Below, piece by piece: positions 1-64,000 of a stretch of DNA of 64,000 nt. How positions within the stretch are numbered: the stretch's first letter is position 1; each line of letters opens with the position of its first letter. The notes below the pieces were generated by a model. The model was not told where the DNA came from, made no database searches, and saw only the letters and a list, made by a program, of their open reading frames with translations. Source of the stretch: Burkholderia sp. USMB20 (GTDB taxonomy: Bacteria > Pseudomonadota > Gammaproteobacteria > Burkholderiales > Burkholderiaceae); assembly GCF_000949135.2 (NCBI RefSeq), contig NZ_JTAN02000017.1, positions 394,108 through 458,107 on the forward strand. Reading direction: 5' to 3'. Made by a program: the position numbers and the translations under genes.

Positions 1-216
1 GTCGACGGCGCGCCCGACATCGAAGTCGCGCTGAAGTCGAACACGCTCGTGCAGGCGTCGTCGAGCCAGGATCCGTGGGCGATGGCGCAGCAGGCCGTCA
101 ACGTCGGCTACGGGATCATGAACGGCCAGAAGCCGGCCAACCCGATGATCCTGATCGAGCCGACGCTCGTCACGCGCGACAACGTGAAGGCTTACAAAGG
201 CTGGAGCTCGCACTGA
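1..216 (+). CDS. Sugar ABC transporter substrate-binding protein, C-terminal end (partial)
   Basis: The window opens inside a reading frame that runs in frame 1 to a TGA at 214-216, giving the last 71 residues of a protein. The tail (…DPWAMAQQAVNVGYGIMNG…PTLVTRDNVKAYKGW…) has the look of a periplasmic sugar-binding protein of the ribose/xylose type that feeds an ABC importer. The frame ends 33 bases before pgi, and the next four genes are sugar-metabolic, so it is probably the upstream part of the same catabolic operon. The sugar cannot be read from this fragment. Family call is fairly sure; the exact subfamily is not. Confidence 0.75.
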   Translation, partial: VDGAPDIEVALKSNTLVQASSSQDPWAMAQQAVNVGYGIMNGQKPANPMILIEPTLVTRDNVKAYKGWSSH

Positions 217-249
217 CCCGTCCCAACGCATCCCAGGCCTGACACGACC

Positions 250-1848
250 ATGACCTCACTGACCCAAACGCGCGCGTGGCGCGCGCTCGCCAGCCATCGG
301 GACGCGTTGTCCGGCGTCTCGATTCGCGCACGATTCGACCGCGACCCGGCACGCGCATCGCGCTTCAGCCTCGAGGCGGCCGGGCTTTTCGTCGATTACT
401 CGAAGAACCCCGTCGACGACGAAACCATCGCCCTGCTGGTCGCCCTCGCCCAGGAGGCGGGCGTCGATGCGCATCGCAACGCGATGTTCGCCGGCGAGCG
501 CATCAATCGCACGGAGAACCGCGCGGTGTTGCACGTCGCGCTGCGCGACCGTTCGGGTGCGCCGCGTATCGTCGACGACGTCGACGTGTCGCGGCAGGTC
601 AGCGACGTGCTGGCCCGGATGCGGCGCTTCTCCCACGCGGTTCGCTCGGGTGAGTGGCGCGGCCACACGGGTCGCGAGATCACCGACGTCGTCAACATCG
701 GCATCGGCGGCTCGGACCTGGGGCCGAAGATGGTGTGCGAGGCGCTCAAGCCTTACGCGCACGAACGGTTGACGGTGCATTTCGTGTCGAACGTGGACGC
801 AGCCGACATCGCCGAAGTGCTCAAGCGCGTGAACCCGGAGACGACGCTGTTCATCGTGTCGTCGAAAACGTTCACGACCCGTGAGACGCTCCTGAACGCC
901 CATACCGCCCGCGCCTGGCTGCTCGACAGCGGCGCGCCGGACGCGGCGATCGCCCGCCACTTCGTCGCCGTGTCGACGAATGCCACGGCCGTTGCGGAAT
1001 TCGGCATCGATACCGACAACATGTTCGCGTTCTGGGACTGGGTGGGCGGACGCTACTCGTTGTGGTCCGCCATCGGGTTGCCGATCGCGATCATGGCCGG
1101 CATGGACGCGTTCGAGCAACTGCTCGACGGCGCGCACGCGATGGACCGTCACTTCGCGCAAGCACCGCTTGCCTGCAACCTGCCCGTCCTGCTCGCCCTG
1201 ATCGGCATCTGGCATCAGAACTTCCTCGGTACGACGAGCCAGTTGATCGCGCCATACGACAACTATCTGCACCGGTTGCCCGCGTACCTGCAGCAGCTCG
1301 ACATGGAAAGCAACGGCAAATCGGTGACGCTCGGCGGCGAGCGCGTCGATTACGCGACCGGCCCGGTCATCTGGGGCGAACCGGGTACGAACGGGCAACA
1401 CGCGTTCTTCCAGCTCCTGCACCAGGGTACCGCGATCATTCCGACCGACTTCATCGTGTGCATGCGGCCGCATCACGCGTTCGATCATCACCATGCCGTC
1501 CTCGTCGCAAACTGTTTCGCGCAGTCGGAGGCCTTGATGAACGGATCGCGCTCGACGACCGAACCGCATCGCAATTTCGAAGGCGACCGGCCCACGAACA
1601 CGATCTGCCTGGACACGCTCGATCCGGCATCCCTCGGCGCGCTGATCGCGTTGTACGAACACAAGGTATTCGTGCAAGGCGTGGTATGGCGGATCAATTC
1701 GTTCGATCAATGGGGCGTCGAACTCGGCAAAAAGCTCGCGGTCGCGATCGAAGGCGAGTTACTCACCCCCGCGCAGATTCACTCGCACGACGGCTCGACC
1801 AACCAACTGATCAACCGCTTCAAGACGCGGCGCCACGCTGCGGCCTGA
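250..1848 (+). CDS. pgi: Glucose-6-phosphate isomerase
   Basis: Cytoplasmic enzyme interconverting glucose-6-phosphate and fructose-6-phosphate. The 532-residue product is close to the usual bacterial length (about 550). Family signatures are visible: [13 protein letters not shown] near residue 266, [13 protein letters not shown] near residue 382, and [13 protein letters not shown] near residue 485, plus the sugar-phosphate-binding [13 protein letters not shown] and [10 protein letters not shown] stretches. It starts at ATG 250, just after the ABC binding-protein gene, and is followed 16 bases later by a PfkB kinase and then zwf. In this setting it probably links an imported sugar, after phosphorylation, to glucose-6-phosphate and the Entner-Doudoroff route. 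It may be a second, operon-dedicated copy of pgi; the window cannot show whether another exists. Confidence 0.96.
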
Positions 1849-1864
1849 TCTCCCGAATCCCATC

Positions 1865-2797
1865 ATGAAGCTACCGCGACTGGTCATCTTCGGCGAAGCC
1901 CTGACCGATTTCATTCGAGACGACACGAACCGCTGGCACAGCGTTGCCGGCGGCGCATGCTGGAACGTCGCGCGCGTCGGCGCGCGCCTCGGCACGCCGA
2001 CCGGCTTTGCCGGTGCCGTGAGCGCCGACATATTCGGCGACGAGCTCATGCGAAAGAGCGCCGAAGCCGGCCTCGACATGCGCTTCACGCAGCAGGTCGA
2101 CCGCCCGCCGCTGCTTGCGATGGTGGTCGAGACGCGGCCGCCGAAATATTTCTTCATCGGCGAGAATAGCGCCGACCTCGCGTTCGATCCCGCCGCGTTG
2201 CCTTCGGACTGGCTCGACGCCGCCGAAATCATTCATTTCGGCTGTCTCGGCCTGGTGCGCGAGCCCCTCGCCTCGCGTCTGATCGACATTGCGCTCGCGG
2301 CGCGCGCCGCCGGCAAGCGGATTTCGTTCGATCCCAACTTTCGCGCGCCGATGGCCGACCCGTCGTACCGCGACACCTTGCGCACGATGATCGGTCTCTC
2401 GGACTACATCAAGGTGTCCGACGAAGATCTCGCCGGCCTGTTCCCGGAATTCGACGAGGCAGCCGCACTCGCGCAAATCCGTGCGTGGGCGCCGCAGGCT
2501 GCGGTGCTCGTCACGCGCGGCGCGGCCGGCATGGAACTCTTTGCCGGTGACGAAACGCTCGTTCAACCGGGCTTCAAGGTCACGGTCGCCGACACGGTCG
2601 GCTGCGGCGACGCGTGCGTCGGCAGCTGGATGGCGAGCCTGCTGACGCGCCCGGACGCGCCCGCGACGGAACATCTTCGATTCGCCGCCGCCTGTGCGGC
2701 GCTCGTCGCGTCGCACGCCGGCGCCTATGCGCCGACGGCGGCCGAAGTACATGCGCTGATCGAATCGGCCAACGCAGCCACGAGCGAAACGCCATGA
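1865..2797 (+). CDS. PfkB-family carbohydrate kinase (fructokinase-like)
   Basis: ATP-dependent sugar kinase of 310 residues. The N-terminal substrate-binding GGACWNVA segment and the C-terminal ATP/anion-hole motif DTVGCGDACVGSW are both clear; the latter is the DTxGAGD signature with Cys replacing the usual second Ala. FGEALTDFI at the N terminus is typical of the fructokinase/2-keto-3-deoxygluconate kinase branch. Between pgi and zwf, a fructokinase making fructose-6-phosphate for Pgi is the simplest reading, but substrate specificity in this family cannot be read from motifs. The stop codon overlaps the zwf start (ATGA at 2794-2797), implying translational coupling. Confidence 0.88.
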   Translation: MKLPRLVIFGEALTDFIRDDTNRWHSVAGGACWNVARVGARLGTPTGFAGAVSADIFGDELMRKSAEAGLDMRFTQQVDRPPLLAMVVETRPPKYFFIGENSADLAFDPAALPSDWLDAAEIIHFGCLGLVREPLASRLIDIALAARAAGKRISFDPNFRAPMADPSYRDTLRTMIGLSDYIKVSDEDLAGLFPEFDEAAALAQIRAWAPQAAVLVTRGAAGMELFAGDETLVQPGFKVTVADTVGCGDACVGSWMASLLTRPDAPATEHLRFAAACAALVASHAGAYAPTAAEVHALIESANAATSETP

Positions 2798-4266
2798 ATG
2801 CGCACCTCCCGTTCTCCGATACCCAGGCTCCGTTCGAATTCGTGCTGTTCGGCGGCACCGGCGATCTCGCGATGCGCAAGATCCTGCCGGCGCTCTACTC
2901 CGCTCACCGCGATGGCCTGCTCGCCCCCGCGGGACGCATCATCGCGGTTGCGCAGAACGAACTCGATACCGCCGGCTACCTCGACTGGGTCGACGTGTCG
3001 GTGCGACCGCATCTGACGCAGGCCCGGTTCGACGAAAGCGCGTGGCGCGGCTTCCGCGAACGGCTCTCGTACGTGGCGCTCGACGCAAGCCAGGCCGGCG
3101 CCTTCTCGCGTCTGGCCGACGCGCTCTCGCCGGCGTCGTCGCGCCAGATCTTCTATCTGGCGACCGGGCCATCGCTGTTCGTGCCGATTTGCCGCGCGCT
3201 CGCGCAGGCTGGGCTCGCTCCGCCGACCTCGCGAATCGTGCTCGAAAAACCGTTGGGCTACGATCTCGCGTCGTCGACGGCGATCAACGATGCGGTCGGC
3301 CAGATTTTTTCCGAAGAGCAGATCTACCGGATCGATCATTACCTCGGCAAGGAAGCCGTGCAAAACTTGTTCGCGCTGCGGTTCGCCAACGTGATGTTCG
3401 AGCCTCTGTGGCGCCGTGAATGGATCGACAACATTCAGATCACGGTTGCCGAGGAACTCGGCGTCGGCGGGCGCGGCGGGTTTTACGACCAGACCGGCGC
3501 GCTGCGCGACATGGTGCAGAACCATCTGCTGCAGTTGCTTGCGATCGTCGCCATGGAACCGCCTCAGTCGATGGAAGCCGACGCCGTGCGCGACGAGAAG
3601 CTGCGCGTGCTGCGCGCGCTCAAGCCGCTCACCGAGGAAGCCTTGCATCAGAGCGTCGTGCGCGGACAGTATCGCGCGGGGGTGGTCCGCGGAGAGTCGG
3701 TACCGGGTTACCTCGACGAATCCGGGATCCGGGCCGACAGTCCGACCGAGACGTTCGTCGCGCTCAAGGCCGAGGTCGAAAACTGGCGCTGGGCCGGCGT
3801 GCCGTTCTTTCTGCGCACCGGCAAGCGGCTGGCGCGACGCGTGGCTGAAATCGTCGTCACGTTCAAGCGCCCGCCGCATTCGACGCTCGGTCCGACGGCG
3901 CTGCTGGCAGGCTCGAACCGGTTGACGATCCAGCTGCAACCGGACGAATCGATTCGCCTGAGCACGCTCGCGAAGCGGCCGGGGCTCGGCATGACCTTGC
4001 AAGGTGTCTACCTCGATCTCGCGTTCGACCGCTTCTTTCGGCAAGACCGGATGGAGGCGTATCAGCGCCTGTTGCTCGACGTGATCGCCGGCCGGCTCGC
4101 GCTGTTCGTGCGTCGCGACGAACAGGAAGCCGCATGGCGCTGGGTCGCGCCGATTCTCGACCTGAAAGCGGCGCCCAAACCCTATTCGGCCGGAAACTGG
4201 GGGCCTGCGCAGGCCAGCGCGTTGCTGGCGAGATACGGCACCTGCTGGAGCGAGGAAGAGAACTGA
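2794..4266 (+). CDS. zwf: Glucose-6-phosphate 1-dehydrogenase
   Basis: NAD(P)+-dependent oxidation of glucose-6-phosphate to 6-phosphogluconolactone. The start is the ATG that overlaps the kinase stop codon, giving 490 residues, the normal length. The dinucleotide-binding LFGGTGDLAMRKILPALY segment lies near residues 18-35 and the active-site signature IDHYLGKEA at about residue 180. FLRTGKRL and the C-terminal YSAGNWGP are also typical. Fourth gene of the sugar operon after pgi and the kinase, so imported sugar would be routed to 6-phosphogluconate. Confidence 0.96.
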   Translation: MNAHLPFSDTQAPFEFVLFGGTGDLAMRKILPALYSAHRDGLLAPAGRIIAVAQNELDTAGYLDWVDVSVRPHLTQARFDESAWRGFRERLSYVALDASQAGAFSRLADALSPASSRQIFYLATGPSLFVPICRALAQAGLAPPTSRIVLEKPLGYDLASSTAINDAVGQIFSEEQIYRIDHYLGKEAVQNLFALRFANVMFEPLWRREWIDNIQITVAEELGVGGRGGFYDQTGALRDMVQNHLLQLLAIVAMEPPQSMEADAVRDEKLRVLRALKPLTEEALHQSVVRGQYRAGVVRGESVPGYLDESGIRADSPTETFVALKAEVENWRWAGVPFFLRTGKRLARRVAEIVVTFKRPPHSTLGPTALLAGSNRLTIQLQPDESIRLSTLAKRPGLGMTLQGVYLDLAFDRFFRQDRMEAYQRLLLDVIAGRLALFVRRDEQEAAWRWVAPILDLKAAPKPYSAGNWGPAQASALLARYGTCWSEEEN

Positions 4267-4277
4267 TCCGCTCCGGC

Positions 4278-5360
4278 ATGCCTCTTCCTATCGTGGAAGC
4301 GTTTTCTCCGACTACACCTGACGAAGCAATGGATACAGTCTGGCATCTCAAATGGGCGCACGGCGCGTTCGATCTCCATGCAGCAGGAGGTATGCTCGGC
4401 GGCGTTGCATTACAGCAAGGCGGCCGCACGATCCGTCCGTTTTACGAAGCGCCGTGGCTCGGCCAGGCCGAGCCGCAACCCGCGGGGCTGCTGGGCGTCA
4501 TGCGAAGCGAATTCCCGTGCGTGCCATTCGGTGTTCCCTACTCTCCCGACCTACTGCCCCCCGGCTGGCGGAAGGCCGCCGCAACGCCGATCGTCCCGGA
4601 TGACGTCGCACTCGACACCAGCGACGACCTTCAGCATGGTTACGGCTGTACCGGCGTGTGGTCACTCGTGAGGCAAACCGCGCACGAGATCGAAATTGAA
4701 ATCGAATACCCCGAGACCTCGTCGATCGCACGACTGACTCGCATCGTGCGCGCCGATCCGGCTTGCGCTGCCTTCGACATCGTTCTCCGTATCGAAGCAC
4801 GCAAGTCGGCTCGCTGCCCCATCGGTCTGCATCCGAATCTCGCGCTGCCGACGCTCACCGGCGCGTTTCGAATCGAGCCCGGCACGTACCGTTTCGGCAT
4901 GGTGCACCCGGCAGGTCCAGAACCGCGCGTATCGAGCGCGCTGGCCGGCGCGACGTTCGAATCACTCGAGCGCGTACCGCTCGGCGAGGGCAGCTTCGGT
5001 GCATTCGACCAGCTGCCGCTCGCGCAGCCCACGGAAGAAATCCTGCAGCTCTGCGGAATCGACGGTTCCGTCACGATGACCGACGCCGTCGCCGGCGCAC
5101 GCTATCGCCTGACCTGGGATGCCGATGCGCTGCCGTCGCTGCTGTTGTGGATCAGCAACCGCGGACGTGCGTATGCGCCGTGGAACGGCCGCAACCTCTG
5201 CGTGGGCATCGAGCCGGTCGCGAGCGCATTCGAGCTTGGCCGTGCGGCATCGCTCGCGCCCAATCCGATCAATTCCCGCGGGGTCCGGACGGCACTTGCA
5301 TTGAATCCTGACACGCCAACTGAAATCGCCTACCGATTCGAGGTGCTCGCCGCACGTTAG
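4278..5360 (+). CDS. Aldose 1-epimerase (galactose mutarotase-like)
   Basis: Interconverts alpha and beta anomers of hexoses. The 360-residue product carries the family's catalytic pair: His185 in GLHPNLALP (general acid) and Glu312 in CVGIEPV (general base). The ATG at 4278 is used; an in-frame ATG at 4329 gives a protein 17 residues shorter and cannot be excluded, since neither has a strong Shine-Dalgarno. It sits 11 bases after zwf and is the last gene of the sugar operon, followed by a GC hairpin at 5411-5426. A broad D-hexose-6-phosphate epimerase role is an alternative. Confidence 0.85.
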   Translation: MPLPIVEAFSPTTPDEAMDTVWHLKWAHGAFDLHAAGGMLGGVALQQGGRTIRPFYEAPWLGQAEPQPAGLLGVMRSEFPCVPFGVPYSPDLLPPGWRKAAATPIVPDDVALDTSDDLQHGYGCTGVWSLVRQTAHEIEIEIEYPETSSIARLTRIVRADPACAAFDIVLRIEARKSARCPIGLHPNLALPTLTGAFRIEPGTYRFGMVHPAGPEPRVSSALAGATFESLERVPLGEGSFGAFDQLPLAQPTEEILQLCGIDGSVTMTDAVAGARYRLTWDADALPSLLLWISNRGRAYAPWNGRNLCVGIEPVASAFELGRAASLAPNPINSRGVRTALALNPDTPTEIAYRFEVLAAR

Positions 5361-5706
5361 GCGTGCATCGTGGATCGGACCGATCGCGCTGCAGATCGTC
5401 GGCAAGGGACGCCGGGCAAGCCCGGCTTCATGAGCGTCAGACCGTCCGGCATTTCATATATGAATAGTTGTACTACGTGACTCTCCCGTAGTTTCGTCCC
5501 ACATCAATACCGACCAAGGAGACCTTTTCGTCCAGTTTGCCTGGCTGGACATGCCGCAAGCGAAGAACATTTCACTTTCCCTGTTGATACGCGATCCGTT
5601 TTTCACGACAGATAATTTCGTTTTCCTTAATTTATTCAATAAAAAACTGACCGGGTCTGTTGTGCCGCAGTCACACGTTTTCTTTCTGACAGGTTTGGAG
5701 CCAATT
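5361..5706. other. Intergenic region upstream of the porin
   Basis: 346 bases without a credible gene. It holds the operon-end hairpin at 5411-5426 and an inverted repeat ACTACG-N9-CGTAGT at 5472-5492. The stretch 5560-5700 is clearly AT-richer than the flanking genes and probably holds the porin promoter and leader. An in-frame extension of the porin upstream to 5551 exists, but it lacks a signal peptide and is not used. Confidence 0.5.
5411..5426 (+). terminator. Hairpin after the sugar operon
   Basis: GCCGGGC (5411-5417), two bases, then GCCCGGC (5420-5426) form a perfect GC-rich stem followed by TTCA, about 50 bases past the epimerase stop. It is a plausible terminator of the sugar operon, although there is no proper T-run. 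Confidence 0.45.
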
Positions 5707-6810
5707 ATGAAAAAAGCAATACTCGCCGCCACGTTGATGTCCGCAGGCATCGTCGCCCACGCACAAAGCAGTGTCACGCTCTACGGCCGCCTCGACGCCG
5801 GCATCGAGTACCTGAGCGGCATTGCCAACGGCAACGGCGGCACGACGAGCCGCTGGCGTGCCGAAAGCGGCGACTGGGGCACCAGCCTGTGGGGCTTGAA
5901 GGGCTCCGAGGATCTCGGCGGTGGAAACAAGGCGGTCTTCCACCTCGAGGGCTCGTTCAATGCGATGAACGGCAGCCTCGGCGGCACCGGGTCCATTTGG
6001 GATCGCTGGGCAACGGTCGGTTTTTCCAACGACGCTTACGGCACGCTGCTGCTCGGCCGCGAGCTCTCGATTTCGAACGGATTGTGGGACTTCGATCCGC
6101 TCGGCCAGACGTCCTGGTCGTCCGGTTCGCTCGTGCGCGGGCGCAACTGGAACAAGACGAGCAACAACATTTCGTACCAGTCGCCGAGCTTCTACGGTTT
6201 CGACGTGTACGGCCAGTATTCGCTGTCGAACGCCACCAGCTGGAATGGTAACGGCACGACCGCACAAGGTCGTGCCGACGGCCTGCAACTGACCTACACG
6301 AATCCGTACTTCCAGGTGCGCGGCATCTACGACGAGGCGCGCGACGTCAATGGCAAGTTCTCGGACGTGTTCAACTATTCCCGGGAGTACTTCGCGGGCG
6401 TGAACGTATTCCTCGGCCAGTTCAAGCTGCAGGCGGCCTATCAGGCCTCGCACGCGAACGGCGCGCCGACCGCCAACAACGGGATTACGTCGACGCAGCA
6501 GGTCTGGGGCGGCGTCACGTGGCAGGCGACGCCGGCTGCGGCCTTGACCGGTGCCGTCTATCACGTCAACGCGAACCATGGCGGCGGCAACGCCAACATC
6601 TATACGGTTGGCGGCACGTACAACATCTCGAAGCGCACGCTCTTCGACATGCAGATTGCTACCGTTCGCAACAGCAAGAACGCGAACTTCGGTCTGGAGT
6701 CGAACGCGGCGGGTGCCGGCGGCCCGATCGCCGGCGGCGGCTACAACGACAATCCGACACCCGGGCATAGCCAGACGGGTGTCTATGCGGGCATCCAGCA
6801 TTTGTTCTGA
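5707..6810 (+). CDS. Gram-negative outer-membrane porin (Burkholderia OpcP/OmpC-like)
   Basis: A trimeric 16-stranded beta-barrel general porin. The start at ATG 5707 gives a classic signal peptide (MKKAILAATLMSAGIVAHAQ) cut before SSVTLYGRLDAG, the standard Burkholderiales porin N terminus. There is a GGAG at 5697-5700. Internal features are typical: WGLKGSEDLGGG near residue 60, a variable middle, and a C terminus ending GVYAGIQHLF with the terminal Phe recognised by the BAM complex. Mature length (about 347 residues) fits the family. It follows the sugar operon and may help supply its substrate, but porins of this type are non-specific. Confidence 0.93.
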   Translation: MKKAILAATLMSAGIVAHAQSSVTLYGRLDAGIEYLSGIANGNGGTTSRWRAESGDWGTSLWGLKGSEDLGGGNKAVFHLEGSFNAMNGSLGGTGSIWDRWATVGFSNDAYGTLLLGRELSISNGLWDFDPLGQTSWSSGSLVRGRNWNKTSNNISYQSPSFYGFDVYGQYSLSNATSWNGNGTTAQGRADGLQLTYTNPYFQVRGIYDEARDVNGKFSDVFNYSREYFAGVNVFLGQFKLQAAYQASHANGAPTANNGITSTQQVWGGVTWQATPAAALTGAVYHVNANHGGGNANIYTVGGTYNISKRTLFDMQIATVRNSKNANFGLESNAAGAGGPIAGGGYNDNPTPGHSQTGVYAGIQHLF

Positions 6811-6821
6811 TGCGATCTCGC

Positions 6822-6864
6822 ACACGGGCTAGAAGCGCCATGCAATGCCGCTGCTAGCCCGTGT
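6822..6864 (+). terminator. Long hairpin downstream of the porin
   Basis: ACACGGGCTAG (6822-6832) pairs perfectly with CTAGCCCGTGT (6854-6864) around a 21-base loop that can itself pair through AGCG/CGCT. It starts 11 bases after the porin stop. There is no T-run, so it may be an mRNA-stabilising 3' hairpin or a Rho-assisted terminator. Confidence 0.6.
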
Positions 6865-7058
6865 CCGGGTGCGATGCGCCGTCAGGCCATCGCACCGCAC
6901 GCATCGACAGAATGCCAGGCCTGGAATCGATCGGAATGCGCGCCGGGCCAGCCGCCCGGACGCATGACGACACCCGCCGTGGCGACGCGGCAATCAGCCA
7001 GGCAAGCGAAACGGAATTCACGGGCAGGCCGGGAATGGCATGAAGAGGGAAAGCACCT

Positions 7059-7283
7059 TCACGACGACGTAGCCGACAGATCGCCCGGCTTGCCGCACAC
7101 GCCGCTCAGCGAGCGCGCATGGCCGAGCCAGAGCACGAGCGAGCCCGTCGACACGGCGTCCGGCACGACGAATGCGGTCGGATAACCGAAGTGCTGCGCG
7201 AGCACGCCGCCCAGCGCCGGACTGAGCGCCGCGCCGATACCCTGCGCGGTAAGGCACTTGACCTTGAATCGTGCCTCCACCAT
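7059..7283 (-). pseudogene. Remnant of an MFS transporter
   Basis: A minus-strand frame reads …AQGIGAALSPALGGVLAQHFGYPTAFVV…, which closely matches the loop and helix region found in the C-terminal half of major facilitator transporters (G-I-G-A-A-L-S, A-x-H-F-G-Y). Only about 50 recognisable residues survive, with no start, no upstream helices and no neighbouring frame that completes the protein. It is read as a decayed scrap in the 6811-7399 gap between the porin and the alkylation repair gene. Confidence 0.55.
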
Positions 7284-7399
7284 GAGCCAGTACCCGCAAG
7301 GTTCTCCAATTCGGCCCCGTCAAACCGGAATTTGCGCCACCCGCCCGAACACTCGATAGGCTCTAAAAAGCAGACGCGATACGCTCCGGGCAAGGCCAC

Positions 7400-8509
7400 T
7401 TACACGACAAGCTCGAAGAACGATTGCGCGACGACCTGGCCGTTGACGATCAGCTCGACCTCGTGCCGGCCCGCATAGTGCCGGCGCGTAGTGAAATCGC
7501 GGATCGCCCGGTTGTGCCTCAGCGTGACGCGCTCGCCGGGTTCGAGAATCAGCCCCTTCAGCTTGAACACCTTCGGCGAGGCCTCGCCATTTTGCTTCAC
7601 GTACGCGATCCGGTAATCGACGACGAGCCGCTGCGCGACGTCGGCCGTGGAATGCAGCTCGCAGTCGAGCGCGATCGACTCGCCGAGCGCCACCTGCGCG
7701 GGCATCACGCCGAACGGGCCGACGGCGATGCGCGGCGCGCTTTCGGCGCCGAGTATCGCGAGCGCGCACGCATCGCCCTGCTTCACGAGCGTGCGCAGCG
7801 CATGCCGGACGATCCAGCGCGTATGCGGATGATCGTCGCCCCATCGTTCGGCGCAATCGAGCACCCAGGCCGGATGCGATTTCGCCACATCGTTCAGGTG
7901 ATTCGCGACCGAGCGGCGCACGTATGCGCTCGGGTCCGCGCGAAGCGTGTCGAGGATCCGTGCCGCGAGCGCCGGGTCGGCCTCGATCTCGCGCAGACGG
8001 AACGACCACGGCAAGCGCGGGCGGCTTCCCTCGCTGGCGAGCCGGCGCACGGCATCGTCCGCATCATGCGACCAGGCCTCCATCGTCGCGAGCGCGCGCG
8101 CCGTATCGATGCGCAGGAATTCGCGCACCGCGAATTCCGACGTGCCGAACAGCGTGAAGCATTTCAGCGCGTCCATCGAACGGTCGAACGCGTGCCGACC
8201 GTACTGCCCGACATAGTCGGGCGCGACGAGCGACACGAATCCGCGGCCCAATCGTGGCGCCGCCTCCTGCAGCAGCGCCAGCACGGCGTCGTATCCGCCG
8301 GGCAATGAACGCGCCGCCGCGTCGATCGCGACGCTGGCGCGCCTCACACGCTCCATCAGCGTCAGGTCGCCAAGGCCGTCAAGCGCCGTCGCCAGAAATG
8401 CCTCCCGGTCGAACGCAGGTTCGATCGCATGCAGCACGTCGGACAGCGTGCGGAATCGCTGCTCGGACAGCGAATCTTTCAGCAGGACGGGAACTTGAGT
8501 GGTGGTCAT
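7400..8509 (-). CDS. DNA alkylation repair protein (AlkD-like HEAT-repeat family)
   Basis: A 369-residue cytoplasmic protein built of helical repeats. The stretch ADPSAYVRRSVANHLNDVAK, followed by HPAWVLDCAERW, is characteristic of AlkD-like alkylpurine DNA glycosylases/DNA alkylation repair proteins, with HEAT-like repeats at about residues 60-270. A C-terminal beta-rich extension (about 270-369) is typical of the long Burkholderia/Pseudomonas form. The start is the ATG at 8509; longer forms to 8725 add only low-complexity arginine-rich sequence. It is core DNA just left of the accessory island. Function is inferred from the family; catalytic residues were not verified. Confidence 0.82.
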   Translation of the reverse strand: MTTTQVPVLLKDSLSEQRFRTLSDVLHAIEPAFDREAFLATALDGLGDLTLMERVRRASVAIDAAARSLPGGYDAVLALLQEAAPRLGRGFVSLVAPDYVGQYGRHAFDRSMDALKCFTLFGTSEFAVREFLRIDTARALATMEAWSHDADDAVRRLASEGSRPRLPWSFRLREIEADPALAARILDTLRADPSAYVRRSVANHLNDVAKSHPAWVLDCAERWGDDHPHTRWIVRHALRTLVKQGDACALAILGAESAPRIAVGPFGVMPAQVALGESIALDCELHSTADVAQRLVVDYRIAYVKQNGEASPKVFKLKGLILEPGERVTLRHNRAIRDFTTRRHYAGRHEVELIVNGQVVAQSFFELVV

Positions 8510-8661
8510 GACGGAAGGGAGACGCGGTGCGCCACTGATCGATGGATACGAAAGCGCACAGTATCGCCGAAGCCCATGCCATTTCCTGTCAGTAGACCGT
8601 GACCGGCCGGAACACGCTCGCGCGGGACGCAGCCGACTCGTGCTCATCGGCGCACTGGGTT

Positions 8662-8888
8662 TCACGCTCGACGGCATCGCGCGGCTATTGGCGATGACCG
8701 CGCGTCGGTCGTCGAGCGCGCCCACGTCTTGCCGAACGGCTTGTCGCGTTGCTTGCCACTGATACTGACACGAACAGACCAGATTTTCCCGCCGGCCGGC
8801 CCCACGCGCAGGGACGGTCCGCGCCGTCCGACAGGAAAGACCGCTTTCCGGTCGCCTTCGCAGCCTCGATTTGCCTGACCGTCAACGG
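8662..8888 (-). pseudogene. Remnant of a DUF4102-type tyrosine integrase (N-terminal arm-binding domain)
   Basis: The minus strand from about 8888 reads PLTVRQIEAAKATGKRSFLSDG in one frame and, after a frameshift, RVGPAGGKIWSVRVSISGKQ and RDKPFGKTWARS in another. Together they match the arm-type DNA-binding domain at the N terminus of P4-like island integrases (consensus: …I..AKP..K.Y.LSDG.GLYL.V.P.G.K.WR.RY…). The catalytic domain is missing. It marks an old island-integration site between the DNA alkylation repair gene and the defence island. Confidence 0.7.
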
Positions 8889-8961
8889 ACTCGTGATCGT
8901 CCTCCATCGATATCGTGCCCCGATCGGCCCACGCCTCCCGAGCAGAGCCGCCCCCACACCA

Positions 8962-9120
8962 CGAACCCTGAAAAACACGAAAAAGTTGCGGTTCGGAGAG
9001 GATTTCCGCGGCAGTGGTCGGATCATCCATTTCCGGAAAACCCTTGTCAGACGGGGCTCTGACGGATTTCAGCGGCCCCGGCCGGATCACCCGGAAAGTA
9101 ATCGCAATTCATATAACTTT
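8962..9120. repeat. Left diverged copy of an att-like/integrase-upstream region
   Basis: Starting CGAACCCTGAAAAACACGA, this stretch runs collinearly with 29551-29703. Shared blocks in the same order are GTTGCGG/TTGCGG, CCCTTGTCAG/CCCTTGCCAG, GACGGATTTCA/GACGGATTCCA, a GGATCACCC/GGAACACCC block, and ATTCATATAACTTT/ATTCATTTAACTTT. The spans are similar (about 150 and 143 bases). It lies immediately upstream of the integrase remnant, as expected for an attachment region. Confidence 0.55.
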
Positions 9121-9199
9121 GAATCATGGCTGTGTCCCGAGGCAATGCCAGTAAGGCTTTACGCTCCGCCCCCAAAAATCGAACTTCCCTTACCCCAGT

Positions 9200-9223
9200 C
9201 GAACACTAAAAAAACACTAAAAA
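9200..9223. repeat. Left direct repeat of the island (att-like core)
   Basis: A 24-base element, CGAACACTAAAAA followed by AACACTAAAAA, identical at 23 of 24 positions to 29551-29574. Within it ACTAAAAA occurs twice. The copy is separated from its partner by 20.35 kb containing only accessory genes. Interpreted as an island attachment core. Confidence 0.6.
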
Positions 9224-9320
9224 GCAGCCGCGACGAAGCCCCAGATCCGGCGAGCGCGGGAAGTCGGCAGCGTTCTCGGCAGCATCCGAACTACTCGTCG
9301 TGTATGAGTGATCGGTACGA

Positions 9321-9716
9321 TTACTTGATCAACTGCATCCCCGCGACCTTCGAGGCAGACACGTCGAAAGTAGCCGTGTACTCGCACTCGGCTACATGCC
9401 CGGAACGCTCGATCAGGCAGTCCGCGAAATCCGCCTTTGAAGATGCGAAAACGCGAAGTGCCTTACGTACCGTGTCAGCACTTTCGACGACCAGTTCTTT
9501 GGTCCCGATCATTGATTCGACGATGTCCTTCATCTGCTCTCGTTCGACACCGTAGCAGCGCCCAAGTACCCAGACGACCTCGATTAATGCGACCTGCGAA
9601 ACATATCCCGGCCGCTCGGGCGACAGGGACTCCATCAGTGCCGTCGCCTTCTTCGACTGAACTTCATCGTCTTGCGCGAAGTAGCGAACTAGCACGTTTG
9701 TATCCAGTCCGATCAT
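9321..9716 (-). CDS. vapC: VapC-type PIN-domain ribonuclease toxin
   Basis: Toxin half of a type II toxin-antitoxin pair; PIN-domain toxins are Mg-dependent RNases that cut tRNA or rRNA. The 131-residue protein has the acidic PIN residues in place: Asp5 in GLDTNVLVR, Glu46 in VALIEVVW, Asp96/Asp99 in KADFADCLI and Asp118 in ATFDVSA. Length is normal for VapC. The start ATG overlaps the antitoxin stop by four bases (9713-9716), so the two are translationally coupled. It is the first gene inside the island's left repeat and probably helps keep the island. Confidence 0.9.
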   Translation of the reverse strand: MIGLDTNVLVRYFAQDDEVQSKKATALMESLSPERPGYVSQVALIEVVWVLGRCYGVEREQMKDIVESMIGTKELVVESADTVRKALRVFASSKADFADCLIERSGHVAECEYTATFDVSASKVAGMQLIK

Positions 9717-9958
9717 CGCGCTGACGCCCCCTGCTCGGCGATGGCCTGATTCATGTCGTCAATCGACACCGGTTTCTCAGGCTTCTTCACAACGCCCTTG
9801 AGCTCCACGAGCGAGCGCGTCGCTGGATAGACCTCGTACCGGCCTGTCGCCTCATTGAAGCTAAATTCGATCCGGTCGCCGGCCTCCAAGCCAAGCTGAT
9901 TACGCACGTCCACCGGGATCGTGACCTGCCCCTTTGAAGTAATAGTTGCTGCTGTCAT
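9713..9958 (-). CDS. vapB: VapB-type antitoxin, AbrB/SpoVT DNA-binding fold
   Basis: An 81-residue antitoxin. Residues 1-45 (ITSKGQVTIPVDVRNQLGL…GDRIEF) are the swapped-hairpin AbrB/MazE DNA-binding domain; the C-terminal half would bind and block VapC. A strong AGGAGGTG ribosome site precedes ATG 9958. An 8-bp perfect inverted repeat lies just upstream at 9974-9995 and is the likely autoregulatory operator. Confidence 0.9.
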   Translation of the reverse strand: MTAATITSKGQVTIPVDVRNQLGLEAGDRIEFSFNEATGRYEVYPATRSLVELKGVVKKPEKPVSIDDMNQAIAEQGASAR

Positions 9959-9973
9959 AGTGACACCTCCTGA

Positions 9974-9995
9974 TTCCTTACTTTATGGTAAGGAA
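9974..9995 (-). promoter_or_regulatory. Palindromic operator upstream of vapBC
   Basis: TTCCTTAC (9974-9981), six bases, then GTAAGGAA (9988-9995) form a perfect inverted repeat 16 bases upstream of the vapB start. AbrB-fold antitoxins repress their own promoters through such sites; here this is inference from position and symmetry. Confidence 0.65.
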
Positions 9996-10107
9996 AACCA
10001 AAAAGCAAGAATGACTTCCATACGTACCGGACCGCCAACCCTAAATCCTCGGCCTGGATCATTATTTCCACCTCCATGCCTAGATCGCTCACTCTCCAGT
10101 CATACAG

Positions 10108-10147
10108 GATATGGATTTACATATCATATGTTTTTGCATACCATATC
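10108..10147. promoter_or_regulatory. Nested inverted repeat upstream of the WYL regulator/Wadjet operon
   Basis: GATATGG (10108-10114) and CCATATC (10141-10147) are exact inverted arms enclosing a second near-palindrome CATATCATATG (10120-10130). The element ends 26 bases before the WYL gene start. WYL regulators of defence loci (BrxR, CapW) bind inverted repeats at their own promoters, so this is the likely operator. Confidence 0.55.
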
Positions 10148-10173
10148 GATGACCAGTAGGAGGCAACGTCGAC

Positions 10174-11007
10174 ATGTCTATTGAGGGCCGTCAGGAAAGA
10201 GAGGCCAAAGTTGGCCGGATCCTTCTCTGGGAAGGTCGGGTCAGTCGCGGCAGGCTCGTCACTGAGTTTGGATTGAGTCCTATACGAGCCAGCGAGTGGC
10301 TTCGCGACTTCCGTGAGTCCTATCCGGATTGGGTGACCTGGGACAGCAAGCGCAAGGCGGACGTGGCGACCTCCATGGCATACTCTGACGCCGAACGCGC
10401 CGCGCACGCCTCGCGGTCAAGCGCCATTAGCGCCATGCTGGCCCCACATGCCCTGAACGCGCCGGGCAAGCCACTTTCAATTTCGTGGGACTTTGCCCAC
10501 ACCTCGCCACGTATCTTCTCCCGGTTAAGCCTGGCCATCGCGGATCACCTCAGAGTGAAGTTCCTCTATTGCTCCATGAATAACCCGGAGCCACACGAGC
10601 GAATCGTCGAGCCTCACAGCCTGTTACGAGCGGGACGACGGTGGCATGTTCGCGGCTACTGTCTGCATCGGCAAGATTTCCGTGACTTCGTATTAGGGCG
10701 AATGAGCAATATCAAACTGCTCTCAGATCCCAGCTTGATAGATGTCTCGACCGACGTCGCCTGGTCCACAGTTCTTCAGGTCAGGATTACCGCTCACCCT
10801 AGCCTAGCCCCATCGCAGCAACTGGTTGTCAGAAATGAATACTTCAATGGGGCCTCGGCGCGAATCGAAAGCTGCAGAGCAGCCCTCCTGAAATACATGG
10901 TGCAGGAACTCATGGCAGCGACGGACATCAATCGACAGATGCCCCCCGACTATCAAATGGCGGTTGAGAACACGGAGGAGTGCCAGCAATGGCTGTTCAT
11001 GACCTAA
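10174..11007 (+). CDS. WYL-domain transcriptional regulator of the Wadjet operon
   Basis: A 277-residue protein with an N-terminal helix-turn-helix region (about 8-60, …GRVSRGRLVTEFGLSPIRASEWLRDF…) and a central WYL-type ligand-sensing domain (about 120-200, …LRVKFLYCSM…RIVEPHSLLRAGRRWHVRGYC…). The latter matches the canonical hvvRgYc/ryWyL region. This architecture is that of BrxR/CapW regulators that repress defence operons until nucleic-acid or damage signals appear. It precedes jetA with a 19-base overlap, so it is in the same transcript. An AGGAGG at 10157-10162 supports ATG 10174. A nested inverted repeat sits just upstream. Confidence 0.82.
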   Translation: MSIEGRQEREAKVGRILLWEGRVSRGRLVTEFGLSPIRASEWLRDFRESYPDWVTWDSKRKADVATSMAYSDAERAAHASRSSAISAMLAPHALNAPGKPLSISWDFAHTSPRIFSRLSLAIADHLRVKFLYCSMNNPEPHERIVEPHSLLRAGRRWHVRGYCLHRQDFRDFVLGRMSNIKLLSDPSLIDVSTDVAWSTVLQVRITAHPSLAPSQQLVVRNEYFNGASARIESCRAALLKYMVQELMAATDINRQMPPDYQMAVENTEECQQWLFMT

Positions 11008-12482
11008 CCGATCAAATTCGCCAAGAGAAGGTGGCCGAACGCTATCCGCCGCTCTTCAAACGCCTGCCCGACCGCCTTTTCGCGCCGCTGGCCTCAGCCA
11101 ATCGCTTCCAATATTGGACATTGCTGTGCGTGCTGCACGCCAAACGCTTCGGACCGGAGGCCCCATTGCCGCCGAGCACCGGCTTCTTGATGCGCGAAAT
11201 CACTGCCGACATCGCCGAGGAACTCCAGTACCAGGATTGGACTCCGGAAGGCGATGACGTGACGCCAGCCACACCGCTGGCGATCCGAGCCATCATGGTC
11301 TTCAACCGCTTGCGCGATGCGGGGTGGATTCGCGTGGACCGAGTGGGCGTGCGCGAGATGGTGACGATGGCACCCGCCGTCGCCCAGTTCATGAACCGCC
11401 TAGTCGAGTTCGCTCACACCGGCCCGGAATTCGTCTCTGGCAAAGTCCGCAGCATCGAAGCCAACCTGAAGCTGCTTCTGGACGAGAGTACAGATGGGGC
11501 CTCGCTACAGGAGGCAGCCCGCCAGTCGCGCGCCCTACTTGAACACGTCCGCATTGCAGGTACGAATGTGCGCGATCTGATGTTGGAGATCGGTCGCGTC
11601 GACGCCACCGGCGAGTTCGTGCGACGCTTCTTCGACGACTACGTCGAGCGCATGTTCATCGGCGACTACAAGGAACTGCGTACACGCGAGCATCCCCTGG
11701 CCCGGCGCCAAGAGATCCTACGCATGGTGGCCCATATCCAGCAGACGCAAGACCTGCGCGCTCGGCTAATCCAGTGGTACCTCGAGAAGCAGGCTGGCCG
11801 CGACCCTACCCGCGCTGAAGCCATGTTCGAGCGCGACATCCAGAAGGTAGAGGATCTGCGCCGGATCGACGAATACCTGGATCGGCTGGACGACGAAATC
11901 CGGCGCGCCAACAAGCTGGCGTTGGCCTACCTAGACTACCGGCTTCGGGCCGCCCGCCCCCTCGACGAATTGATCAATCAAGCCATCGACACCGTTGTCA
12001 AGCAGGGCACCAAGGCGGCGGCACTGGCACCGTTTGCTCCCGGAGACTGCATCGGTGGCGAACGGCTCGCTTCGCCCCGCGTCGAGACCAAGCGTCCGCC
12101 GCCCGGCGGACTACGCAAACAAACGATGTCCCCGGAGCAGGAGGCCAGGGCCCGCCTGGCCCTGATGGCTCGGGACCGGCGCACTATGTCGCTGCCAAAG
12201 CTCGCGGCGTTTGTGCGCCAACAGCTAGGCGAGGCTGATGCAGTGCCCAGCACCGCCCTCCAAGTGAATAACGTTGAGTCAATCCGAGCGCTACAGGTCT
12301 TGTGCACGATTGCTACAGCGAACGCGACGTCCAGCAAGGTGCTGCGCGCCAACGCACGGGCAATGAGCAGCGGATTCACCACGGTCCGGATGGAAGGCGC
12401 GGAGGTTCAGAGCCAGGGCATCTCTCACCTGCCCTTCACGATCGCAAGAACAATCAAGCCTGCCAAGGGAGGAAGCCAATGA
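10989..12482 (+). CDS. jetA: Wadjet system protein JetA (probably the type III-like family)
   Basis: First core component of a Wadjet anti-plasmid system, a condensin-like complex in which JetA is the kleisin equivalent bridging the SMC-like JetC dimer. ATG 10989 is preferred because GGAGG (10974-10978) is correctly spaced from it; a GTG at 10980 is too close. The 497-residue protein starts …YPPLFKRLPDRLFAPLASANR… and is mostly helical, with long heptad-like regions (about 150-340). Identification rests on weak family resemblance plus perfect gene order and sizes with jetB, jetC and jetD. Subtype III is my best guess from the N terminus, not a certainty. Confidence 0.78.
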   Translation: MAVHDLTDQIRQEKVAERYPPLFKRLPDRLFAPLASANRFQYWTLLCVLHAKRFGPEAPLPPSTGFLMREITADIAEELQYQDWTPEGDDVTPATPLAIRAIMVFNRLRDAGWIRVDRVGVREMVTMAPAVAQFMNRLVEFAHTGPEFVSGKVRSIEANLKLLLDESTDGASLQEAARQSRALLEHVRIAGTNVRDLMLEIGRVDATGEFVRRFFDDYVERMFIGDYKELRTREHPLARRQEILRMVAHIQQTQDLRARLIQWYLEKQAGRDPTRAEAMFERDIQKVEDLRRIDEYLDRLDDEIRRANKLALAYLDYRLRAARPLDELINQAIDTVVKQGTKAAALAPFAPGDCIGGERLASPRVETKRPPPGGLRKQTMSPEQEARARLALMARDRRTMSLPKLAAFVRQQLGEADAVPSTALQVNNVESIRALQVLCTIATANATSSKVLRANARAMSSGFTTVRMEGAEVQSQGISHLPFTIARTIKPAKGGSQ

Positions 12483-13141
12483 GTTTCTGGACGGATGCGG
12501 CTACGGCCACCAAGAACGTCGTCACCGAGGATGATTTCGAGGCAGCGGCGAATCGACTAATCACCGAACAGGTCTTGTACGCCGCGGATCGCGCCAGCAA
12601 GGTGGCCTACGGGCTGATCCGCGACTTCGAGCGTGAGTTCAAGCGGGCTCTGGAACCCCTGGGCTACATCGTGCGTGTCAACAGCCAACTGCGATATGCC
12701 TGCGCTATCCCCAAACACGCCAAGGCCTCGCCGGTCACCGTGGACCAGACGCTGCTCGCACTGGTGCTACGCAAAATCTTCGACGAGGAGACTCGATCCG
12801 GGCACCATGATGAGAACGGCGAGGTGGCCTGTGATCTGGTCACGCTGGAGTTCAAGTACAAGCAAATGACCGGGGGCCGCGAGTTGGCCACTGGAGGGAA
12901 GCTCGCCACGCTGATCCAGTGGATGCGGCGCTGGGGCCTCGCCCGGGTGTCGGACGAGGACGGCAACCAGTTCGGTCACGATACGGATCAACCATACGTG
13001 GTCATCATCCGCCCCGGCATCGCCGAGGTCCTAGGAGAGGCGGCGCTGGCACGCATCGCCCTGTTCACCAGCCCCGACGCCGAGGTGGACAGCGTGACCC
13101 CTGCGGTCGCCTCCACCACGGAAGAAGGCGGTGCCGTATGA
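12479..13141 (+). CDS. jetB: Wadjet system protein JetB (DUF4194-like)
   Basis: A 220-residue protein corresponding to the small winged-helix (KITE-like) subunit of the Wadjet condensin. The segments NRLITEQVLYAADRASKVAY, SPVTVDQTLLALVLRKIFDEE and WMRRWGLARV are typical of DUF4194/JetB proteins: an early helical part and a winged-helix near residues 80-160. It overlaps jetA and jetC by four bases on each side (ATGA), as in coupled complex subunits. Confidence 0.82.
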   Translation: MSFWTDAATATKNVVTEDDFEAAANRLITEQVLYAADRASKVAYGLIRDFEREFKRALEPLGYIVRVNSQLRYACAIPKHAKASPVTVDQTLLALVLRKIFDEETRSGHHDENGEVACDLVTLEFKYKQMTGGRELATGGKLATLIQWMRRWGLARVSDEDGNQFGHDTDQPYVVIIRPGIAEVLGEAALARIALFTSPDAEVDSVTPAVASTTEEGGAV

Positions 13142-16100
13142 AGAAGCTGATCCGGATCCGAGTAGTCCAGTTTTTCTTGTACGAAATGCGTGATGTCGAA
13201 GTCGGCACAAACTGCGGCATCTTCGGCGCCAACGGCAGCGGCAAATCCTCGCTCCTGGACGCCGTGCAAATCGTGATGCTAGGGGCCAACGAGAGCCGCG
13301 GTAGCGCCGGCGTCGCCTTCAATGCACAAGCGGACGAGTCCAACCACAACAGCCGCAATATCCGCAGCTATTGCCTAGGCCAGTACGGCGACTCACCGGA
13401 TGCGCGCGTTCGCGACAGTGCCAACACCTACATCACCCTAGTCTGGGAAGACACGACGACTCAGGAAATTGTCTCGACCGGTGTCAGCATCTACGTGAGC
13501 GCCGACCGCGAGAAGTCCGACGTGCAGGGTCGCTACATTCTTCCCGCGGACATCGCGCTTAGCGACCATCTGGAACTGGTCGATGGCGAATATCGGCCAC
13601 GGCCATGGGCGAGCTTCAGACAGATGCTCTCACAACGTGCTCACGGCGAGGAAGTGCTCTTCCATGACTCCGAGCGCTTCGTCAACGCGATGCTGTTCCG
13701 GCTAAGGGGCACACGTGGTGCGCCGCGCTTGGATGCCTATCGCCAAGCGTTCCGTTTCGGCCTGCGCATGAAGTTCGACAGGAGCGTCGACGACATCGTC
13801 CGCCAGCAGGTGCTGGAGACCCGGCCGACCAACATCAAGCGATTCAAGGAAGTGCTACACACTTTCCAGGAGATGGCCGCCCTCGTGCGCAACGTGCAGG
13901 ACAAGCTCGACGAGGCTGAATTGATCGAGACGGATTTCGCCGATGCACACCGACGCAACAGCCATTCGGTCTCGCTCGCTGCCTTGGCCCAAGCTGCAGA
14001 ACTCGAGGTTGCCAACGAGGCGGTGACCGCCGCAGAGGAAGCCGAGGGCCGGGCATCAGCAGCACTGGAAGCCGCCAATGCGCGACGTGACGAAATCAAC
14101 CGTCAGGTCGAAGCGGCCGAACAACACGCGCGCGATAGCGCCTCTGCTCGGGACAAGCACGCGTCCCACGCGGACGCTGCGTTGCTGCGGGAAAGCCTCG
14201 CCAAGATACAAAACCGGCTCACTGAACAAAGGACCGGACTGCATCGCAGCATCAAAGCCATCGGTAGGGCTATCGACGCGCAGATCCCTGGCAAGCTCGT
14301 CGCCAACAGCGACGAGGCCACGGCACTGGCGCTCAAGGACGTCCACGCACTGCTAGACGGGGATAACATCAGCAGACGCGATGCAGTAGAGGCGACAGTC
14401 CGCAAGGCGCTGCGCGCAGCCAAGCTATTAAGCAACGAGGTGTTCGAGGAGATGCAGTCCGTTGGTCGCGTGCAGACGGCAACCGAGGCCGAGCTCGCCG
14501 CCGTCCAAGATAACCAGGAGCGTATCGCCAAGGGCAAGCCCCCTCTGGAGGGGCCGGCTGCGGCGCTCAAACGCGCGCTAGCCAACGCTGGCGTGGACGC
14601 TACTCCGGTGTGCGACCTGGTGCGTGTCGACGACCCAGACTGGCAACCTGCCATCGAGTCCTATCTGGGTACGTCAAACATGCAAGCCCTGCTAGTTGAC
14701 GAGACCGACGAGCGCAAGGCATTCCGGGTGTCGCGTCAGGCTGCGATCTACGATGCGAAGGTCGTGATGCCCAGCAAATTCTCCGGTCGCAGCAGCCCCA
14801 GGCGCGGTGCCGTGGCAGAGCTAATCAGTGGTAACAGCGCCGCAGCGGTCAACTACCTGCGATCCAAGTTCGGTGACACGCAACGGGCGGAAACTGAGGA
14901 CGAATGCTTCGCTCATCGCTTCGCATTGACCAAGGACGGCATGTTGCTGGCTGATGGCGAGATGGTACGCAAGAAGCCGGGGAATCCCGCCCTCTTCAAG
15001 ATCGGCCCGACCTCTGCAGCGACTCGCACTTCTATCGCCGAACAAGCCCGTCAGCTCCAAGAGAAAATTGATGACCTCAAGGAAAGGTACGCCAAGCTCA
15101 AGCAGCTCTTGAATAACCTTGGCCCATTCGTGGGTGGAGAGCAGGAGAAGATTCATGAGGTTCTCGAAATCTTCGATCGGGTGATCAAAGAGGCTGCCGA
15201 CGAGGAGGATCTGACGCAGCGTCTGCAAGCCCTCGATACTGACGAGTATCGCCAGTTGGTGCAGGTAGCTGAAGCAGCAGAAGCCACCCTGGCCGATGTG
15301 CGCAAACAACTTCTTGCTGCTGCCAAGGCGGTCGGTGCAGCAGAGACAGCATGTCAGCAAAAGCGCGAAGACACCAAGACGAAGCAGACCCGGGCCGTTA
15401 CCCAGAACGGAATCGCTGAAGCAGCACGTGCGGTTGACGGCTACGACGCCGACTACGCATCAGACCAATGGGAAAGGCTATTGACACGCCAGGGCCTGTC
15501 TTTCAATGAGATCGTCGCCGATTGCAAACACCGCGGCAACCGCGCTGAGACTGACTCCCGTCAGAAATGGTCCAGTGCCATGCAGAAGCTGTCGGCGTTC
15601 CTTGTCAGGCATAACGAGTTCATGCCTGCCGGGACCCAGGACGACTGGCGCAGCGCCCGCGCTTGGCTGGACGCACGGGTCATAGTCCTAACCGAGACGG
15701 GCCTGCGCGAAAATAAGGCTCGGATGGAAGATGCCCTGAGCGCCGCCAAGAGCACCTTCCGCAACGACGTTGCGGTGGCTCTGCACGAGCACCTTGAGTG
15801 GTTGAGCGACACCGTCAACCGAATGAACGAGGCCCTGCGCCTGGCGCCGATGTTCACCAACAACGAACGCTACCAGTTCCGCTCACATGTGCGACCTGCT
15901 TTCGCCGTGCTGCTGAAGTTCATCAAGGATGTCGCCCAATACGGCCCGACCGAGGACTTGCTCGGCGGTGCCGGAGAGCTGCCCAAGGAGTTCGAAGAGC
16001 TGATGCGCGAAAAGACGGTCACCGGGGCGGCCGCGATGAAGTCCCCCCTGGACGACTATCGCGAGTTCTTCGACTTCGACATCGAGGTACTCCGCGAAGA

Positions 16101-16581
16101 GACCTCCACTGGCACGACCAAGCACATCGGCTGGCTTAGCAAACGTGTCGGGTCCGGCTCTGGTGGCGAGCATCGCGCTCCGCTGTATGTGATCGCGGGT
16201 GCCGCACTTTCGTCAGCCTATCGGCTGGAGCGCGGCGACGATACCGGTATCCGGCTGCTGGTGATTGATGAGGCCTTCATCAAGATGGACCCGAGGAATA
16301 TCGTAGCCACCATGCGCTATTTCGAGGAGCTTGGCCTGCAGGTCTTCATGGCCAGCACAGGCGACGCCTTGGGTAGCCTGACCGCCTTCCTTGATCGCTA
16401 CTACGACATCATGCGCGATGCCGAGAGCAATGTGGTGGTACTGGAGGGCCACGACGTATCCCCCGAGACGCGCGAGATGTTCCGCGCCGACCTGCCTGAA
16501 TTCAACCGGGAACTGATCGAAGCGGAGATCAGAAGGCAATACCTACCGCAGGCCGACTCGACGGAAGATGCCGCAGCATGA
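13138..16581 (+). CDS. jetC: Wadjet system SMC-like ATPase JetC
   Basis: The motor of Wadjet, an SMC/MukB-like ATPase that extrudes plasmid loops. The 1147-residue protein has Walker A GANGSGKS at residues 30-37, a long coiled coil (about 290-480 and 690-900 with many Ala/Glu/Gln heptads), and a hinge-like globular middle (about 480-640, …DLVRVDDPDWQPAIESYLG…). At the C-terminal head it has the signature GSGGEHRAP near residue 1007 and Walker B LLVIDE with Glu1045. Head motifs resemble the SbcCD_C family. Both junctions overlap neighbours by four bases. All ATPase residues appear intact. Confidence 0.92.
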   Translation: MKKLIRIRVVQFFLYEMRDVEVGTNCGIFGANGSGKSSLLDAVQIVMLGANESRGSAGVAFNAQADESNHNSRNIRSYCLGQYGDSPDARVRDSANTYITLVWEDTTTQEIVSTGVSIYVSADREKSDVQGRYILPADIALSDHLELVDGEYRPRPWASFRQMLSQRAHGEEVLFHDSERFVNAMLFRLRGTRGAPRLDAYRQAFRFGLRMKFDRSVDDIVRQQVLETRPTNIKRFKEVLHTFQEMAALVRNVQDKLDEAELIETDFADAHRRNSHSVSLAALAQAAELEVANEAVTAAEEAEGRASAALEAANARRDEINRQVEAAEQHARDSASARDKHASHADAALLRESLAKIQNRLTEQRTGLHRSIKAIGRAIDAQIPGKLVANSDEATALALKDVHALLDGDNISRRDAVEATVRKALRAAKLLSNEVFEEMQSVGRVQTATEAELAAVQDNQERIAKGKPPLEGPAAALKRALANAGVDATPVCDLVRVDDPDWQPAIESYLGTSNMQALLVDETDERKAFRVSRQAAIYDAKVVMPSKFSGRSSPRRGAVAELISGNSAAAVNYLRSKFGDTQRAETEDECFAHRFALTKDGMLLADGEMVRKKPGNPALFKIGPTSAATRTSIAEQARQLQEKIDDLKERYAKLKQLLNNLGPFVGGEQEKIHEVLEIFDRVIKEAADEEDLTQRLQALDTDEYRQLVQVAEAAEATLADVRKQLLAAAKAVGAAETACQQKREDTKTKQTRAVTQNGIAEAARAVDGYDADYASDQWERLLTRQGLSFNEIVADCKHRGNRAETDSRQKWSSAMQKLSAFLVRHNEFMPAGTQDDWRSARAWLDARVIVLTETGLRENKARMEDALSAAKSTFRNDVAVALHEHLEWLSDTVNRMNEALRLAPMFTNNERYQFRSHVRPAFAVLLKFIKDVAQYGPTEDLLGGAGELPKEFEELMREKTVTGAAAMKSPLDDYREFFDFDIEVLREETSTGTTKHIGWLSKRVGSGSGGEHRAPLYVIAGAALSSAYRLERGDDTGIRLLVIDEAFIKMDPRNIVATMRYFEELGLQVFMASTGDALGSLTAFLDRYYDIMRDAESNVVVLEGHDVSPETREMFRADLPEFNRELIEAEIRRQYLPQADSTEDAAA

Positions 16582-17765
16582 GCCGCCAAGACCAGACCGA
16601 GATGGATCCGCTGGCCAGAAAGGCGTTGGAGCGACTACTAAAGTCTGCTGACAAGCACGCAGCCGGCGCAGCCGTGCGGCGGCCCGCCCTGACGGACTCC
16701 GCGCTGTCCGAGTACCACGAGTTGCGCGGTTTAAAGGCCAAAGAGGACTTCGAGGCGGTGATGGCCTACGCTCAGGCCGAGGGCGCAATCATGGTCCTGC
16801 GCCCTCGGAGGGATCCCCAGGGGCTCATTGAGCGCGTCGAACTGATTGACGTCGACAAACTGGCTTCGATCTTGGGCAAGGTGCCACATGCGGTGCGAGT
16901 CCAGTCGGCAAGACAGGCTCTCGCCTCGCACCTCGGCGAGCACCCGATCTTGAACGACGTCTTGTCTAGTTGGGAGAGGCTCAAGAAGGTCCGTGGCACG
17001 GGGCCCGACGCTGCCGCCAACTGGACAATGGCTTGCGACGTCATCACATACTGCCAGGCTCAGGTGGCGCTCGGCGCCACTGAAACGCCGGTGAGGGACG
17101 CCAGCGCACGCCTGTTCAAAAATAGCAAGTGTATCGAGTCCCTCGTGCCTTGCCTCGATGCACTGCTGGCGAGCAACATCGACGACGACGCGCGCCCGGA
17201 TGCTGAAGTATTGCAGGAGCTCGGCCTCTACCGCGAGCCGCAGCCAGCGCGTCTGGCCGGCAACATCGTGGTCCGCCGGGAGCGCGGTTCGTTCCCGCTG
17301 GACTGCCCCTACTGCGCCTTGCCTCCGTCCACGGTCCTGGGGCTCGGGTCAATACCCAGCAAGGTGCTGACCATCGAGAACCAGACAACGTTCCACGTGT
17401 GGGCGCGCCAGCACTGTGACTCAGATGTGCTGTGCCTCTACACGGCTGGAATGCCCTCCCCCGCATGGCGGGCAATGTACCTCCGGTTGCTCTCCAAGCT
17501 CCCGGATTCAACTCCAGTGCTGCATTGGGGCGACGTTGACGAAGGCGGTTTTCGGATCGCCGCCGTCCTGAGTCGTTGTGCAGCCGAGGCCGGCCATACC
17601 CTCCTGCCGTGGAAGATGAGTCCATTAGAAGTTCCTGAGTCGATGCGCCGGGCTGCACCGATACACACCGTCGATAGGATGGTCAAATACGCTCGGGAGA
17701 CCGGGTGGGACAGTATTGCGTATGAGTTGGCGGAAGCGAAGCTTGTCGCCGAGCAAGAAGGCTGA
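16578..17765 (+). CDS. jetD: Wadjet system Toprim-like nuclease JetD (DUF2220)
   Basis: The DNA-cleaving subunit that cuts the circular plasmid after loop extrusion. The 395-residue protein has an N-terminal helical arm and a C-terminal DUF2220/Toprim-like domain. That domain shows Glu267 in TIENQTTFH, YTAGMPSPAW near residue 290, and the acidic pair Asp319/Asp321 in HWGDVDEGGF. These are the metal-binding positions expected of topoisomerase VI-like Toprim nucleases, so the nuclease looks active. The start ATG overlaps the jetC stop. It is the last gene of the operon. Confidence 0.9.
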   Translation: MSRQDQTEMDPLARKALERLLKSADKHAAGAAVRRPALTDSALSEYHELRGLKAKEDFEAVMAYAQAEGAIMVLRPRRDPQGLIERVELIDVDKLASILGKVPHAVRVQSARQALASHLGEHPILNDVLSSWERLKKVRGTGPDAAANWTMACDVITYCQAQVALGATETPVRDASARLFKNSKCIESLVPCLDALLASNIDDDARPDAEVLQELGLYREPQPARLAGNIVVRRERGSFPLDCPYCALPPSTVLGLGSIPSKVLTIENQTTFHVWARQHCDSDVLCLYTAGMPSPAWRAMYLRLLSKLPDSTPVLHWGDVDEGGFRIAAVLSRCAAEAGHTLLPWKMSPLEVPESMRRAAPIHTVDRMVKYARETGWDSIAYELAEAKLVAEQEG

Positions 17766-18426
17766 GCTGGTACAAGCGAAGTACCTCGGCTTGGAACAAG
17801 GTCGTTTCCCGCCCTCAAGTCGCAAAAGCGTGGTTTGGGTTGCAAAGAATCGCAATCGCTTCTGATTCAGGAGTGGCTTCCGTCAATCGCGACGATCGGC
17901 GGGAAATCCGGTTTTGATGATCTAACGCTTGAGTTGTTGATACCCACTCGATTGTCAATCGGCACGCGGGATCCTTGTATAGCGGCCTTTCCGTCCGGTC
18001 TGGTAGCGACGATATGCGCCGGATGCAGGTTTGATCGTCCGTGTTGCCCTCAGATAGAATCTGCAACACAATAATTTTTGTCAAAAAAACGAAGCCATTC
18101 GACACCATCTACTGCCCGGCCTCACCGCCCGTGGTGAATCTGTTCTTCGATTTTTGGCGCACCGGCAGCGTGGAACTATGGAATCCTGCCGGCGCCGCAC
18201 TGAACCCCGTAGCGCCACAGACCACCATCGATTCCCCCGTGCCGGTGACCCTGTCGCACTGGGACATCGATCATCGGGCCGATGCCGCAAGGGGTCAACT
18301 ACTACATCGATCACGCGGATTGAAGATCAGTTGGGACAGTGCATTACACGAATCCGCGCTCCACGGCTCACGTGAGTCGGCGATGCCGGTCAAGACCTTT
18401 TGAAGACATGCAGAAGAAGACCGCAC
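17766..18426. other. Gap between Wadjet and the nSTAND gene
   Basis: 661 bases with no intact gene. The part around 18090-18310 holds a possible metallo-beta-lactamase-fold remnant. The rest shows no recognisable coding or RNA feature. Confidence 0.4.
18110..18300 (+). pseudogene. Possible remnant of an MBL-fold hydrolase
   Basis: A plus-strand frame reads VNLFFDFW…NPAGAALNPVAP…SPVPVTLSHWDIDHRA. The SHWDIDH segment, preceded by a strand ending in VPV, resembles the metal-binding motif of metallo-beta-lactamase-fold proteins (S/T-H-x-D/H-x-D-H), and VNLFFDF resembles the strand before it. No start codon, upstream domain or further metal ligands follow. It is a short relic at best, and the call is tentative. 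Confidence 0.35.
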
Positions 18427-20739
18427 ATGCCGAACTATAACTACGAAGCGCTCTCACCTCAGGACTTTGAGGAAGTCTCGCGGGATCTCTTGCAGGCAGA
18501 ATGGAATGTCGCGTTGGAAGCCTTCAAGGAAGGTCGCGACGGTGGCATCGACCTGCGCTATGCCACGTCCCCTGGCAATACGGTGATCGTGCAGTGCAAG
18601 CACTATGCCAAGTCAGGCTTTGCTGCGCTGCTTCGTCACCTGGCAGACTCCGAGCGGCCTAAGATCGCGAACCTGAATCCAGACCGGTATGTCATCGTGA
18701 CGACAGTGGGGCTTACACCCGGCAACAAGCAGTCGATCTTGCAAGCGCTCAGCCCTTATGTGAAGTCACCATCGGATGTTTTCGGTGCGAACGATCTCGA
18801 CGGGCTGCTTGCGAAGCACCCAAATGTCGAGCGAGCAAATTTCAAGCTATGGCTGACAAGCGCCAGTGTCATCGGTCGGATTTTGCACAACGCGGAAGTG
18901 TGCCAAACCGAGTTCGAAGTGGAGCGGATCAGGCAGAGGCTCCCGCGCTTTGTTCAAAATCAAGCGTATCCCCGGGCGAAAGATATCCTGGAGACGGCCC
19001 GAATCCTTGTGATTTCCGGTCCACCAGGAATTGGAAAGACGACGCTAGCGGAGATGCTCCTCTACTCAAGTCTGGAGGAAGGTTACGAGCCCGTGGTTAT
19101 TCAGTCGGAAATTTCTGAGGGGAAGAGGTTGTATCGACGTGAGTCCCGTCAGATCTTCTACTACGACGACTTCCTTGGCCAAACCTTCCTCGGCGACCGT
19201 CGGGAGTACTTCGGTCAGAACCAGGACAGGGCCGTGGTCGACTTCATGGAAATGGTTAAACGGTCGTCGGACTCCAAGTTCATCCTGACTACGCGCGAGC
19301 ACATCCTTAGCAGCGCGATCGACCTATCTGAGCGGCTCGACAGCAGCACAGTAATCCGTGACCGAATTGTGCTTGAGCTTGCAGATTACAGCTTTGGTGA
19401 CCGTGCGAGAATCCTCTACAACCACCTCTACTTCAGCGAGTTGTCTAAGGCGCACAAATGCGAGATGCTCCGCGGAGACTTTTTCCTGCGAGTCATCCGT
19501 CATCCGCATTTTAACCCCCGGCTGATCGAGTGGTTGGCGGACTTGAGTCGAGTCAGATCGGTACCGGCGGCGGACTATCAACGCTACGTTGAAGACCTGC
19601 TCGACAACCCGGAAAGGATCTGGGATCACGCCTATCGCACGCAGATTCCGGAGGCTGGGCGGTGCCTCCTGCTGGCCTTGTACACGGATGGCGGCGCCAG
19701 TCTTCACGGACTGTCATTCTGTTTCTCCGAGCTACGCGGTGCGAGGGCCAAAAGGTACAACCAGCAAACCGAGCCGAATGAATTCAAGACGCACCTCAAG
19801 ATCCTTGAGGGGGGATTCGTGGCGATTGGAACCCGAGGTGTCGGCTTCTTGAATCCGTCGATCAAAGGGTATGTCGGATCGGTCATTCTGGGCGACCCGG
19901 AAACCTACGCTGACATTTTTAACTCAGCGATCCGCTTCAAACAGATTGCTACGCTTTGGCGGCTGAGCAGGGAGATCGAATCACCGTCGAAGCAACTGCT
20001 TTCGCAGCTTAACAGTGCAGCCTTCATTTCGAGGCTAGCTGCATTGGCAGATGGTCCAACTTACGTTTGGATCCCCTCTGAAGAGGGAGAGGACATTGGC
20101 CATCGGATTGACTATGGTGCGGTGGAACGACTGCGATTCCTCGCGGAATTCTGCAATGTCGAGCATGCAGAGCCGGGCCTCGATCAGCTATATGACACCA
20201 TGGAGCGGCTGATTGCCGATTGGCGTCCGCAGTGGGTCACTCTTTGGGATACGCCAGCACTTGTGCAGGAGATGGCGACGCTGGACCGGTTCGTTGCGGG
20301 CCGCGGAGCGACCATTCGGATGCTCGTCCTGGAGAAGCTGCTCGATGCGCTACCACATGCCCGGTCCAGCCACTGGAGACAGCTGATCGACCTCCCCGAG
20401 GCCACCTGGGGCTGGCAGCAACGCAACGGGCAGAAGTTCTTTGAGGGCCTACGTTCGTACATGAACGGAGGCTGGCGAAATGATCTTGAGGGCTGCGAAG
20501 ATTTGTACGACAGGCAGAAGCTGGTTGAAAATTTGTCCGAGCTGGCGCAGCGCAAGCAGCGGTCACGATTCTTCGCGGCGCCGCTACGTGAAGCTCGCGA
20601 CGAGATTGCCGCCATTGCGGATCAAGCAGAAGAACCCACACGCGGAACTGGATCGCCTAACCAGAATCTCCCCCGAAGTTCGCTAAACGAGAGTGAAGTC
20701 AAAAGCATGTTCCAGACACTGCTGTTGGACGGATCATGA
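18427..20739 (+). CDS. Mrr-type restriction endonuclease fused to an nSTAND-type NTPase (probable defence protein)
   Basis: A 770-residue single-gene defence candidate. Residues 5-130 are an Mrr-like PD-(D/E)xK nuclease: GRDGGIDLRY with Asp42, then VIVQCKHY with Gln56 and Lys58. Residues 190-420 are a STAND-like NTPase with Walker A GPPGIGKT (198-205) and Walker B-like IFYYDDF (Asp247/248). The remainder (about 430-750) is helical and probably a sensor. Nuclease plus STAND plus sensor is the Avs/NLR-like architecture in which recognition of a phage protein triggers DNA cutting. ATG 18427 follows an AGAAGAAG tract. The gene is unlinked to Wadjet and lies convergent to the ABC-3C operon. The sensor target is unknown. 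Confidence 0.85.
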   Translation: MPNYNYEALSPQDFEEVSRDLLQAEWNVALEAFKEGRDGGIDLRYATSPGNTVIVQCKHYAKSGFAALLRHLADSERPKIANLNPDRYVIVTTVGLTPGNKQSILQALSPYVKSPSDVFGANDLDGLLAKHPNVERANFKLWLTSASVIGRILHNAEVCQTEFEVERIRQRLPRFVQNQAYPRAKDILETARILVISGPPGIGKTTLAEMLLYSSLEEGYEPVVIQSEISEGKRLYRRESRQIFYYDDFLGQTFLGDRREYFGQNQDRAVVDFMEMVKRSSDSKFILTTREHILSSAIDLSERLDSSTVIRDRIVLELADYSFGDRARILYNHLYFSELSKAHKCEMLRGDFFLRVIRHPHFNPRLIEWLADLSRVRSVPAADYQRYVEDLLDNPERIWDHAYRTQIPEAGRCLLLALYTDGGASLHGLSFCFSELRGARAKRYNQQTEPNEFKTHLKILEGGFVAIGTRGVGFLNPSIKGYVGSVILGDPETYADIFNSAIRFKQIATLWRLSREIESPSKQLLSQLNSAAFISRLAALADGPTYVWIPSEEGEDIGHRIDYGAVERLRFLAEFCNVEHAEPGLDQLYDTMERLIADWRPQWVTLWDTPALVQEMATLDRFVAGRGATIRMLVLEKLLDALPHARSSHWRQLIDLPEATWGWQQRNGQKFFEGLRSYMNGGWRNDLEGCEDLYDRQKLVENLSELAQRKQRSRFFAAPLREARDEIAAIADQAEEPTRGTGSPNQNLPRSSLNESEVKSMFQTLLLDGS

Positions 20740-21014
20740 GCACAACGATTGGACATGTCGTTTTCAGCCCGAACGAGTGCTCGTGCGTGAGCGCATCTCG
20801 CTGCTCTGAACTGGTTATCAAATGGATATAAAATTCATCGCGCTCGTGACCAGCATACGCCTCATAGAAAGAGGCTGGCACCCTAGTTTGCCAGTCGCAG
20901 CCCACGGAGCGGTCGCTTCGGGGCTTGATTCTGCTTCTGGTTGTGGGACTGTAGTGCCATCCGAGGATGACACGCGATTAGGCCTGCAAAAGCACAACGC
21001 AATGACGATAGCGA
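20740..21014. other. Convergent intergenic region
   Basis: 275 bases between the convergent nSTAND gene and the ABC-3C ATPase gene. No gene, repeat or clear terminator hairpin was found by eye. Confidence 0.4.
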
Positions 21015-23342
21015 TCAGGACGCGCCCTTCACCAGAAGCTGCATGTTCAGCGAGCGGGTGCTCAGGCCGGCCTTGTTAAAGCGGTACCGCATATAGGATG
21101 AAATGTCTTCCTCATGCGACGATACGATGAGTTGACGCGATTTAAGCTCGCAGCGAAGCAGATCAGTGAGTGAGGCTACATTGACCTCATCCAGAGACTG
21201 GGAAGGATCATCAATCAGGATCAGAGGGACACCGGCGTAGACCTTGTTGAGAGAAAGGAAGAACGCCAAACTCAGGGCCGAAATCTGCCCTGAACTCATG
21301 GCAAGGACCGCATCATGGTCCGACTTTTCGGCCGTGACGAATCTTAGCTGCTTGCCATCGCGACTTTCGATAAAGAGGCCCAGACCACGCTGGTAGTTCT
21401 GGATAAGGCGCCCACTGTAAATATGGAAGATCAGCTCAATTTCCGAGATGGTATGGTCCGCATAGGTACGCTCCACCTCTTCGAGCGTGTTACGCAGCCT
21501 GCGCACCTTTTCGCTAGCCCGGGCAGCAGCGCTATTCTCACTCTGGATTTGTTTCAACGACTCAAGAGACTTCTGCAATCTGGCATTTCTTGCTTCGTTG
21601 GCCTTGATGGAAACGTAGCGACGCTTGTCTGCCAGTGCCTGCTGCTCGACAAGGTAAAAATCCTGAACGTCACCGAAGCTACCAGTGAGGATTCGCTGCC
21701 AGTCCTCGGGCAAGGATTCGGTCTCCGCGGTTCTTTTGCTGCGCATGGACGTGAGCAAATCCTGCAGACGAGTGTCCACCTCTTCCGCATTCGCGGTGAA
21801 CGCATAGCTGGCCGACGTGCCGGTACCCAGAAGTCTCTCAGCCAGTTGCTCAATGACGGGCAGGCGAACCCGCTCTCGGGTTAGGGCCGTGTGCAGCGCC
21901 TCATTGTAGCCACTAGACAATAAGGATTCCTGGGTGCTCACGTGCGTGGCGATCGACGCCAGCGCTTCGGTCATCCGGGTGGTCAACTCGACCAGGGCCT
22001 TCCCATTGACGCTCAATGTATTGGCGACCGCCTGAGACCTGCCCTCAATGGCCTGCACCATCGCGAGGTGCGCCTTCCAGTCGGCACCACACAGTGGACA
22101 AGCCTGATCTTCGGGATAGATCTTGGCATGCTCCTCGAGCAGTTCAGCTTTCAGGCGAGTCAGTTCAGCCGCGACAGCAGCATTTGCCTGATCCAGCTGG
22201 CGTAAGCTATCACGCGCGGCAATTTGCTCGTCGAACACTCTCAAGCGCTCCGCGTCCCAGCCCGGGAGTCTCTGCGCCTCTCCGCGCGTGATAACCGTCG
22301 CGCCACGCTGGAGAACAGCTTTCGCATTGGCTAACAGATCGAGTTCCTTCCGCACGTTGTCCAGCGCATCCAGCTTTTTGATATCCGTTCCGAATTGGGC
22401 AAGACTTCGCAAGGAAGTCATGTTCTGCGTCACATCCGCCTCGATCTGCTCATTTTGCACCCTCACCCGGACAGCGTTTTTGAGGGGAAGGAGCTCATGC
22501 AGCTTCCGGATGGATTCCTGATACTGGTCAAAGAGATCGGACGAATAGGCCGGAAAGGGATTCTCCGCGTCCCAGCCAGGCTGCGGGGAAGCCGTCGACA
22601 GCTTCCTGTATTCGACGTTGCCCTGATCAGCGTGATTGATGGCTTTGAGCGCTTCACATTCAGCGGTTAGCTCACGCTCCCGGTCCTGACGCGTTGAATC
22701 CTTGAGATACCTGACAAATCCGCGCTCAAATTCCTTGCAGTTCGCAATCTCCGTCTGGATATCGGTGATGTTGAATAGACTCCCCAACACATCCCTTCTT
22801 TGATCTACCCGTGTGAACAACAGCTGGTTCTGCCCTTGCTCAAGGTAGTTCAGAAAGCCAAAATTTTCCCTAAAATTTCTTCCAAAAAGTTCATCGATAT
22901 ATTTATCGTCACGCTGATTTTCTGAAGAAAAATCAGATGACGAAAAATCTGACAATTCGAACAAACCGAACTGGGAGAAGCTATCCGCACGGTTGAGTTC
23001 CTGATCCTTTAACGATTGGGCGGCAGCATATCTTGCCAGCACGAGCGTGCGATCATCGTTCAGGAACTCAATCTTGATGAGCAGATCGCTCTCCCCGGTC
23101 CGGACGTTCCAGAAGAGATTGTCTTCGTATTTTTTCTTGTAGGCGGTCATCAGCCTCAAGAAAAGATTGTTGATCCTTTTGATCTTCCCCGTGAGCAGCA
23201 GCTCGATCGCATCAAAAATGCTGGTCTTGCCAAACCCATTTGGACCATCGAGCGTCACGAGCGATGAGCCGTCGATGTCCAGCAAAATGTGCTTGAACGC
23301 CTTGAAGCTCGAAACTTCAATCCTTGATATTTTCCAGCTCAT
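21015..23342 (-). CDS. ABC-three-component (ABC-3C) system SMC/RecF-like ATPase with zinc hook
   Basis: A 775-residue Rad50/SbcC-type ATPase. Walker A GPNGFGKT lies at residues 33-40 and a zinc-hook-type CPLCG at 415-419 in the middle of the coiled coil. A signature-like MSSGQISALS and Walker B LILIDDPSQSLDE lie near the C terminus. ATG 23342 is chosen over a TTG two codons upstream. It overlaps the middle-component gene by 26 bases. In ABC-3C loci such an ATPase pairs with a small middle component and an effector carrying the nuclease. Its role as sensor of phage DNA ends is inference. Confidence 0.85.
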   Translation of the reverse strand: MSWKISRIEVSSFKAFKHILLDIDGSSLVTLDGPNGFGKTSIFDAIELLLTGKIKRINNLFLRLMTAYKKKYEDNLFWNVRTGESDLLIKIEFLNDDRTLVLARYAAAQSLKDQELNRADSFSQFGLFELSDFSSSDFSSENQRDDKYIDELFGRNFRENFGFLNYLEQGQNQLLFTRVDQRRDVLGSLFNITDIQTEIANCKEFERGFVRYLKDSTRQDRERELTAECEALKAINHADQGNVEYRKLSTASPQPGWDAENPFPAYSSDLFDQYQESIRKLHELLPLKNAVRVRVQNEQIEADVTQNMTSLRSLAQFGTDIKKLDALDNVRKELDLLANAKAVLQRGATVITRGEAQRLPGWDAERLRVFDEQIAARDSLRQLDQANAAVAAELTRLKAELLEEHAKIYPEDQACPLCGADWKAHLAMVQAIEGRSQAVANTLSVNGKALVELTTRMTEALASIATHVSTQESLLSSGYNEALHTALTRERVRLPVIEQLAERLLGTGTSASYAFTANAEEVDTRLQDLLTSMRSKRTAETESLPEDWQRILTGSFGDVQDFYLVEQQALADKRRYVSIKANEARNARLQKSLESLKQIQSENSAAARASEKVRRLRNTLEEVERTYADHTISEIELIFHIYSGRLIQNYQRGLGLFIESRDGKQLRFVTAEKSDHDAVLAMSSGQISALSLAFFLSLNKVYAGVPLILIDDPSQSLDEVNVASLTDLLRCELKSRQLIVSSHEEDISSYMRYRFNKAGLSTRSLNMQLLVKGAS

Positions 23343-23982
23343 CGTCAATCATTCCCTTGATCAAACTTTCCAGATTATTTTTGTTCAATTTCTGGATGCT
23401 CTCGTAGGTTGCCGTCAAACCAACCTCACTCACCGCTCCCTGTGCCTGCATTCGCAACGGGACAAGTTCGCGTTTGACGAATGGCAGTTCAAGGAAAGGC
23501 AATTTGATAAAAATTTTGGCCGCCACGCTATACTGCGTCGCAGTCAGTGGTTGGTCCTTATACTGGTCGAACAGTGCCTTATCGGCAATAGTCGCCTGAA
23601 TGTCCTTATAGGATTGATCGCGCAGCGTACCGTCCTCAGCATCACTGTAATAAAGCACATATTTCTTGAAGAAGTGGGGATCTTCCTCGATGGCAAATAT
23701 TTTTTCTTCGTGATTTTTAAAATCAGCCAGTTGCTTCAGATGATGCACACATATCAGATCGCAATTCTTCCTGAATGAAGGATTGCTTGAAAAGACCTGG
23801 GGCACCAACTGGTTCATCGCTGCGTTAAGCCTGGACGGATCTATAAGCTCCTCCAGCTCGTGCAGTATTACGAACCGGACGGCCGAGCTTGATTCCCGAC
23901 AATAAAATCGGGCGGATGGGGTTTCCAGTACGTTGATGAAGTGATGTGCGATGAGAGCCTCATGAATAAGTTCAATGATCAT
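23317..23982 (-). CDS. ABC-3C system middle component
   Basis: A 221-residue protein between the effector and the ATPase genes of the operon. ATG 23982 is supported by a perfect GGAGG nine bases upstream. The N terminus (MIIELIHEALIAHHFINVLE) followed by a charged, mixed alpha/beta body fits the middle components of ABC-3C systems, but no catalytic motif is visible. It overlaps the upstream effector gene by 11 bases and the ATPase gene by 26, so it is surely co-translated. Assignment depends mainly on context. Confidence 0.7.
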   Translation of the reverse strand: MIIELIHEALIAHHFINVLETPSARFYCRESSSAVRFVILHELEELIDPSRLNAAMNQLVPQVFSSNPSFRKNCDLICVHHLKQLADFKNHEEKIFAIEEDPHFFKKYVLYYSDAEDGTLRDQSYKDIQATIADKALFDQYKDQPLTATQYSVAAKIFIKLPFLELPFVKRELVPLRMQAQGAVSEVGLTATYESIQKLNKNNLESLIKGMIDDELENIKD

Positions 23983-25201
23983 TGAGCCTGGCCTCCGCAT
24001 CCTGCTTTGTCACAATACTGATACATAGCGTTTTGGTGATATTACTGTCGATGCGCTCCTGCGTCTCCTGTTCATCGAGGTCCGCGCTGACAGTGTATTT
24101 TGTGTCGACCAAAAATGTTCTTTGCGCCATCGCGGCTATAAGGTTGTTGTACTCATATAGCAGCTTGAGCAGATGATCATTGCTCTTCATCTCCCCGCGA
24201 ATGTTCACGGCGCATTCGTCATGCTCCTCGCTTTCGTGCAGGTTCAGCGCGGTAGGGACATAGAACTTGTTTTGTTTGTCCCGGTAGTGAGGAAGCGTTT
24301 CGAGAATCGGCTCGACACCCATCTTCTGGATGAGGTCCGCGTAACGCCGGATATCTTCCTTCTGTATGTGCGAAAAGCGCTCTGATGGCTTCATCATCTG
24401 GCACAGAGTTTTCAGCTCATCGGCCCTGGTATCCCGGATGTGCTCATACAGCCGCCTTGCCCGTTGATAGGCTACGTCGGTCATATCAGGCAGGGCCTTC
24501 TCCAGCCTCGCTTCCAAATGAGCATGAAGCCGGCTCTTCAATTCGATCGCGTAGTACACGGTGTCATCGTACGGATTCCTGTTCAGGATATCCTGAAGGA
24601 TGCTTTCCCCGGATATCCGGTTCGTATATGCGGCCTTTCGTTCCGAGTCGCCATCGACCTGAATTTTCTTGTGAATCTCGATGGCCTTGGAACTGATCCT
24701 CTCCGACAGCACGCAGTAATTGGAATCGAGTAGATTATCGCTTAATTCAATCGATCTGCTTGCGCAGATTTTTGAAATCAATGCCTTGGTTAATGTTTCA
24801 ATACCATCCAGTGCACAATATTTGTCGTCACCGTACGAATAGAACTTGACAATTTCACCATTCGCATCCACGTGATCAGTCGTGTCTGAAATTGCGACCG
24901 AGACATGAAAATAGCGCACAGTCCCCGAGATTCGATCAAGTTCGATTTTTGCCGATTTTTCGAGCGCTGTTGCGTAGCTTGACCGATAAATTCCCACCTT
25001 CGCTTTGACCTGGTGAGCGCTGGACAATGTTCCCTGCCTGTAGATTGCGAAATCATCAGTACTGTCGAGCTGAAGCTCAAAGTCAACGCATCCTTGGAGG
25101 ATGAGGGTAAGACAGTGATAAAGCGCAATCTTCCCTTGATATACAAAACCGCTCCAGGATGAAATGGCACTATCTGGATAGTTTTCGTCTTTTTCGTTCA
25201 T
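23972..25201 (-). CDS. ABC-3C system effector with N-terminal Cap4-like PD-(D/E)xK nuclease
   Basis: A 409-residue protein, first gene of the minus-strand operon. The N terminus SGFVYQGKIALYHCLTLI, then Asp49/Asp50 in STDDFAIY and Gln64-x-Lys66 in HQVKAKVG, is the pattern of Cap4-like dsDNA endonuclease domains (a Y-Q start helix, acidic residue, Q-x-K). The C-terminal 250 residues match no enzyme I know and probably bind the middle component. ATG 25201 is used; the frame stays open upstream to 25438 without family-like sequence. Several codons (AAA, TTT, ATT) look AT-richer than core genes, consistent with transfer. Confidence 0.75.
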   Translation of the reverse strand: MNEKDENYPDSAISSWSGFVYQGKIALYHCLTLILQGCVDFELQLDSTDDFAIYRQGTLSSAHQVKAKVGIYRSSYATALEKSAKIELDRISGTVRYFHVSVAISDTTDHVDANGEIVKFYSYGDDKYCALDGIETLTKALISKICASRSIELSDNLLDSNYCVLSERISSKAIEIHKKIQVDGDSERKAAYTNRISGESILQDILNRNPYDDTVYYAIELKSRLHAHLEARLEKALPDMTDVAYQRARRLYEHIRDTRADELKTLCQMMKPSERFSHIQKEDIRRYADLIQKMGVEPILETLPHYRDKQNKFYVPTALNLHESEEHDECAVNIRGEMKSNDHLLKLLYEYNNLIAAMAQRTFLVDTKYTVSADLDEQETQERIDSNITKTLCISIVTKQDAEARLNDH

Positions 25202-26151
25202 ACCGGCCCCGTGCATGCCGCCATATACCCCTTTACCATATGAAAATATCACGAACCGGAAGTGTTTTTCAGCCTTGATATCCCGATCCTCGCTGGCTAG
25301 CAGATCAAGCACTGCATCGCCGTCACATCGTCCAAGTAAGCCGTGCGTGATACGACTTCGCCCAGATCGGAGAGAAGCCCTTTTTATGGACCCGGCGCCT
25401 GAAGCAGGAGGCGGAAACCGGTTGAAGTGCTTGCGCAATCGCGATCAAGGTGCGGTTATGCCAGGTTCTTCCGTGCCAGCGCTCTTCCGTCCGATCTGCG
25501 GGCAGCAGCCCGGCGCACCTAGTCCCGGGAGCAAGCACCGCAGGCAACGTACTTCCGGAGGGATCGCCGCGGCGGGCCGCCCCCGCTGCCTGGCCTGCAG
25601 TGTGCTGCCGCGCTCAACCCAGATGGCACCGCGCGACGGTATGAGACCGGAGCACGGGTCGCACTCCCGCCCGCTCAGATGAGGATAGGCCCGACGAAAA
25701 CTCGCTTACATCATGGCACTGTTTACTAGGGGCCGCTCAAAAGGGACTTTGCTAGAAGCCCATTGGCTCTATTGAAGGGGGCAGGTCACGCGCAGCACGG
25801 CTGTTGGCTGGTGCTCGTGCGTGCATTGCTTTAACCTCCACTTGCTGTCGCCGGTGTCTTCTCTCTGTCTTGTTCTAGGATTGGCGAGTGTAACAAGATG
25901 TTTCTGCCCATCGCAACGACAGTTTCCATTGTGCTTTCCTCGTGCCGACATGGAAGCCCGATTTGTTGACGGCTCGGGCGCAGCGCTCGTCCCCCCTTAC
26001 CCAGGCTTCAGGTAAATAGGGACACTTAATGTGCATTACCTTAGCCCGTCCACCTTTCTTAGCTGTGCAGCTAAATTGGCTAATTTTGCTAAATTATAGC
26101 CTTTGCTCTATCCTATGCTGATCAGCAAAATTACCATCCCTGCTTACGCCC
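25202..26151. other. Gap between ABC-3C and AbiE-like genes
   Basis: About 950 bases without an intact gene. Divergent promoters for the ABC-3C operon (left) and the AbiE-like pair (right) must lie here. The last 75 bases contain the abiE-side inverted repeat. Open frames in 25215-25700 are short, arginine-rich and match nothing I recognise. Confidence 0.45.
26081..26133 (+). promoter_or_regulatory. Inverted-repeat operator upstream of the AbiE-like pair
   Basis: TAATTTTGCT (26081-26090) and AGCAAAATTA (26124-26133) are perfect 10-base inverted arms 33 bases apart, ending 18 bases before the antitoxin start. GCTAAATT also recurs at 26070 and 26088. Known AbiEi antitoxins bind paired inverted repeats at their own promoter, which fits this site. 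Confidence 0.65.
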
Positions 26152-27276
26152 ATGGAAAAGCCCGCTCAGAGTCAGAAGGTGACGGCCCGCCTCGCCTACG
26201 AGGCCGAGGTCGCGGACGAGCTCTGCGCCGCTCTCGCAGAGGCCACAGATGGGCAGATCGTCACCCGCCAAGCCGAACAGCCGACCGGAGACGGATTGAG
26301 GCTCGATCCCCTGATCACGCTTCTTGCCGGCGGCAAATCGGCCGATATCGCCGTGGAAACGCTTCGCCACGCCTATCCGCGGGATATCCGAGAGGCGATC
26401 TGGAGGCTCGACGAATACAAGCTCGCGTCCGAGCGCCCGCAGGACTTGCTGACCATGGTTGCTGCTGAGTCGCTGAGCCCTGGCGCAAGGGACATGCTCC
26501 GAAAGCGCGGGATTGGCTATTTCGAGCGGAATGGCAACCTGTTTCTGCGTTGGCGCAATTGGTTCATCAACATCGAGCGCCCGGAGCAGGCGTCGGCAAG
26601 GAAGGCGGTCACCGCACTGTTCACCGACGCACGTGAAATGGTCGTTCACGCGCTGCTGGAGCACCGAAACGAATGGATTACCGGGGGCGACCTCGCCTAT
26701 ATGACTAAGAGCTCCTCCTATACGTGCTCCGTGGTGCTGCAGGAGTTGGAGCGGCGTGAATGGTGCGAGTCCGTTGGTGCTGGCCGCACGATTCGACGAC
26801 GATTGATTAGACCGAGGCAACTGCTGGACGCATGGGCCGAGCACTGGACAAAGCGCGAGGAGCAACGCACCCGCTGGTACTCTTTTGCGGATCGCCCCGA
26901 GGTGCTGCTTACGCACTTGTCGCACAAGCTCAGCAAGAGCGGGGTCTCGTTCGACTACGCATTTACTGGCACGGCCGCCGCAAACCTCTACGCTCCGTTG
27001 CTTACCAGCGTAGATACCGCCGAGATCATTGTCTCGCCGGGACACGCTGAGCAGCTTGCGAAAACGCTTCAGCTCAAGCCAGCCGACAAGGGCGCAAATG
27101 TCACTCTGGTCGAGCGCACCGGCGCGAGCTTGTTGTTTCGCGACTTACGCGGCGTACGTCCCGATGAGTATCCGTCCTATTTCGCCAGTCCTTTCATCCT
27201 CTACCTCGACCTGCTCGACGGCCGCGGCAGAAACAAGGAGTTGGCCCAACACGTTCTAGAACGACTGGAGTTATAA
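26152..27276 (+). CDS. AbiEi-family antitoxin / transcriptional regulator (type IV-like TA)
   Basis: A 374-residue protein resembling AbiEi-type antitoxins. A winged-helix-like region (about 155-225, …MVVHALLEHRNEWITGGDLAYMTK…) is followed by a C-terminal domain of the AbiEi kind (…FDYAFTGTAAANLYAPL…, …GASLLFRDLRGVRPDEYPSYF…). It is longer than classical AbiEi (about 280). ATG 26152 is followed directly by the toxin gene: its TAA (27274-27276) abuts the next ATG. An inverted repeat at the promoter supports autoregulation. Confidence 0.8.
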   Translation: MEKPAQSQKVTARLAYEAEVADELCAALAEATDGQIVTRQAEQPTGDGLRLDPLITLLAGGKSADIAVETLRHAYPRDIREAIWRLDEYKLASERPQDLLTMVAAESLSPGARDMLRKRGIGYFERNGNLFLRWRNWFINIERPEQASARKAVTALFTDAREMVVHALLEHRNEWITGGDLAYMTKSSSYTCSVVLQELERREWCESVGAGRTIRRRLIRPRQLLDAWAEHWTKREEQRTRWYSFADRPEVLLTHLSHKLSKSGVSFDYAFTGTAAANLYAPLLTSVDTAEIIVSPGHAEQLAKTLQLKPADKGANVTLVERTGASLLFRDLRGVRPDEYPSYFASPFILYLDLLDGRGRNKELAQHVLERLEL

Positions 27277-28197
27277 ATGGCCAATGGAGCCAAACCAGCC
27301 AACGCCATCGGCTACGATGCAGACGTGACAGCCGCATGCGAGCGCACCTTGCTCACCCTGCTCGGCGCATTCGGCAGCCTCAAGAATACGTTGCGGCTCG
27401 TGGGCGGTCTGGTGCCACGGTACCTTACGCCTGAAGCGCCGCCTGACGTGCCCGCACACGCTGGAACCTCTGACGTCGACGTCGTCCTCAACATTCAAGT
27501 GATCGCCCAGGGCGATGGCTACGCTGCGTTGGCCGACCAGCTTGCTGCGCGTCGATTCGAGCGGCACGTGAATCCTGAAAACGGTAAGCCGTCTTCGTGG
27601 CGGTGGCAGCGGCGAGTGAACGAGCATATGTTTGTGCTCGTTGAGTTCCTTCGCGACGCTGGCGACGCGCAGCCCGGGAAACCGGTAAACGTCGACGGTG
27701 AACGTGTCTCCGCGCTAGCCGTAAAGTACGCCGGCATCGTGCATGAATGGTTTCAGGAACGGGAGATCACGGGCAAATTGTTGGACGGTGGAGGTATCTC
27801 TACTGAGCTGGTTCGCTTTGCCGACGTGCCTGCCTTCGTCATTCTGAAGGCCTTGGCGCTAGACGACCGCATGGAAAACAAGGATGCGGCCGACCTCATC
27901 CATGTGCTGCGGTACGCGGGGAAGATCGACGAGGTTGCCGAACAGTTCGTGCAGCGCGCGTTGTCGCAGACCCATCCCGGCGCGATCGAAGCAGGACTCT
28001 CGGCCCTGCACCGCCGCTTCTGCGATGACGAACATGGCGAGGGATACGAAAAGGTCGGATCAGTCGGTTACGCGAAATTCCACTACCAGGCCGACGATGA
28101 TGCCTTGGTGCGAGACCAGCGCTTTGCGTCGGGCCTCGTTCAAGCGCTCCTTGATGAATTCAACGCCAAGCTCGCCGAACGCCAGCCAAAGACTTGA
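27277..28197 (+). CDS. AbiEii-like nucleotidyltransferase toxin
   Basis: A 306-residue nucleotidyltransferase. The catalytic core shows LVGGLVPRYL with Gly43-Gly44 followed by GTSDVDVVL with Asp66/Asp68, the GG…DxD arrangement of Pol-beta-like/MNT enzymes. Family members (AbiEii, MenT) inactivate cells by adding nucleotides to tRNA or using GTP. ALDDRMENKDAADLI at about 195-210 matches the domain found after the transferase core in this family. It begins immediately at the end of the antitoxin gene and uses the ribosome-site-like CTGGAG at 27265-27270. Substrate unknown. Confidence 0.8.
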   Translation: MANGAKPANAIGYDADVTAACERTLLTLLGAFGSLKNTLRLVGGLVPRYLTPEAPPDVPAHAGTSDVDVVLNIQVIAQGDGYAALADQLAARRFERHVNPENGKPSSWRWQRRVNEHMFVLVEFLRDAGDAQPGKPVNVDGERVSALAVKYAGIVHEWFQEREITGKLLDGGGISTELVRFADVPAFVILKALALDDRMENKDAADLIHVLRYAGKIDEVAEQFVQRALSQTHPGAIEAGLSALHRRFCDDEHGEGYEKVGSVGYAKFHYQADDDALVRDQRFASGLVQALLDEFNAKLAERQPKT

Positions 28198-28644
28198 CGC
28201 CGTTCGCTTTCTAGGGGAATCACCCGAACTTCGCGGGCGATGCAGGAAACCGACTACCCGCCCACGGCAGGCGATGTGTAAGGCGTAGCTGCGGAACTTG
28301 ACGCACACAACGTTCGGTAGGCTCAGACGGCGTACCCCTCCGATCACAAACGGCACCACTATCAACCGCACCGGCATCATCGAGACGCAGGCCACGGTCC
28401 GCCCCTGCTCGCATGACGTCGAATAGATCGTGTGAAACATCTGGCCAGGCACGCCGGCGCCTCTTCCCAGCCGTTCAAATAGGACTTGCTGACCACGTGG
28501 TCGAGGCCAGTGTCCAGTATCAACGCGAGGGCGCCTACCTCGGAAACGTGCGCCCGACCAGCGTTCCAGGCGGCAGAGCTCGATGCAGAAGTCGCACTTG
28601 AGCGGAACGTCGAGATACATCCGTGTCTTCAGGCGGGTCCAGCT

Positions 28645-28673
28645 CAATTCTCTCCGCACTGCGGAGAGAATTG
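28645..28673. repeat. Palindromic hairpin, copy 1
   Basis: CAATTCTCTCCGC (28645-28657), ACT, GCGGAGAGAATTG (28661-28673): a perfect 13-bp stem with a 3-base loop. Its core, ATTCTCTCCGC-N3-GCGGAGAGAAT, recurs at 29049-29077. Possibly a REP-like unit or the ends of a miniature element. Confidence 0.75.
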
Positions 28674-28742
28674 GTTCGTCAGGAAAGACCTAAGCACACC
28701 CACGCATTGACGCAACTGCTGCTCGCTCCAGCCACTTCCATA

Positions 28743-29000
28743 CTAGGCGGTCAGCGCACGGGCAAGCGCCGGAGCGGTCTGTTGCGAATTGCCGGTGCGC
28801 TCACCGCGCCGCACATCTTCCCGAACATGACGGCCGATCTGCCAGTAGAGCAACGTCAATGCAGCATCGACGGCGACCGTCGCGCCAGCCCGCGCGGCAT
28901 TGACCATGCGGTGAACGTCAGCCACCAGGGAAGCAGGATCAGCTCGGTCGCCTTATCAGGATCGAAGAAATCGGTGCCGGCAGGCAGCGCCAAGCCATGG
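28743..29000 (-). pseudogene. Remnant of a DUF1016 (YhcG-type) PDDEXK nuclease
   Basis: The minus strand reads VHRMVNAARAGATVAV…LTLLYWQIGRHVREDV, matching the N-terminal DUF1016 domain (I..AR..A...VN.EL..LYW.IG..I). In a shifted frame just upstream it reads LPAGTDFFDPD. The match is lost after about 60 residues and the PDDEXK catalytic part is absent. It is broken at both ends. Confidence 0.65.
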
Positions 29001-29048
29001 CCACGTTATCGGAATCTCGATAGCGGCGGAACCCTGGCGAGCGCGCTC

Positions 29049-29077
29049 CCGCATTCTCCCCGCGCCGCGGAGAGAAT
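29049..29077. repeat. Palindromic hairpin, copy 2
   Basis: GCATTCTCCCCGC (29049-29061), GCC, GCGGAGAGAATGC (29065-29077): a 13-bp stem with one mismatch. It shares its core with the hairpin at 28645. The two copies are about 400 bases apart and bracket the DUF1016 remnant. Confidence 0.7.
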
Positions 29078-29223
29078 GCGCCCATCGTCATCTTCCGGCT
29101 GCCGGCGGCGAGATCGGGCGGGTATACGCACTTGCCGTGTCCGCAGCAGCCGCTCCCACTGCGGCAGATACAAAAGTAGTTAAACGAGTCACGAAATCAG
29201 TCGCAGGCGCATGCCTGTCCCGA

Positions 29224-29263
29224 AATGAAGGGTAACCTAGCCTTTACTAGGTTCTCCTTCATT
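29224..29263. repeat. Imperfect 17-bp hairpin
   Basis: AATGAAGGGTAACCTAG (29224-29240), CCTTTA, CTAGGTTCTCCTTCATT (29247-29263) pair at 15 of 17 positions. It is unrelated to the 28645/29049 palindromes. Could be a terminator, a REP-like unit or a transposon-end relic. Confidence 0.5.
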
Positions 29264-29550
29264 CCGCCGGATCCTGCCTCGAAATGGACCACTTCGGCGG
29301 AGCGCATTGCGCCCCTCTTTCACTGCACAACCGCGCACGTCCTAACTCGCCCCCTGAAGTTGCTACGAAAAAACTGTCAAACTTCCGCGTCCACACGCGC
29401 ACCACACGTCGGTCGCGCTAGCTTGCAAACTCATCCGTCTATCAACGCGCATCACACGCTCGGCGTGATGCATGACCGCAGTCAAACAACGCTCGTGTCC
29501 CTGTCCGATCCGACCGGCAAGCCAAACTCCGGATTCGCCGCGGCTCTCGA

Positions 29551-29574
29551 CGAACACTAAAAAGACACTAAAAA
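29551..29574. repeat. Right direct repeat of the island (att-like core)
   Basis: CGAACACTAAAAA followed by GACACTAAAAA; it differs from the left copy at 9200-9223 by one base. It also begins the longer block 29551-29703 that matches 8962-9120. Confidence 0.6.
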
Positions 29575-29703
29575 TTGCGGCGCGAACAGGTGCTCGGTAA
29601 ACATGGGCGGCTCGCCCGCTCGAAGGCCCTTGCCAGCTGGAGCATCGACGGATTCCACCGCCCCCCTATGGAACACCCCAGATATCACGATTCATTTAAC
29701 TTT
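29551..29703. repeat. Right diverged copy of the att-like region
   Basis: Collinear with 8962-9120: the A-rich core, TTGCGG, CCCTTGCCAG, GACGGATTCCA, GGAACACCC and ATTCATTTAACTTT occur in the same order and at similar spacing. It lies directly upstream of the msrB gene. Confidence 0.55.
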
Positions 29704-29776
29704 CCGTGAGGACTTCGACACCGCCTGCCACCTACTCTGTGCGCATGTTTTCAGGACCTGCTTCCAGGAGCCCATC

Positions 29777-30307
29777 ATGCCCACCCGCAGACATCTGCTG
29801 TTCGCCGGCGCGACCGGCCTTGCGGCACTCGCGGCGCTGTCGTCCACGGCCCGTCGTGCGCTGGTCGGCCGCGCGTTCGCCGCGCCGCCCGCCGCCGGAC
29901 CGACGGCCGCCCCGTTCGAGATCACCCGCAGCGACGCCGAATGGCACCGCCGCCTCACGCCCGCCCAATACACGGTGCTGCGCGACGCCGGCACCGAGCC
30001 GCCGTACAGCAGCCCGCTGAACGGCGAGCACCGCCACGGCACGTTCGCGTGCGCCGGCTGCGACCTCGCGCTGTTCTCGTCGGACACCAAGTTCGACAGC
30101 CACACCGGCTGGCCGAGCTTCTGGAAGCCGCTCGACCACGCGGTCGCGACCGCGCTCGATCCGTCGTACGGGATGTCGCGCACCGAAGTGCACTGCCGCC
30201 GCTGCGGCGGCCATCTCGGCCACGTGTTCGACGACGGCCCGCCGCCTACCGGCCTGCGCTACTGCATGAACGGGCTCGCGCTCGCCTTCCACCCAGCCGC
30301 CGCCTGA
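29777..30307 (+). CDS. msrB: Peptide-methionine (R)-S-oxide reductase, exported
   Basis: Reduces methionine-R-sulfoxide in proteins. The 176-residue product has Zn ligands Cys92/Cys95 (CAGC) and Cys140/Cys143 (CRRC), GWPSFWKPL near residue 111 and catalytic Cys163 in RYCMN. The N terminus MPTRRHLLFAGATGLAALAAL carries a twin-arginine-like RR followed by a hydrophobic stretch and AFAAPPA, so it is probably exported to the periplasm. ATG 29777 has AGGAG six bases upstream. It is followed by dipZ and msrA, an apparent extracytoplasmic repair operon. Confidence 0.93.
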   Translation: MPTRRHLLFAGATGLAALAALSSTARRALVGRAFAAPPAAGPTAAPFEITRSDAEWHRRLTPAQYTVLRDAGTEPPYSSPLNGEHRHGTFACAGCDLALFSSDTKFDSHTGWPSFWKPLDHAVATALDPSYGMSRTEVHCRRCGGHLGHVFDDGPPPTGLRYCMNGLALAFHPAAA

Positions 30308-30344
30308 CGGGCCGCCGCCTTCCTGAACGACCGGAGACCGCTCC

Positions 30345-32216
30345 ATGCTGCTCATCGTCCTTGCCTATCTCGGCGGCGTGCTCACGATCCTGAGCCCGTG
30401 CATCCTGCCCGTGCTGCCGTTCGTGTTCGCGCGCGCCGACCAGCCGTTCGTGCGTACCGGCCTGCCGCTGCTGATCGGCATGGCGCTCACGTTCGCCGTC
30501 GTCGCGACGCTCGCCGCCGTCGGCGGCGGCTGGGTCGCGCAGGCCAACCAGGCCGGCCGCTGGCTCGCCATCGTGCTGCTCGCGGTGTTCGGCCTGACGC
30601 TGCTGCTGCCGCGCTTCGCCGAGCACCTGACGCGCCCGCTCGTCGCGGCCGGCAACCGCCTCACCGGGTTCGCACAGCGCGACGGCCGCCCGGCCGGCCC
30701 CGCGTCGTCGCTGCTGCTCGGCGTCGCGACCGGCCTGCTGTGGGCGCCGTGCGCGGGTCCGATCCTCGGGCTCGTGCTGACCGGCGCCGCGCTGCGCGGC
30801 GCGAGCGTCGGCACGACGCTGCTGCTGGTTGCGTATGCGGCCGGCGCGGCGACGTCGCTCGGCGTCGCGCTCGTGATCGGCGGCAAGGTGTTCGCCGCGA
30901 TGAAGCGCTCGCTCGGCGCCGGCGAATGGATCAAGCGCGGGATCGGCGCGGCGCTGCTGGCCGGCGTTGGCGCGATCGCGCTCGGCCTCGACACGGGGGC
31001 GCTCGCGCAGTTGTCGACCGTCACGACGGGCGGCCTCGAGACGAAGCTCGTCGACCGGCTCGGCGCTCGCCCGCATGGCGCGCCGGCGGCGACGTCCGCG
31101 ACCAGCGATACCGCCGGCGGCAACGGTGCCGCGGCCGGCGGCGCGATGATGGCCGCGACGTCCGGTGATGCACCGGCGGCCGGCGGCGCGATGATGCGCA
31201 CCGCCGGCACGACGCCGGCGCCGCAGGCACCGGCCGCGCTGCCCGTCGAAGGCACGCTGCCGTCGCTCGACGGCGCCGTGCAGTGGCTGAATTCGCCGCC
31301 GCTGAGCGCGGCCGGCCTGCGCGGCAAGGTCGTGCTCGTCGATTTCTGGACGTATTCGTGCATCAACTGCCTGCGCACGCTGCCGTACACGGCCGCCTGG
31401 GCGCGCAAGTACGCGCCGTACGGCCTCGTCGTGATCGGCGTGCACGCCCCGGAGTTCGCGTTCGAGCGCGACATCGGCAACGTGAAGAAGGCCGTGCACG
31501 ACCTGGGCATCGACTACCCGGTCGCGATCGACAACGGCTATGCGATCTGGCGCGCGTTCGGCAACGAGTACTGGCCCGCGCACTACTTCGTCGACGCGCA
31601 AGGGAGGATCCGCCACCACCACTTCGGCGAAGGCGAATACGCGCAGTCGGAACGCGCGATCCAGTCGCTGCTCGCCGAAGCCGGCCACCCGGAAGCGCTG
31701 AACGTGCCGCTCGGGCTCGCCGGCGCCCCCGCGAAGGGCGCGCTCGCGGCGGCCGACAGCGCGGACGTCCGCTCGCCCGAAACCTACGTCGGCTATGCGC
31801 GCGCTGACGACTTCACGTCGCCCGGCGGTGTCGTGCGCGACGCGGCACACCGTTACGACGCGCCCGCGCACCCCGACCTGAACGACTGGGGCCTCGCCGG
31901 CACATGGCAGGTCGGTGCGGAGCGCGCGACGCTCGCCGCGCCGTCCGGCCGGATCGTCTACCGCTTCCATGCGCGCGACCTGCACCTCGTGCTCGGCCCG
32001 GGCGCGAACGGCCGGCCGGTGCGCTTTCGCGTGACGCTCGACGGCGCGGCGCCCGGCGCGGCACACGGCACGGACGTCGATGCACAGGGCTACGGCACCG
32101 TCACCGGCCAGCGCCTGTACCAGCTCGTCCGGCAACCGGGCGCGATCGCCGACCGCACGTTCTCGATCGAGTTTCTCGATCCCGGCGTCGATGCCTATGC
32201 GTTTACGTTCGGCTGA
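30345..32216 (+). CDS. dipZ: DipZ-type CcdA-thioredoxin fusion (electron supply for periplasmic reductases)
   Basis: A 623-residue inner-membrane protein. Residues 1-220 are a CcdA/DsbD-beta-like transporter with the paired cysteines Cys19 (LSPCILP) and Cys136 (WAPCAGP). A Gly/Ala-rich linker with repeated GGAMM follows (about 245-300). Residues 310-460 are a periplasmic thioredoxin-like domain with Cys339-IN-Cys342 in DFWTYSCINCLRT. The last 160 residues form a beta-rich C-terminal domain of DipZ (…GTWQVGAERATL…). It should carry reducing power from cytoplasmic thioredoxin to the exported MsrB and MsrA encoded on either side. Confidence 0.9.
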   Translation: MLLIVLAYLGGVLTILSPCILPVLPFVFARADQPFVRTGLPLLIGMALTFAVVATLAAVGGGWVAQANQAGRWLAIVLLAVFGLTLLLPRFAEHLTRPLVAAGNRLTGFAQRDGRPAGPASSLLLGVATGLLWAPCAGPILGLVLTGAALRGASVGTTLLLVAYAAGAATSLGVALVIGGKVFAAMKRSLGAGEWIKRGIGAALLAGVGAIALGLDTGALAQLSTVTTGGLETKLVDRLGARPHGAPAATSATSDTAGGNGAAAGGAMMAATSGDAPAAGGAMMRTAGTTPAPQAPAALPVEGTLPSLDGAVQWLNSPPLSAAGLRGKVVLVDFWTYSCINCLRTLPYTAAWARKYAPYGLVVIGVHAPEFAFERDIGNVKKAVHDLGIDYPVAIDNGYAIWRAFGNEYWPAHYFVDAQGRIRHHHFGEGEYAQSERAIQSLLAEAGHPEALNVPLGLAGAPAKGALAAADSADVRSPETYVGYARADDFTSPGGVVRDAAHRYDAPAHPDLNDWGLAGTWQVGAERATLAAPSGRIVYRFHARDLHLVLGPGANGRPVRFRVTLDGAAPGAAHGTDVDAQGYGTVTGQRLYQLVRQPGAIADRTFSIEFLDPGVDAYAFTFG

Positions 32217-32308
32217 ACGCGCACGCAGTGGCGGACGCCGTCACGCGCGCCGCCTCCCGTCCACCTCGCGTCCACCTCATTCCGTCCCGCATTTCGAAGG
32301 AGCAACTC

Positions 32309-33052
32309 ATGATTCCGACATCCACTCGCGATTCCGCACCGCGGCGGCGGGCGGCCATGCTGCGCCGCATCGGCGCGATCGCCATCGCGGCCGCCGCCGT
32401 GTTCGGCTACCAGCGCGTCGTCAGTTCCGCGGAACCGATGCGCACCGTGCCCGCACCGACGCTCGACGAAACCCCGGGCGCCTCTCATGAGGAAACGGCC
32501 GTGCTCGCCGGCGGCTGCTTCTGGGGCGTGCAGGGCGTGTTCGAGCACGTGAAGGGCGTGAAGCAGGTCACGGCCGGCTACGCGGGCGGCGCCTCCGAAA
32601 CCGCGCACTACGCGCTGGTCGGCAGCGGGCTGACGGGCCATGCGGAATCGGTGCGCATCGTCTACGACCCGACGCAGGTCACCTACGGCCGGTTGCTGCA
32701 GGTGTTCTTCTCGGTCGCGCACGACCCGACCGAACTCAACCGTCAGGGGCCCGACGAAGGGCCGCAATACCGCTCCGCGATCTTCCCGACCACCGCGCAG
32801 CAGCGCGCGGTCGCGACCGCCTACATCGCGCAGCTGGGCACCGCGCACACGTTCCCGGCGCCCGTCGTCACGCGCGTCGAGCCGTACAAGGGCTTCTATC
32901 CGGCGGAGGCCTATCACCAGAACTACCTCGAGCTGCATCCCGACGCGCCGTACATCGCGTTCAACGACCTGCCGAAGGTCGCCGGGCTGAAGCAGCGCTT
33001 TCCGGCGCTGTACCGCGCCGACGCGGTGCTGTGGCGCGACGCCGGCCTGTGA
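32309..33052 (+). CDS. msrA: Peptide-methionine (S)-S-oxide reductase, membrane-anchored or exported
   Basis: Reduces methionine-S-sulfoxide. The 247-residue product has the catalytic GGCFWG with Cys70, followed by GYAGG and HAESVRI, all standard MsrA motifs; AYHQNYL lies near the C terminus. An arginine-rich start followed by a hydrophobic helix (about 20-37) precedes the domain, so the enzyme is probably anchored in or exported across the inner membrane. AAGGAG upstream supports ATG 32309. Last gene of the msrB-dipZ-msrA set. Confidence 0.93.
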   Translation: MIPTSTRDSAPRRRAAMLRRIGAIAIAAAAVFGYQRVVSSAEPMRTVPAPTLDETPGASHEETAVLAGGCFWGVQGVFEHVKGVKQVTAGYAGGASETAHYALVGSGLTGHAESVRIVYDPTQVTYGRLLQVFFSVAHDPTELNRQGPDEGPQYRSAIFPTTAQQRAVATAYIAQLGTAHTFPAPVVTRVEPYKGFYPAEAYHQNYLELHPDAPYIAFNDLPKVAGLKQRFPALYRADAVLWRDAGL

Positions 33053-33254
33053 GGGACCGCCGGCGCCGCGGCGGCCGGTGTGCGCGCCGCCGGCCGCGTT
33101 TGCGCTGCATCAACGAAACGCATGCTGTCCGGGCCGGGCAAACCCGCATCGGGTCAGCTTCGCGGGCAAACTTCGCGTAGACTTCTCCAGATCAGTCCCC
33201 CGCCGCGCACCGCGCGGCGCTCGGAACTCTCCAGCCAGCCAGGAGGCGTCACGC

Positions 33255-34376
33255 ATGCGCGCAGTGCCTTTGTCTGACAGCAGTGCTCTCGAAGAACCGT
33301 CCAGTGGCTCGGTCGTGCGCGACCTGCGCCGCGTGCCCATCCATCCCGATCACTGGTATCCGCTCGCGTGGTCGCGCGAACTCAAGCACGGCAAGACGCT
33401 CGGCGTGCGCTTCGCCGGCGATCCGATCGTGCTCGTGCGCACCGAATCCGGCGCCGTCTACGCGCTCGAAGATCGTTGCGCGCACCGCCAGGTGCCGCTG
33501 CATGCGGGCGTCGTGAGCGGCGAAACGCTGCGCTGCTGCTACCACGGCTGGACCTACGCGTGCGACAGCGGCCGCTGTGTCGACGTGCCGTACCTCGGCC
33601 GCGAGCGCCTGCCCAACGGCGTGCGCGCGTATCCGTGCCGCGAGGCGCACGGGCTGATCTTCGTGTTCCCCGGCGACGCGACGCTCGCGGACGAACGCCC
33701 GTTCCCCGCGCTGGAATCGGCGGACGATCCCGCGTACAAGACGCGCCGCTTCGGTCGCGAGGTCAAGTGCCACTACTCGTTCATGCACGAGAACCTGATG
33801 GACATGAACCATCAGTTCCTGCATCGCAAGCAGATGGGACAGATGCGCGCACGCAGCGTCGGCCGCCGGCGCGGCGACGACTGGGTCGAGGTCGACTACA
33901 CGTTCGCACGCATGGAAGGCAAGCAGCCGGTCGGCGAGGCGCTCGTGTTCGGCGCCAGCAAGAAACCGACCGACCAGGCCGACAAGAGCGTGATGACGGT
34001 GCGCACGGGCTACCCGTACCAGACGCTGCAGATCCGCTCGAGCGAAGGCACGCTCGTGATGGACCTGTGGATCGTCTACGTGCCGCTCGACGCGCAACAG
34101 CGCACCAACCGCACGTTCGGACTGCTGTCGATCCACAAGCCGGGCATCCCGTTCGCGCTCGATCTCGCGTGGCCGCTGCTGGTCTGGTTCACCGAGCGGA
34201 TCTTCCGCGAGGATCGCTGGATCGTCGAGCGCGAGCAGGAAGCGCACGACCGGCAAGGTGCCGACTGGAACCACGAGGTGTTTCCGGTCATCAACGAACT
34301 GCGCGACCTGCTGCGCCAGTGCGGCGCGCGCACCGTGATTCCGATCCGCGAGGCAAACACGGGCGACGCGCGCTGA
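33255..34376 (+). CDS. Rieske non-heme iron aromatic ring-hydroxylating oxygenase, alpha subunit
   Basis: A 373-residue oxygenase. The Rieske [2Fe-2S] ligands are Cys75-x-His77 (CAHRQVPLH) and Cys94-x2-His97 (CCYHGW). The mononuclear-iron region is HENLMDMNHQFLHRKQ (about 173-188). It resembles the vanillate demethylase/phthalate oxygenase branch rather than biphenyl-type enzymes. AGGAGG at 33241-33246 supports ATG 33255. No ferredoxin, reductase or beta subunit is adjacent, so electrons must come from a reductase encoded elsewhere. It is possibly independent of the msr genes, 202 bases upstream. Substrate unknown. Confidence 0.87.
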   Translation: MRAVPLSDSSALEEPSSGSVVRDLRRVPIHPDHWYPLAWSRELKHGKTLGVRFAGDPIVLVRTESGAVYALEDRCAHRQVPLHAGVVSGETLRCCYHGWTYACDSGRCVDVPYLGRERLPNGVRAYPCREAHGLIFVFPGDATLADERPFPALESADDPAYKTRRFGREVKCHYSFMHENLMDMNHQFLHRKQMGQMRARSVGRRRGDDWVEVDYTFARMEGKQPVGEALVFGASKKPTDQADKSVMTVRTGYPYQTLQIRSSEGTLVMDLWIVYVPLDAQQRTNRTFGLLSIHKPGIPFALDLAWPLLVWFTERIFREDRWIVEREQEAHDRQGADWNHEVFPVINELRDLLRQCGARTVIPIREANTGDAR

Positions 34377-34412
34377 CTGCGCAGCGCGTGTGCCCGTTTC
34401 GAACCCGTTGCG

Positions 34413-34431
34413 AACCGGCCTCGAGCCGGTT
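34413..34431. terminator. Bidirectional terminator hairpin
   Basis: AACCGGC (34413-34419), CTCGA, GCCGGTT (34425-34431), then TCG. It lies between the convergent oxygenase and dihydropyrimidinase genes, so a shared terminator is likely, though the T-run is minimal. Confidence 0.55.
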
Positions 34432-34441
34432 TCGTGCGCGT

Positions 34442-37454
<3,013 letters not shown>

Positions 37455-37553
37455 CGAATGCGCTCCACGTAAACGTCGACGCCGGCATCGTGCGATGCCG
37501 GCAGAACAGGACACAAGCGGCAGCGCGGGCGATACCGCGCCGCCGGACGTCGG

Positions 37554-38870
37554 TCAGGCCGCCTTCGCGTGCTTCTCGTGTTTTGCGGGTTCCGCCGGGC
37601 TCGCACCCGCATCAGCCCGCGCCGGGTTGTTCGGATGCGTGGTCCAGTTCGCGTAGTCGCCCGCATCGACCCGCTCCATCGTGATGCATTGCTCGACCGG
37701 ACACACATGCATGCAAAGATTGCACCCGACGCACGCCGCGTCCACCACTTCGAAATGCCGCACGCCGTCCTTCACGGCGGTGATCGCCTGGTGCGACGTG
37801 TCCTCGCATGCGATATGGCACAGGCCGCACTGGATGCAGCGGTCCTGGTCGATGCGCGCCTTGATGTCGTACTTCAGGTTCAGGTATTTCCAGTCGGTGA
37901 CGTTCGGTACCGCGCGGCCGCGTATGTCGTCGAGCGTCGCATAGCCCTTCTCGTCCATCCAGTTCGACAGCCCGTCGACGAGATCCGACACGATCCGGAA
38001 TCCGTAATGCATCGCGGCGGTGCACACCTGCACGCTGCCGGCGCCGAGCACCATGAACTCGGCCGCGTCGCGCCACGACGAAATCCCGCCGATGCCGGAG
38101 ATCGGCAGGTTCGGCGTCTCCGGGTCGCGCGCGATCTCGGCGACCATGTTCAGCGCGATCGGCTTGACCGCCGGGCCGCAATAACCGCCGTGCGTGCCCT
38201 TACCGTCGACGGTCGGCATCGGCGCCATCTGGTCGAGATCCACCGCGACGATCGAGTTGATCGTGTTGATCAGCGACACGCCGTCCGCGCCGCCCTTGTA
38301 CGCGGCGCGCGAGCCCATCCGGATGTCGCTGATGTTCGGCGTGAGCTTCACGAGACACGGCAGCTTCGTGCCTTCCTTGACCCAGCGCGTGACCATCTCG
38401 ACGTATTCCGGCACCTGGCCGACCGCCGCGCCCATCCCGCGCTCGCTCATCCCGTGCGGGCAGCCGAAGTTCAGCTCGACCGCATCGGCACCCGTGTCCT
38501 CGACGAGCGGCAGGATCCATTTCCAGTCGCGCTCGTTGCACGGCACCATCAGCGACACGATCAGCGCGCGGTCGGGCCAGTCGCGCTTCACCTGCGCGAT
38601 CTCCTTCAGGTTCACGTCGAGCGGCCGGTCGGTGATCAGTTCGATGTTGTTCAGCCCCGCGATCCGCTGGCCGTTCCACTGCACCGCGCCGTAGCGCGAG
38701 CTGACGTTGACGACGTGCGGATCAAGCCCGAGCGTCTTCCACACGACGCCGCCCCAGCCCGCCTCGAATGCGCGGGTGACGTTGTATGCCTTGTCGGTCG
38801 GCGGCGCGGAGGCCAGCCAGAACGGATTCGGCGAAGTGATGCCTGCGATGGTGCAGCGAAGGTCGGCCAT
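37554..38870 (-). CDS. preA: NAD-dependent dihydropyrimidine dehydrogenase subunit PreA
   Basis: Catalytic half of the PreTA enzyme, which reduces uracil and thymine to dihydropyrimidines. The 438-residue protein has an N-terminal FMN-binding dihydroorotate-dehydrogenase-like barrel (…LNFGCPHGMSERGMG…, …GIGGISSWRDAAEFM…). Two [4Fe-4S] motifs lie near the C terminus, CIQCGLCHIAC and CVGCNLCMHVC. It begins 73 bases downstream of preT. Confidence 0.95.
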   Translation of the reverse strand: MADLRCTIAGITSPNPFWLASAPPTDKAYNVTRAFEAGWGGVVWKTLGLDPHVVNVSSRYGAVQWNGQRIAGLNNIELITDRPLDVNLKEIAQVKRDWPDRALIVSLMVPCNERDWKWILPLVEDTGADAVELNFGCPHGMSERGMGAAVGQVPEYVEMVTRWVKEGTKLPCLVKLTPNISDIRMGSRAAYKGGADGVSLINTINSIVAVDLDQMAPMPTVDGKGTHGGYCGPAVKPIALNMVAEIARDPETPNLPISGIGGISSWRDAAEFMVLGAGSVQVCTAAMHYGFRIVSDLVDGLSNWMDEKGYATLDDIRGRAVPNVTDWKYLNLKYDIKARIDQDRCIQCGLCHIACEDTSHQAITAVKDGVRHFEVVDAACVGCNLCMHVCPVEQCITMERVDAGDYANWTTHPNNPARADAGASPAEPAKHEKHAKAA

Positions 38871-38943
38871 GTTCGGCTCCGTGTCGGTGAGAGCGTTTAT
38901 CGTGGTGCGCGCGAGGTCCGCGGTGCAGGTGCGTATCGCGCGC

Positions 38944-40281
38944 TCACGCGGCCCGGGCGTCGCGCTGCGCGAGCGCCGCGTCGATCGCGGCCGCCGCGCG
39001 CTTGCCGTCCTGCACGGCCTGCACCGTCAGGTCGATGCCGCCCGTCGCCGCGCAATCGCCGCCGGCCCACACGTCGGGCAAAGCCGTGCGCCCGTCCGCG
39101 TCGACCGCGATGCGCGACCCGTCCTCGGTCAGCAGCGTGGCCGCGACACCGTCCGGCAACAGCGTCTGGCCGATCGCCTTCAGCACCATGTCCGCGTCGA
39201 CGGTGAAGCGCTCACCCGACGCGGCCTCGAATTCGACGCCCGTCACGTGCCCGTTCGCGCCCGCGATGCGCACCGGTTTTGCGTGCGTGACGAGCGTGAC
39301 GCCGCTCTTCTGCGCGAATTCGCGTTCGGCCCAGGTCGCGCTCATCGCGTCCACGCCGCGCCGGTACACCATCGTCACGCGCTGCGCGCCGAGCTTGCGG
39401 CTCTGCACGGACGCGTCGATCGCCGTGTTGCCGCCGCCGATCACGACCACGCGCCGCCCGACCGGCACGTTCTCCAGCCCGTCAGCCTGGCGCACCTGCT
39501 CGATGAAGTCGACCGCGTTCATCACGCCGGTCAATTGCTCGCCGTCGATCGCGAGCGTGCGCACGCCGCCGAGGCCCATCGCGAGAAACACCGCGTCGTG
39601 CCGCTCGCGCAGCGCGTCGAGCGTCACGTCGCGGCCGAGCGCGACGCCCGTCTCCAGCGCGATGCCGCCGACCGACAGCAACCACTCGACTTCGCGCTGC
39701 GCGAAATCGTCGACGGTCTTGTACGCGGCGATCCCGTATTCGTTCAGGCCGCCCGCCTTCGGTCGCGCATCGAACAGCGTGACGCGATGCCCGGCGAGCG
39801 CGAGCCGGTGCGCGCACGCGAGCCCGGCCGGCCCCGCGCCGACCACCGCGACGTGCCGCCCCGTATCGGGCGCACGCGTGAAGCGCACCGCGCCGCTCGC
39901 CATCGCCCAGTCGGTCGCGTGGCGCTGCAGCGCGCCGATCGCGACCGGCTGCGCATCCTGGTGATTGCGCACGCACGCGCCTTCGCACAGGATCTCGGTC
40001 GGGCACACGCGTGCGCACATCCCGCCGAGCGGATTCGCGGACAGGATGTCGGTCGCGGCGCCCTTCAGGTTGCCGTTGCCGATCTTGCGGATGAAGCCCG
40101 GGATGTCGATCTGCGTCGGGCAGGCCTGCACGCACGGCGCGTCGTAGCAGTAGTGGCAGCGGCTGGCGGCGGCCGCGGCGGCTGTCGGATCGAGCAGCGG
40201 CGCGATATCGGCGAATTCACACGAGAGTTGCGTGGACGACAGGCGATGCGCGGCGATATCGCCGGTTGGCTGGGTGGTCAT
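38944..40281 (-). CDS. preT: NAD-dependent dihydropyrimidine dehydrogenase subunit PreT
   Basis: Electron-input half of PreTA. The 445-residue flavoprotein has N-terminal Fe-S cysteines (CHYCYDAPCVQACPTQIDIP, about 43-62). It also has an FAD Rossmann motif VVGAGPAGLACAHRLALAGH (about 150-170) and an NAD(P)-binding VVVIGGGNTAID (about 285-297). It resembles the N-terminal part of eukaryotic dihydropyrimidine dehydrogenase and GltD. Transcribed with preA. Confidence 0.95.
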   Translation of the reverse strand: MTTQPTGDIAAHRLSSTQLSCEFADIAPLLDPTAAAAAASRCHYCYDAPCVQACPTQIDIPGFIRKIGNGNLKGAATDILSANPLGGMCARVCPTEILCEGACVRNHQDAQPVAIGALQRHATDWAMASGAVRFTRAPDTGRHVAVVGAGPAGLACAHRLALAGHRVTLFDARPKAGGLNEYGIAAYKTVDDFAQREVEWLLSVGGIALETGVALGRDVTLDALRERHDAVFLAMGLGGVRTLAIDGEQLTGVMNAVDFIEQVRQADGLENVPVGRRVVVIGGGNTAIDASVQSRKLGAQRVTMVYRRGVDAMSATWAEREFAQKSGVTLVTHAKPVRIAGANGHVTGVEFEAASGERFTVDADMVLKAIGQTLLPDGVAATLLTEDGSRIAVDADGRTALPDVWAGGDCAATGGIDLTVQAVQDGKRAAAAIDAALAQRDARAA

Positions 40282-40410
40282 ACGCGTTCCTTCGACTGGG
40301 TGGAGACAAAGCCGTCCCCGCCGGCCGCGAATGCACAGTCGGGGCGGTCATGCTTTGGAATGCCAATGTCACGCAGTGCGCAGCCTGCCGGCCGCGCTAT
40401 ATCCCGTCCG

Positions 40411-41691
40411 TCATGAAGCCGGCTCGCAGGCACGCGACAGCATCGCGTGCAGCAGCACGTTCGCGCCGGCCTCGATCCACGCAGGCGTCGCGTCCTCGAT
40501 CTCGTTGTGGCTGATGCCGTCGACGCAGGGTACGAACACCATCGACGTCGGCGCCACCTGCGCCAGGTAGCACGCGTCGTGCCCCGCACCCGACACGATG
40601 TCGCGATGCGAGTAGCCGAAGCGCTCGGCCGCGTCGCGCACGGCCGCCACGCAGGCCGGATCGAACGCGACGGGCTCGTAGTAGAAAATCTGCTCGAGCT
40701 CGGTTTCGAGCCCGATCTCGCCCGCGATGCGCGCGACGCCGTCGCGCAGCGCGGCGTCCATCTTCGCGAGCACGGCGTCGTCCGGATGACGGAAATCGAC
40801 GGTGAAGAACACGCGGCCCGGAATCACGTTGCGCGAGTTCGGGTGAACCTGCATCATCCCGACCGTCGCGCAGCCGAACGGCGCGTGATCGAGGCCGATC
40901 CGGTTGACGAGATCCACCACGCGCGACGCCCCGAGCAGCGCGTCGCGGCGGCGCGGCATCGGCGTCGGCCCCGCGTGCGCTTCCTGGCCGGTGAACGTGA
41001 TCTCGTACCAGCGCTGCCCCTGCGCGTCCGTCACGACGCCGATCGTCTTGCACTCGGCCTCGAGAATCGGCCCCTGCTCGATATGCAGCTCGAACGCCGC
41101 GTGCAGCTTGCGGCCGCCGCACGGCACGTCGCCCGCGTAGCCGATGCGCGCGAGTTCCTCGCCGATCGTCTTGCCGTCGACGTCCTTGCGCGACAGCCCG
41201 TACTCGAGCGTAAACACGCCGGCGAACACGCCCGACGCCACCATCGCCGGCGCGAAGCGCGAGCCTTCCTCGTTGGTCCAGATCACGACCTCGACCGGGT
41301 GTTCGGTCTCGATGCCGCGATCGTTCAGCGTGCGAATCACTTCGAGACCGCCGAGCACGCCGTAGATGCCGTCGAAGCGGCCGCCTGTCGGCTGCGAGTC
41401 CGCGTGCGACCCGGTGACGACCGGCGCCGCGTCGGCCACGCGGCCCGCGCGGCGCATGAACACGTTGCCCATCGTATCGACCGTCACCGCGCAGCCGGCG
41501 GCTTTCGCCCAGCCGACGATCAGGTCGCGGCCGGCCTTGTCGAGATCGGTCAGCGCGAGGCGGCAGACGCCGCCTTTCGGCGTCGCGCCGATCTTCGCGA
41601 CCTCCATCAGGCTGTCCCACAACCGCCTGCCGTCGACCTTGATCGACGTATCGAATCCTGCCCGCTTCACTGTTTCCGATACCGTGTCCAT
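40411..41691 (-). CDS. Zn-dependent amidohydrolase (N-carbamoyl-beta-alanine amidase/allantoate amidohydrolase family)
   Basis: A 426-residue M20-family amidase. Di-metal site motifs are visible: GSHADSQPTGGRFDG (about 87-101), TNEEGSRF and HIEQGPIL in the first half, and GAGHDACYLA near the C terminus. ATG 41691 has AGGAG eight bases upstream and is preferred over 41718. In this cluster it should hydrolyse N-carbamoyl-beta-alanine (from HydA) to beta-alanine, CO2 and ammonia, completing the pathway. A general allantoate or carbamoylase role is the alternative. It is the first gene of the minus-strand cluster, 129 bases before preT. Confidence 0.88.
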   Translation of the reverse strand: MDTVSETVKRAGFDTSIKVDGRRLWDSLMEVAKIGATPKGGVCRLALTDLDKAGRDLIVGWAKAAGCAVTVDTMGNVFMRRAGRVADAAPVVTGSHADSQPTGGRFDGIYGVLGGLEVIRTLNDRGIETEHPVEVVIWTNEEGSRFAPAMVASGVFAGVFTLEYGLSRKDVDGKTIGEELARIGYAGDVPCGGRKLHAAFELHIEQGPILEAECKTIGVVTDAQGQRWYEITFTGQEAHAGPTPMPRRRDALLGASRVVDLVNRIGLDHAPFGCATVGMMQVHPNSRNVIPGRVFFTVDFRHPDDAVLAKMDAALRDGVARIAGEIGLETELEQIFYYEPVAFDPACVAAVRDAAERFGYSHRDIVSGAGHDACYLAQVAPTSMVFVPCVDGISHNEIEDATPAWIEAGANVLLHAMLSRACEPAS

Positions 41692-41861
41692 TCGTATCGC
41701 TCCTGTGGGGTCGGTCATGCCGTCATCCCGGCCGATGCCGGTGCGCGCATTGCAGCCGTCGGGGCAAACCCGCACCTGCGAGGTGCAGATGCGCATCGTT
41801 CGCGCGATTCGTCCGATCAAACGGCGTCAGGGTTGGCACTACGTTCCGCCGCTCGTCGAAT

Positions 41862-41879
41862 CCTGTCCGATTGGACAGG
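41862..41879. promoter_or_regulatory. Palindromic operator candidate between the pyrimidine cluster and tetR
   Basis: CCTGTCC (41862-41868), GATT, GGACAGG (41873-41879): a perfect 18-base palindrome in the 363-base divergent intergenic region. It is the right size for a TetR-dimer site and is placed to control both the amidohydrolase operon and tetR. Confidence 0.65.
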
Positions 41880-42054
41880 TTTTAGACGATCAAAATGCGC
41901 AGCGCAATGTCTTTCTTGCGTGAATCGATCGAGCGAGAAACGTGCCACCGCATCGCAGCACCGCGCGCGCACCGATGTGTTCGCGCGTGCGTTCGATGCG
42001 AACCAGCGGCTAGAATGAAGCCCAACGCGGCATGCATGCCGCGCGAGGGCAACG

Positions 42055-42747
42055 ATGAGACATGACCAGGCGGCCGCCGACACCATCGGCGACGACGAAA
42101 CGGGCACGCCTTTGCGGCGACGCAAGGCACACATTCGCGAGTCCAACGAAGCGCATCTGCTGGCCTGCGCGGAAGCCGTGTTCGCGGAGCGCGGGCTCGG
42201 CGGCGCGAGCACCGCGATGATCGCGGAGCGCGCGGGCCTGCCGAAGGCGAACCTGCATTACTACTTCCCGACGAAGCTTGCGCTGTACCGCCGTGTGCTC
42301 GACGACCTGTTCGAAGACTGGCACCGCGCGGCCGGATCGTTCGAGACCGGCGACGATCCGGTCGAAGCGATCGCCAGCTACGTGCGCGCGAAGATGGATC
42401 TGTCGCGACGGCGCCCGCTCGGCTCGAAGGTATGGGCGAACGAGATCATCCACGGCGCCGCGCACATGCAGGACATCCTGTCGGAGCGCGTGAAGCCGTG
42501 GTTCGACACGCGCGTGAAGGTGATCGAAGGCTGGATCGCGCGCGGCCTGCTCGCGCCGATCGATCCGCACGCGTTGATGTACCTGATCTGGGCGACCACC
42601 CAGCACTATGCGGATTTCGATGCGCAGATCCGCGCGCTGAGCGGCAAGCGTGCGCTCACGCAGAAGGCGTTCGCCGAGACGACCGAAGAGGTCGTGCAGC
42701 TCGTGATCCGCGCGTGCGGCGCGGTGTCGCCGGAGGCGAACGCGTAG
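42055..42747 (+). CDS. TetR-family regulator of pyrimidine catabolism (RutR-like)
   Basis: A 230-residue repressor. The N-terminal helix-turn-helix (about 30-78) reads …LLACAEAVFAERGLGGASTAMIAERAGLPKANLHYYFPTK…. The C-terminal ligand domain, …GSKVWANEIIHGAAHMQDIL…, resembles RutR, which senses uracil/thymine. Divergent from the reductive-pathway cluster, with a palindrome between the two. GAGGGC upstream and a TAGAAT element at 42011 support the start and promoter. Confidence 0.88.
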   Translation: MRHDQAAADTIGDDETGTPLRRRKAHIRESNEAHLLACAEAVFAERGLGGASTAMIAERAGLPKANLHYYFPTKLALYRRVLDDLFEDWHRAAGSFETGDDPVEAIASYVRAKMDLSRRRPLGSKVWANEIIHGAAHMQDILSERVKPWFDTRVKVIEGWIARGLLAPIDPHALMYLIWATTQHYADFDAQIRALSGKRALTQKAFAETTEEVVQLVIRACGAVSPEANA

Positions 42748-42776
42748 CGCGATCGCGCGCGCTCCGGAAAGCAGAA

Positions 42777-42805
42777 CGGGCGACGGGCACCCTGCCCGCC
42801 GCCCG
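42777..42805. terminator. Hairpin terminator between convergent tetR and thiolase genes
   Basis: CGGGCGACGGGCA (42777-42789), CCC, TGCCCGCCGCCCG (42793-42805): a 13-bp stem with one mismatch. It lies between the ends of two convergent genes and has no T-run. Confidence 0.5.
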
Positions 42806-42867
42806 CATCGCGAAACGGCATGCGTGCCGTCTCGCGCGTGACGCGTCAATGCGTTCGCGTTACGCGG

Positions 42868-44058
42868 CTACGCGACGCGCTCGATCGCGATCGCCGTCGC
42901 CTCGCCGCCGCCGATGCACAGCGACGCGACGCCGCGCTTGAGCCCATACGCTTCGAGCGCGGCTAGCAGCGTCACCATCACGCGTGCGCCCGATGCGCCG
43001 ATCGGATGGCCGAGCGCGCACGCGCCGCCGTGCACGTTCACCTTGTCGTGCGACAGGTCGAGATCGCGCATCGCGGCCATCGCAACCACCGCGAACGCTT
43101 CGTTGATCTCGAACAGGTCGACGTCGCGCAGGCTCCAGCCGGTTTTCTCCGACAGCTTGCGGATCGCGCCGATCGGCGCCGTCGCGAACAGGCCCGGCTT
43201 GTTCGCGTAGGTCGAATGCCCGACGATCACCGCCTTCGGCGCGAGGCCGAGCCGGTCCGCTTCCGAGCGGCGCATCATCACGAGCGCGGCCGCACCGTCG
43301 GAAATCGACGACGAATTGGCGGCCGTCACCGTGCCGCCTTCGCGAAACGCCGGCTTGAGCGTCGGAATCTTGTCGAGCTTCGCTTTGCCCGGCTGCTCGT
43401 CGATCGACACGACGGCTTCCGTCTTGCCGGCCTTCACCGTCACCGGCGCGATCTCCGACACGAAGCGCCCTTCCGCGATCGCGCGTTGCGCGCGCGTCAG
43501 CGACGCGATCGCGAACGCGTCCTGCTCCTCGCGCGTGAACTGGTAAGCCTGCGCGCAATCCTCCGCGAACGTGCCCATCAGCCGGCCCTTGTCGTACGCA
43601 TCCTCGAGCCCGTCGAAGAACATGTGGTCGAGCACCTGGCCGTGCCCCATGCGCATTCCCGCGCGCGCCTTCGGCAGCAAGTACGGCGCATTCGTCATGC
43701 TCTCCATCCCGCCCGCGACCGCCACGTCCGCCGATCCGGCCAGCAGCAGGTCGTGCGCGAACATCGCGGCCTTCATCCCGGAGCCGCACATCTTGTTGAC
43801 CGTGGTCGCGCCCGTACCCAGCGGCAAGCCGGCCTTCAGCGCGGCCTGCCGCGCCGGCGCCTGACCCTGGCCGGCCGGCAGCACGCAGCCGAACACGATT
43901 TCATCGATGCGCTCCGCGGGCACGTTCGCGCGCTCGAGCGCCGCGCGGATCGCCACCGCGCCGAGCTCGCTCGCGCTGGCCGCGGCCAGGTCGCCCTGAA
44001 AACCACCCATCGGCGTGCGTGCCGCGCCGACGATTACGATCGGATCCTGTGTCGTCAT
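42868..44058 (-). CDS. Acetyl-CoA acetyltransferase / thiolase
   Basis: A 396-residue thiolase. The catalytic residues are all present: nucleophilic Cys91 in NKMCGSGMKA, His351 in GHPIGASGAR and Cys381 in CIGGGEA. The length and NKMCGSG motif fit degradative or biosynthetic thiolase II (acetoacetyl-CoA thiolase). It lies 18 bases downstream of a 3-hydroxyacyl-CoA dehydrogenase-like SDR and an acyl-CoA synthetase, forming a beta-oxidation-like set. Whether it is degradative is inferred from neighbours. Confidence 0.93.
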   Translation of the reverse strand: MTTQDPIVIVGAARTPMGGFQGDLAAASASELGAVAIRAALERANVPAERIDEIVFGCVLPAGQGQAPARQAALKAGLPLGTGATTVNKMCGSGMKAAMFAHDLLLAGSADVAVAGGMESMTNAPYLLPKARAGMRMGHGQVLDHMFFDGLEDAYDKGRLMGTFAEDCAQAYQFTREEQDAFAIASLTRAQRAIAEGRFVSEIAPVTVKAGKTEAVVSIDEQPGKAKLDKIPTLKPAFREGGTVTAANSSSISDGAAALVMMRRSEADRLGLAPKAVIVGHSTYANKPGLFATAPIGAIRKLSEKTGWSLRDVDLFEINEAFAVVAMAAMRDLDLSHDKVNVHGGACALGHPIGASGARVMVTLLAALEAYGLKRGVASLCIGGGEATAIAIERVA

Positions 44059-44076
44059 GATTGCATTCCTCCAGTG

Positions 44077-44844
44077 TCAGCGCGGTGCCATGCGCAGCGC
44101 GCCATCGAGACGGATGACTTCGCCGTTCAGCATCGTATTCTCGGCGACGTGGCGCACCAGCGCCGCGAATTCTTCGGGGCGGCCGAGCCGCGGCGGGAAC
44201 GGCACGCTCTTGCCGAGCGCGTCCTGCACGTCCTGCGGCATGCCGGCCATCATCGGCGTCGCGAAGATGCCCGGCGCGATCGTCACCACGCGAATGCCGA
44301 ACCGCGCGAGTTCGCGCGCGATCGGCAGCGTCATGCCCACCACGCCGCTCTTCGATGCCGCATACGCGGCCTGCCCGATCTGTCCGTCGAACGCCGCGAC
44401 CGACGCGGTGTTGACGATCACGCCACGTTCGCCTTCCGCGTCGGCGTCCTGTTTCGACATCGCATCCGCCGCCAACCGGATCATGTTGAACGTGCCGACC
44501 AGGTTGATCGATACCGCACGCGCGAAGCGCTCGAGCGAATGCGGGCCCTCGCGGCCGACCACCTTCTCGCCCGGTGCGACGCCCGCGCAATTCACGAGCG
44601 CATCGATGCGGCCGAACGCGGCGCGCGCGGCGGCAACGGCGGCCTGCCCGTCGGCTTCGCTCGTCACGTCGGTCTTCACGAAGCGTGCGGATGTGCCGAG
44701 TTCGTGCGCGAGGCTCGCGCCGGCGTCTTCGTTGACGTCTAGCAGCACGGCGTTGCCGCCTTCGGCGACCACCATGCGCGCCACCGCGGCACCGAGGCCC
44801 GAGCCGGCGCCCGTAATCAGAAAAACGCGATCCTTGATGTTCAT
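44077..44844 (-). CDS. SDR-family 3-hydroxyacyl-CoA dehydrogenase
   Basis: A 255-residue short-chain dehydrogenase. It has the NAD-binding [10 protein letters not shown] (11-20) and the catalytic triad Ser148, Tyr161, Lys165 (NTAS…YAASK). It is similar to type II 3-hydroxyacyl-CoA dehydrogenase (HSD17B10-like). Sits between the acyl-CoA synthetase and thiolase genes, supporting a role in acyl-CoA oxidation. Confidence 0.9.
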
Positions 44845-44871
44845 TCGCAGTCCGTAGTCAGTATTCGATAG

Positions 44872-46545
44872 TCAGGATTGAGCGACCTTCTCGGCTTCCA
44901 TCTTGCGCAGCACGAAGCGCTGGATCTTGCCGCTCGGGGTTTTCGGCAGCGCGTCGACGAACTCGATCGCGCGCGGATAGGCGTGGGCCGACAGCCGTCG
45001 CTTCACGTGCTGGCTGAGTTCGTCGGCCAGCGCCGGCGTGCCGTCGAAGCCCTTCGACAGCACGACGAACGCCTTGACGATCTCCGTGCGCTCCGGGTCC
45101 GGCACGCCGATCACCGCGGCCTCGCTGACGGCCGGATGCTCGATCAACGCGCTTTCCACGTCGAACGGGCCGATCCGGTAGCCGGACGAGGTGATCACGT
45201 CGTCCGCGCGGCCGATGAAGCTCACGGTGCCGTCCGGCTCGAGCTCGACGTTGTCGCCGGTCCGGTAGTAGCCGCCCGCGATCGCCGGCGTGTCCTGCTG
45301 CCAGTAGCCGGAGAACCACAGCAGCGGCGAGCGCGCGATGTCGATCGCGAGGTTGCCGGGCTCGCCGGGGCCGAGTTCGCGACCGGTGTCGTCGAGCACC
45401 GCGACGCGATAGCCGGGCATCGCGAGGCCGGCCGAACCGGCATGGACGACGTGCGCGAGCCCGTGATGATTGTTCACGACCATGCCGAGCTCGGTCTGGC
45501 CGTAGTGATCGTAGATCGGCGCACCGAGCGCCGCGTGGAACCAGCGCACGACTTCCGGATTCAGCGGTTCGCCCGCGCTGCTGACGATCCGCAGCTGCCC
45601 TTTCAGGCGCGATGCCGCTTCCGTGCCGGCCGCCATCAGCATCCGGTACGCGGTCGGCGAACCGGCGAGGCTCGTGATGCCGAGCCGTTCGATCACGTCG
45701 TAGGTGCTGTCGACCGTGAAGCCGCCCTCGTACAGCGTCGTGGCGTGGCCGAGCAGCAGCGGGCCCGTGATCGCGTAGTAGAGGCCGTATGCCCAGCCCG
45801 GATCGGCGATGTTCCAGAAACGATCGCCGGCGCGCAGGTCCACCGCGTCGCGCATGTATGCGCCGAACGCGAGCAGCGCGCGCAGCGGCACCGGCACGCC
45901 CTTCGGCAGGCCCGTCGTACCCGACGTCGACATCATCATGAACAGGTCGGTGCCCTTGCGCGGCACCGGTTCGAATAGCGCGGACTGCGCGTCGAGCGCC
46001 GCACGGAAATCGATGTCGCGCGCCGGCAGCGCGTCGCCCGCCTCGCGCACCGTCGCGACCCGCGGGCAATCCACGATCTCGTCGAGCTTCGCGCGATTCG
46101 CGATGTTGGTGACGACCAGACGCGCATCGCTCATGCGCAGCCGGTGCTCGATCGCCTTCGGTCCGAACGCGGTGAAGAGCGGCTGATAGACGGCGCCTGC
46201 GCGCCACGTGCCGAGAATCGTCGCGACGAGTTCCGGCGTACGCGGCAACAGGCCGGCGACCACGTCGCCCGGCTTCACGCCCTCCTCGACCAGCAGGTTC
46301 GCGACCCGCGCCGACAGCGCCTGCATCTGCGCGAACGTGAAGCTGCGGTGCCGGCCGCCGACGTCGATCCAGTCGAGCGCGATCGCATCCGGATCCGCCG
46401 CCGCATGCCGGTCGCAGCATTCGACGCAGGCGTTCAGGCCCTGCTCCAGGTCGCCGTGCAGATGTGCGGCGGCGGTCTCGATACGGAAGCCGGCCACGGC
46501 GTCGGCGTAGGCCGGCACCACCCGGGCGGTTGCTCCATCACGCAT
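44872..46545 (-). CDS. AMP-dependent acyl-CoA synthetase
   Basis: A 557-residue adenylate-forming ligase that activates an organic acid with ATP and CoA. Motifs in order are TSGTTGLPKG (A3, about 180-200), YDHYGQTELGMV (A5), YRTGDNVELEPDG followed by GRADDVI (A7/A8), and the C-terminal PKTPSGKIQR with the catalytic Lys. ATG 46545 has AGGAGA upstream. First gene of the synthetase-SDR-thiolase operon; divergent from the AraC regulator. Substrate not evident. Confidence 0.92.
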   Translation of the reverse strand: MRDGATARVVPAYADAVAGFRIETAAAHLHGDLEQGLNACVECCDRHAAADPDAIALDWIDVGGRHRSFTFAQMQALSARVANLLVEEGVKPGDVVAGLLPRTPELVATILGTWRAGAVYQPLFTAFGPKAIEHRLRMSDARLVVTNIANRAKLDEIVDCPRVATVREAGDALPARDIDFRAALDAQSALFEPVPRKGTDLFMMMSTSGTTGLPKGVPVPLRALLAFGAYMRDAVDLRAGDRFWNIADPGWAYGLYYAITGPLLLGHATTLYEGGFTVDSTYDVIERLGITSLAGSPTAYRMLMAAGTEAASRLKGQLRIVSSAGEPLNPEVVRWFHAALGAPIYDHYGQTELGMVVNNHHGLAHVVHAGSAGLAMPGYRVAVLDDTGRELGPGEPGNLAIDIARSPLLWFSGYWQQDTPAIAGGYYRTGDNVELEPDGTVSFIGRADDVITSSGYRIGPFDVESALIEHPAVSEAAVIGVPDPERTEIVKAFVVLSKGFDGTPALADELSQHVKRRLSAHAYPRAIEFVDALPKTPSGKIQRFVLRKMEAEKVAQS

Positions 46546-46681
46546 GCGTGTCTCCTGTTCGTTATGACCGCCGGCGAACCGGGGGTATATCGATGATGGT
46601 AGACAGCCGTCACATTGCAATCAATGACAAACAGAATCTAGAATCGTGATCGCTTTTGCCATGTCTGGAGGACATGAAAAA

Positions 46682-47686
46682 ATGGGGCCGCAGATGATCT
46701 CGCCGGGTTTCGTCGAGGATGCGCTCGAGAGCCTGCGCCGGCGGCGGATGCCGACCGAGGCCGTGCTGCGTGCCGCCGGCCTGCCGGCCGCCGTGCGCGA
46801 GCCCGTCACGCCGCAGCAGTACGGCCGGTTGTGGCTGGCGATCGCCAGCGCGATCGATGACGAATTCTTCGGGCTCGCGGCCCGCCCGATGCGGCGCGGC
46901 AGCTTCACGCTGCTGTGCCATGCCGTGCTGCACGCGGGCACGCTCGAGAAGGCGCTGCGGCGTGCGCTGCAGTTCCTGCGTGTCGTGCTCGACGAACCGC
47001 ACGGCGAGCTCGTGGTCGCCGACGGCCAGGCGCAGATCGTCCTCACGCAGGCAGGCGCACCGTATTCGGCGTTCGCTTACCGGACGTTCTGGCTGATCCT
47101 GCTCGGCGTCGCCTGCTGGCTTATCGGCCGGCGCATTCCGCTGCAGCGCATCGATTTCGCGTGCCCGAGCCCCGACCAGCGCGGTGACTACCACCAGTTC
47201 TTCGGTGTGCCCGTGCATTTCGACCGCCCCGACAGCCGGCTCGCGTTCAACGCCACGTACCTCGCGCTGCCGACGATCCGCTCCGCGCAGGCGCTGAAGA
47301 CCTTCCTGCGCTGCGCGCCCGGCAACCTGCTCGTGCGCTATCGGCACGACACCGGCTGGGTGGCGAAGACGCGCGCACGACTGAAGGCGCTGCCGGCCAG
47401 CGAGTGGCCGGACTTCGACACGCTGGCCGTGCGCCTCGGCACGACGCCCGCGACGCTGCGGCGACGCCTGCGCAGCGAGGGGCAGAGCTTCGCGTCGATC
47501 AAGGACGAACTGCGCGGCGCGCTGGCCCAGTCGCTGCTGCGCGGACAAACGCTCAGCGTCGCGGAAATCGCGGCGGAACTCGGTTTTACCGAGCCCAGTG
47601 CGTTTCATCGTGCGTTCCGGAAATGGACGGGGACGAGCCCGGGGGCGTTTCGGCGGGAGGTCAATGGGGCGCAGGCGAAGCATTGA
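46682..47686 (+). CDS. AraC-family transcriptional regulator
   Basis: A 334-residue activator, divergent from the acyl-CoA synthetase operon by 136 bases and probably its regulator. The C-terminal AraC DNA-binding domain (about 235-330) includes FDTLAVRLGTTPATLRRRL and LSVAEIAAELGFTEPSAFHR followed by RKWTGTSPGAFRRE. The N-terminal ligand domain is of the OruR/arabinose-binding-like type common with acyl-CoA genes. ATG 46682 is spaced 10 bases from GGAGG at 46667-46671; longer starts at 46661 and 46646 are in frame. Confidence 0.9.
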   Translation: MGPQMISPGFVEDALESLRRRRMPTEAVLRAAGLPAAVREPVTPQQYGRLWLAIASAIDDEFFGLAARPMRRGSFTLLCHAVLHAGTLEKALRRALQFLRVVLDEPHGELVVADGQAQIVLTQAGAPYSAFAYRTFWLILLGVACWLIGRRIPLQRIDFACPSPDQRGDYHQFFGVPVHFDRPDSRLAFNATYLALPTIRSAQALKTFLRCAPGNLLVRYRHDTGWVAKTRARLKALPASEWPDFDTLAVRLGTTPATLRRRLRSEGQSFASIKDELRGALAQSLLRGQTLSVAEIAAELGFTEPSAFHRAFRKWTGTSPGAFRREVNGAQAKH

Positions 47687-48034
47687 ATTGGGGCGCAGGC
47701 GCCACGCTCGATGCGAGCGCGCTGACGGGTAAGGCCGACGTGCATGACCGCTGTGAATTTCAGCAGTCGTGCGATTGCTCAAGCCGTTGGCCTTCAAAGG
47801 AATTTCTGGAAGAACCGTCTTCCTTTGCTTCAAGAGGCGATTCCTGCTCATTCGACGACCAAGCAATCGATTCGGCTGCGAGCCCGCTATCACTGTGCTG
47901 TTTGTTGGCGCTCGAACACTTCCGGCATCGACAACGACGCAGCGCGGAATCGACCGTGCCGCATGCCGGCGCGAAGTTGCGCGTTGCGCTGCCTGACCAC
48001 ATACTGACCGGCACATGCGAACAAGAGCGCTTCG
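47687..48034. other. Intergenic region with no gene
   Basis: 348 bases after the AraC gene, with no open frame or repeat I can support. It leads into the membrane-protein remnant. Confidence 0.4.
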
Positions 48035-48330
48035 ATGCTGACTGTCGATCAGGGTGCCGCTTCGGTGCCCGGTATCGCCGGATCTGCCGTGTCCCTGCTG
48101 GCAGCAATCCGTACGCGCTCGCGATCTACCGGCGCACCGTTCGCCCGCATCTGTTCACGTGGCTCATCTGGTCGGTCGTCACGGCGATCGCGGCCGCCGG
48201 CCAGTTCGTCGCAGGTGCCGGACCATCTGCATGGTGCGCGGCGGCGATCGCGCTCACCTGCTTTCTGACTTTTATAGCTCAGCCTTGCTACGTGGTCGTC
48301 GATTCGGGCGCTTTTGCGCCATTCTGGTGA
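48035..48330 (+). pseudogene. Frameshifted remnant of a small multi-pass membrane protein
   Basis: One frame from ATG 48035 reads MLTVDQGAASVPGIAGSAVSLLAA. A second frame from about 48100 continues NPYALAIYRRTVRPHLFTWL then IWSVVTAIAAAGQFVAGAG, ending at a TGA near 48330. Joined, they resemble a family of hypothetical bacterial inner-membrane proteins with YxR…RPHxFTWxIW helices. A single frameshift near 48100 separates the halves, and the protein is also shorter than such families. Function unknown. Confidence 0.5.
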
Positions 48331-48336
48331 TGACGT

Positions 48337-49185
48337 TTATTGTTGAATTGTTGCATTCTTCATCAGTCCACCGACGAAATTCGCCGTCGCCTTCTCAAGC
48401 GCCAACGCTTGCAACTGCTGCTGAATCGTCGCCTTTGCGGTTTCAAACGATGGCACCTGCGTCGGTCGCTTCGCATCGACCTTAACGATCGCACGTGGGC
48501 CATTCACGTCATTGCCAAGCGCGATCGACTGCGGCGTCACGCCGCCTGCGGGCAATTGCGTAATCGCCTGTGCAACGGCGAGTGGCAACCCTTGCGTATT
48601 CCCCTCTGTCACCGGCGTCTTGAAGCTCAGCCACGGCAGCTCACCGCCGGCCGCAGCGGTCGGCGCCTGACTGTACTGTCGAGCCAGTGCATCGAACGAC
48701 TGACCCGCTTTCAGGCCGGCCAGGACCGTCGCAGCGGTCGCCGCATCTTTCGTCACGATGATGCGCGGCTTGATCTCCTCCTTTCCGAGGGACGCAACGA
48801 TTTCATCGTACCGCGCCTTCACTTGTGCATCGGAGACCGGCTCCGGCTTCACGTTATCGCGCACGAACAGTTGCGTCTCGGCAGTCGATTTCGCAAGCTG
48901 CATGGCCGCCTGCACTTCGGGCTTGCTGCCGTAGCTCGCTTTGTCGGCCGCTTGCTGAATCAGGACGCGCGCGATCAGTTGATTCTTGATCGCTTGGCGA
49001 AACTGCGGCGTATCGGGCTGGCGCGATGCCTGCAGCACGGCGTCGACCTCGGCCTTGGTGATCGGTGTACCGTTCACCGTTGCGACGGCACCCTCGGGCA
49101 ACGCCGAGGTTTGCGCTTGGACAGGCAGCGCCAATTGCCAGGCAATCGTCGTCGCGATCAGAATTCGGTTGAACGTCGTTTGCAT
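48337..49185 (-). CDS. Periplasmic peptidyl-prolyl cis-trans isomerase/chaperone (SurA/PpiC-like, EpsD-type)
   Basis: A 282-residue protein with a signal peptide (MQTTFNRILIATTIAWQL… to AQ) and an N-terminal SurA-like chaperone helix region (about 27-115, ATVNGTPITKAEVDAVLQAS). A parvulin-like domain follows (about 135-235: KPRIIVTKDAAT, AGQSFDALARQYSQAP, GGELPWLS). AGGAG eight bases before ATG 49185. It lies 96 bases after the TpsB gene on the same strand, the last gene of the CDI locus. A role in keeping TpsA/TpsB foldable in the periplasm is inferred from this position. Confidence 0.82.
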   Translation of the reverse strand: MQTTFNRILIATTIAWQLALPVQAQTSALPEGAVATVNGTPITKAEVDAVLQASRQPDTPQFRQAIKNQLIARVLIQQAADKASYGSKPEVQAAMQLAKSTAETQLFVRDNVKPEPVSDAQVKARYDEIVASLGKEEIKPRIIVTKDAATAATVLAGLKAGQSFDALARQYSQAPTAAAGGELPWLSFKTPVTEGNTQGLPLAVAQAITQLPAGGVTPQSIALGNDVNGPRAIVKVDAKRPTQVPSFETAKATIQQQLQALALEKATANFVGGLMKNATIQQ

Positions 49186-49239
49186 GCTTGATGCTCCTGC
49201 TTGTAAAGAAAGGCACAGCAACCTCAGTCGCTACGCAAA

Positions 49240-49268
49240 GTGTCCGACACTGAGGGGCAATCGGACAC
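49240..49268. terminator. Hairpin between tpsB and the PPIase gene
   Basis: GTGTCCGA (49240-49247), 13 bases, TCGGACAC (49261-49268), between the TpsB stop and the PPIase start on the minus strand. It could be a partial terminator lowering expression of the last gene, or a regulator site. Confidence 0.45.
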
Positions 49269-49281
49269 GACCAAATCCACT

Positions 49282-51081
49282 CTAGTAAAACCAGTTCAAG
49301 GTGCCGAGTACCAGAGTCGCCTTGTTGCCCAGTGCGGCCGGCTGTGTCAGCGCGCGACCGACCAACACTTCGCCCGACAGCGACTGCTTGCGACACTGCC
49401 ATTGCGCACGCAGGCCCGCCCCGATACCGGCGAGCGTCGGGAAGCCCGACGCACCGATCAGGCTCGTCTTGCCGGCATCGAGGAATATGTACGGCTCGAT
49501 ACGGCCGTCCTTCCACATCGGAACGTTCACCCACGCGAACTCGTTACGCGCATAGAGGCCACGGTCCCCCGCGATCTCGCCCGAGCGAAAGCCCCGGATC
49601 GTATCCATGCCGCCGAGGTAGAGCTGCTCCGAGCCGTACAGGGCCGTATTCGTGTACTGGCCGCCCAACACGCCCCGATACACCAGCACCGCGCCATTCA
49701 ACTTCGGCAGCGGCAACGTAACCGTTGCTGTCGCATCGAGCTTGGTGAACTGGCTATGCGCCGCGTCGCGCGCAATCCCATGCTCGTCGTGGTTTGCACC
49801 GAACCACGGCAGGCCTTGCGACACGCCGCCATTGACGGTGAAATTCCCCTGCGCGTCGTTCATCACGAACTTGTGCAGCCAGTTCCCGCCGATTCGGAGC
49901 ACGGCGACGCGCTGCGGATCGAGGTCTGCCCCGTTGATGGTCCGGTCGGTGCGCCGCCACGACAGCGTCGTGTCAATGCTGGTGATGTCGCTTACCGTTC
50001 TGCCGACCAGATAGTTCCAGCCGAAAATATGCGACAGCGTGCGGCCATACAGCAGCGCCGTCGAGCCGATCAGTTGCTGGTATTCCGAATCCGCGATCGT
50101 GTAGCTAAAGGTATTCCGCCCGAACGGCACGGCGAACGATCCTACCAGTGCGTTGCTGTCCTGACTGTCAAGGAAGTTGAGACTCAGCGATTCCTGCAGC
50201 CCGATCAGGTTGTTTGCTTCGACGCCGGCCCGATAGCGCGTAACGCCCGTTGCCGAACTGCCGTAGTTGTCGACACCGAGATTGAAATACAGCCGGTCGC
50301 CGGGCTTGTTGTCGATCGCGACAACTGAATCGCCGGCATTCTGGCCCGGCAGGATCTGCACCGCAGCCTGATTGCGGCGCAGGCGGTTGATCTGCGCGAC
50401 TCCTTGATCGATGTCAGACAGACGGAGTGGATCGCCGGGCGACACCGGAAATGCATTCGCATAACCAACGTCGGTGAGCCAGCCGCCGCCCGCCGACGCT
50501 TCACCGGGCGTGAGGCGATGAATCGGCTGCCCGTTGACCAGAAAACCAGCGACGTGGCCCACCTGAATCGTGACCCGGAGGGTGCCGGTCGACAGATTCT
50601 GTTTGCCAAGCAATGCGCGCGTCGTCACATAACCCGACGAGACGAATGTATCCGTCAGGCGCTTCAAGAGCACATTGATGCGGTGCGTGCCGAGATCGTG
50701 ATTCGTGAACTCAGTGACGACGGCATCGAGTTTCGCGCGCGACACCCCGCCAGGCGACTCGAACGGCTTACCGTCGGCCGATTGCAGCAGGATCTCCCCG
50801 ATCCGAAATGCCGGGCCACTTTCGACGATCGCGTCGACAGGCGTACCGGGTGGCACGTCGAGCGTCGTATCGGACGGCGGCGGAATCGTCACCGAAGGCG
50901 GCGGTTGCTCGAGCTGACGCTGGCGCGCCTGTTCGCGTTGCTGTTCAATGATCAGTTGCGCGGGGTCCTGCACCGGTCGAACCGCCGGAGGCACCGATTG
51001 CGCATGCGCAGGCATGTACCATGCTGCGAGGCTCGCGACCAGTAGCGGCAGCTTGTATCGAGGGAAGACGGGTGCTTTCAT
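49282..51081 (-). CDS. Two-partner secretion outer-membrane transporter TpsB (CdiB/BcpB/ShlB-like)
   Basis: A 599-residue Omp85-family transporter that exports TpsA/CdiA exoproteins. After a signal peptide ending PAHAQ come a Pro-rich linker and POTRA domains (about 85-235, …AFRIGEILLQSADGKPF…). The 16-strand barrel follows, with GGMDTIRGFRSG (motif with the IRGF tetrad that closes the pore loop) near residue 495 and a terminal Tyr (NWFY). No clear Shine-Dalgarno precedes ATG 51081. It is the only TpsB in the locus, so it must serve CdiA and presumably the second TpsA. Confidence 0.93.
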   Translation of the reverse strand: MKAPVFPRYKLPLLVASLAAWYMPAHAQSVPPAVRPVQDPAQLIIEQQREQARQRQLEQPPPSVTIPPPSDTTLDVPPGTPVDAIVESGPAFRIGEILLQSADGKPFESPGGVSRAKLDAVVTEFTNHDLGTHRINVLLKRLTDTFVSSGYVTTRALLGKQNLSTGTLRVTIQVGHVAGFLVNGQPIHRLTPGEASAGGGWLTDVGYANAFPVSPGDPLRLSDIDQGVAQINRLRRNQAAVQILPGQNAGDSVVAIDNKPGDRLYFNLGVDNYGSSATGVTRYRAGVEANNLIGLQESLSLNFLDSQDSNALVGSFAVPFGRNTFSYTIADSEYQQLIGSTALLYGRTLSHIFGWNYLVGRTVSDITSIDTTLSWRRTDRTINGADLDPQRVAVLRIGGNWLHKFVMNDAQGNFTVNGGVSQGLPWFGANHDEHGIARDAAHSQFTKLDATATVTLPLPKLNGAVLVYRGVLGGQYTNTALYGSEQLYLGGMDTIRGFRSGEIAGDRGLYARNEFAWVNVPMWKDGRIEPYIFLDAGKTSLIGASGFPTLAGIGAGLRAQWQCRKQSLSGEVLVGRALTQPAALGNKATLVLGTLNWFY

Positions 51082-51222
51082 CGTTGTTGTGCGTGCAGAA
51101 ACCCGTGAACCGATGTGGCGTTACCGGCGGCACCGCTCATCGACGCGGCGAAAACGACCGTGATTGTCAGAACAGCGGCGACGCCCATTTCGAGGCGATT
51201 TTTCGTTCGATAGCTCATTCGC

Positions 51223-53319
51223 TCAACGCCACCACCACGTCGTCAGGCCCAAATGCTGATCGATCGAAACCGGCGTTCTCGACGGCGCACGCACGGTAGT
51301 GATGCCGCCAGTAGCCGTCACTCCCTTTGCGCCGCTGAACGAGCCGCCGTCGATCACGCCGTCTCCGGTCAGAAAGACCTGCCCATTCGCGGCGAAGCCG
51401 CCGCCGATATCCATCGCGATCAACTGCGCCCACGTGCTGCCAAAGAATGCCTTGAAGCCACGATCCTGATTGATCGCCGAGTATCCGGTCACTCCCTGCG
51501 CATAAGTGATCGGCGCGTCGACCTTGATGTCACCCGTCGCAAAGACATTGCCACCGACGTTGCGCGCGACTGAGCCGCTCTTGATCGAGATGTTGCCGCC
51601 CGCCGTGGATTGCGAATCGCCGCTCGCCTGAATCGTGCCGCCGTAGGGCGTGACGTTGCTCGACGCGTTGGCGTGACAAAAGATCCAGCAGCTGCGCGAG
51701 TAGTTCGCCTTCCCCGAGAACACGGCCGCATTCGTGAACGCGTTCTGCGCCGCAATGGCGACATCACCGCCAGTCGCTTGAATGACGCCGCCCGAATTCG
51801 TTACGTTGCGTCCGGTGATCGTCAACGGCCCGCTGGTCGTCGCGAGATAGGCAATCTGATCGGGCCGATTGACGGTACCGTAATCAACGTTCACGCCGGT
51901 TGTCGAATGCGTGAAGAAAAGGAAGCTGCCGCCTCGATCCGTATAGGCTGTTGGCTGGCCGCCATTCGTGCCACCCGAATGGTCGATGACGTTCAGCACG
52001 TCGCCGGCCGCCGTCAGGCTCATGCCGCCGTTGGATGCGATACGCGCGTTATCGTTGATGATGTTGCCGCCCGCAGTCAGCGATGTCTTGCCGTTGGCCG
52101 AGAAAATGATGCCCTGATTGCCGTCGCTCGATCCGTTGAGAATATCGCCCGCCGCGCTTAGCGTCAGGTCGCCCCCGGAAGGTGTGCCGTTTGCCGTCGT
52201 ACCCGCCTGAATCACGCTGCCGACGTTCGTAATGGTGCCGCTGCTCGTCAGGTTGACGGCGTTGTTTGCACTCAGCGTCGACGGGCCGGCCGCATCGTCC
52301 GAAAGCGTAATCGAGCTGGCGTGGACCGTCGCATTGATCCCGGCGCTCAGTTGGGCGCCCTGTAGCGTTACCGCGCCGGTCGTCGCGATCGACGCGTCGT
52401 GTGCACCGAAAAACTGGTTGTCGGCAATCTTTACGTCGCCGGTAGACGTGACCACGGCATCGCCCGCGTTCGCGTAGAGCTTGCCGAGGCTGCGCACGCC
52501 GGCGCCCTGATCGGTGATGATCAGTTCCACTCGGCCGGCCGTGAGTCCGCCGGCGGCCGTGATGTCGACCGCGAGCGAGTCGCTTGCCGCTCCGGGGGAG
52601 GTCATACCGATCAGCCAGTCGTGGCCGTTATCGGTTGGCGACATGCCCCCGTTCCAGCTCGTGGTGCTGCTGCCGACTGTGCCGCGGACAAAACTGGGCA
52701 CACCGGTCTTGTTGTCGTAAGTATTCGTCACCGGTCCGTTCACGGCCAGTTGCTTTGCGACCAGATCGAGACCGATGAGATTGCCCGTCAGGCCGCCAGC
52801 ACCGATCGTGATTGTGCCGCGATCCGTGTTCAGCACGACGTTGCGCTGCACCGTGCCGGGCGCGAGCGTCACATCGGCGAAGCTCACCTGGCCCGTCGAC
52901 AGCACGACGTGGCCAGTGTTCGTGAAGCTTCCGCCGTCTACCGTCACGCCGTTCGGATTGGCCAGAATGACGTTCGCGCGCGGTCCGAGGACGTTGATGT
53001 TGCCCTGGATTAGCGACGGGTTTGTGCTCGTGACCTGGTTGACGATCGTGCGCGCGTTGATGCCGACGTTGTTCAGATCGGCACCGGCTTTCGAGACGTT
53101 GAAAGACGAGTAGGTATTGTTCGAGACACCGCCGACCGAAGGAGCAATATTGACCGTTTGGCGACCACCCGCGCCCGCCGAAACAGACGTCGCCGTACCA
53201 CCGTCTGGAACGATGGTTCCGGCGAATACAGCATTCTGCCAAACCGGATATGACATCATTAGTAGTATTGAGAAATGCTTGGCGTGCACGAATCGCCCGA
53301 TTTCGTTGACTTTCATCAT
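51223..53319 (-). CDS. Second, smaller TpsA exoprotein (filamentous haemagglutinin N-terminal-type)
   Basis: A 698-residue secreted beta-helix protein. Signal peptide near residues 10-33 (…SYPVWQNAVFAGTI), then a TPS recognition domain with NPSLIQGNINVLG and ANPNGVTVDGGSF (the conserved NPNG element). Repetitive GG-rich beta-helical repeats follow up to the end. A close Cys pair occurs in CWIFC; no toxin or pretoxin motif is visible. Two ATGs (53319, 53316) are possible; GGGGTG favours either. It sits between the lipoprotein and TpsB genes, where CDI loci normally hold no second exoprotein. Could be a separate adhesin or a remnant of a former CdiA. Confidence 0.88.
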   Translation of the reverse strand: MMKVNEIGRFVHAKHFSILLMMSYPVWQNAVFAGTIVPDGGTATSVSAGAGGRQTVNIAPSVGGVSNNTYSSFNVSKAGADLNNVGINARTIVNQVTSTNPSLIQGNINVLGPRANVILANPNGVTVDGGSFTNTGHVVLSTGQVSFADVTLAPGTVQRNVVLNTDRGTITIGAGGLTGNLIGLDLVAKQLAVNGPVTNTYDNKTGVPSFVRGTVGSSTTSWNGGMSPTDNGHDWLIGMTSPGAASDSLAVDITAAGGLTAGRVELIITDQGAGVRSLGKLYANAGDAVVTSTGDVKIADNQFFGAHDASIATTGAVTLQGAQLSAGINATVHASSITLSDDAAGPSTLSANNAVNLTSSGTITNVGSVIQAGTTANGTPSGGDLTLSAAGDILNGSSDGNQGIIFSANGKTSLTAGGNIINDNARIASNGGMSLTAAGDVLNVIDHSGGTNGGQPTAYTDRGGSFLFFTHSTTGVNVDYGTVNRPDQIAYLATTSGPLTITGRNVTNSGGVIQATGGDVAIAAQNAFTNAAVFSGKANYSRSCWIFCHANASSNVTPYGGTIQASGDSQSTAGGNISIKSGSVARNVGGNVFATGDIKVDAPITYAQGVTGYSAINQDRGFKAFFGSTWAQLIAMDIGGGFAANGQVFLTGDGVIDGGSFSGAKGVTATGGITTVRAPSRTPVSIDQHLGLTTWWWR

Positions 53320-53336
53320 GTCACCCCGGCGTCTTC

Positions 53337-54209
53337 TTACTTCTGGCTTGCGCTGGCGGATTGCGTTATTCCGCGGCCGGTTAGTAACGCGGTGCGGAAC
53401 AGTGGCACGAAGCTCATGAGCGCCTCATCGATTCCCTTGATGGCGTTGGGCAGATCCTTCACCAAGTCGGCATAAAAAGGATAGACAAAAGGACCATTGT
53501 CCTTGACATTCGAGGCGGAGTTAGAGCCGGTATTTTTATTGACGCCGCCACCACCGGAAGTCGGATTTAGATGAGTGGGAATCGGGAAAAATATATTCTG
53601 CGAGAAAATTGGTTCAAACGTTGCCGCCGAAAAAATTCGAATTTGGCTATTAACCGATCGAACATATGGCCAACCCAGCCCTTGTGCGCCATAACCGGTG
53701 GTAGCCGGCGCAATTAAAATCGCATCCGCTCCCGAATACGCGTCACCCTTCAATGTCGGATGCAACCAATCTCCTGCAATTTTGGGCATGCCAGCCTGAG
53801 CAAGGTTGACTTCCTTCACTTGGTAGCCTTGCGCTCGTAGCTCGGCCTCCAGTGCCTCGATGTACTTGCGGTTCAGTCCGGTATCGCCAAGCTCACTCTT
53901 GACGAGATCGTTGAAATCCTTGTTGGCACGAGTCGATACGGCCGCCGCCCCGCCGGCGATTGCCCCGCCGACAGCCGCAGCCAACAGGCCCACGCCAGGA
54001 ATCGGAACGAATACCGGCCCCCCGGCCGTAACGGCAAAATACGCCGTGGGCCTCGACACATCGACCGCAATAGTCTTGACCGTTGACATTTTTTGCGCAT
54101 CGAAATCGTAAGAGGGTTTCGATGCGCACGCACCAAGTAGCAAACTCAGCACGGCAATCGCAATGGAGCCACGAATCTGAATTCTCGCTTTCATCCCAAT
54201 ATTTTTCAT
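53337..54209 (-). CDS. Lipoprotein of the CDI locus (BcpO-like position)
   Basis: A 290-residue lipoprotein; LLGACASKP is the lipobox with the modified Cys about residue 27. A hydrophobic Gly/Ala stretch (about 60-95, …GVGLLAAAVGGAIAGGAAA…) follows a conserved-looking TIAVDVSRPTAYF. Otherwise no domain is recognised. It starts at ATG 54209 behind GGTGGG, 133 bases after the immunity gene on the minus strand, and ends 17 bases before the second TpsA. In Burkholderia bcpAIOB loci a lipoprotein BcpO lies in a comparable position; equivalence is inference. Confidence 0.72.
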   Translation of the reverse strand: MKNIGMKARIQIRGSIAIAVLSLLLGACASKPSYDFDAQKMSTVKTIAVDVSRPTAYFAVTAGGPVFVPIPGVGLLAAAVGGAIAGGAAAVSTRANKDFNDLVKSELGDTGLNRKYIEALEAELRAQGYQVKEVNLAQAGMPKIAGDWLHPTLKGDAYSGADAILIAPATTGYGAQGLGWPYVRSVNSQIRIFSAATFEPIFSQNIFFPIPTHLNPTSGGGGVNKNTGSNSASNVKDNGPFVYPFYADLVKDLPNAIKGIDEALMSFVPLFRTALLTGRGITQSASASQK

Positions 54210-54342
54210 TTTTCACCCACCGTTATCGGCCACTGTCGAATCGCCAGTTTCACCCAAACAACCCCCGCCGCTCGCGACACTACATTAATACTCTGAAATT
54301 GATCCTCAACACCAAATAGATTCCTGTCGATTCATTTTTTAT
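54210..54342. other. AT-rich spacer between the immunity and lipoprotein genes
   Basis: 133 bases of AT-rich sequence. No gene; the AT content continues into the immunity gene, as expected at a toxin/immunity exchange boundary. Confidence 0.4.
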
Positions 54343-54723
54343 TCAGAGGGAAAATATAACCCCAATATTTTTATTTAAAGCAGCACCAAGAAACCCTCGA
54401 AAACTCTCCAACTCCAAAATGAGCGTTTCCGCCAATACTTTAATTGTAAGCGGCTGCTTTTCAGCGGTCCAACGATATACAAATTCAATGTTACAATTTC
54501 CGTTCCGTTGCAATTCATGAATCCGCACCTCGAGAGCCTCGATAACTTCCGACACTATCGACACATCAACTTCATCCTCTTCAAATTGATCAAATGTTGT
54601 ACCGTTTTTCGCGTTGAAGTTTGACCAAAAATTTGACGAGAACAGCCACTCAGACAACGTCCCGGACAACCGCAACTCGCTTGATCCATCAGCTATTGAC
54701 ACTCGAGATTCGTGCATTCGCAT
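54343..54723 (-). CDS. Candidate CdiI/BcpI immunity protein
   Basis: A 126-residue acidic protein of no known family, starting at ATG 54723, ten bases after the cdiA stop and behind AAGGGG. It is markedly AT-rich, unlike the neighbouring genes. Position directly after the CdiA toxin domain, small size, low GC and lack of homologues all fit an immunity gene that is exchanged with its toxin. It should bind and block the CdiA C-terminal toxin. Not recognised by motif; the call is from context. Confidence 0.75.
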   Translation of the reverse strand: MRMHESRVSIADGSSELRLSGTLSEWLFSSNFWSNFNAKNGTTFDQFEEDEVDVSIVSEVIEALEVRIHELQRNGNCNIEFVYRWTAEKQPLTIKVLAETLILELESFRGFLGAALNKNIGVIFSL

Positions 54724-54733
54724 CACATACCCC

Positions 54734-57700
54734 TTACTTTGCTGGATCGGTATTGTTGAAATGGGTAAGTCCATTTCGTACACCATTCGGAATACCTGTC
54801 TGCGTCGTCTTGTTTGGGCCGATCAGCGGTACATTGTTGGGAATCGCGTTGCCACTCTGGTCCAGATACTGCCCCGCAGAATTCTGCACCCGATAATAGT
54901 TCCCCGCGTTGTCATACACCACGGACATGCCCGTCGTTGAGTTCGAGTAGATGGTTTTGCCAGACGTCGTGTATGTCACGACGGGATTTGCTCCGACAAC
55001 ATTCTGAACCGTTTGCCCGAGTGACCCACTTGACCAATTACCACTATTAGCTGTAGCTCGCGCGGCTCCTTGAGGATTGTAAGCCGGTCCATCTGCACTA
55101 CCAGCCGACACATTACCTGCAGCGCCCGCTGCTAGCGGCCCCCCTTGAACCGTCTGCGCTACCGGTTCAGCACCTGCCGGGAACCCAGCAGCACCTGCGC
55201 CATTGCCTGGAACGATTGGCTTTGTCTGCTTCTCGGCATCGATTTGCATGCCGGGCTTGCCGCCGATTTCATCCGAATGCTTGCCAGCAGAGTTGTTGAG
55301 CGCTTCATTCTGTGCCGCAGTAGCGCCACCCAGCGCATTCTGGCCCGCTATTCCCGCCAGCCCCCCTCCGGTAAAACCGGCGATAGTCGCAAGCATCGCC
55401 ATCCCACCACCATCAAGGTTGCCCGCGCCACCCAACGCCGCCACGATAGTCGGAGAAAGTGCTGCACTGACTGCTCCACCAATCGCACCACCACCACAGC
55501 CCTGTCCCGATGCGGCTCCAGCAGCACAACCAAGCGCGGCGTGAGCAAGCCAGTAACCTGGCGTGCCGACCTCGAACGGAGACCCTTGTACGCTTGCCGC
55601 ATTGCCGATCGCGAACGCCGCGGCTGCCGCTACGTTCGATACTGCACTGTTGCGCAGATTGGTCAGGAAACTGCCGCCCTCAATCGCCGTCTGCACGCCG
55701 GCCTGTAGCACCGACTCGGCGGCAAGCGCACCGACTGTGGTCGGTAATGAACCCGTTGCTGCACCAGCTTGCGGCACGAGCGTATTGCCTACCGACTGAA
55801 CGCCCGCCAGCGACGCGAGACTGTTCGGCGAAGCACTCCATGACCAGCCCGGGGTGCCGCCTTTGAACGTAATGCCGTTCGTCAGGCCGGCCGTGAGCCC
55901 AGCAACGCCCCCGGTTTCAAGCATCTTCCCGACACTGAATGCGCCACCGGCATTCAGCTGGCTCATCGTGCTGTTCATCATGCCGGCGAAAGCGGCCGAC
56001 AACGCGACGTTGGCCGTTCCCGCATCAACCGCCGCCGTCGTCACAGTCACTTCGGTCGCGCCAATCGCGATCGTCGATGTGCTCGCCGGCACCGCCGCAG
56101 CAAATGCCGTCCCCGACGCAGCAGACGCCATCGCCCCGATCGCAGCCGATGCCGCCATCCCCGACATGATCGAGAGGCCGGTAATGACCGCTGTCATGAA
56201 GAGCTGGTCGTACCACGCGTCACCGTCGACAACGTCCGTGTGCAGGTTATCGGTGACCGTCTGCTGCGTAAAATTCCCGCCGAGCTTCGTCTTCAGGTCC
56301 GACAGCATCTGCTGCGTTGCGGCCTGATTCACGCTACCGTCGGCATTGACCTGCTGCAGGGCCCCACCGATCTGCGCGATCGACTGCGCATTGAGCTGAT
56401 AGTTGGCGGCCGACATGAAGCCGCCTTGTTGCACTACGGTGCCCGTGGTTTGCAGGAGCACACCGTCCTGCCCGGTCTGAGAAATCGTGCCGACGTTCGT
56501 CGAACGTTGCTCGTTGGTCAGCGAATTCGTGTTGACCGTCAGGTTCTGCGCCGTGACGGTCCCCGTATTCAGGATGCTGTTCGCATAGTTGAGCGTGACG
56601 TTGGTGCCGGTGATTTCACCGTCAGCGTTCACCACCGCGAAGTTCTTCGGCAACAGCACTTCCGGCATCAACGCCTGCACCGTCGGGCACGTCGCGCCAC
56701 CGGTCGTGCTGCAACCTGGCTCCGGCACCGACTGCTCGACATACCAGAGCATCGGATGATCGACCATCGCCAGCTGTGCGTCCGACAAATGCGTGCCGAG
56801 CGCGATGTTGTGGTCCTTCGCGTACTCCAGTGCCGCACCGTAAAGTGCCGCCTTGTCCTGATTTGCGATCGACGCCTGACTCGTGCTGTCCGTGGCGCTC
56901 GTCGTGCTATAGAAACTGCTCTTGCCGGTCGCCTGCAGCGCCGCCTGCTCGATCTGCTGATTCTCCGTGTACGGGTCGTAGTAGAACGGGACATTGCCCG
57001 GCTGCAGATTCGCCGGCAGATTGGCAATCAGCGACGCTGACGAAACCGTGTCCACGACCTGCACAGCCGGGTTGTTCGTCAAGTACGTGACCGTCGTGGA
57101 TTGGCCCGAGATCGTCTTGACGGTCGCGCTCAGCGGCGTAGTCGCCTGCGTGACGATCGGCGCTACCGGCGTGCCGACGGTCCGTGTGCCGATTGGTGTG
57201 TTCACCGGCAAACCGGTTGCACCCGTCACCGACGTCGGCTGACCATTAGCGTCGACGACCCGTCCGAACGCGTTGACGGACGTCGCCAAGCCGCTCGGTG
57301 TCGTTACCGGCCCCAACGAAATCACCTGTCCCGACACGACAGGCGGCGGTGTAAAGACGTTCGGATTCGTGATGCCGTTGACGAGCTGCGAGCCAGTCAG
57401 CGCGATGGTCTGACCGATCACGTTACCGGTGTTGGTGAGCGTCGGCGAATTCATCGACAGCGAGTTGCCCGCTTGAATCGTAGCCGGCACGAAATCCGAC
57501 ATACCGACGTTCGACGGCAAGCCAGGGACAGCCTGCGCATCGCCGAGGCTGAAAGCACCGCCGTACAGGTTCTGGCAGGTCGCGGCTGAACCTTGGCAGC
57601 CCCACGTGCGAATACCGGCCGGATTGCCCGTCCAGTACGCGCGCAGATACTGGTTGTCGCTGGACGCGCTCGAGCTGGCGTTGATCGTCGCGGTATTCAG

Positions 57701-60700
57701 CGCCGTGACAAGACTACCCGTATTGCTGAACACGCCCGCCGTGATCGACAGGTTGTTGTTCGCGGTGATCGTCGACGGCTTGGCGGACTGTACTTCGATA
57801 TATGCTTCGCAGTTCTGCCCGCATCCCGTGTATGGCGAAGCGGTGCCGTAGTTCTGATGAACCGTGACTGGCGCGGCAATCGTGTTCGTGACTACCGCGG
57901 CGTTGAGAGTGACGTTGTTACCCGCCTCGATCGCACCCGAGGTGTTGCTGACGCTCGATGCTTGCGTCGTAGCATTAGCCGTCGTGCCCGCGCCACCGAT
58001 CACGACGTCGTGTGCAGCGACCAGATTGCCATACGTGTTGTTGACTTGAGTCGCTGCAATGACGATGTCGTGACCTGCCGTTACGTTACTGTTGGTCTGC
58101 TGGTAGCTGTATGTCTCCGAGTTCGGATTAGTCGTGATCAGTGACGAACAGCCTGCGTTGGAAAAGCCGGAGGCACATCCCGCCGTGACGGTCTTCGAGC
58201 CGACGTTCGAGCCTTGATTCGTGAAGCTGGTTGCCTTCACGTTCACATCATTGGCCGCAGACAGCGTACCGGCATTGGTCAGGTTTCCGCCTGACAGATT
58301 CAGATTATTACCGGCAAGGATCTGCCCGACGGCTCCTTGCGTCGTAGTGCTCGACGAGACTGTTTTCAGTTGCACCGTACCCGGCGCACCGATCGTGTAT
58401 GTGGCCGGTGGTGTCGGCGTGCCAACCAGACAGCTTCCCCCAACGCACTGGTACGTGCCATCCGGATTCGCCGTGCCAGCCACGCCAATCGGTCCGGATT
58501 TCTGCAATGTCTGCAACGACGTCAGGAACGCATTCAGAGAAGCAGCATCAACCGTGTCCGTCACCGACGATGTGAAACTCGAACCGCCATTCTGGAGCTG
58601 CTGCACATCCACGTTGGCATCGCGGCCAGCGCTTACGGTCCCGCTCTGGTTGTTAAGCGTATTGGCGGTCAGCGTGAGGTCGCGGCCAGCCGCAATGATC
58701 GAAGGCGTGACGGTCGCGCCGGTCGTAGTGGTGGTCTCGGTGACCGTCGGCAAAGCCAAGGTCTGGACCGCCGTTGCGCCCGAAACCGGCGTCGACGGCG
58801 ACTGGATCACCCACATGGCGCCGCGAGGAGCATTGCTCGTGGGCACGAGTGCGAACTGGACCGATCCCGACGTCGCAACCGGTGACGACGGATCCCCCCA
58901 ACCCTGATAGGTCAGACGGTTGACCTGTGTCGACCAAACGGTCGTGTTGGTCGGCTGCTCGCCCCCAGTCGACAAGAGCCCGCCGAGCGTGGCCGGCAGC
59001 GTTGCCTGCGAAAGGGTCAGTGTTCCGCCGTCCTTGCCGAGGTTATAGATCGCATAGATCGTTTCGGTGCCGATCTGCGTGGCCATCAATAGCCCCGCGT
59101 TGTCGACCGTCTTCGTGGTCGTGGTGGTCGTGACCGACGCTGCGGCAGTATTGTTGATATTGTTTGCCGTGATCGACAGATCGTTCGTCGCAGTCAGCGT
59201 GCCGCCTGCGTTCCCAAGGTCACCACCCAGGTTGATCGTCGCGTTACCGCTGCCGGCCGGGCTATTGCCATTGCCCGCCTTCGTCGTACCTCCTGAATTG
59301 TCATAGCTCGAACCGGTGATCGTCAGCGTATTGGCCGCTTGCACCGTTCCGGCATTCGTGCCCGAACCGTTCAGCGTGAACGCCTCATTAGCCGTGACCG
59401 TACCGCTCGCCGCGTTGGCGAGCGTTCCGTTGATCGTCAGGTCGTTGCCATTGATTGCACCCGTGTTGCCCACCGCGCCGTTCAGCGTCAGTGAACCCGT
59501 ACCTTGGTTGATCGTGCCGACGTTGTTGATGCCGTTGGCCGACGAGACCGTAACGGCCGTTCCCGGCAGCGTCCACGTACCCGAATTGCTTACCGACTGG
59601 GCGGACAGGTTCAGCCCGTTGCCGCCGTTAACGGTCCCATAGCTGGCTACCGACGGATCAAGCGTCTGGTTCGGCAGGTTTAGCGTCGCGACGTTCTGCC
59701 CGAGAATCCGGCCGTTTGTATTGTCGAACGAACCATTGCCGCCCGTGACCGTCACGGTCGTATTGCCGACTGCGGTGTTCGGATTGTTGACGTCGCCCGA
59801 GTAAATGAGGCCGTTCCCGTTGCTCAAGCTGCCGGTCGTCAGATTCAGCGCATTCGTCGCGAGCAAACCACCCCAGTTGATCGTCGCGCCCGACACGCTG
59901 AAATTTGCGGTCGGCCCGTAGATTGTTCCCGAGTTGTTGAGGTTTGCCGCAGTGACGGTCGCCGCCTGCAGCGATGACAGGCTGCCCATGTTTGTGACGG
60001 TCGTGCCCAATACACTCAGATTGCCGGCCGCCATCTGCGTGCCGACGTTCGTTACCGTGCCACCGGCGACCGTCGCGTCACCCTTGAACGCTGCGGTGCC
60101 ACCCGTCGTCACGCTCTGCGTGCCAGTGATCTGCGTCGTGCCACCCACCACGGCGTTCGCGGTCGTGACGTTCGCGCCCGACAGGGTCGCGTTACCGCCC
60201 ACCGACAACGCCGGTGCCGTTGCGCTGAAGGGTTGATTGAGCTGCCCCGCCGACGTGTCGAGATTATTCGTCGCTGTTGCGGTCAGATTCCCGCCGACCG
60301 CGACGCCCTGCGTCGTGATGTTCGTCGCCGTCAGGCTCGCATCCTTCGAAGCGGTCGTCTGGCCGTTGAGCGTGAGGTTCTGACCGGCGTTTAGCGTCGC
60401 CTTCCCAGCCGTCGAGACCGGACCGGCCACCGTCAGATTGCCCGCCTTCGCATTGGCGCTCAGATCGCCCAGGCTCTTGACGCTGCCTTGTGCGTTGAGG
60501 TCCGTGCCCGCAGTGATCGTCGTCGCCCCGCCCGAAAGGGCATCTTCAGCGATCGTCGCGCTGCCGTTGGTCGCCGTCAGCGTGCTGGTACCGACCGCCG
60601 TCGTCGCACCGACCGACAGGTCTTGACCGGCCGTCGCACTCAGATTGTTGCCGGTCTGAATCGCGCCGGAGATCGCGATGTTGTTGCCGGCATTGAGCGT

Positions 60701-63013
60701 CGTGTCGTTCGCGACGCTGAGACCGCCCGTGCCATTGATGTCACGGCCCGCCGTCACGCTGGCGTTACCGGTATTGCTGACCGCGAGACCACCGTTCAGG
60801 TTTGCATCGCGCACAGCGGCGATCGTCGTGCTCTGACCGCTCTGGAGGCTACCCGCGACGGTCGCGTCCTGCCCGGCATTGATGTTCACCGCGCCTGGCG
60901 TCGACACCGCACCCGCGACCGAGACGCTGCCCACGCTCGATCCGATCGTTGCGTTGCCGCCGCTGTAGACCGTACCGCCCAAGCGGACGCCCTCCTTGCC
61001 GCTGGCGTTGAATGCACCGAGTGACACGATGCTGCCGGTCGTCGAGAGCGATCCGCCGTTGGCCGCGAGCGTCATGTCTCCGACCGACGCGGCCGTGCCC
61101 TGCACGTTCGTATTGCCGCCCGACGTCACGCTCAGATTTGCGCCGCTCGTAATGTCGCCGCCGAGCGTCGTATCCTGCCCGGCCTGAATCGTCACCGCGC
61201 CCGGTGCGGATACCGTCCCGCCGAAACCCGCGTTCGTACCGGCCGTCGCGTTGACCGTGCTGCCGCTCTGCACCGCGCCATTCAGCCCGATCGACTGACC
61301 GGCATTCAGGTTCACTGCGCCCTGCGACGACGTGACGTTCCCTTGACCCGTAATCGAGCCGGCTTGCGCCGCAATCGATACCGGCCCCAGAGCCTGCACC
61401 GTGCCGCCCACGGCCGCATTCTGGCCTGCCGTCACCAACAGCGCTCCATTCGACAGCGCGTTGCCATTCACGGTCGCCGAACCTCTCTGCGCGGCAATCG
61501 TGGTGTCGCCCACGCCCGATACCTGGCCGTTGACGGTCGCGTTACGTGCGCCCGCCAGCGCGACCGTGCTGCCGCCCTGCACCGCACCGTTGACCGTCAG
61601 GTCTCGCCCGGCCGTCGCCGATACCGCGCCCGGTGCACTCAAGCCGCCTACCGTGAGGTCTCCGTTGGTCGTCTGCAGCGCGATATCATGCGCGGAGAGC
61701 GAACCGATCGACATCGACTGGCCCGCCGTGAGATTGGCCTCTCCGTGTGCGGCAACGGAGGCGGCATTCAGATTGCCGCCTGCGGTCAACGCGACGTTCT
61801 GCCCGGCCGACACCGAACCCGGCGCATTGATGTCGCCGTTCGCGTTGACCGTGTAATTCTGGTTTGCGAGCGCGGTGCCGTTGATCGTTGTGTTGCCCGC
61901 GCTCGTCAGCTTCACGTTCTGGTTGGCAAACGTTTGACCGACCGTGACGTCGCCATTCGAATTGACGACGACGTTCCCCGCCGTCGCGGTCAACGGACCT
62001 TGCATGTTGGCGCCAAGACCAGCCGCAGTTTGAACGATATAAACTTGCCCGGCGGTGACCGATCCAAACTGGTTCGCGTCGATCGCCAAGCCGTTCGGCG
62101 TCTGAATGGCCGTGACGTTGTTCGGTAAGCCGTTAGCTGCAGTACCGTATGCGGTGCCGGTATTGCCCGTTGTGGTCGGAGTGACGAGCTGGTTGCCTGT
62201 CACGACGTTGATGCGTTGATCCGCGCGGATCGGGGCCGCCAACGTCACCGTTTGCCCGATCAGGTCGATATTCCCGACAGTCCCTTCGATCCCTGTTCCC
62301 GGGCCGTTTACGCCTGCCGGTCCGTTGATCGAAATGTTGCCGGATCGAACGTCGTACGCGACCGCACCCGCATGTGCGAAATCGGTCGGTGTGCCACCGA
62401 TGCCTGTGATGAATTGTGGCGTGCCGGTCGTCAGCGTGAGATTCGGGATATTCGTCAGCGACAACCCGTTTGTCGATATCCCGCCGGGAGCCGCGATCAC
62501 GATCGGCGCCGCAGCACCGAAGGTCTCGAGCGGTCCGTTCAGTACCGCGATATTGTTCGACGTGACCTGGTTGATGATCAACGACGCAGGTCGACCGTTC
62601 AGATTCGGGTTCGGGCCAAGCGTACCGCCCAGCAGAGGCGTACCCGGAATCGTGCTGTTATTCAGCACGAGGCCTTCGGGTCCCACGTTGAACGACTGAT
62701 ACTGTCCGAGACTCACACCATTGGAGTTCGGCGCCGGGATATTGATAGCGGGGACGCCCGAGCTAGTCGCGGTCACCGTCGACTGAAACGGGATCGGCGC
62801 GCGTGGATCGATGATCGGCGCAGCATGCGCAGTTTGGTCGATCAAAAGCGCTGCGGGGCTGAGATACATCACGACCGACATGACCCATGCGGTCGCCTTG
62901 ACCCAAAGCGCATGCTCTTCGCTTTTCAGCGAAGCTTGGTCGAAGATAATTTTCTGTTTGGCCGTTCCCCGTTGAACGTGCCGAGCTTCTATTTCGCGCA
63001 TCAGTCGGCGCAT
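54734..63013 (-). CDS. cdiA: CdiA/BcpA-type contact-dependent inhibition exoprotein (TpsA)
   Basis: A 2759-residue secreted filamentous haemagglutinin. It has an extended signal peptide (MRRLMREIEARHVQR…, helix VKATAWVMSVVMYLSPAALL, about 1-65). A TPS recognition domain (about 66-330; LNGRPASLIINQVTS) is followed by a very long beta-helical region of NATVNGQVSGVGD-like repeats. Cys-containing segments occur near the middle and a pretoxin-like stretch near the end (…LAHAALGCAAGAASGQGCGGGA…). The last variable part follows AAQNEALNN, leaving about 185 residues as the toxin tail. ATG 63013 is preferred over a GTG at 63025. Neighbours TpsB, immunity and lipoprotein genes confirm the system. Confidence 0.93.
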   Translation of the reverse strand: MRRLMREIEARHVQRGTAKQKIIFDQASLKSEEHALWVKATAWVMSVVMYLSPAALLIDQTAHAAPIIDPRAPIPFQSTVTATSSGVPAINIPAPNSNGVSLGQYQSFNVGPEGLVLNNSTIPGTPLLGGTLGPNPNLNGRPASLIINQVTSNNIAVLNGPLETFGAAAPIVIAAPGGISTNGLSLTNIPNLTLTTGTPQFITGIGGTPTDFAHAGAVAYDVRSGNISINGPAGVNGPGTGIEGTVGNIDLIGQTVTLAAPIRADQRINVVTGNQLVTPTTTGNTGTAYGTAANGLPNNVTAIQTPNGLAIDANQFGSVTAGQVYIVQTAAGLGANMQGPLTATAGNVVVNSNGDVTVGQTFANQNVKLTSAGNTTINGTALANQNYTVNANGDINAPGSVSAGQNVALTAGGNLNAASVAAHGEANLTAGQSMSIGSLSAHDIALQTTNGDLTVGGLSAPGAVSATAGRDLTVNGAVQGGSTVALAGARNATVNGQVSGVGDTTIAAQRGSATVNGNALSNGALLVTAGQNAAVGGTVQALGPVSIAAQAGSITGQGNVTSSQGAVNLNAGQSIGLNGAVQSGSTVNATAGTNAGFGGTVSAPGAVTIQAGQDTTLGGDITSGANLSVTSGGNTNVQGTAASVGDMTLAANGGSLSTTGSIVSLGAFNASGKEGVRLGGTVYSGGNATIGSSVGSVSVAGAVSTPGAVNINAGQDATVAGSLQSGQSTTIAAVRDANLNGGLAVSNTGNASVTAGRDINGTGGLSVANDTTLNAGNNIAISGAIQTGNNLSATAGQDLSVGATTAVGTSTLTATNGSATIAEDALSGGATTITAGTDLNAQGSVKSLGDLSANAKAGNLTVAGPVSTAGKATLNAGQNLTLNGQTTASKDASLTATNITTQGVAVGGNLTATATNNLDTSAGQLNQPFSATAPALSVGGNATLSGANVTTANAVVGGTTQITGTQSVTTGGTAAFKGDATVAGGTVTNVGTQMAAGNLSVLGTTVTNMGSLSSLQAATVTAANLNNSGTIYGPTANFSVSGATINWGGLLATNALNLTTGSLSNGNGLIYSGDVNNPNTAVGNTTVTVTGGNGSFDNTNGRILGQNVATLNLPNQTLDPSVASYGTVNGGNGLNLSAQSVSNSGTWTLPGTAVTVSSANGINNVGTINQGTGSLTLNGAVGNTGAINGNDLTINGTLANAASGTVTANEAFTLNGSGTNAGTVQAANTLTITGSSYDNSGGTTKAGNGNSPAGSGNATINLGGDLGNAGGTLTATNDLSITANNINNTAAASVTTTTTTKTVDNAGLLMATQIGTETIYAIYNLGKDGGTLTLSQATLPATLGGLLSTGGEQPTNTTVWSTQVNRLTYQGWGDPSSPVATSGSVQFALVPTSNAPRGAMWVIQSPSTPVSGATAVQTLALPTVTETTTTTGATVTPSIIAAGRDLTLTANTLNNQSGTVSAGRDANVDVQQLQNGGSSFTSSVTDTVDAASLNAFLTSLQTLQKSGPIGVAGTANPDGTYQCVGGSCLVGTPTPPATYTIGAPGTVQLKTVSSSTTTQGAVGQILAGNNLNLSGGNLTNAGTLSAANDVNVKATSFTNQGSNVGSKTVTAGCASGFSNAGCSSLITTNPNSETYSYQQTNSNVTAGHDIVIAATQVNNTYGNLVAAHDVVIGGAGTTANATTQASSVSNTSGAIEAGNNVTLNAAVVTNTIAAPVTVHQNYGTASPYTGCGQNCEAYIEVQSAKPSTITANNNLSITAGVFSNTGSLVTALNTATINASSSASSDNQYLRAYWTGNPAGIRTWGCQGSAATCQNLYGGAFSLGDAQAVPGLPSNVGMSDFVPATIQAGNSLSMNSPTLTNTGNVIGQTIALTGSQLVNGITNPNVFTPPPVVSGQVISLGPVTTPSGLATSVNAFGRVVDANGQPTSVTGATGLPVNTPIGTRTVGTPVAPIVTQATTPLSATVKTISGQSTTVTYLTNNPAVQVVDTVSSASLIANLPANLQPGNVPFYYDPYTENQQIEQAALQATGKSSFYSTTSATDSTSQASIANQDKAALYGAALEYAKDHNIALGTHLSDAQLAMVDHPMLWYVEQSVPEPGCSTTGGATCPTVQALMPEVLLPKNFAVVNADGEITGTNVTLNYANSILNTGTVTAQNLTVNTNSLTNEQRSTNVGTISQTGQDGVLLQTTGTVVQQGGFMSAANYQLNAQSIAQIGGALQQVNADGSVNQAATQQMLSDLKTKLGGNFTQQTVTDNLHTDVVDGDAWYDQLFMTAVITGLSIMSGMAASAAIGAMASAASGTAFAAAVPASTSTIAIGATEVTVTTAAVDAGTANVALSAAFAGMMNSTMSQLNAGGAFSVGKMLETGGVAGLTAGLTNGITFKGGTPGWSWSASPNSLASLAGVQSVGNTLVPQAGAATGSLPTTVGALAAESVLQAGVQTAIEGGSFLTNLRNSAVSNVAAAAAFAIGNAASVQGSPFEVGTPGYWLAHAALGCAAGAASGQGCGGGAIGGAVSAALSPTIVAALGGAGNLDGGGMAMLATIAGFTGGGLAGIAGQNALGGATAAQNEALNNSAGKHSDEIGGKPGMQIDAEKQTKPIVPGNGAGAAGFPAGAEPVAQTVQGGPLAAGAAGNVSAGSADGPAYNPQGAARATANSGNWSSGSLGQTVQNVVGANPVVTYTTSGKTIYSNSTTGMSVVYDNAGNYYRVQNSAGQYLDQSGNAIPNNVPLIGPNKTTQTGIPNGVRNGLTHFNNTDPAK

Positions 63014-63475
63014 GGTTGGTCTCACTCGGTATTTTCCGCAGATGTTCGCACAGGCAAAACCGAAGGATGGTCAACAATTGTCATAACATTACCTGCCATT
63101 AGACGCGTCGTTATTACAAAGCGCCTTCACGACGATTAAGGCATAGAACCTTAAACGATCCGCAGCATGATAAACATGAAATTGCTTGGTTATTTTTGAG
63201 ATTGATTTATTCGAAAAAAGAAGCTCTCGACTGGAACGCCGCACGCCCCTGCCTGTCGTGGCCTTCATGCCGAGCCACATCGGCCATACAGCGCCTCAGA
63301 ATCGGATAGAAAGGTTAGAAAAGGTTTCAGTTAACTAAAATCTACTCGACAGATACCTCTCTATTGAGAGTATTGAGAGGCAATGGCTTTTCGCGGCAGC
63401 GGGGGTAACACGCATATGTGGTGTCAGTTGATTCACACGACACCTGCAATTTTTATGAGGTGCTGCGTTGGGTTC
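63014..63475. promoter_or_regulatory. AT-rich region upstream of cdiA
   Basis: About 460 bases without a supported gene, clearly AT-rich (especially 63100-63240 and 63310-63370). It must contain the minus-strand cdiA promoter. A perfect ACAATTGT palindrome lies near 63074. No -35/-10 pair could be assigned with confidence. Confidence 0.35.
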
Positions 63476-63890
63476 TATCAACTCAGACTTGAATTTCGCT
63501 CGGAGCCGCATCCAGGCTATCCGGAGAAATGGCTCGACTTGTGGCAACAGGATCTCGAGATCTCACCGGAGGTAATAGAAGGATCGATCGGCTACGTCGC
63601 CGAAGCCGAAGGAACGGTCATCGGATTCTGGATCCGGACGCCAGCGGATTCAGATCGCCCGACGCCCGGTTGGCTATTCGTCCACCCGGAGCATATGGGG
63701 CGGCGCATCGCCCGCGCGCTATGGGAGGATATCCGGAAGGAAGCGGCAAGGAGATAGATCAGAAGCTTCGTGATCCAAGCGGATCCGAATGCCGTTCTGT
63801 TCTGTCTGATGCTCGGGGCCGAGAAAATCGGTGAAAAGGAGTCGAGCGTGCTGCTGGCAAAATCTTTCCGATCGATCGGAAATCCGGATG
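63476..63890 (+). pseudogene. Broken GNAT-family N-acetyltransferase gene
   Basis: One frame reads YPEKWLDLWQQDLEISPEVIE…GYVAEAEGTVIGFWIRTPA…WLFVHPEHMGRRIARALWED and stops at 63757. A shifted frame then continues RSFVIQADPNAVLFCLMLGAEKIGEKESSVL. Together these are the acetyl-CoA-binding (V-H-P-E-…-GRRIA) and later strands of GNAT enzymes. The normal N terminus is missing and a frameshift splits the rest, so it is a pseudogene. Confidence 0.75.
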
Positions 63891-63925
63891 CCTCGCTGCA
63901 CGCGCATTTTCGTCGCTGCAAATGC

Positions 63926-63956
63926 AAAAACCCCCGCCTTTCGGGCGGGGGTTTTT
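63926..63956 (-). terminator. Rho-independent terminator of the rRNA operon
   Basis: AAAAA, CCCCCGCC (63931-63938), TTTCG, GGCGGGGG (63944-63951), TTTTT: a perfect intrinsic terminator with A/T tracts on both sides, so it works in either direction. Ten bases past the 5S rRNA end. Confidence 0.93.
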
Positions 63957-63966
63957 GGCTTAGGGA

Positions 63967-64000
63967 GCCTGACGATTACCTACTTTCACACGGGAATCCG
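63967..64000 (-). rRNA. rrf: 5S ribosomal RNA, 3' end (partial)
   Basis: The minus strand reads CGGATTCCCGTGTGAAAGT followed by AGGTAATCGTCAGGC. This is the conserved 3' end of Burkholderia 5S rRNA, with the GCCTG/CAGGC terminal helix. The rest of the rRNA operon would lie to the right of the window. Confidence 0.9.

Follow-up and report, generated by a model that had tools for sequence, protein, structure and literature searches.

Contact-dependent inhibition (CDI) is usually viewed as the work of a single exoprotein together with its transporter and its immunity protein, to which BcpO is sometimes added. In the bcpAIOB loci, the exoprotein gene comes first, followed by the immunity gene and later by the transporter gene, with a polymorphic exoprotein C-terminus and a small ORF ahead of the transporter (PMC3415462). 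Nearly all BcpA proteins, not all of them, carry the motif Nx(E/Q)LYN, and BcpO, encoded before bcpB, is either a lipoprotein of 73/74 residues or a protein of 57-172 residues without a signal, and is absent in eight loci (PMC3415462). The set of Anderson et al. comprises 58 loci, whose hosts include B. ambifaria, B. phymatum, and B. xenovorans.

In B. dolosa and B. multivorans, BcpB is reported to accept non-cognate BcpA for export as well (PMC10449530). According to the works cited therein, FhaC of Bordetella bronchiseptica serves FhaB, FhaL, and FhaS, and TpsB2 of Neisseria meningitidis, whose substrate choice is relaxed, serves several TpsA proteins. One TpsA of N. meningitidis is, moreover, described as active in bacterial competition. 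The Par27 parvulin of Bordetella pertussis interacts with FHA, and its loss left FHA secretion unaffected (PMC8151025). Lastly, HMW1 and HxuA share a special C-terminus, and the latter is a beta-helix TpsA of relatively small size (PMC5422565).

Organization of the locus and its place among CDI systems

The window, i.e., the whole stretch of 64 kb analysed in this work, harbors on its minus strand six ORFs in the order cdiA-cdiI-lipoprotein-tpsA2-tpsB-ppi. All six are open, which confirmed the place and the order that an earlier note on this DNA had assigned to them. Probing the window with tblastn retrieved one TpsB and two TPS-domain proteins, so that the claim of a single TpsB for two TPS exoproteins also held within these 64 kb.

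For the comparisons, we considered 86 loci: nine, L001-L009, come from the 12 closest plasmid records and the other 77, L010-L086, from genome contigs; the plasmid records L088, L089, and L090 stand outside the counts. The 86 loci are not independent of each other, since some genomes contribute several of them and L081 and L082, from one genome, match alike. Type A denotes loci with the giant exoprotein gene upstream of the core and cdiI between the two, as in the window, and type B those with the giant downstream of ppi.

The cdiA gene (54734..63013; this and all the following features lie on the minus strand) codes for a TPS exoprotein of 2759 residues from its ATG, or 2763 from a possible GTG start at 63025; its TPS secretion domain (PF05860, E 6.7e-26) spans 61943..62779, i.e., residues 83-361 of the GTG form. 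The tpsA2 gene (51223..53319) codes for a short TPS exoprotein of 698 residues, in which a toxin region is absent. Its TPS secretion domain (E 5.2e-31), placed by Pfam and alignment at residues 36-298 (52426..53214), has an intact NPNG, and the protein ends in the tail HLGLTTWWWR (51226..51255), which follows the pattern GLx[ST]W plus three residues. In the TPS domain of CdiA, APGG replaces the usual NPNG; the same replacement was seen in most Burkholderia type A CdiA proteins and in the Cupriavidus locus L084.

The product of tpsB (49282..51081; 599 residues) is a transporter of the ShlB/FhaC type (ShlB E 7.8e-78) with two POTRA domains, and its Pfam domains PF08479, PF17287, and PF03865 represent the POTRA part and a ShlB-type barrel. 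Both features of type Vb secretion, a TPS domain on the exoprotein and a POTRA/ShlB-type TpsB, are thus present. The ppi gene (48337..49185, with the ATG at 49185 as the preferred start and a TTG start extending it to 49221) codes for a PPIase with a SurA-like N-terminal region and a PPIC-type rotamase domain (PF13145, 44.9 bits against a curated cut-off of 27), which makes it a parvulin; an export signal was recognized by eye.

The gap between tpsA2 and tpsB holds an ORF of 46 codons (51078..51218), absent from the earlier note, with one hydrophobic segment, as judged by eye, and without any Cys, whose TGA overlaps the ATG of tpsB. We examined this gap, which measures about 140 bp, in 15 Burkholderia type A loci, and each of them has a small ORF there; its dN/dS against that of the window is 0.36-0.59 in nine loci, and in L003, L018, L032, and L062 the sequence looks unrelated. 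The lipoprotein gene (53337..54209; 290 residues) carries the pattern LLGAC, which we take to be lipobox-like. Family searches with this protein gave no significant match; a relative with 33% identity was found in B. multivorans, and the AlphaFold2 model (mean pLDDT 32) was useless. The earlier note had counted the lipoprotein among the members of the unit; this did not hold, as homologues occur in just three of the 86 loci, once on the opposite side of ppi, and the gene is better regarded as accessory. Its size and the same count also rule it out as a BcpO. Rfam and tRNA scans of the window gave no match, and the yield of the promoter and terminator scans did not exceed that of shuffled sequence.

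CdiA is a giant exoprotein with a conserved body and a polymorphic C-terminus. Its identity to the giants of L010 and L001 is 0.65-0.95 along the body, and 0.31 and 0.29, respectively, over the last 163 residues. In the 26 aligned type A giants, the divergence sets in after a NEALNN-like motif, which in the window is NEALNN itself (55292..55309; residues 2573-2578 of the GTG form); the variable region that follows (CdiA-CT, 54737..55291) comprises about 185 residues. Two complete type B giants were also compared; both have NEALNN, and they are about 0.95 identical until the end, where the value sinks to 0.35. One of the two, that of L087 (a record identical with L009), overlaps a gene whose annotation is Imm74 immunity protein.

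Family searches for the putative toxin retrieved nothing beyond a DUF637 match immediately before the variable end, barely above threshold (26.9 bits versus a cut-off of 26.6), and one relative of the last 100 residues, with 43% identity, at the end of a haemagglutinin-type protein of Moraxella bovis; a relative in that position fits what is expected of a swapped toxin end. The ORF that follows (54343..54723; 126 codons) starts with an ATG 10 bp past the cdiA stop, GTG 54726 and other upstream starts also being possible. It gave no significant match in family searches and is presumed from its position to be the immunity gene cdiI. The G + C content of the kilobase holding cdiI is 47%, versus 60-67% across the rest of cdiA.

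As in the bcpAIOB loci, the exoprotein gene of the window comes first, the presumed immunity gene next and the transporter gene later, the exoprotein C-terminus is polymorphic, and a small ORF precedes the transporter (PMC3415462). The class represented by the window differs from them in adding a second exoprotein and a PPIase, and in its boundary motif, which is NEALNN-like. None of the 33 C-region ORFs of the giant clade (some of them cut or in pieces) has the exact Nx(E/Q)LYN, a close variant (NESLYN) being present in the giant of L007 (Paraburkholderia phymatum STM815). As to gene order, type A loci keep A-I-...-B, with tpsA2 before B, and type B loci have the giant last. BcpO as described has no counterpart at the locus, where the 290-residue lipoprotein is sporadic and the 46-codon ORF, devoid of Cys, has no lipobox. 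The class also departs from the E. coli-type cdiBAI loci, lacking the order B-A-I and having VENN (searched as V[ED]NN) in none of the same 33 ORFs.

With Bordetella FhaC the locus would share the pairing of one TpsB with several TpsA proteins (PMC10449530). Here, however, the additional exoprotein is a short one whose gene immediately precedes tpsB, and its inheritance is tied to that of a PPIase and a CDI giant. Neisseria TpsB2 would be similar in its relaxed substrate choice, but the accessible part of PMC10449530 mentions no operon with a conserved short TpsA and a PPIase. Par27, likened here by description, is a parvulin too and interacts with a TpsA (PMC8151025), whereas ppi is linked to a TPS locus. 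The anchor of HMW1 and HxuA contains a C-terminal disulfide bond (PMC5422565), whereas the two Cys residues of TpsA2 (Cys544 and Cys548) are distant from its tail, which is rich in W.

The earlier note had rated the arrangement as the best candidate in the window for an undescribed one. The literature searched, which covers few subscription journals, yielded no description of a short TpsA and a PPIase in CDI loci, which agrees with that view. BpaAB (Brown 2004) could be a related system, and some of the loci of Anderson et al. could belong to this class, the second exoprotein having passed unremarked. Taking together the absence of the exact Nx(E/Q)LYN and VENN motifs, a small ORF unlike BcpO, the lack of a description, and these possible members, we consider the class a CDI variant and not a separate kind. 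Its comparison with bcpAIOB covers motif, gene order and the description of BcpO, and it may be a branch either inside or outside that group.

Recurrence and co-inheritance of the core and the giant exoprotein

The TpsA2-TpsB-PPIase core recurs in the Burkholderiaceae and beyond, joined to one clade of giant CDI exoproteins. The 77 contig loci come from Burkholderia, Paraburkholderia, Pandoraea, Trinickia, Caballeronia, Cupriavidus, Robbsia, Collimonas, Andreprevotia, and Amantichitinum. A full-length TpsA2 is encoded in 81 of the 86 loci; the other five (L068, L070, L077, L080, and L085) have no TpsA2 ORF of at least 600 residues and were excluded from the order and tail counts, and two of them (L068 and L070) retain TpsB, PPIase, and giant. 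In 73 of the 81 loci, the fetched flank contains a giant belonging to this one clade, either complete or fragmented (pieces only in, e.g., L014, L021, L022, and L066), upstream in 31 and downstream in 42, with a gap to tpsA2 of up to 5.8 kb (L006). As for the remaining eight, seven stop at contig edges and L005 has its giant about 24 kb upstream. With 31 type A and 42 type B loci, the association has thus withstood a change in gene order.

The complete six-gene order, which had been proposed as the unit to look for in other genomes, was recovered in B. lata (L011) and B. catarinensis (L012), cdiI being presumed there from the gap after cdiA; the unit that recurs is smaller.

We then considered 249 Burkholderiaceae genomes, 51 of which (about a fifth) have TpsA2 (E<=1e-60) and 49 the giant N-terminus (E<=1e-100), with both present in 48 (Fisher p 1.5e-46, relatedness ignored). 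The stricter cut-off for the giant removed G012 and G039, two genomes with a giant match only, near 1e-61. The exceptions are one genome with the giant and without TpsA2 (G046) and three with TpsA2 and without the giant (G085, G145, and G250), in all of which the open frames do not exceed 442 residues. The same picture emerges from plasmids: among the matches listed, the best 12 records are an identical set for TpsA2, giant, and TpsB, and the matches listed after them drop to 34% identity for TpsA2, 34% for the giant, and at most 31% for TpsB (accession and genome lists were compared by eye). Six of the 12 records are typed as conjugative. Furthermore, over 63 loci plus the window, the four proteins (TpsA2, TpsB, PPIase, and the giant, by its N-terminus) yield distances that are correlated with each other (r 0.84-0.94).

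Losses on both sides are also on record. Giants that are truncated or split lie beside an intact TpsA2-TpsB-PPIase core in L034, L014, and L022; the first of these, on the complete chromosome of P. xenovorans LB400, has a giant of 1862 residues that matches residues 1-1805 of the 3915-residue type B reference. Conversely, TpsA2 is broken (possibly an assembly error) in L068 and L086, although TpsB is intact there and the reading frame of the giant stays open as far as the stretch extends. According to these data, neither exoprotein looks strictly required.

The values of dN/dS against L010 are 0.105 for tpsA2 (0.105-0.202 across four comparisons), 0.05 for tpsB, and 0.086 for ppi, which places the core genes under purifying selection; for the first 2000 codons of cdiA the value is 0.141.

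The earlier note had proposed that the PPIase might be dedicated to this system, and its linkage lends support to the idea. The PPIase is encoded in 76 of the 78 loci with a full-length TpsA2 and a TpsB ORF of at least 500 residues, missing in L027 and L064. As a control, we used 20 of the 37 ShlB matches (counted by eye) not lying beside TpsA2 in ten genomes, two of these stretches being short (3.4 and 12 kb), and neither a PPIase of this family nor a TpsA2 was found in any of the 20. A TPS-domain ORF was detected by profile in seven control stretches (in L109, an ORF of 1086 residues right after TpsB) and not in the other 13, so that other kinds of TpsA may have been missed. The comparison between 76 of 78 and none of 20 suggests that the PPIase and the short exoprotein are particular to this TpsB clade. 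A divergent case is L066 (P. tropica LMG 22274, around 9896-12690), where no tpsB match was found and tpsA2 continues directly into ppi, with a fragment of a giant next to them.

Possible roles of TpsA2, TpsB, and the PPIase

TpsA2 is predicted to form a single beta-helix, and its similarity to CdiA is confined to the first ~330-360 residues (28-29% identity). The tail pattern occurs in 75 of the 81 full-length TpsA2 proteins, whereas 80 ORFs or fragments of giants all lack it. Cys544 and Cys548, about 150 residues before the end, are the only Cys residues of TpsA2, and both are invariant in 64 sequences out of 64. Moreover, the distances of the beta-helix outside the TPS domain track those of TpsB (r 0.95).

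The reading that we favour, with slightly more confidence than doubt, is that the locus represents a distinct, co-inherited class of CDI system. The rod and TpsA2 would share a single TpsB for their export, the PPIase would attend to both, and TpsA2 would support CdiA. In favour of this reading are the co-inheritance of core and giant, the overlap of tpsA2 and tpsB in most of the annotated records outside Burkholderia, and the precedents of BcpB, FhaC, and TpsB2, transporters described as serving more than one exoprotein (PMC10449530). CdiA and TpsA2 would enter the periplasm by Sec, where the PPIase would keep both exoproteins unfolded yet soluble, and the single TpsB would accept either of them through its TPS domain. 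CdiA would then be displayed as a rod, with its toxin C-terminus delivered to neighbours. TpsA2, once exported, would fold into a short beta-helix; its conserved C-terminal tail would retain it on the cell surface or on the transporter, and from there it might help to display, stabilise or dock the CdiA rod. Some data count against this reading: the TPS regions of the window are just 29% identical and that of CdiA has no NPNG, the PPIase is missing in two loci and TpsB in one (L066), some loci have a broken TpsA2 or a truncated or split giant, other TpsB proteins of the relatives could serve, and Par27, the analogue in Bordetella, proved dispensable for FHA secretion (PMC8151025).

A more demanding form of the same idea, which we put forward tentatively, is that full CDI needs TpsA2. 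Leaving the cell through the TpsB that also exports CdiA, and attached by means of its GLx[ST]W tail, TpsA2 might act as a surface cap, collar, or docking part of a machine built on two exoproteins and equipped with a periplasmic chaperone of its own. As the earlier note had proposed, a shared transporter might also couple inhibition with another surface function. The loss of NPNG in CdiA was also considered as a mark of dependence on TpsA2, a notion that is weakened by the retention of NPNG in most TpsA2-associated giants.

TpsA2 might instead be an independent adhesin and the true cognate of TpsB, CdiA only sharing the transporter without any cooperation. The overlap of tpsA2 and tpsB by 1-4 bp in four out of five annotated non-Burkholderia records (L005, L007, L009, and L088; the two genes are 32 bp apart in L006) points in this direction, as do the loci whose core is intact beside a truncated or split giant and the promiscuity of BcpB-type transporters, FhaC with its three substrates included (PMC10449530). 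Mere sharing, however, requires neither the presence of TpsA2 in 48 of the 49 genomes with a giant, and of the giant in 48 of the 51 with TpsA2, nor the survival of the association through a change in gene order; we regard this scenario as possible, if doubtful.

A further explanation is that TpsA2 serves as a gate or decoy: being short, it would fill or prime TpsB and in this way meter the export of CdiA, with no function outside. One transporter for two substrates, a short protein and a nearly fixed C-terminal tail would agree with it, but a beta-helix that diverges along with TpsB and an invariant Cys pair exceed what a decoy would seem to need, and we deem it unlikely. It is quite improbable, too, that CdiA is exported by another TpsB encoded elsewhere in the genome and that the linked TpsB serves TpsA2 alone. 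Ten relatives do have three to seven ShlB-type proteins each (E<=1e-20), and the APGG of CdiA could be read in the same sense; against this, giant, TpsB, and TpsA2 travel on the same 12 plasmids, half of them typed as conjugative, where an own transporter would be useful. Finally, the idea that tpsA2 arose from cdiA by truncation or decay, or was inserted there by chance, an outcome that the earlier note had set as its own refutation, has in its favour the TPS domain common to both proteins and was rejected as very improbable, being contradicted by the recurrence of the locus, the low dN/dS of tpsA2, the tail pattern of most full-length homologues, and a similarity to CdiA that ends with the N-terminal portion.

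Since the class has kept its PPIase and its second exoprotein while the gene order changed, it would serve as a natural test case for the dependence of CdiA on helpers on the outside and on the inside of the cell, and for the way in which a single TpsB discriminates between its two substrates.

Genomic setting

The left flank of the locus (window 30000-48300) is 91% identical, over 98% of its length, to two B. pyrrocinia replicons, and we read these flank matches as pointing to a host genome of the Burkholderia cepacia complex. The left-flank alignments stop at about 48270 in five of the six best matches and at about 48285 in the sixth, just outside ppi. In two B. multivorans records, the left-flank match stops at 444553 and 451060, respectively, and a match to the DNA right of cdiA resumes 480 bp on, at 445033 and 451540 (74% identity over 46% of the 961 bases searched). 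These records thus show an apparent empty site, with the flanks of window positions 48270-63500 about 480 bp apart, which suggests that the locus is absent there and represents variable DNA.

Lastly, B. latens LMG 24064 harbors three separate copies of the locus (L010, L017, and L032). In L001, L004, and L089, on plasmids typed as conjugative, genes for an H-NS family protein, a DUF2471 protein and a tyrosine integrase precede the locus, and imuA lies within about 20 kb. Upstream of tpsA2 in L005 and L007 are small HNH endonuclease, SMI1/KNR4, DUF637, and ADP-ribosyltransferase genes, which look like orphan toxin-immunity modules. On plasmid pBcp895-1 (L090), two RHS-repeat genes (14163-20721) start about 1.6 kb past ppi.
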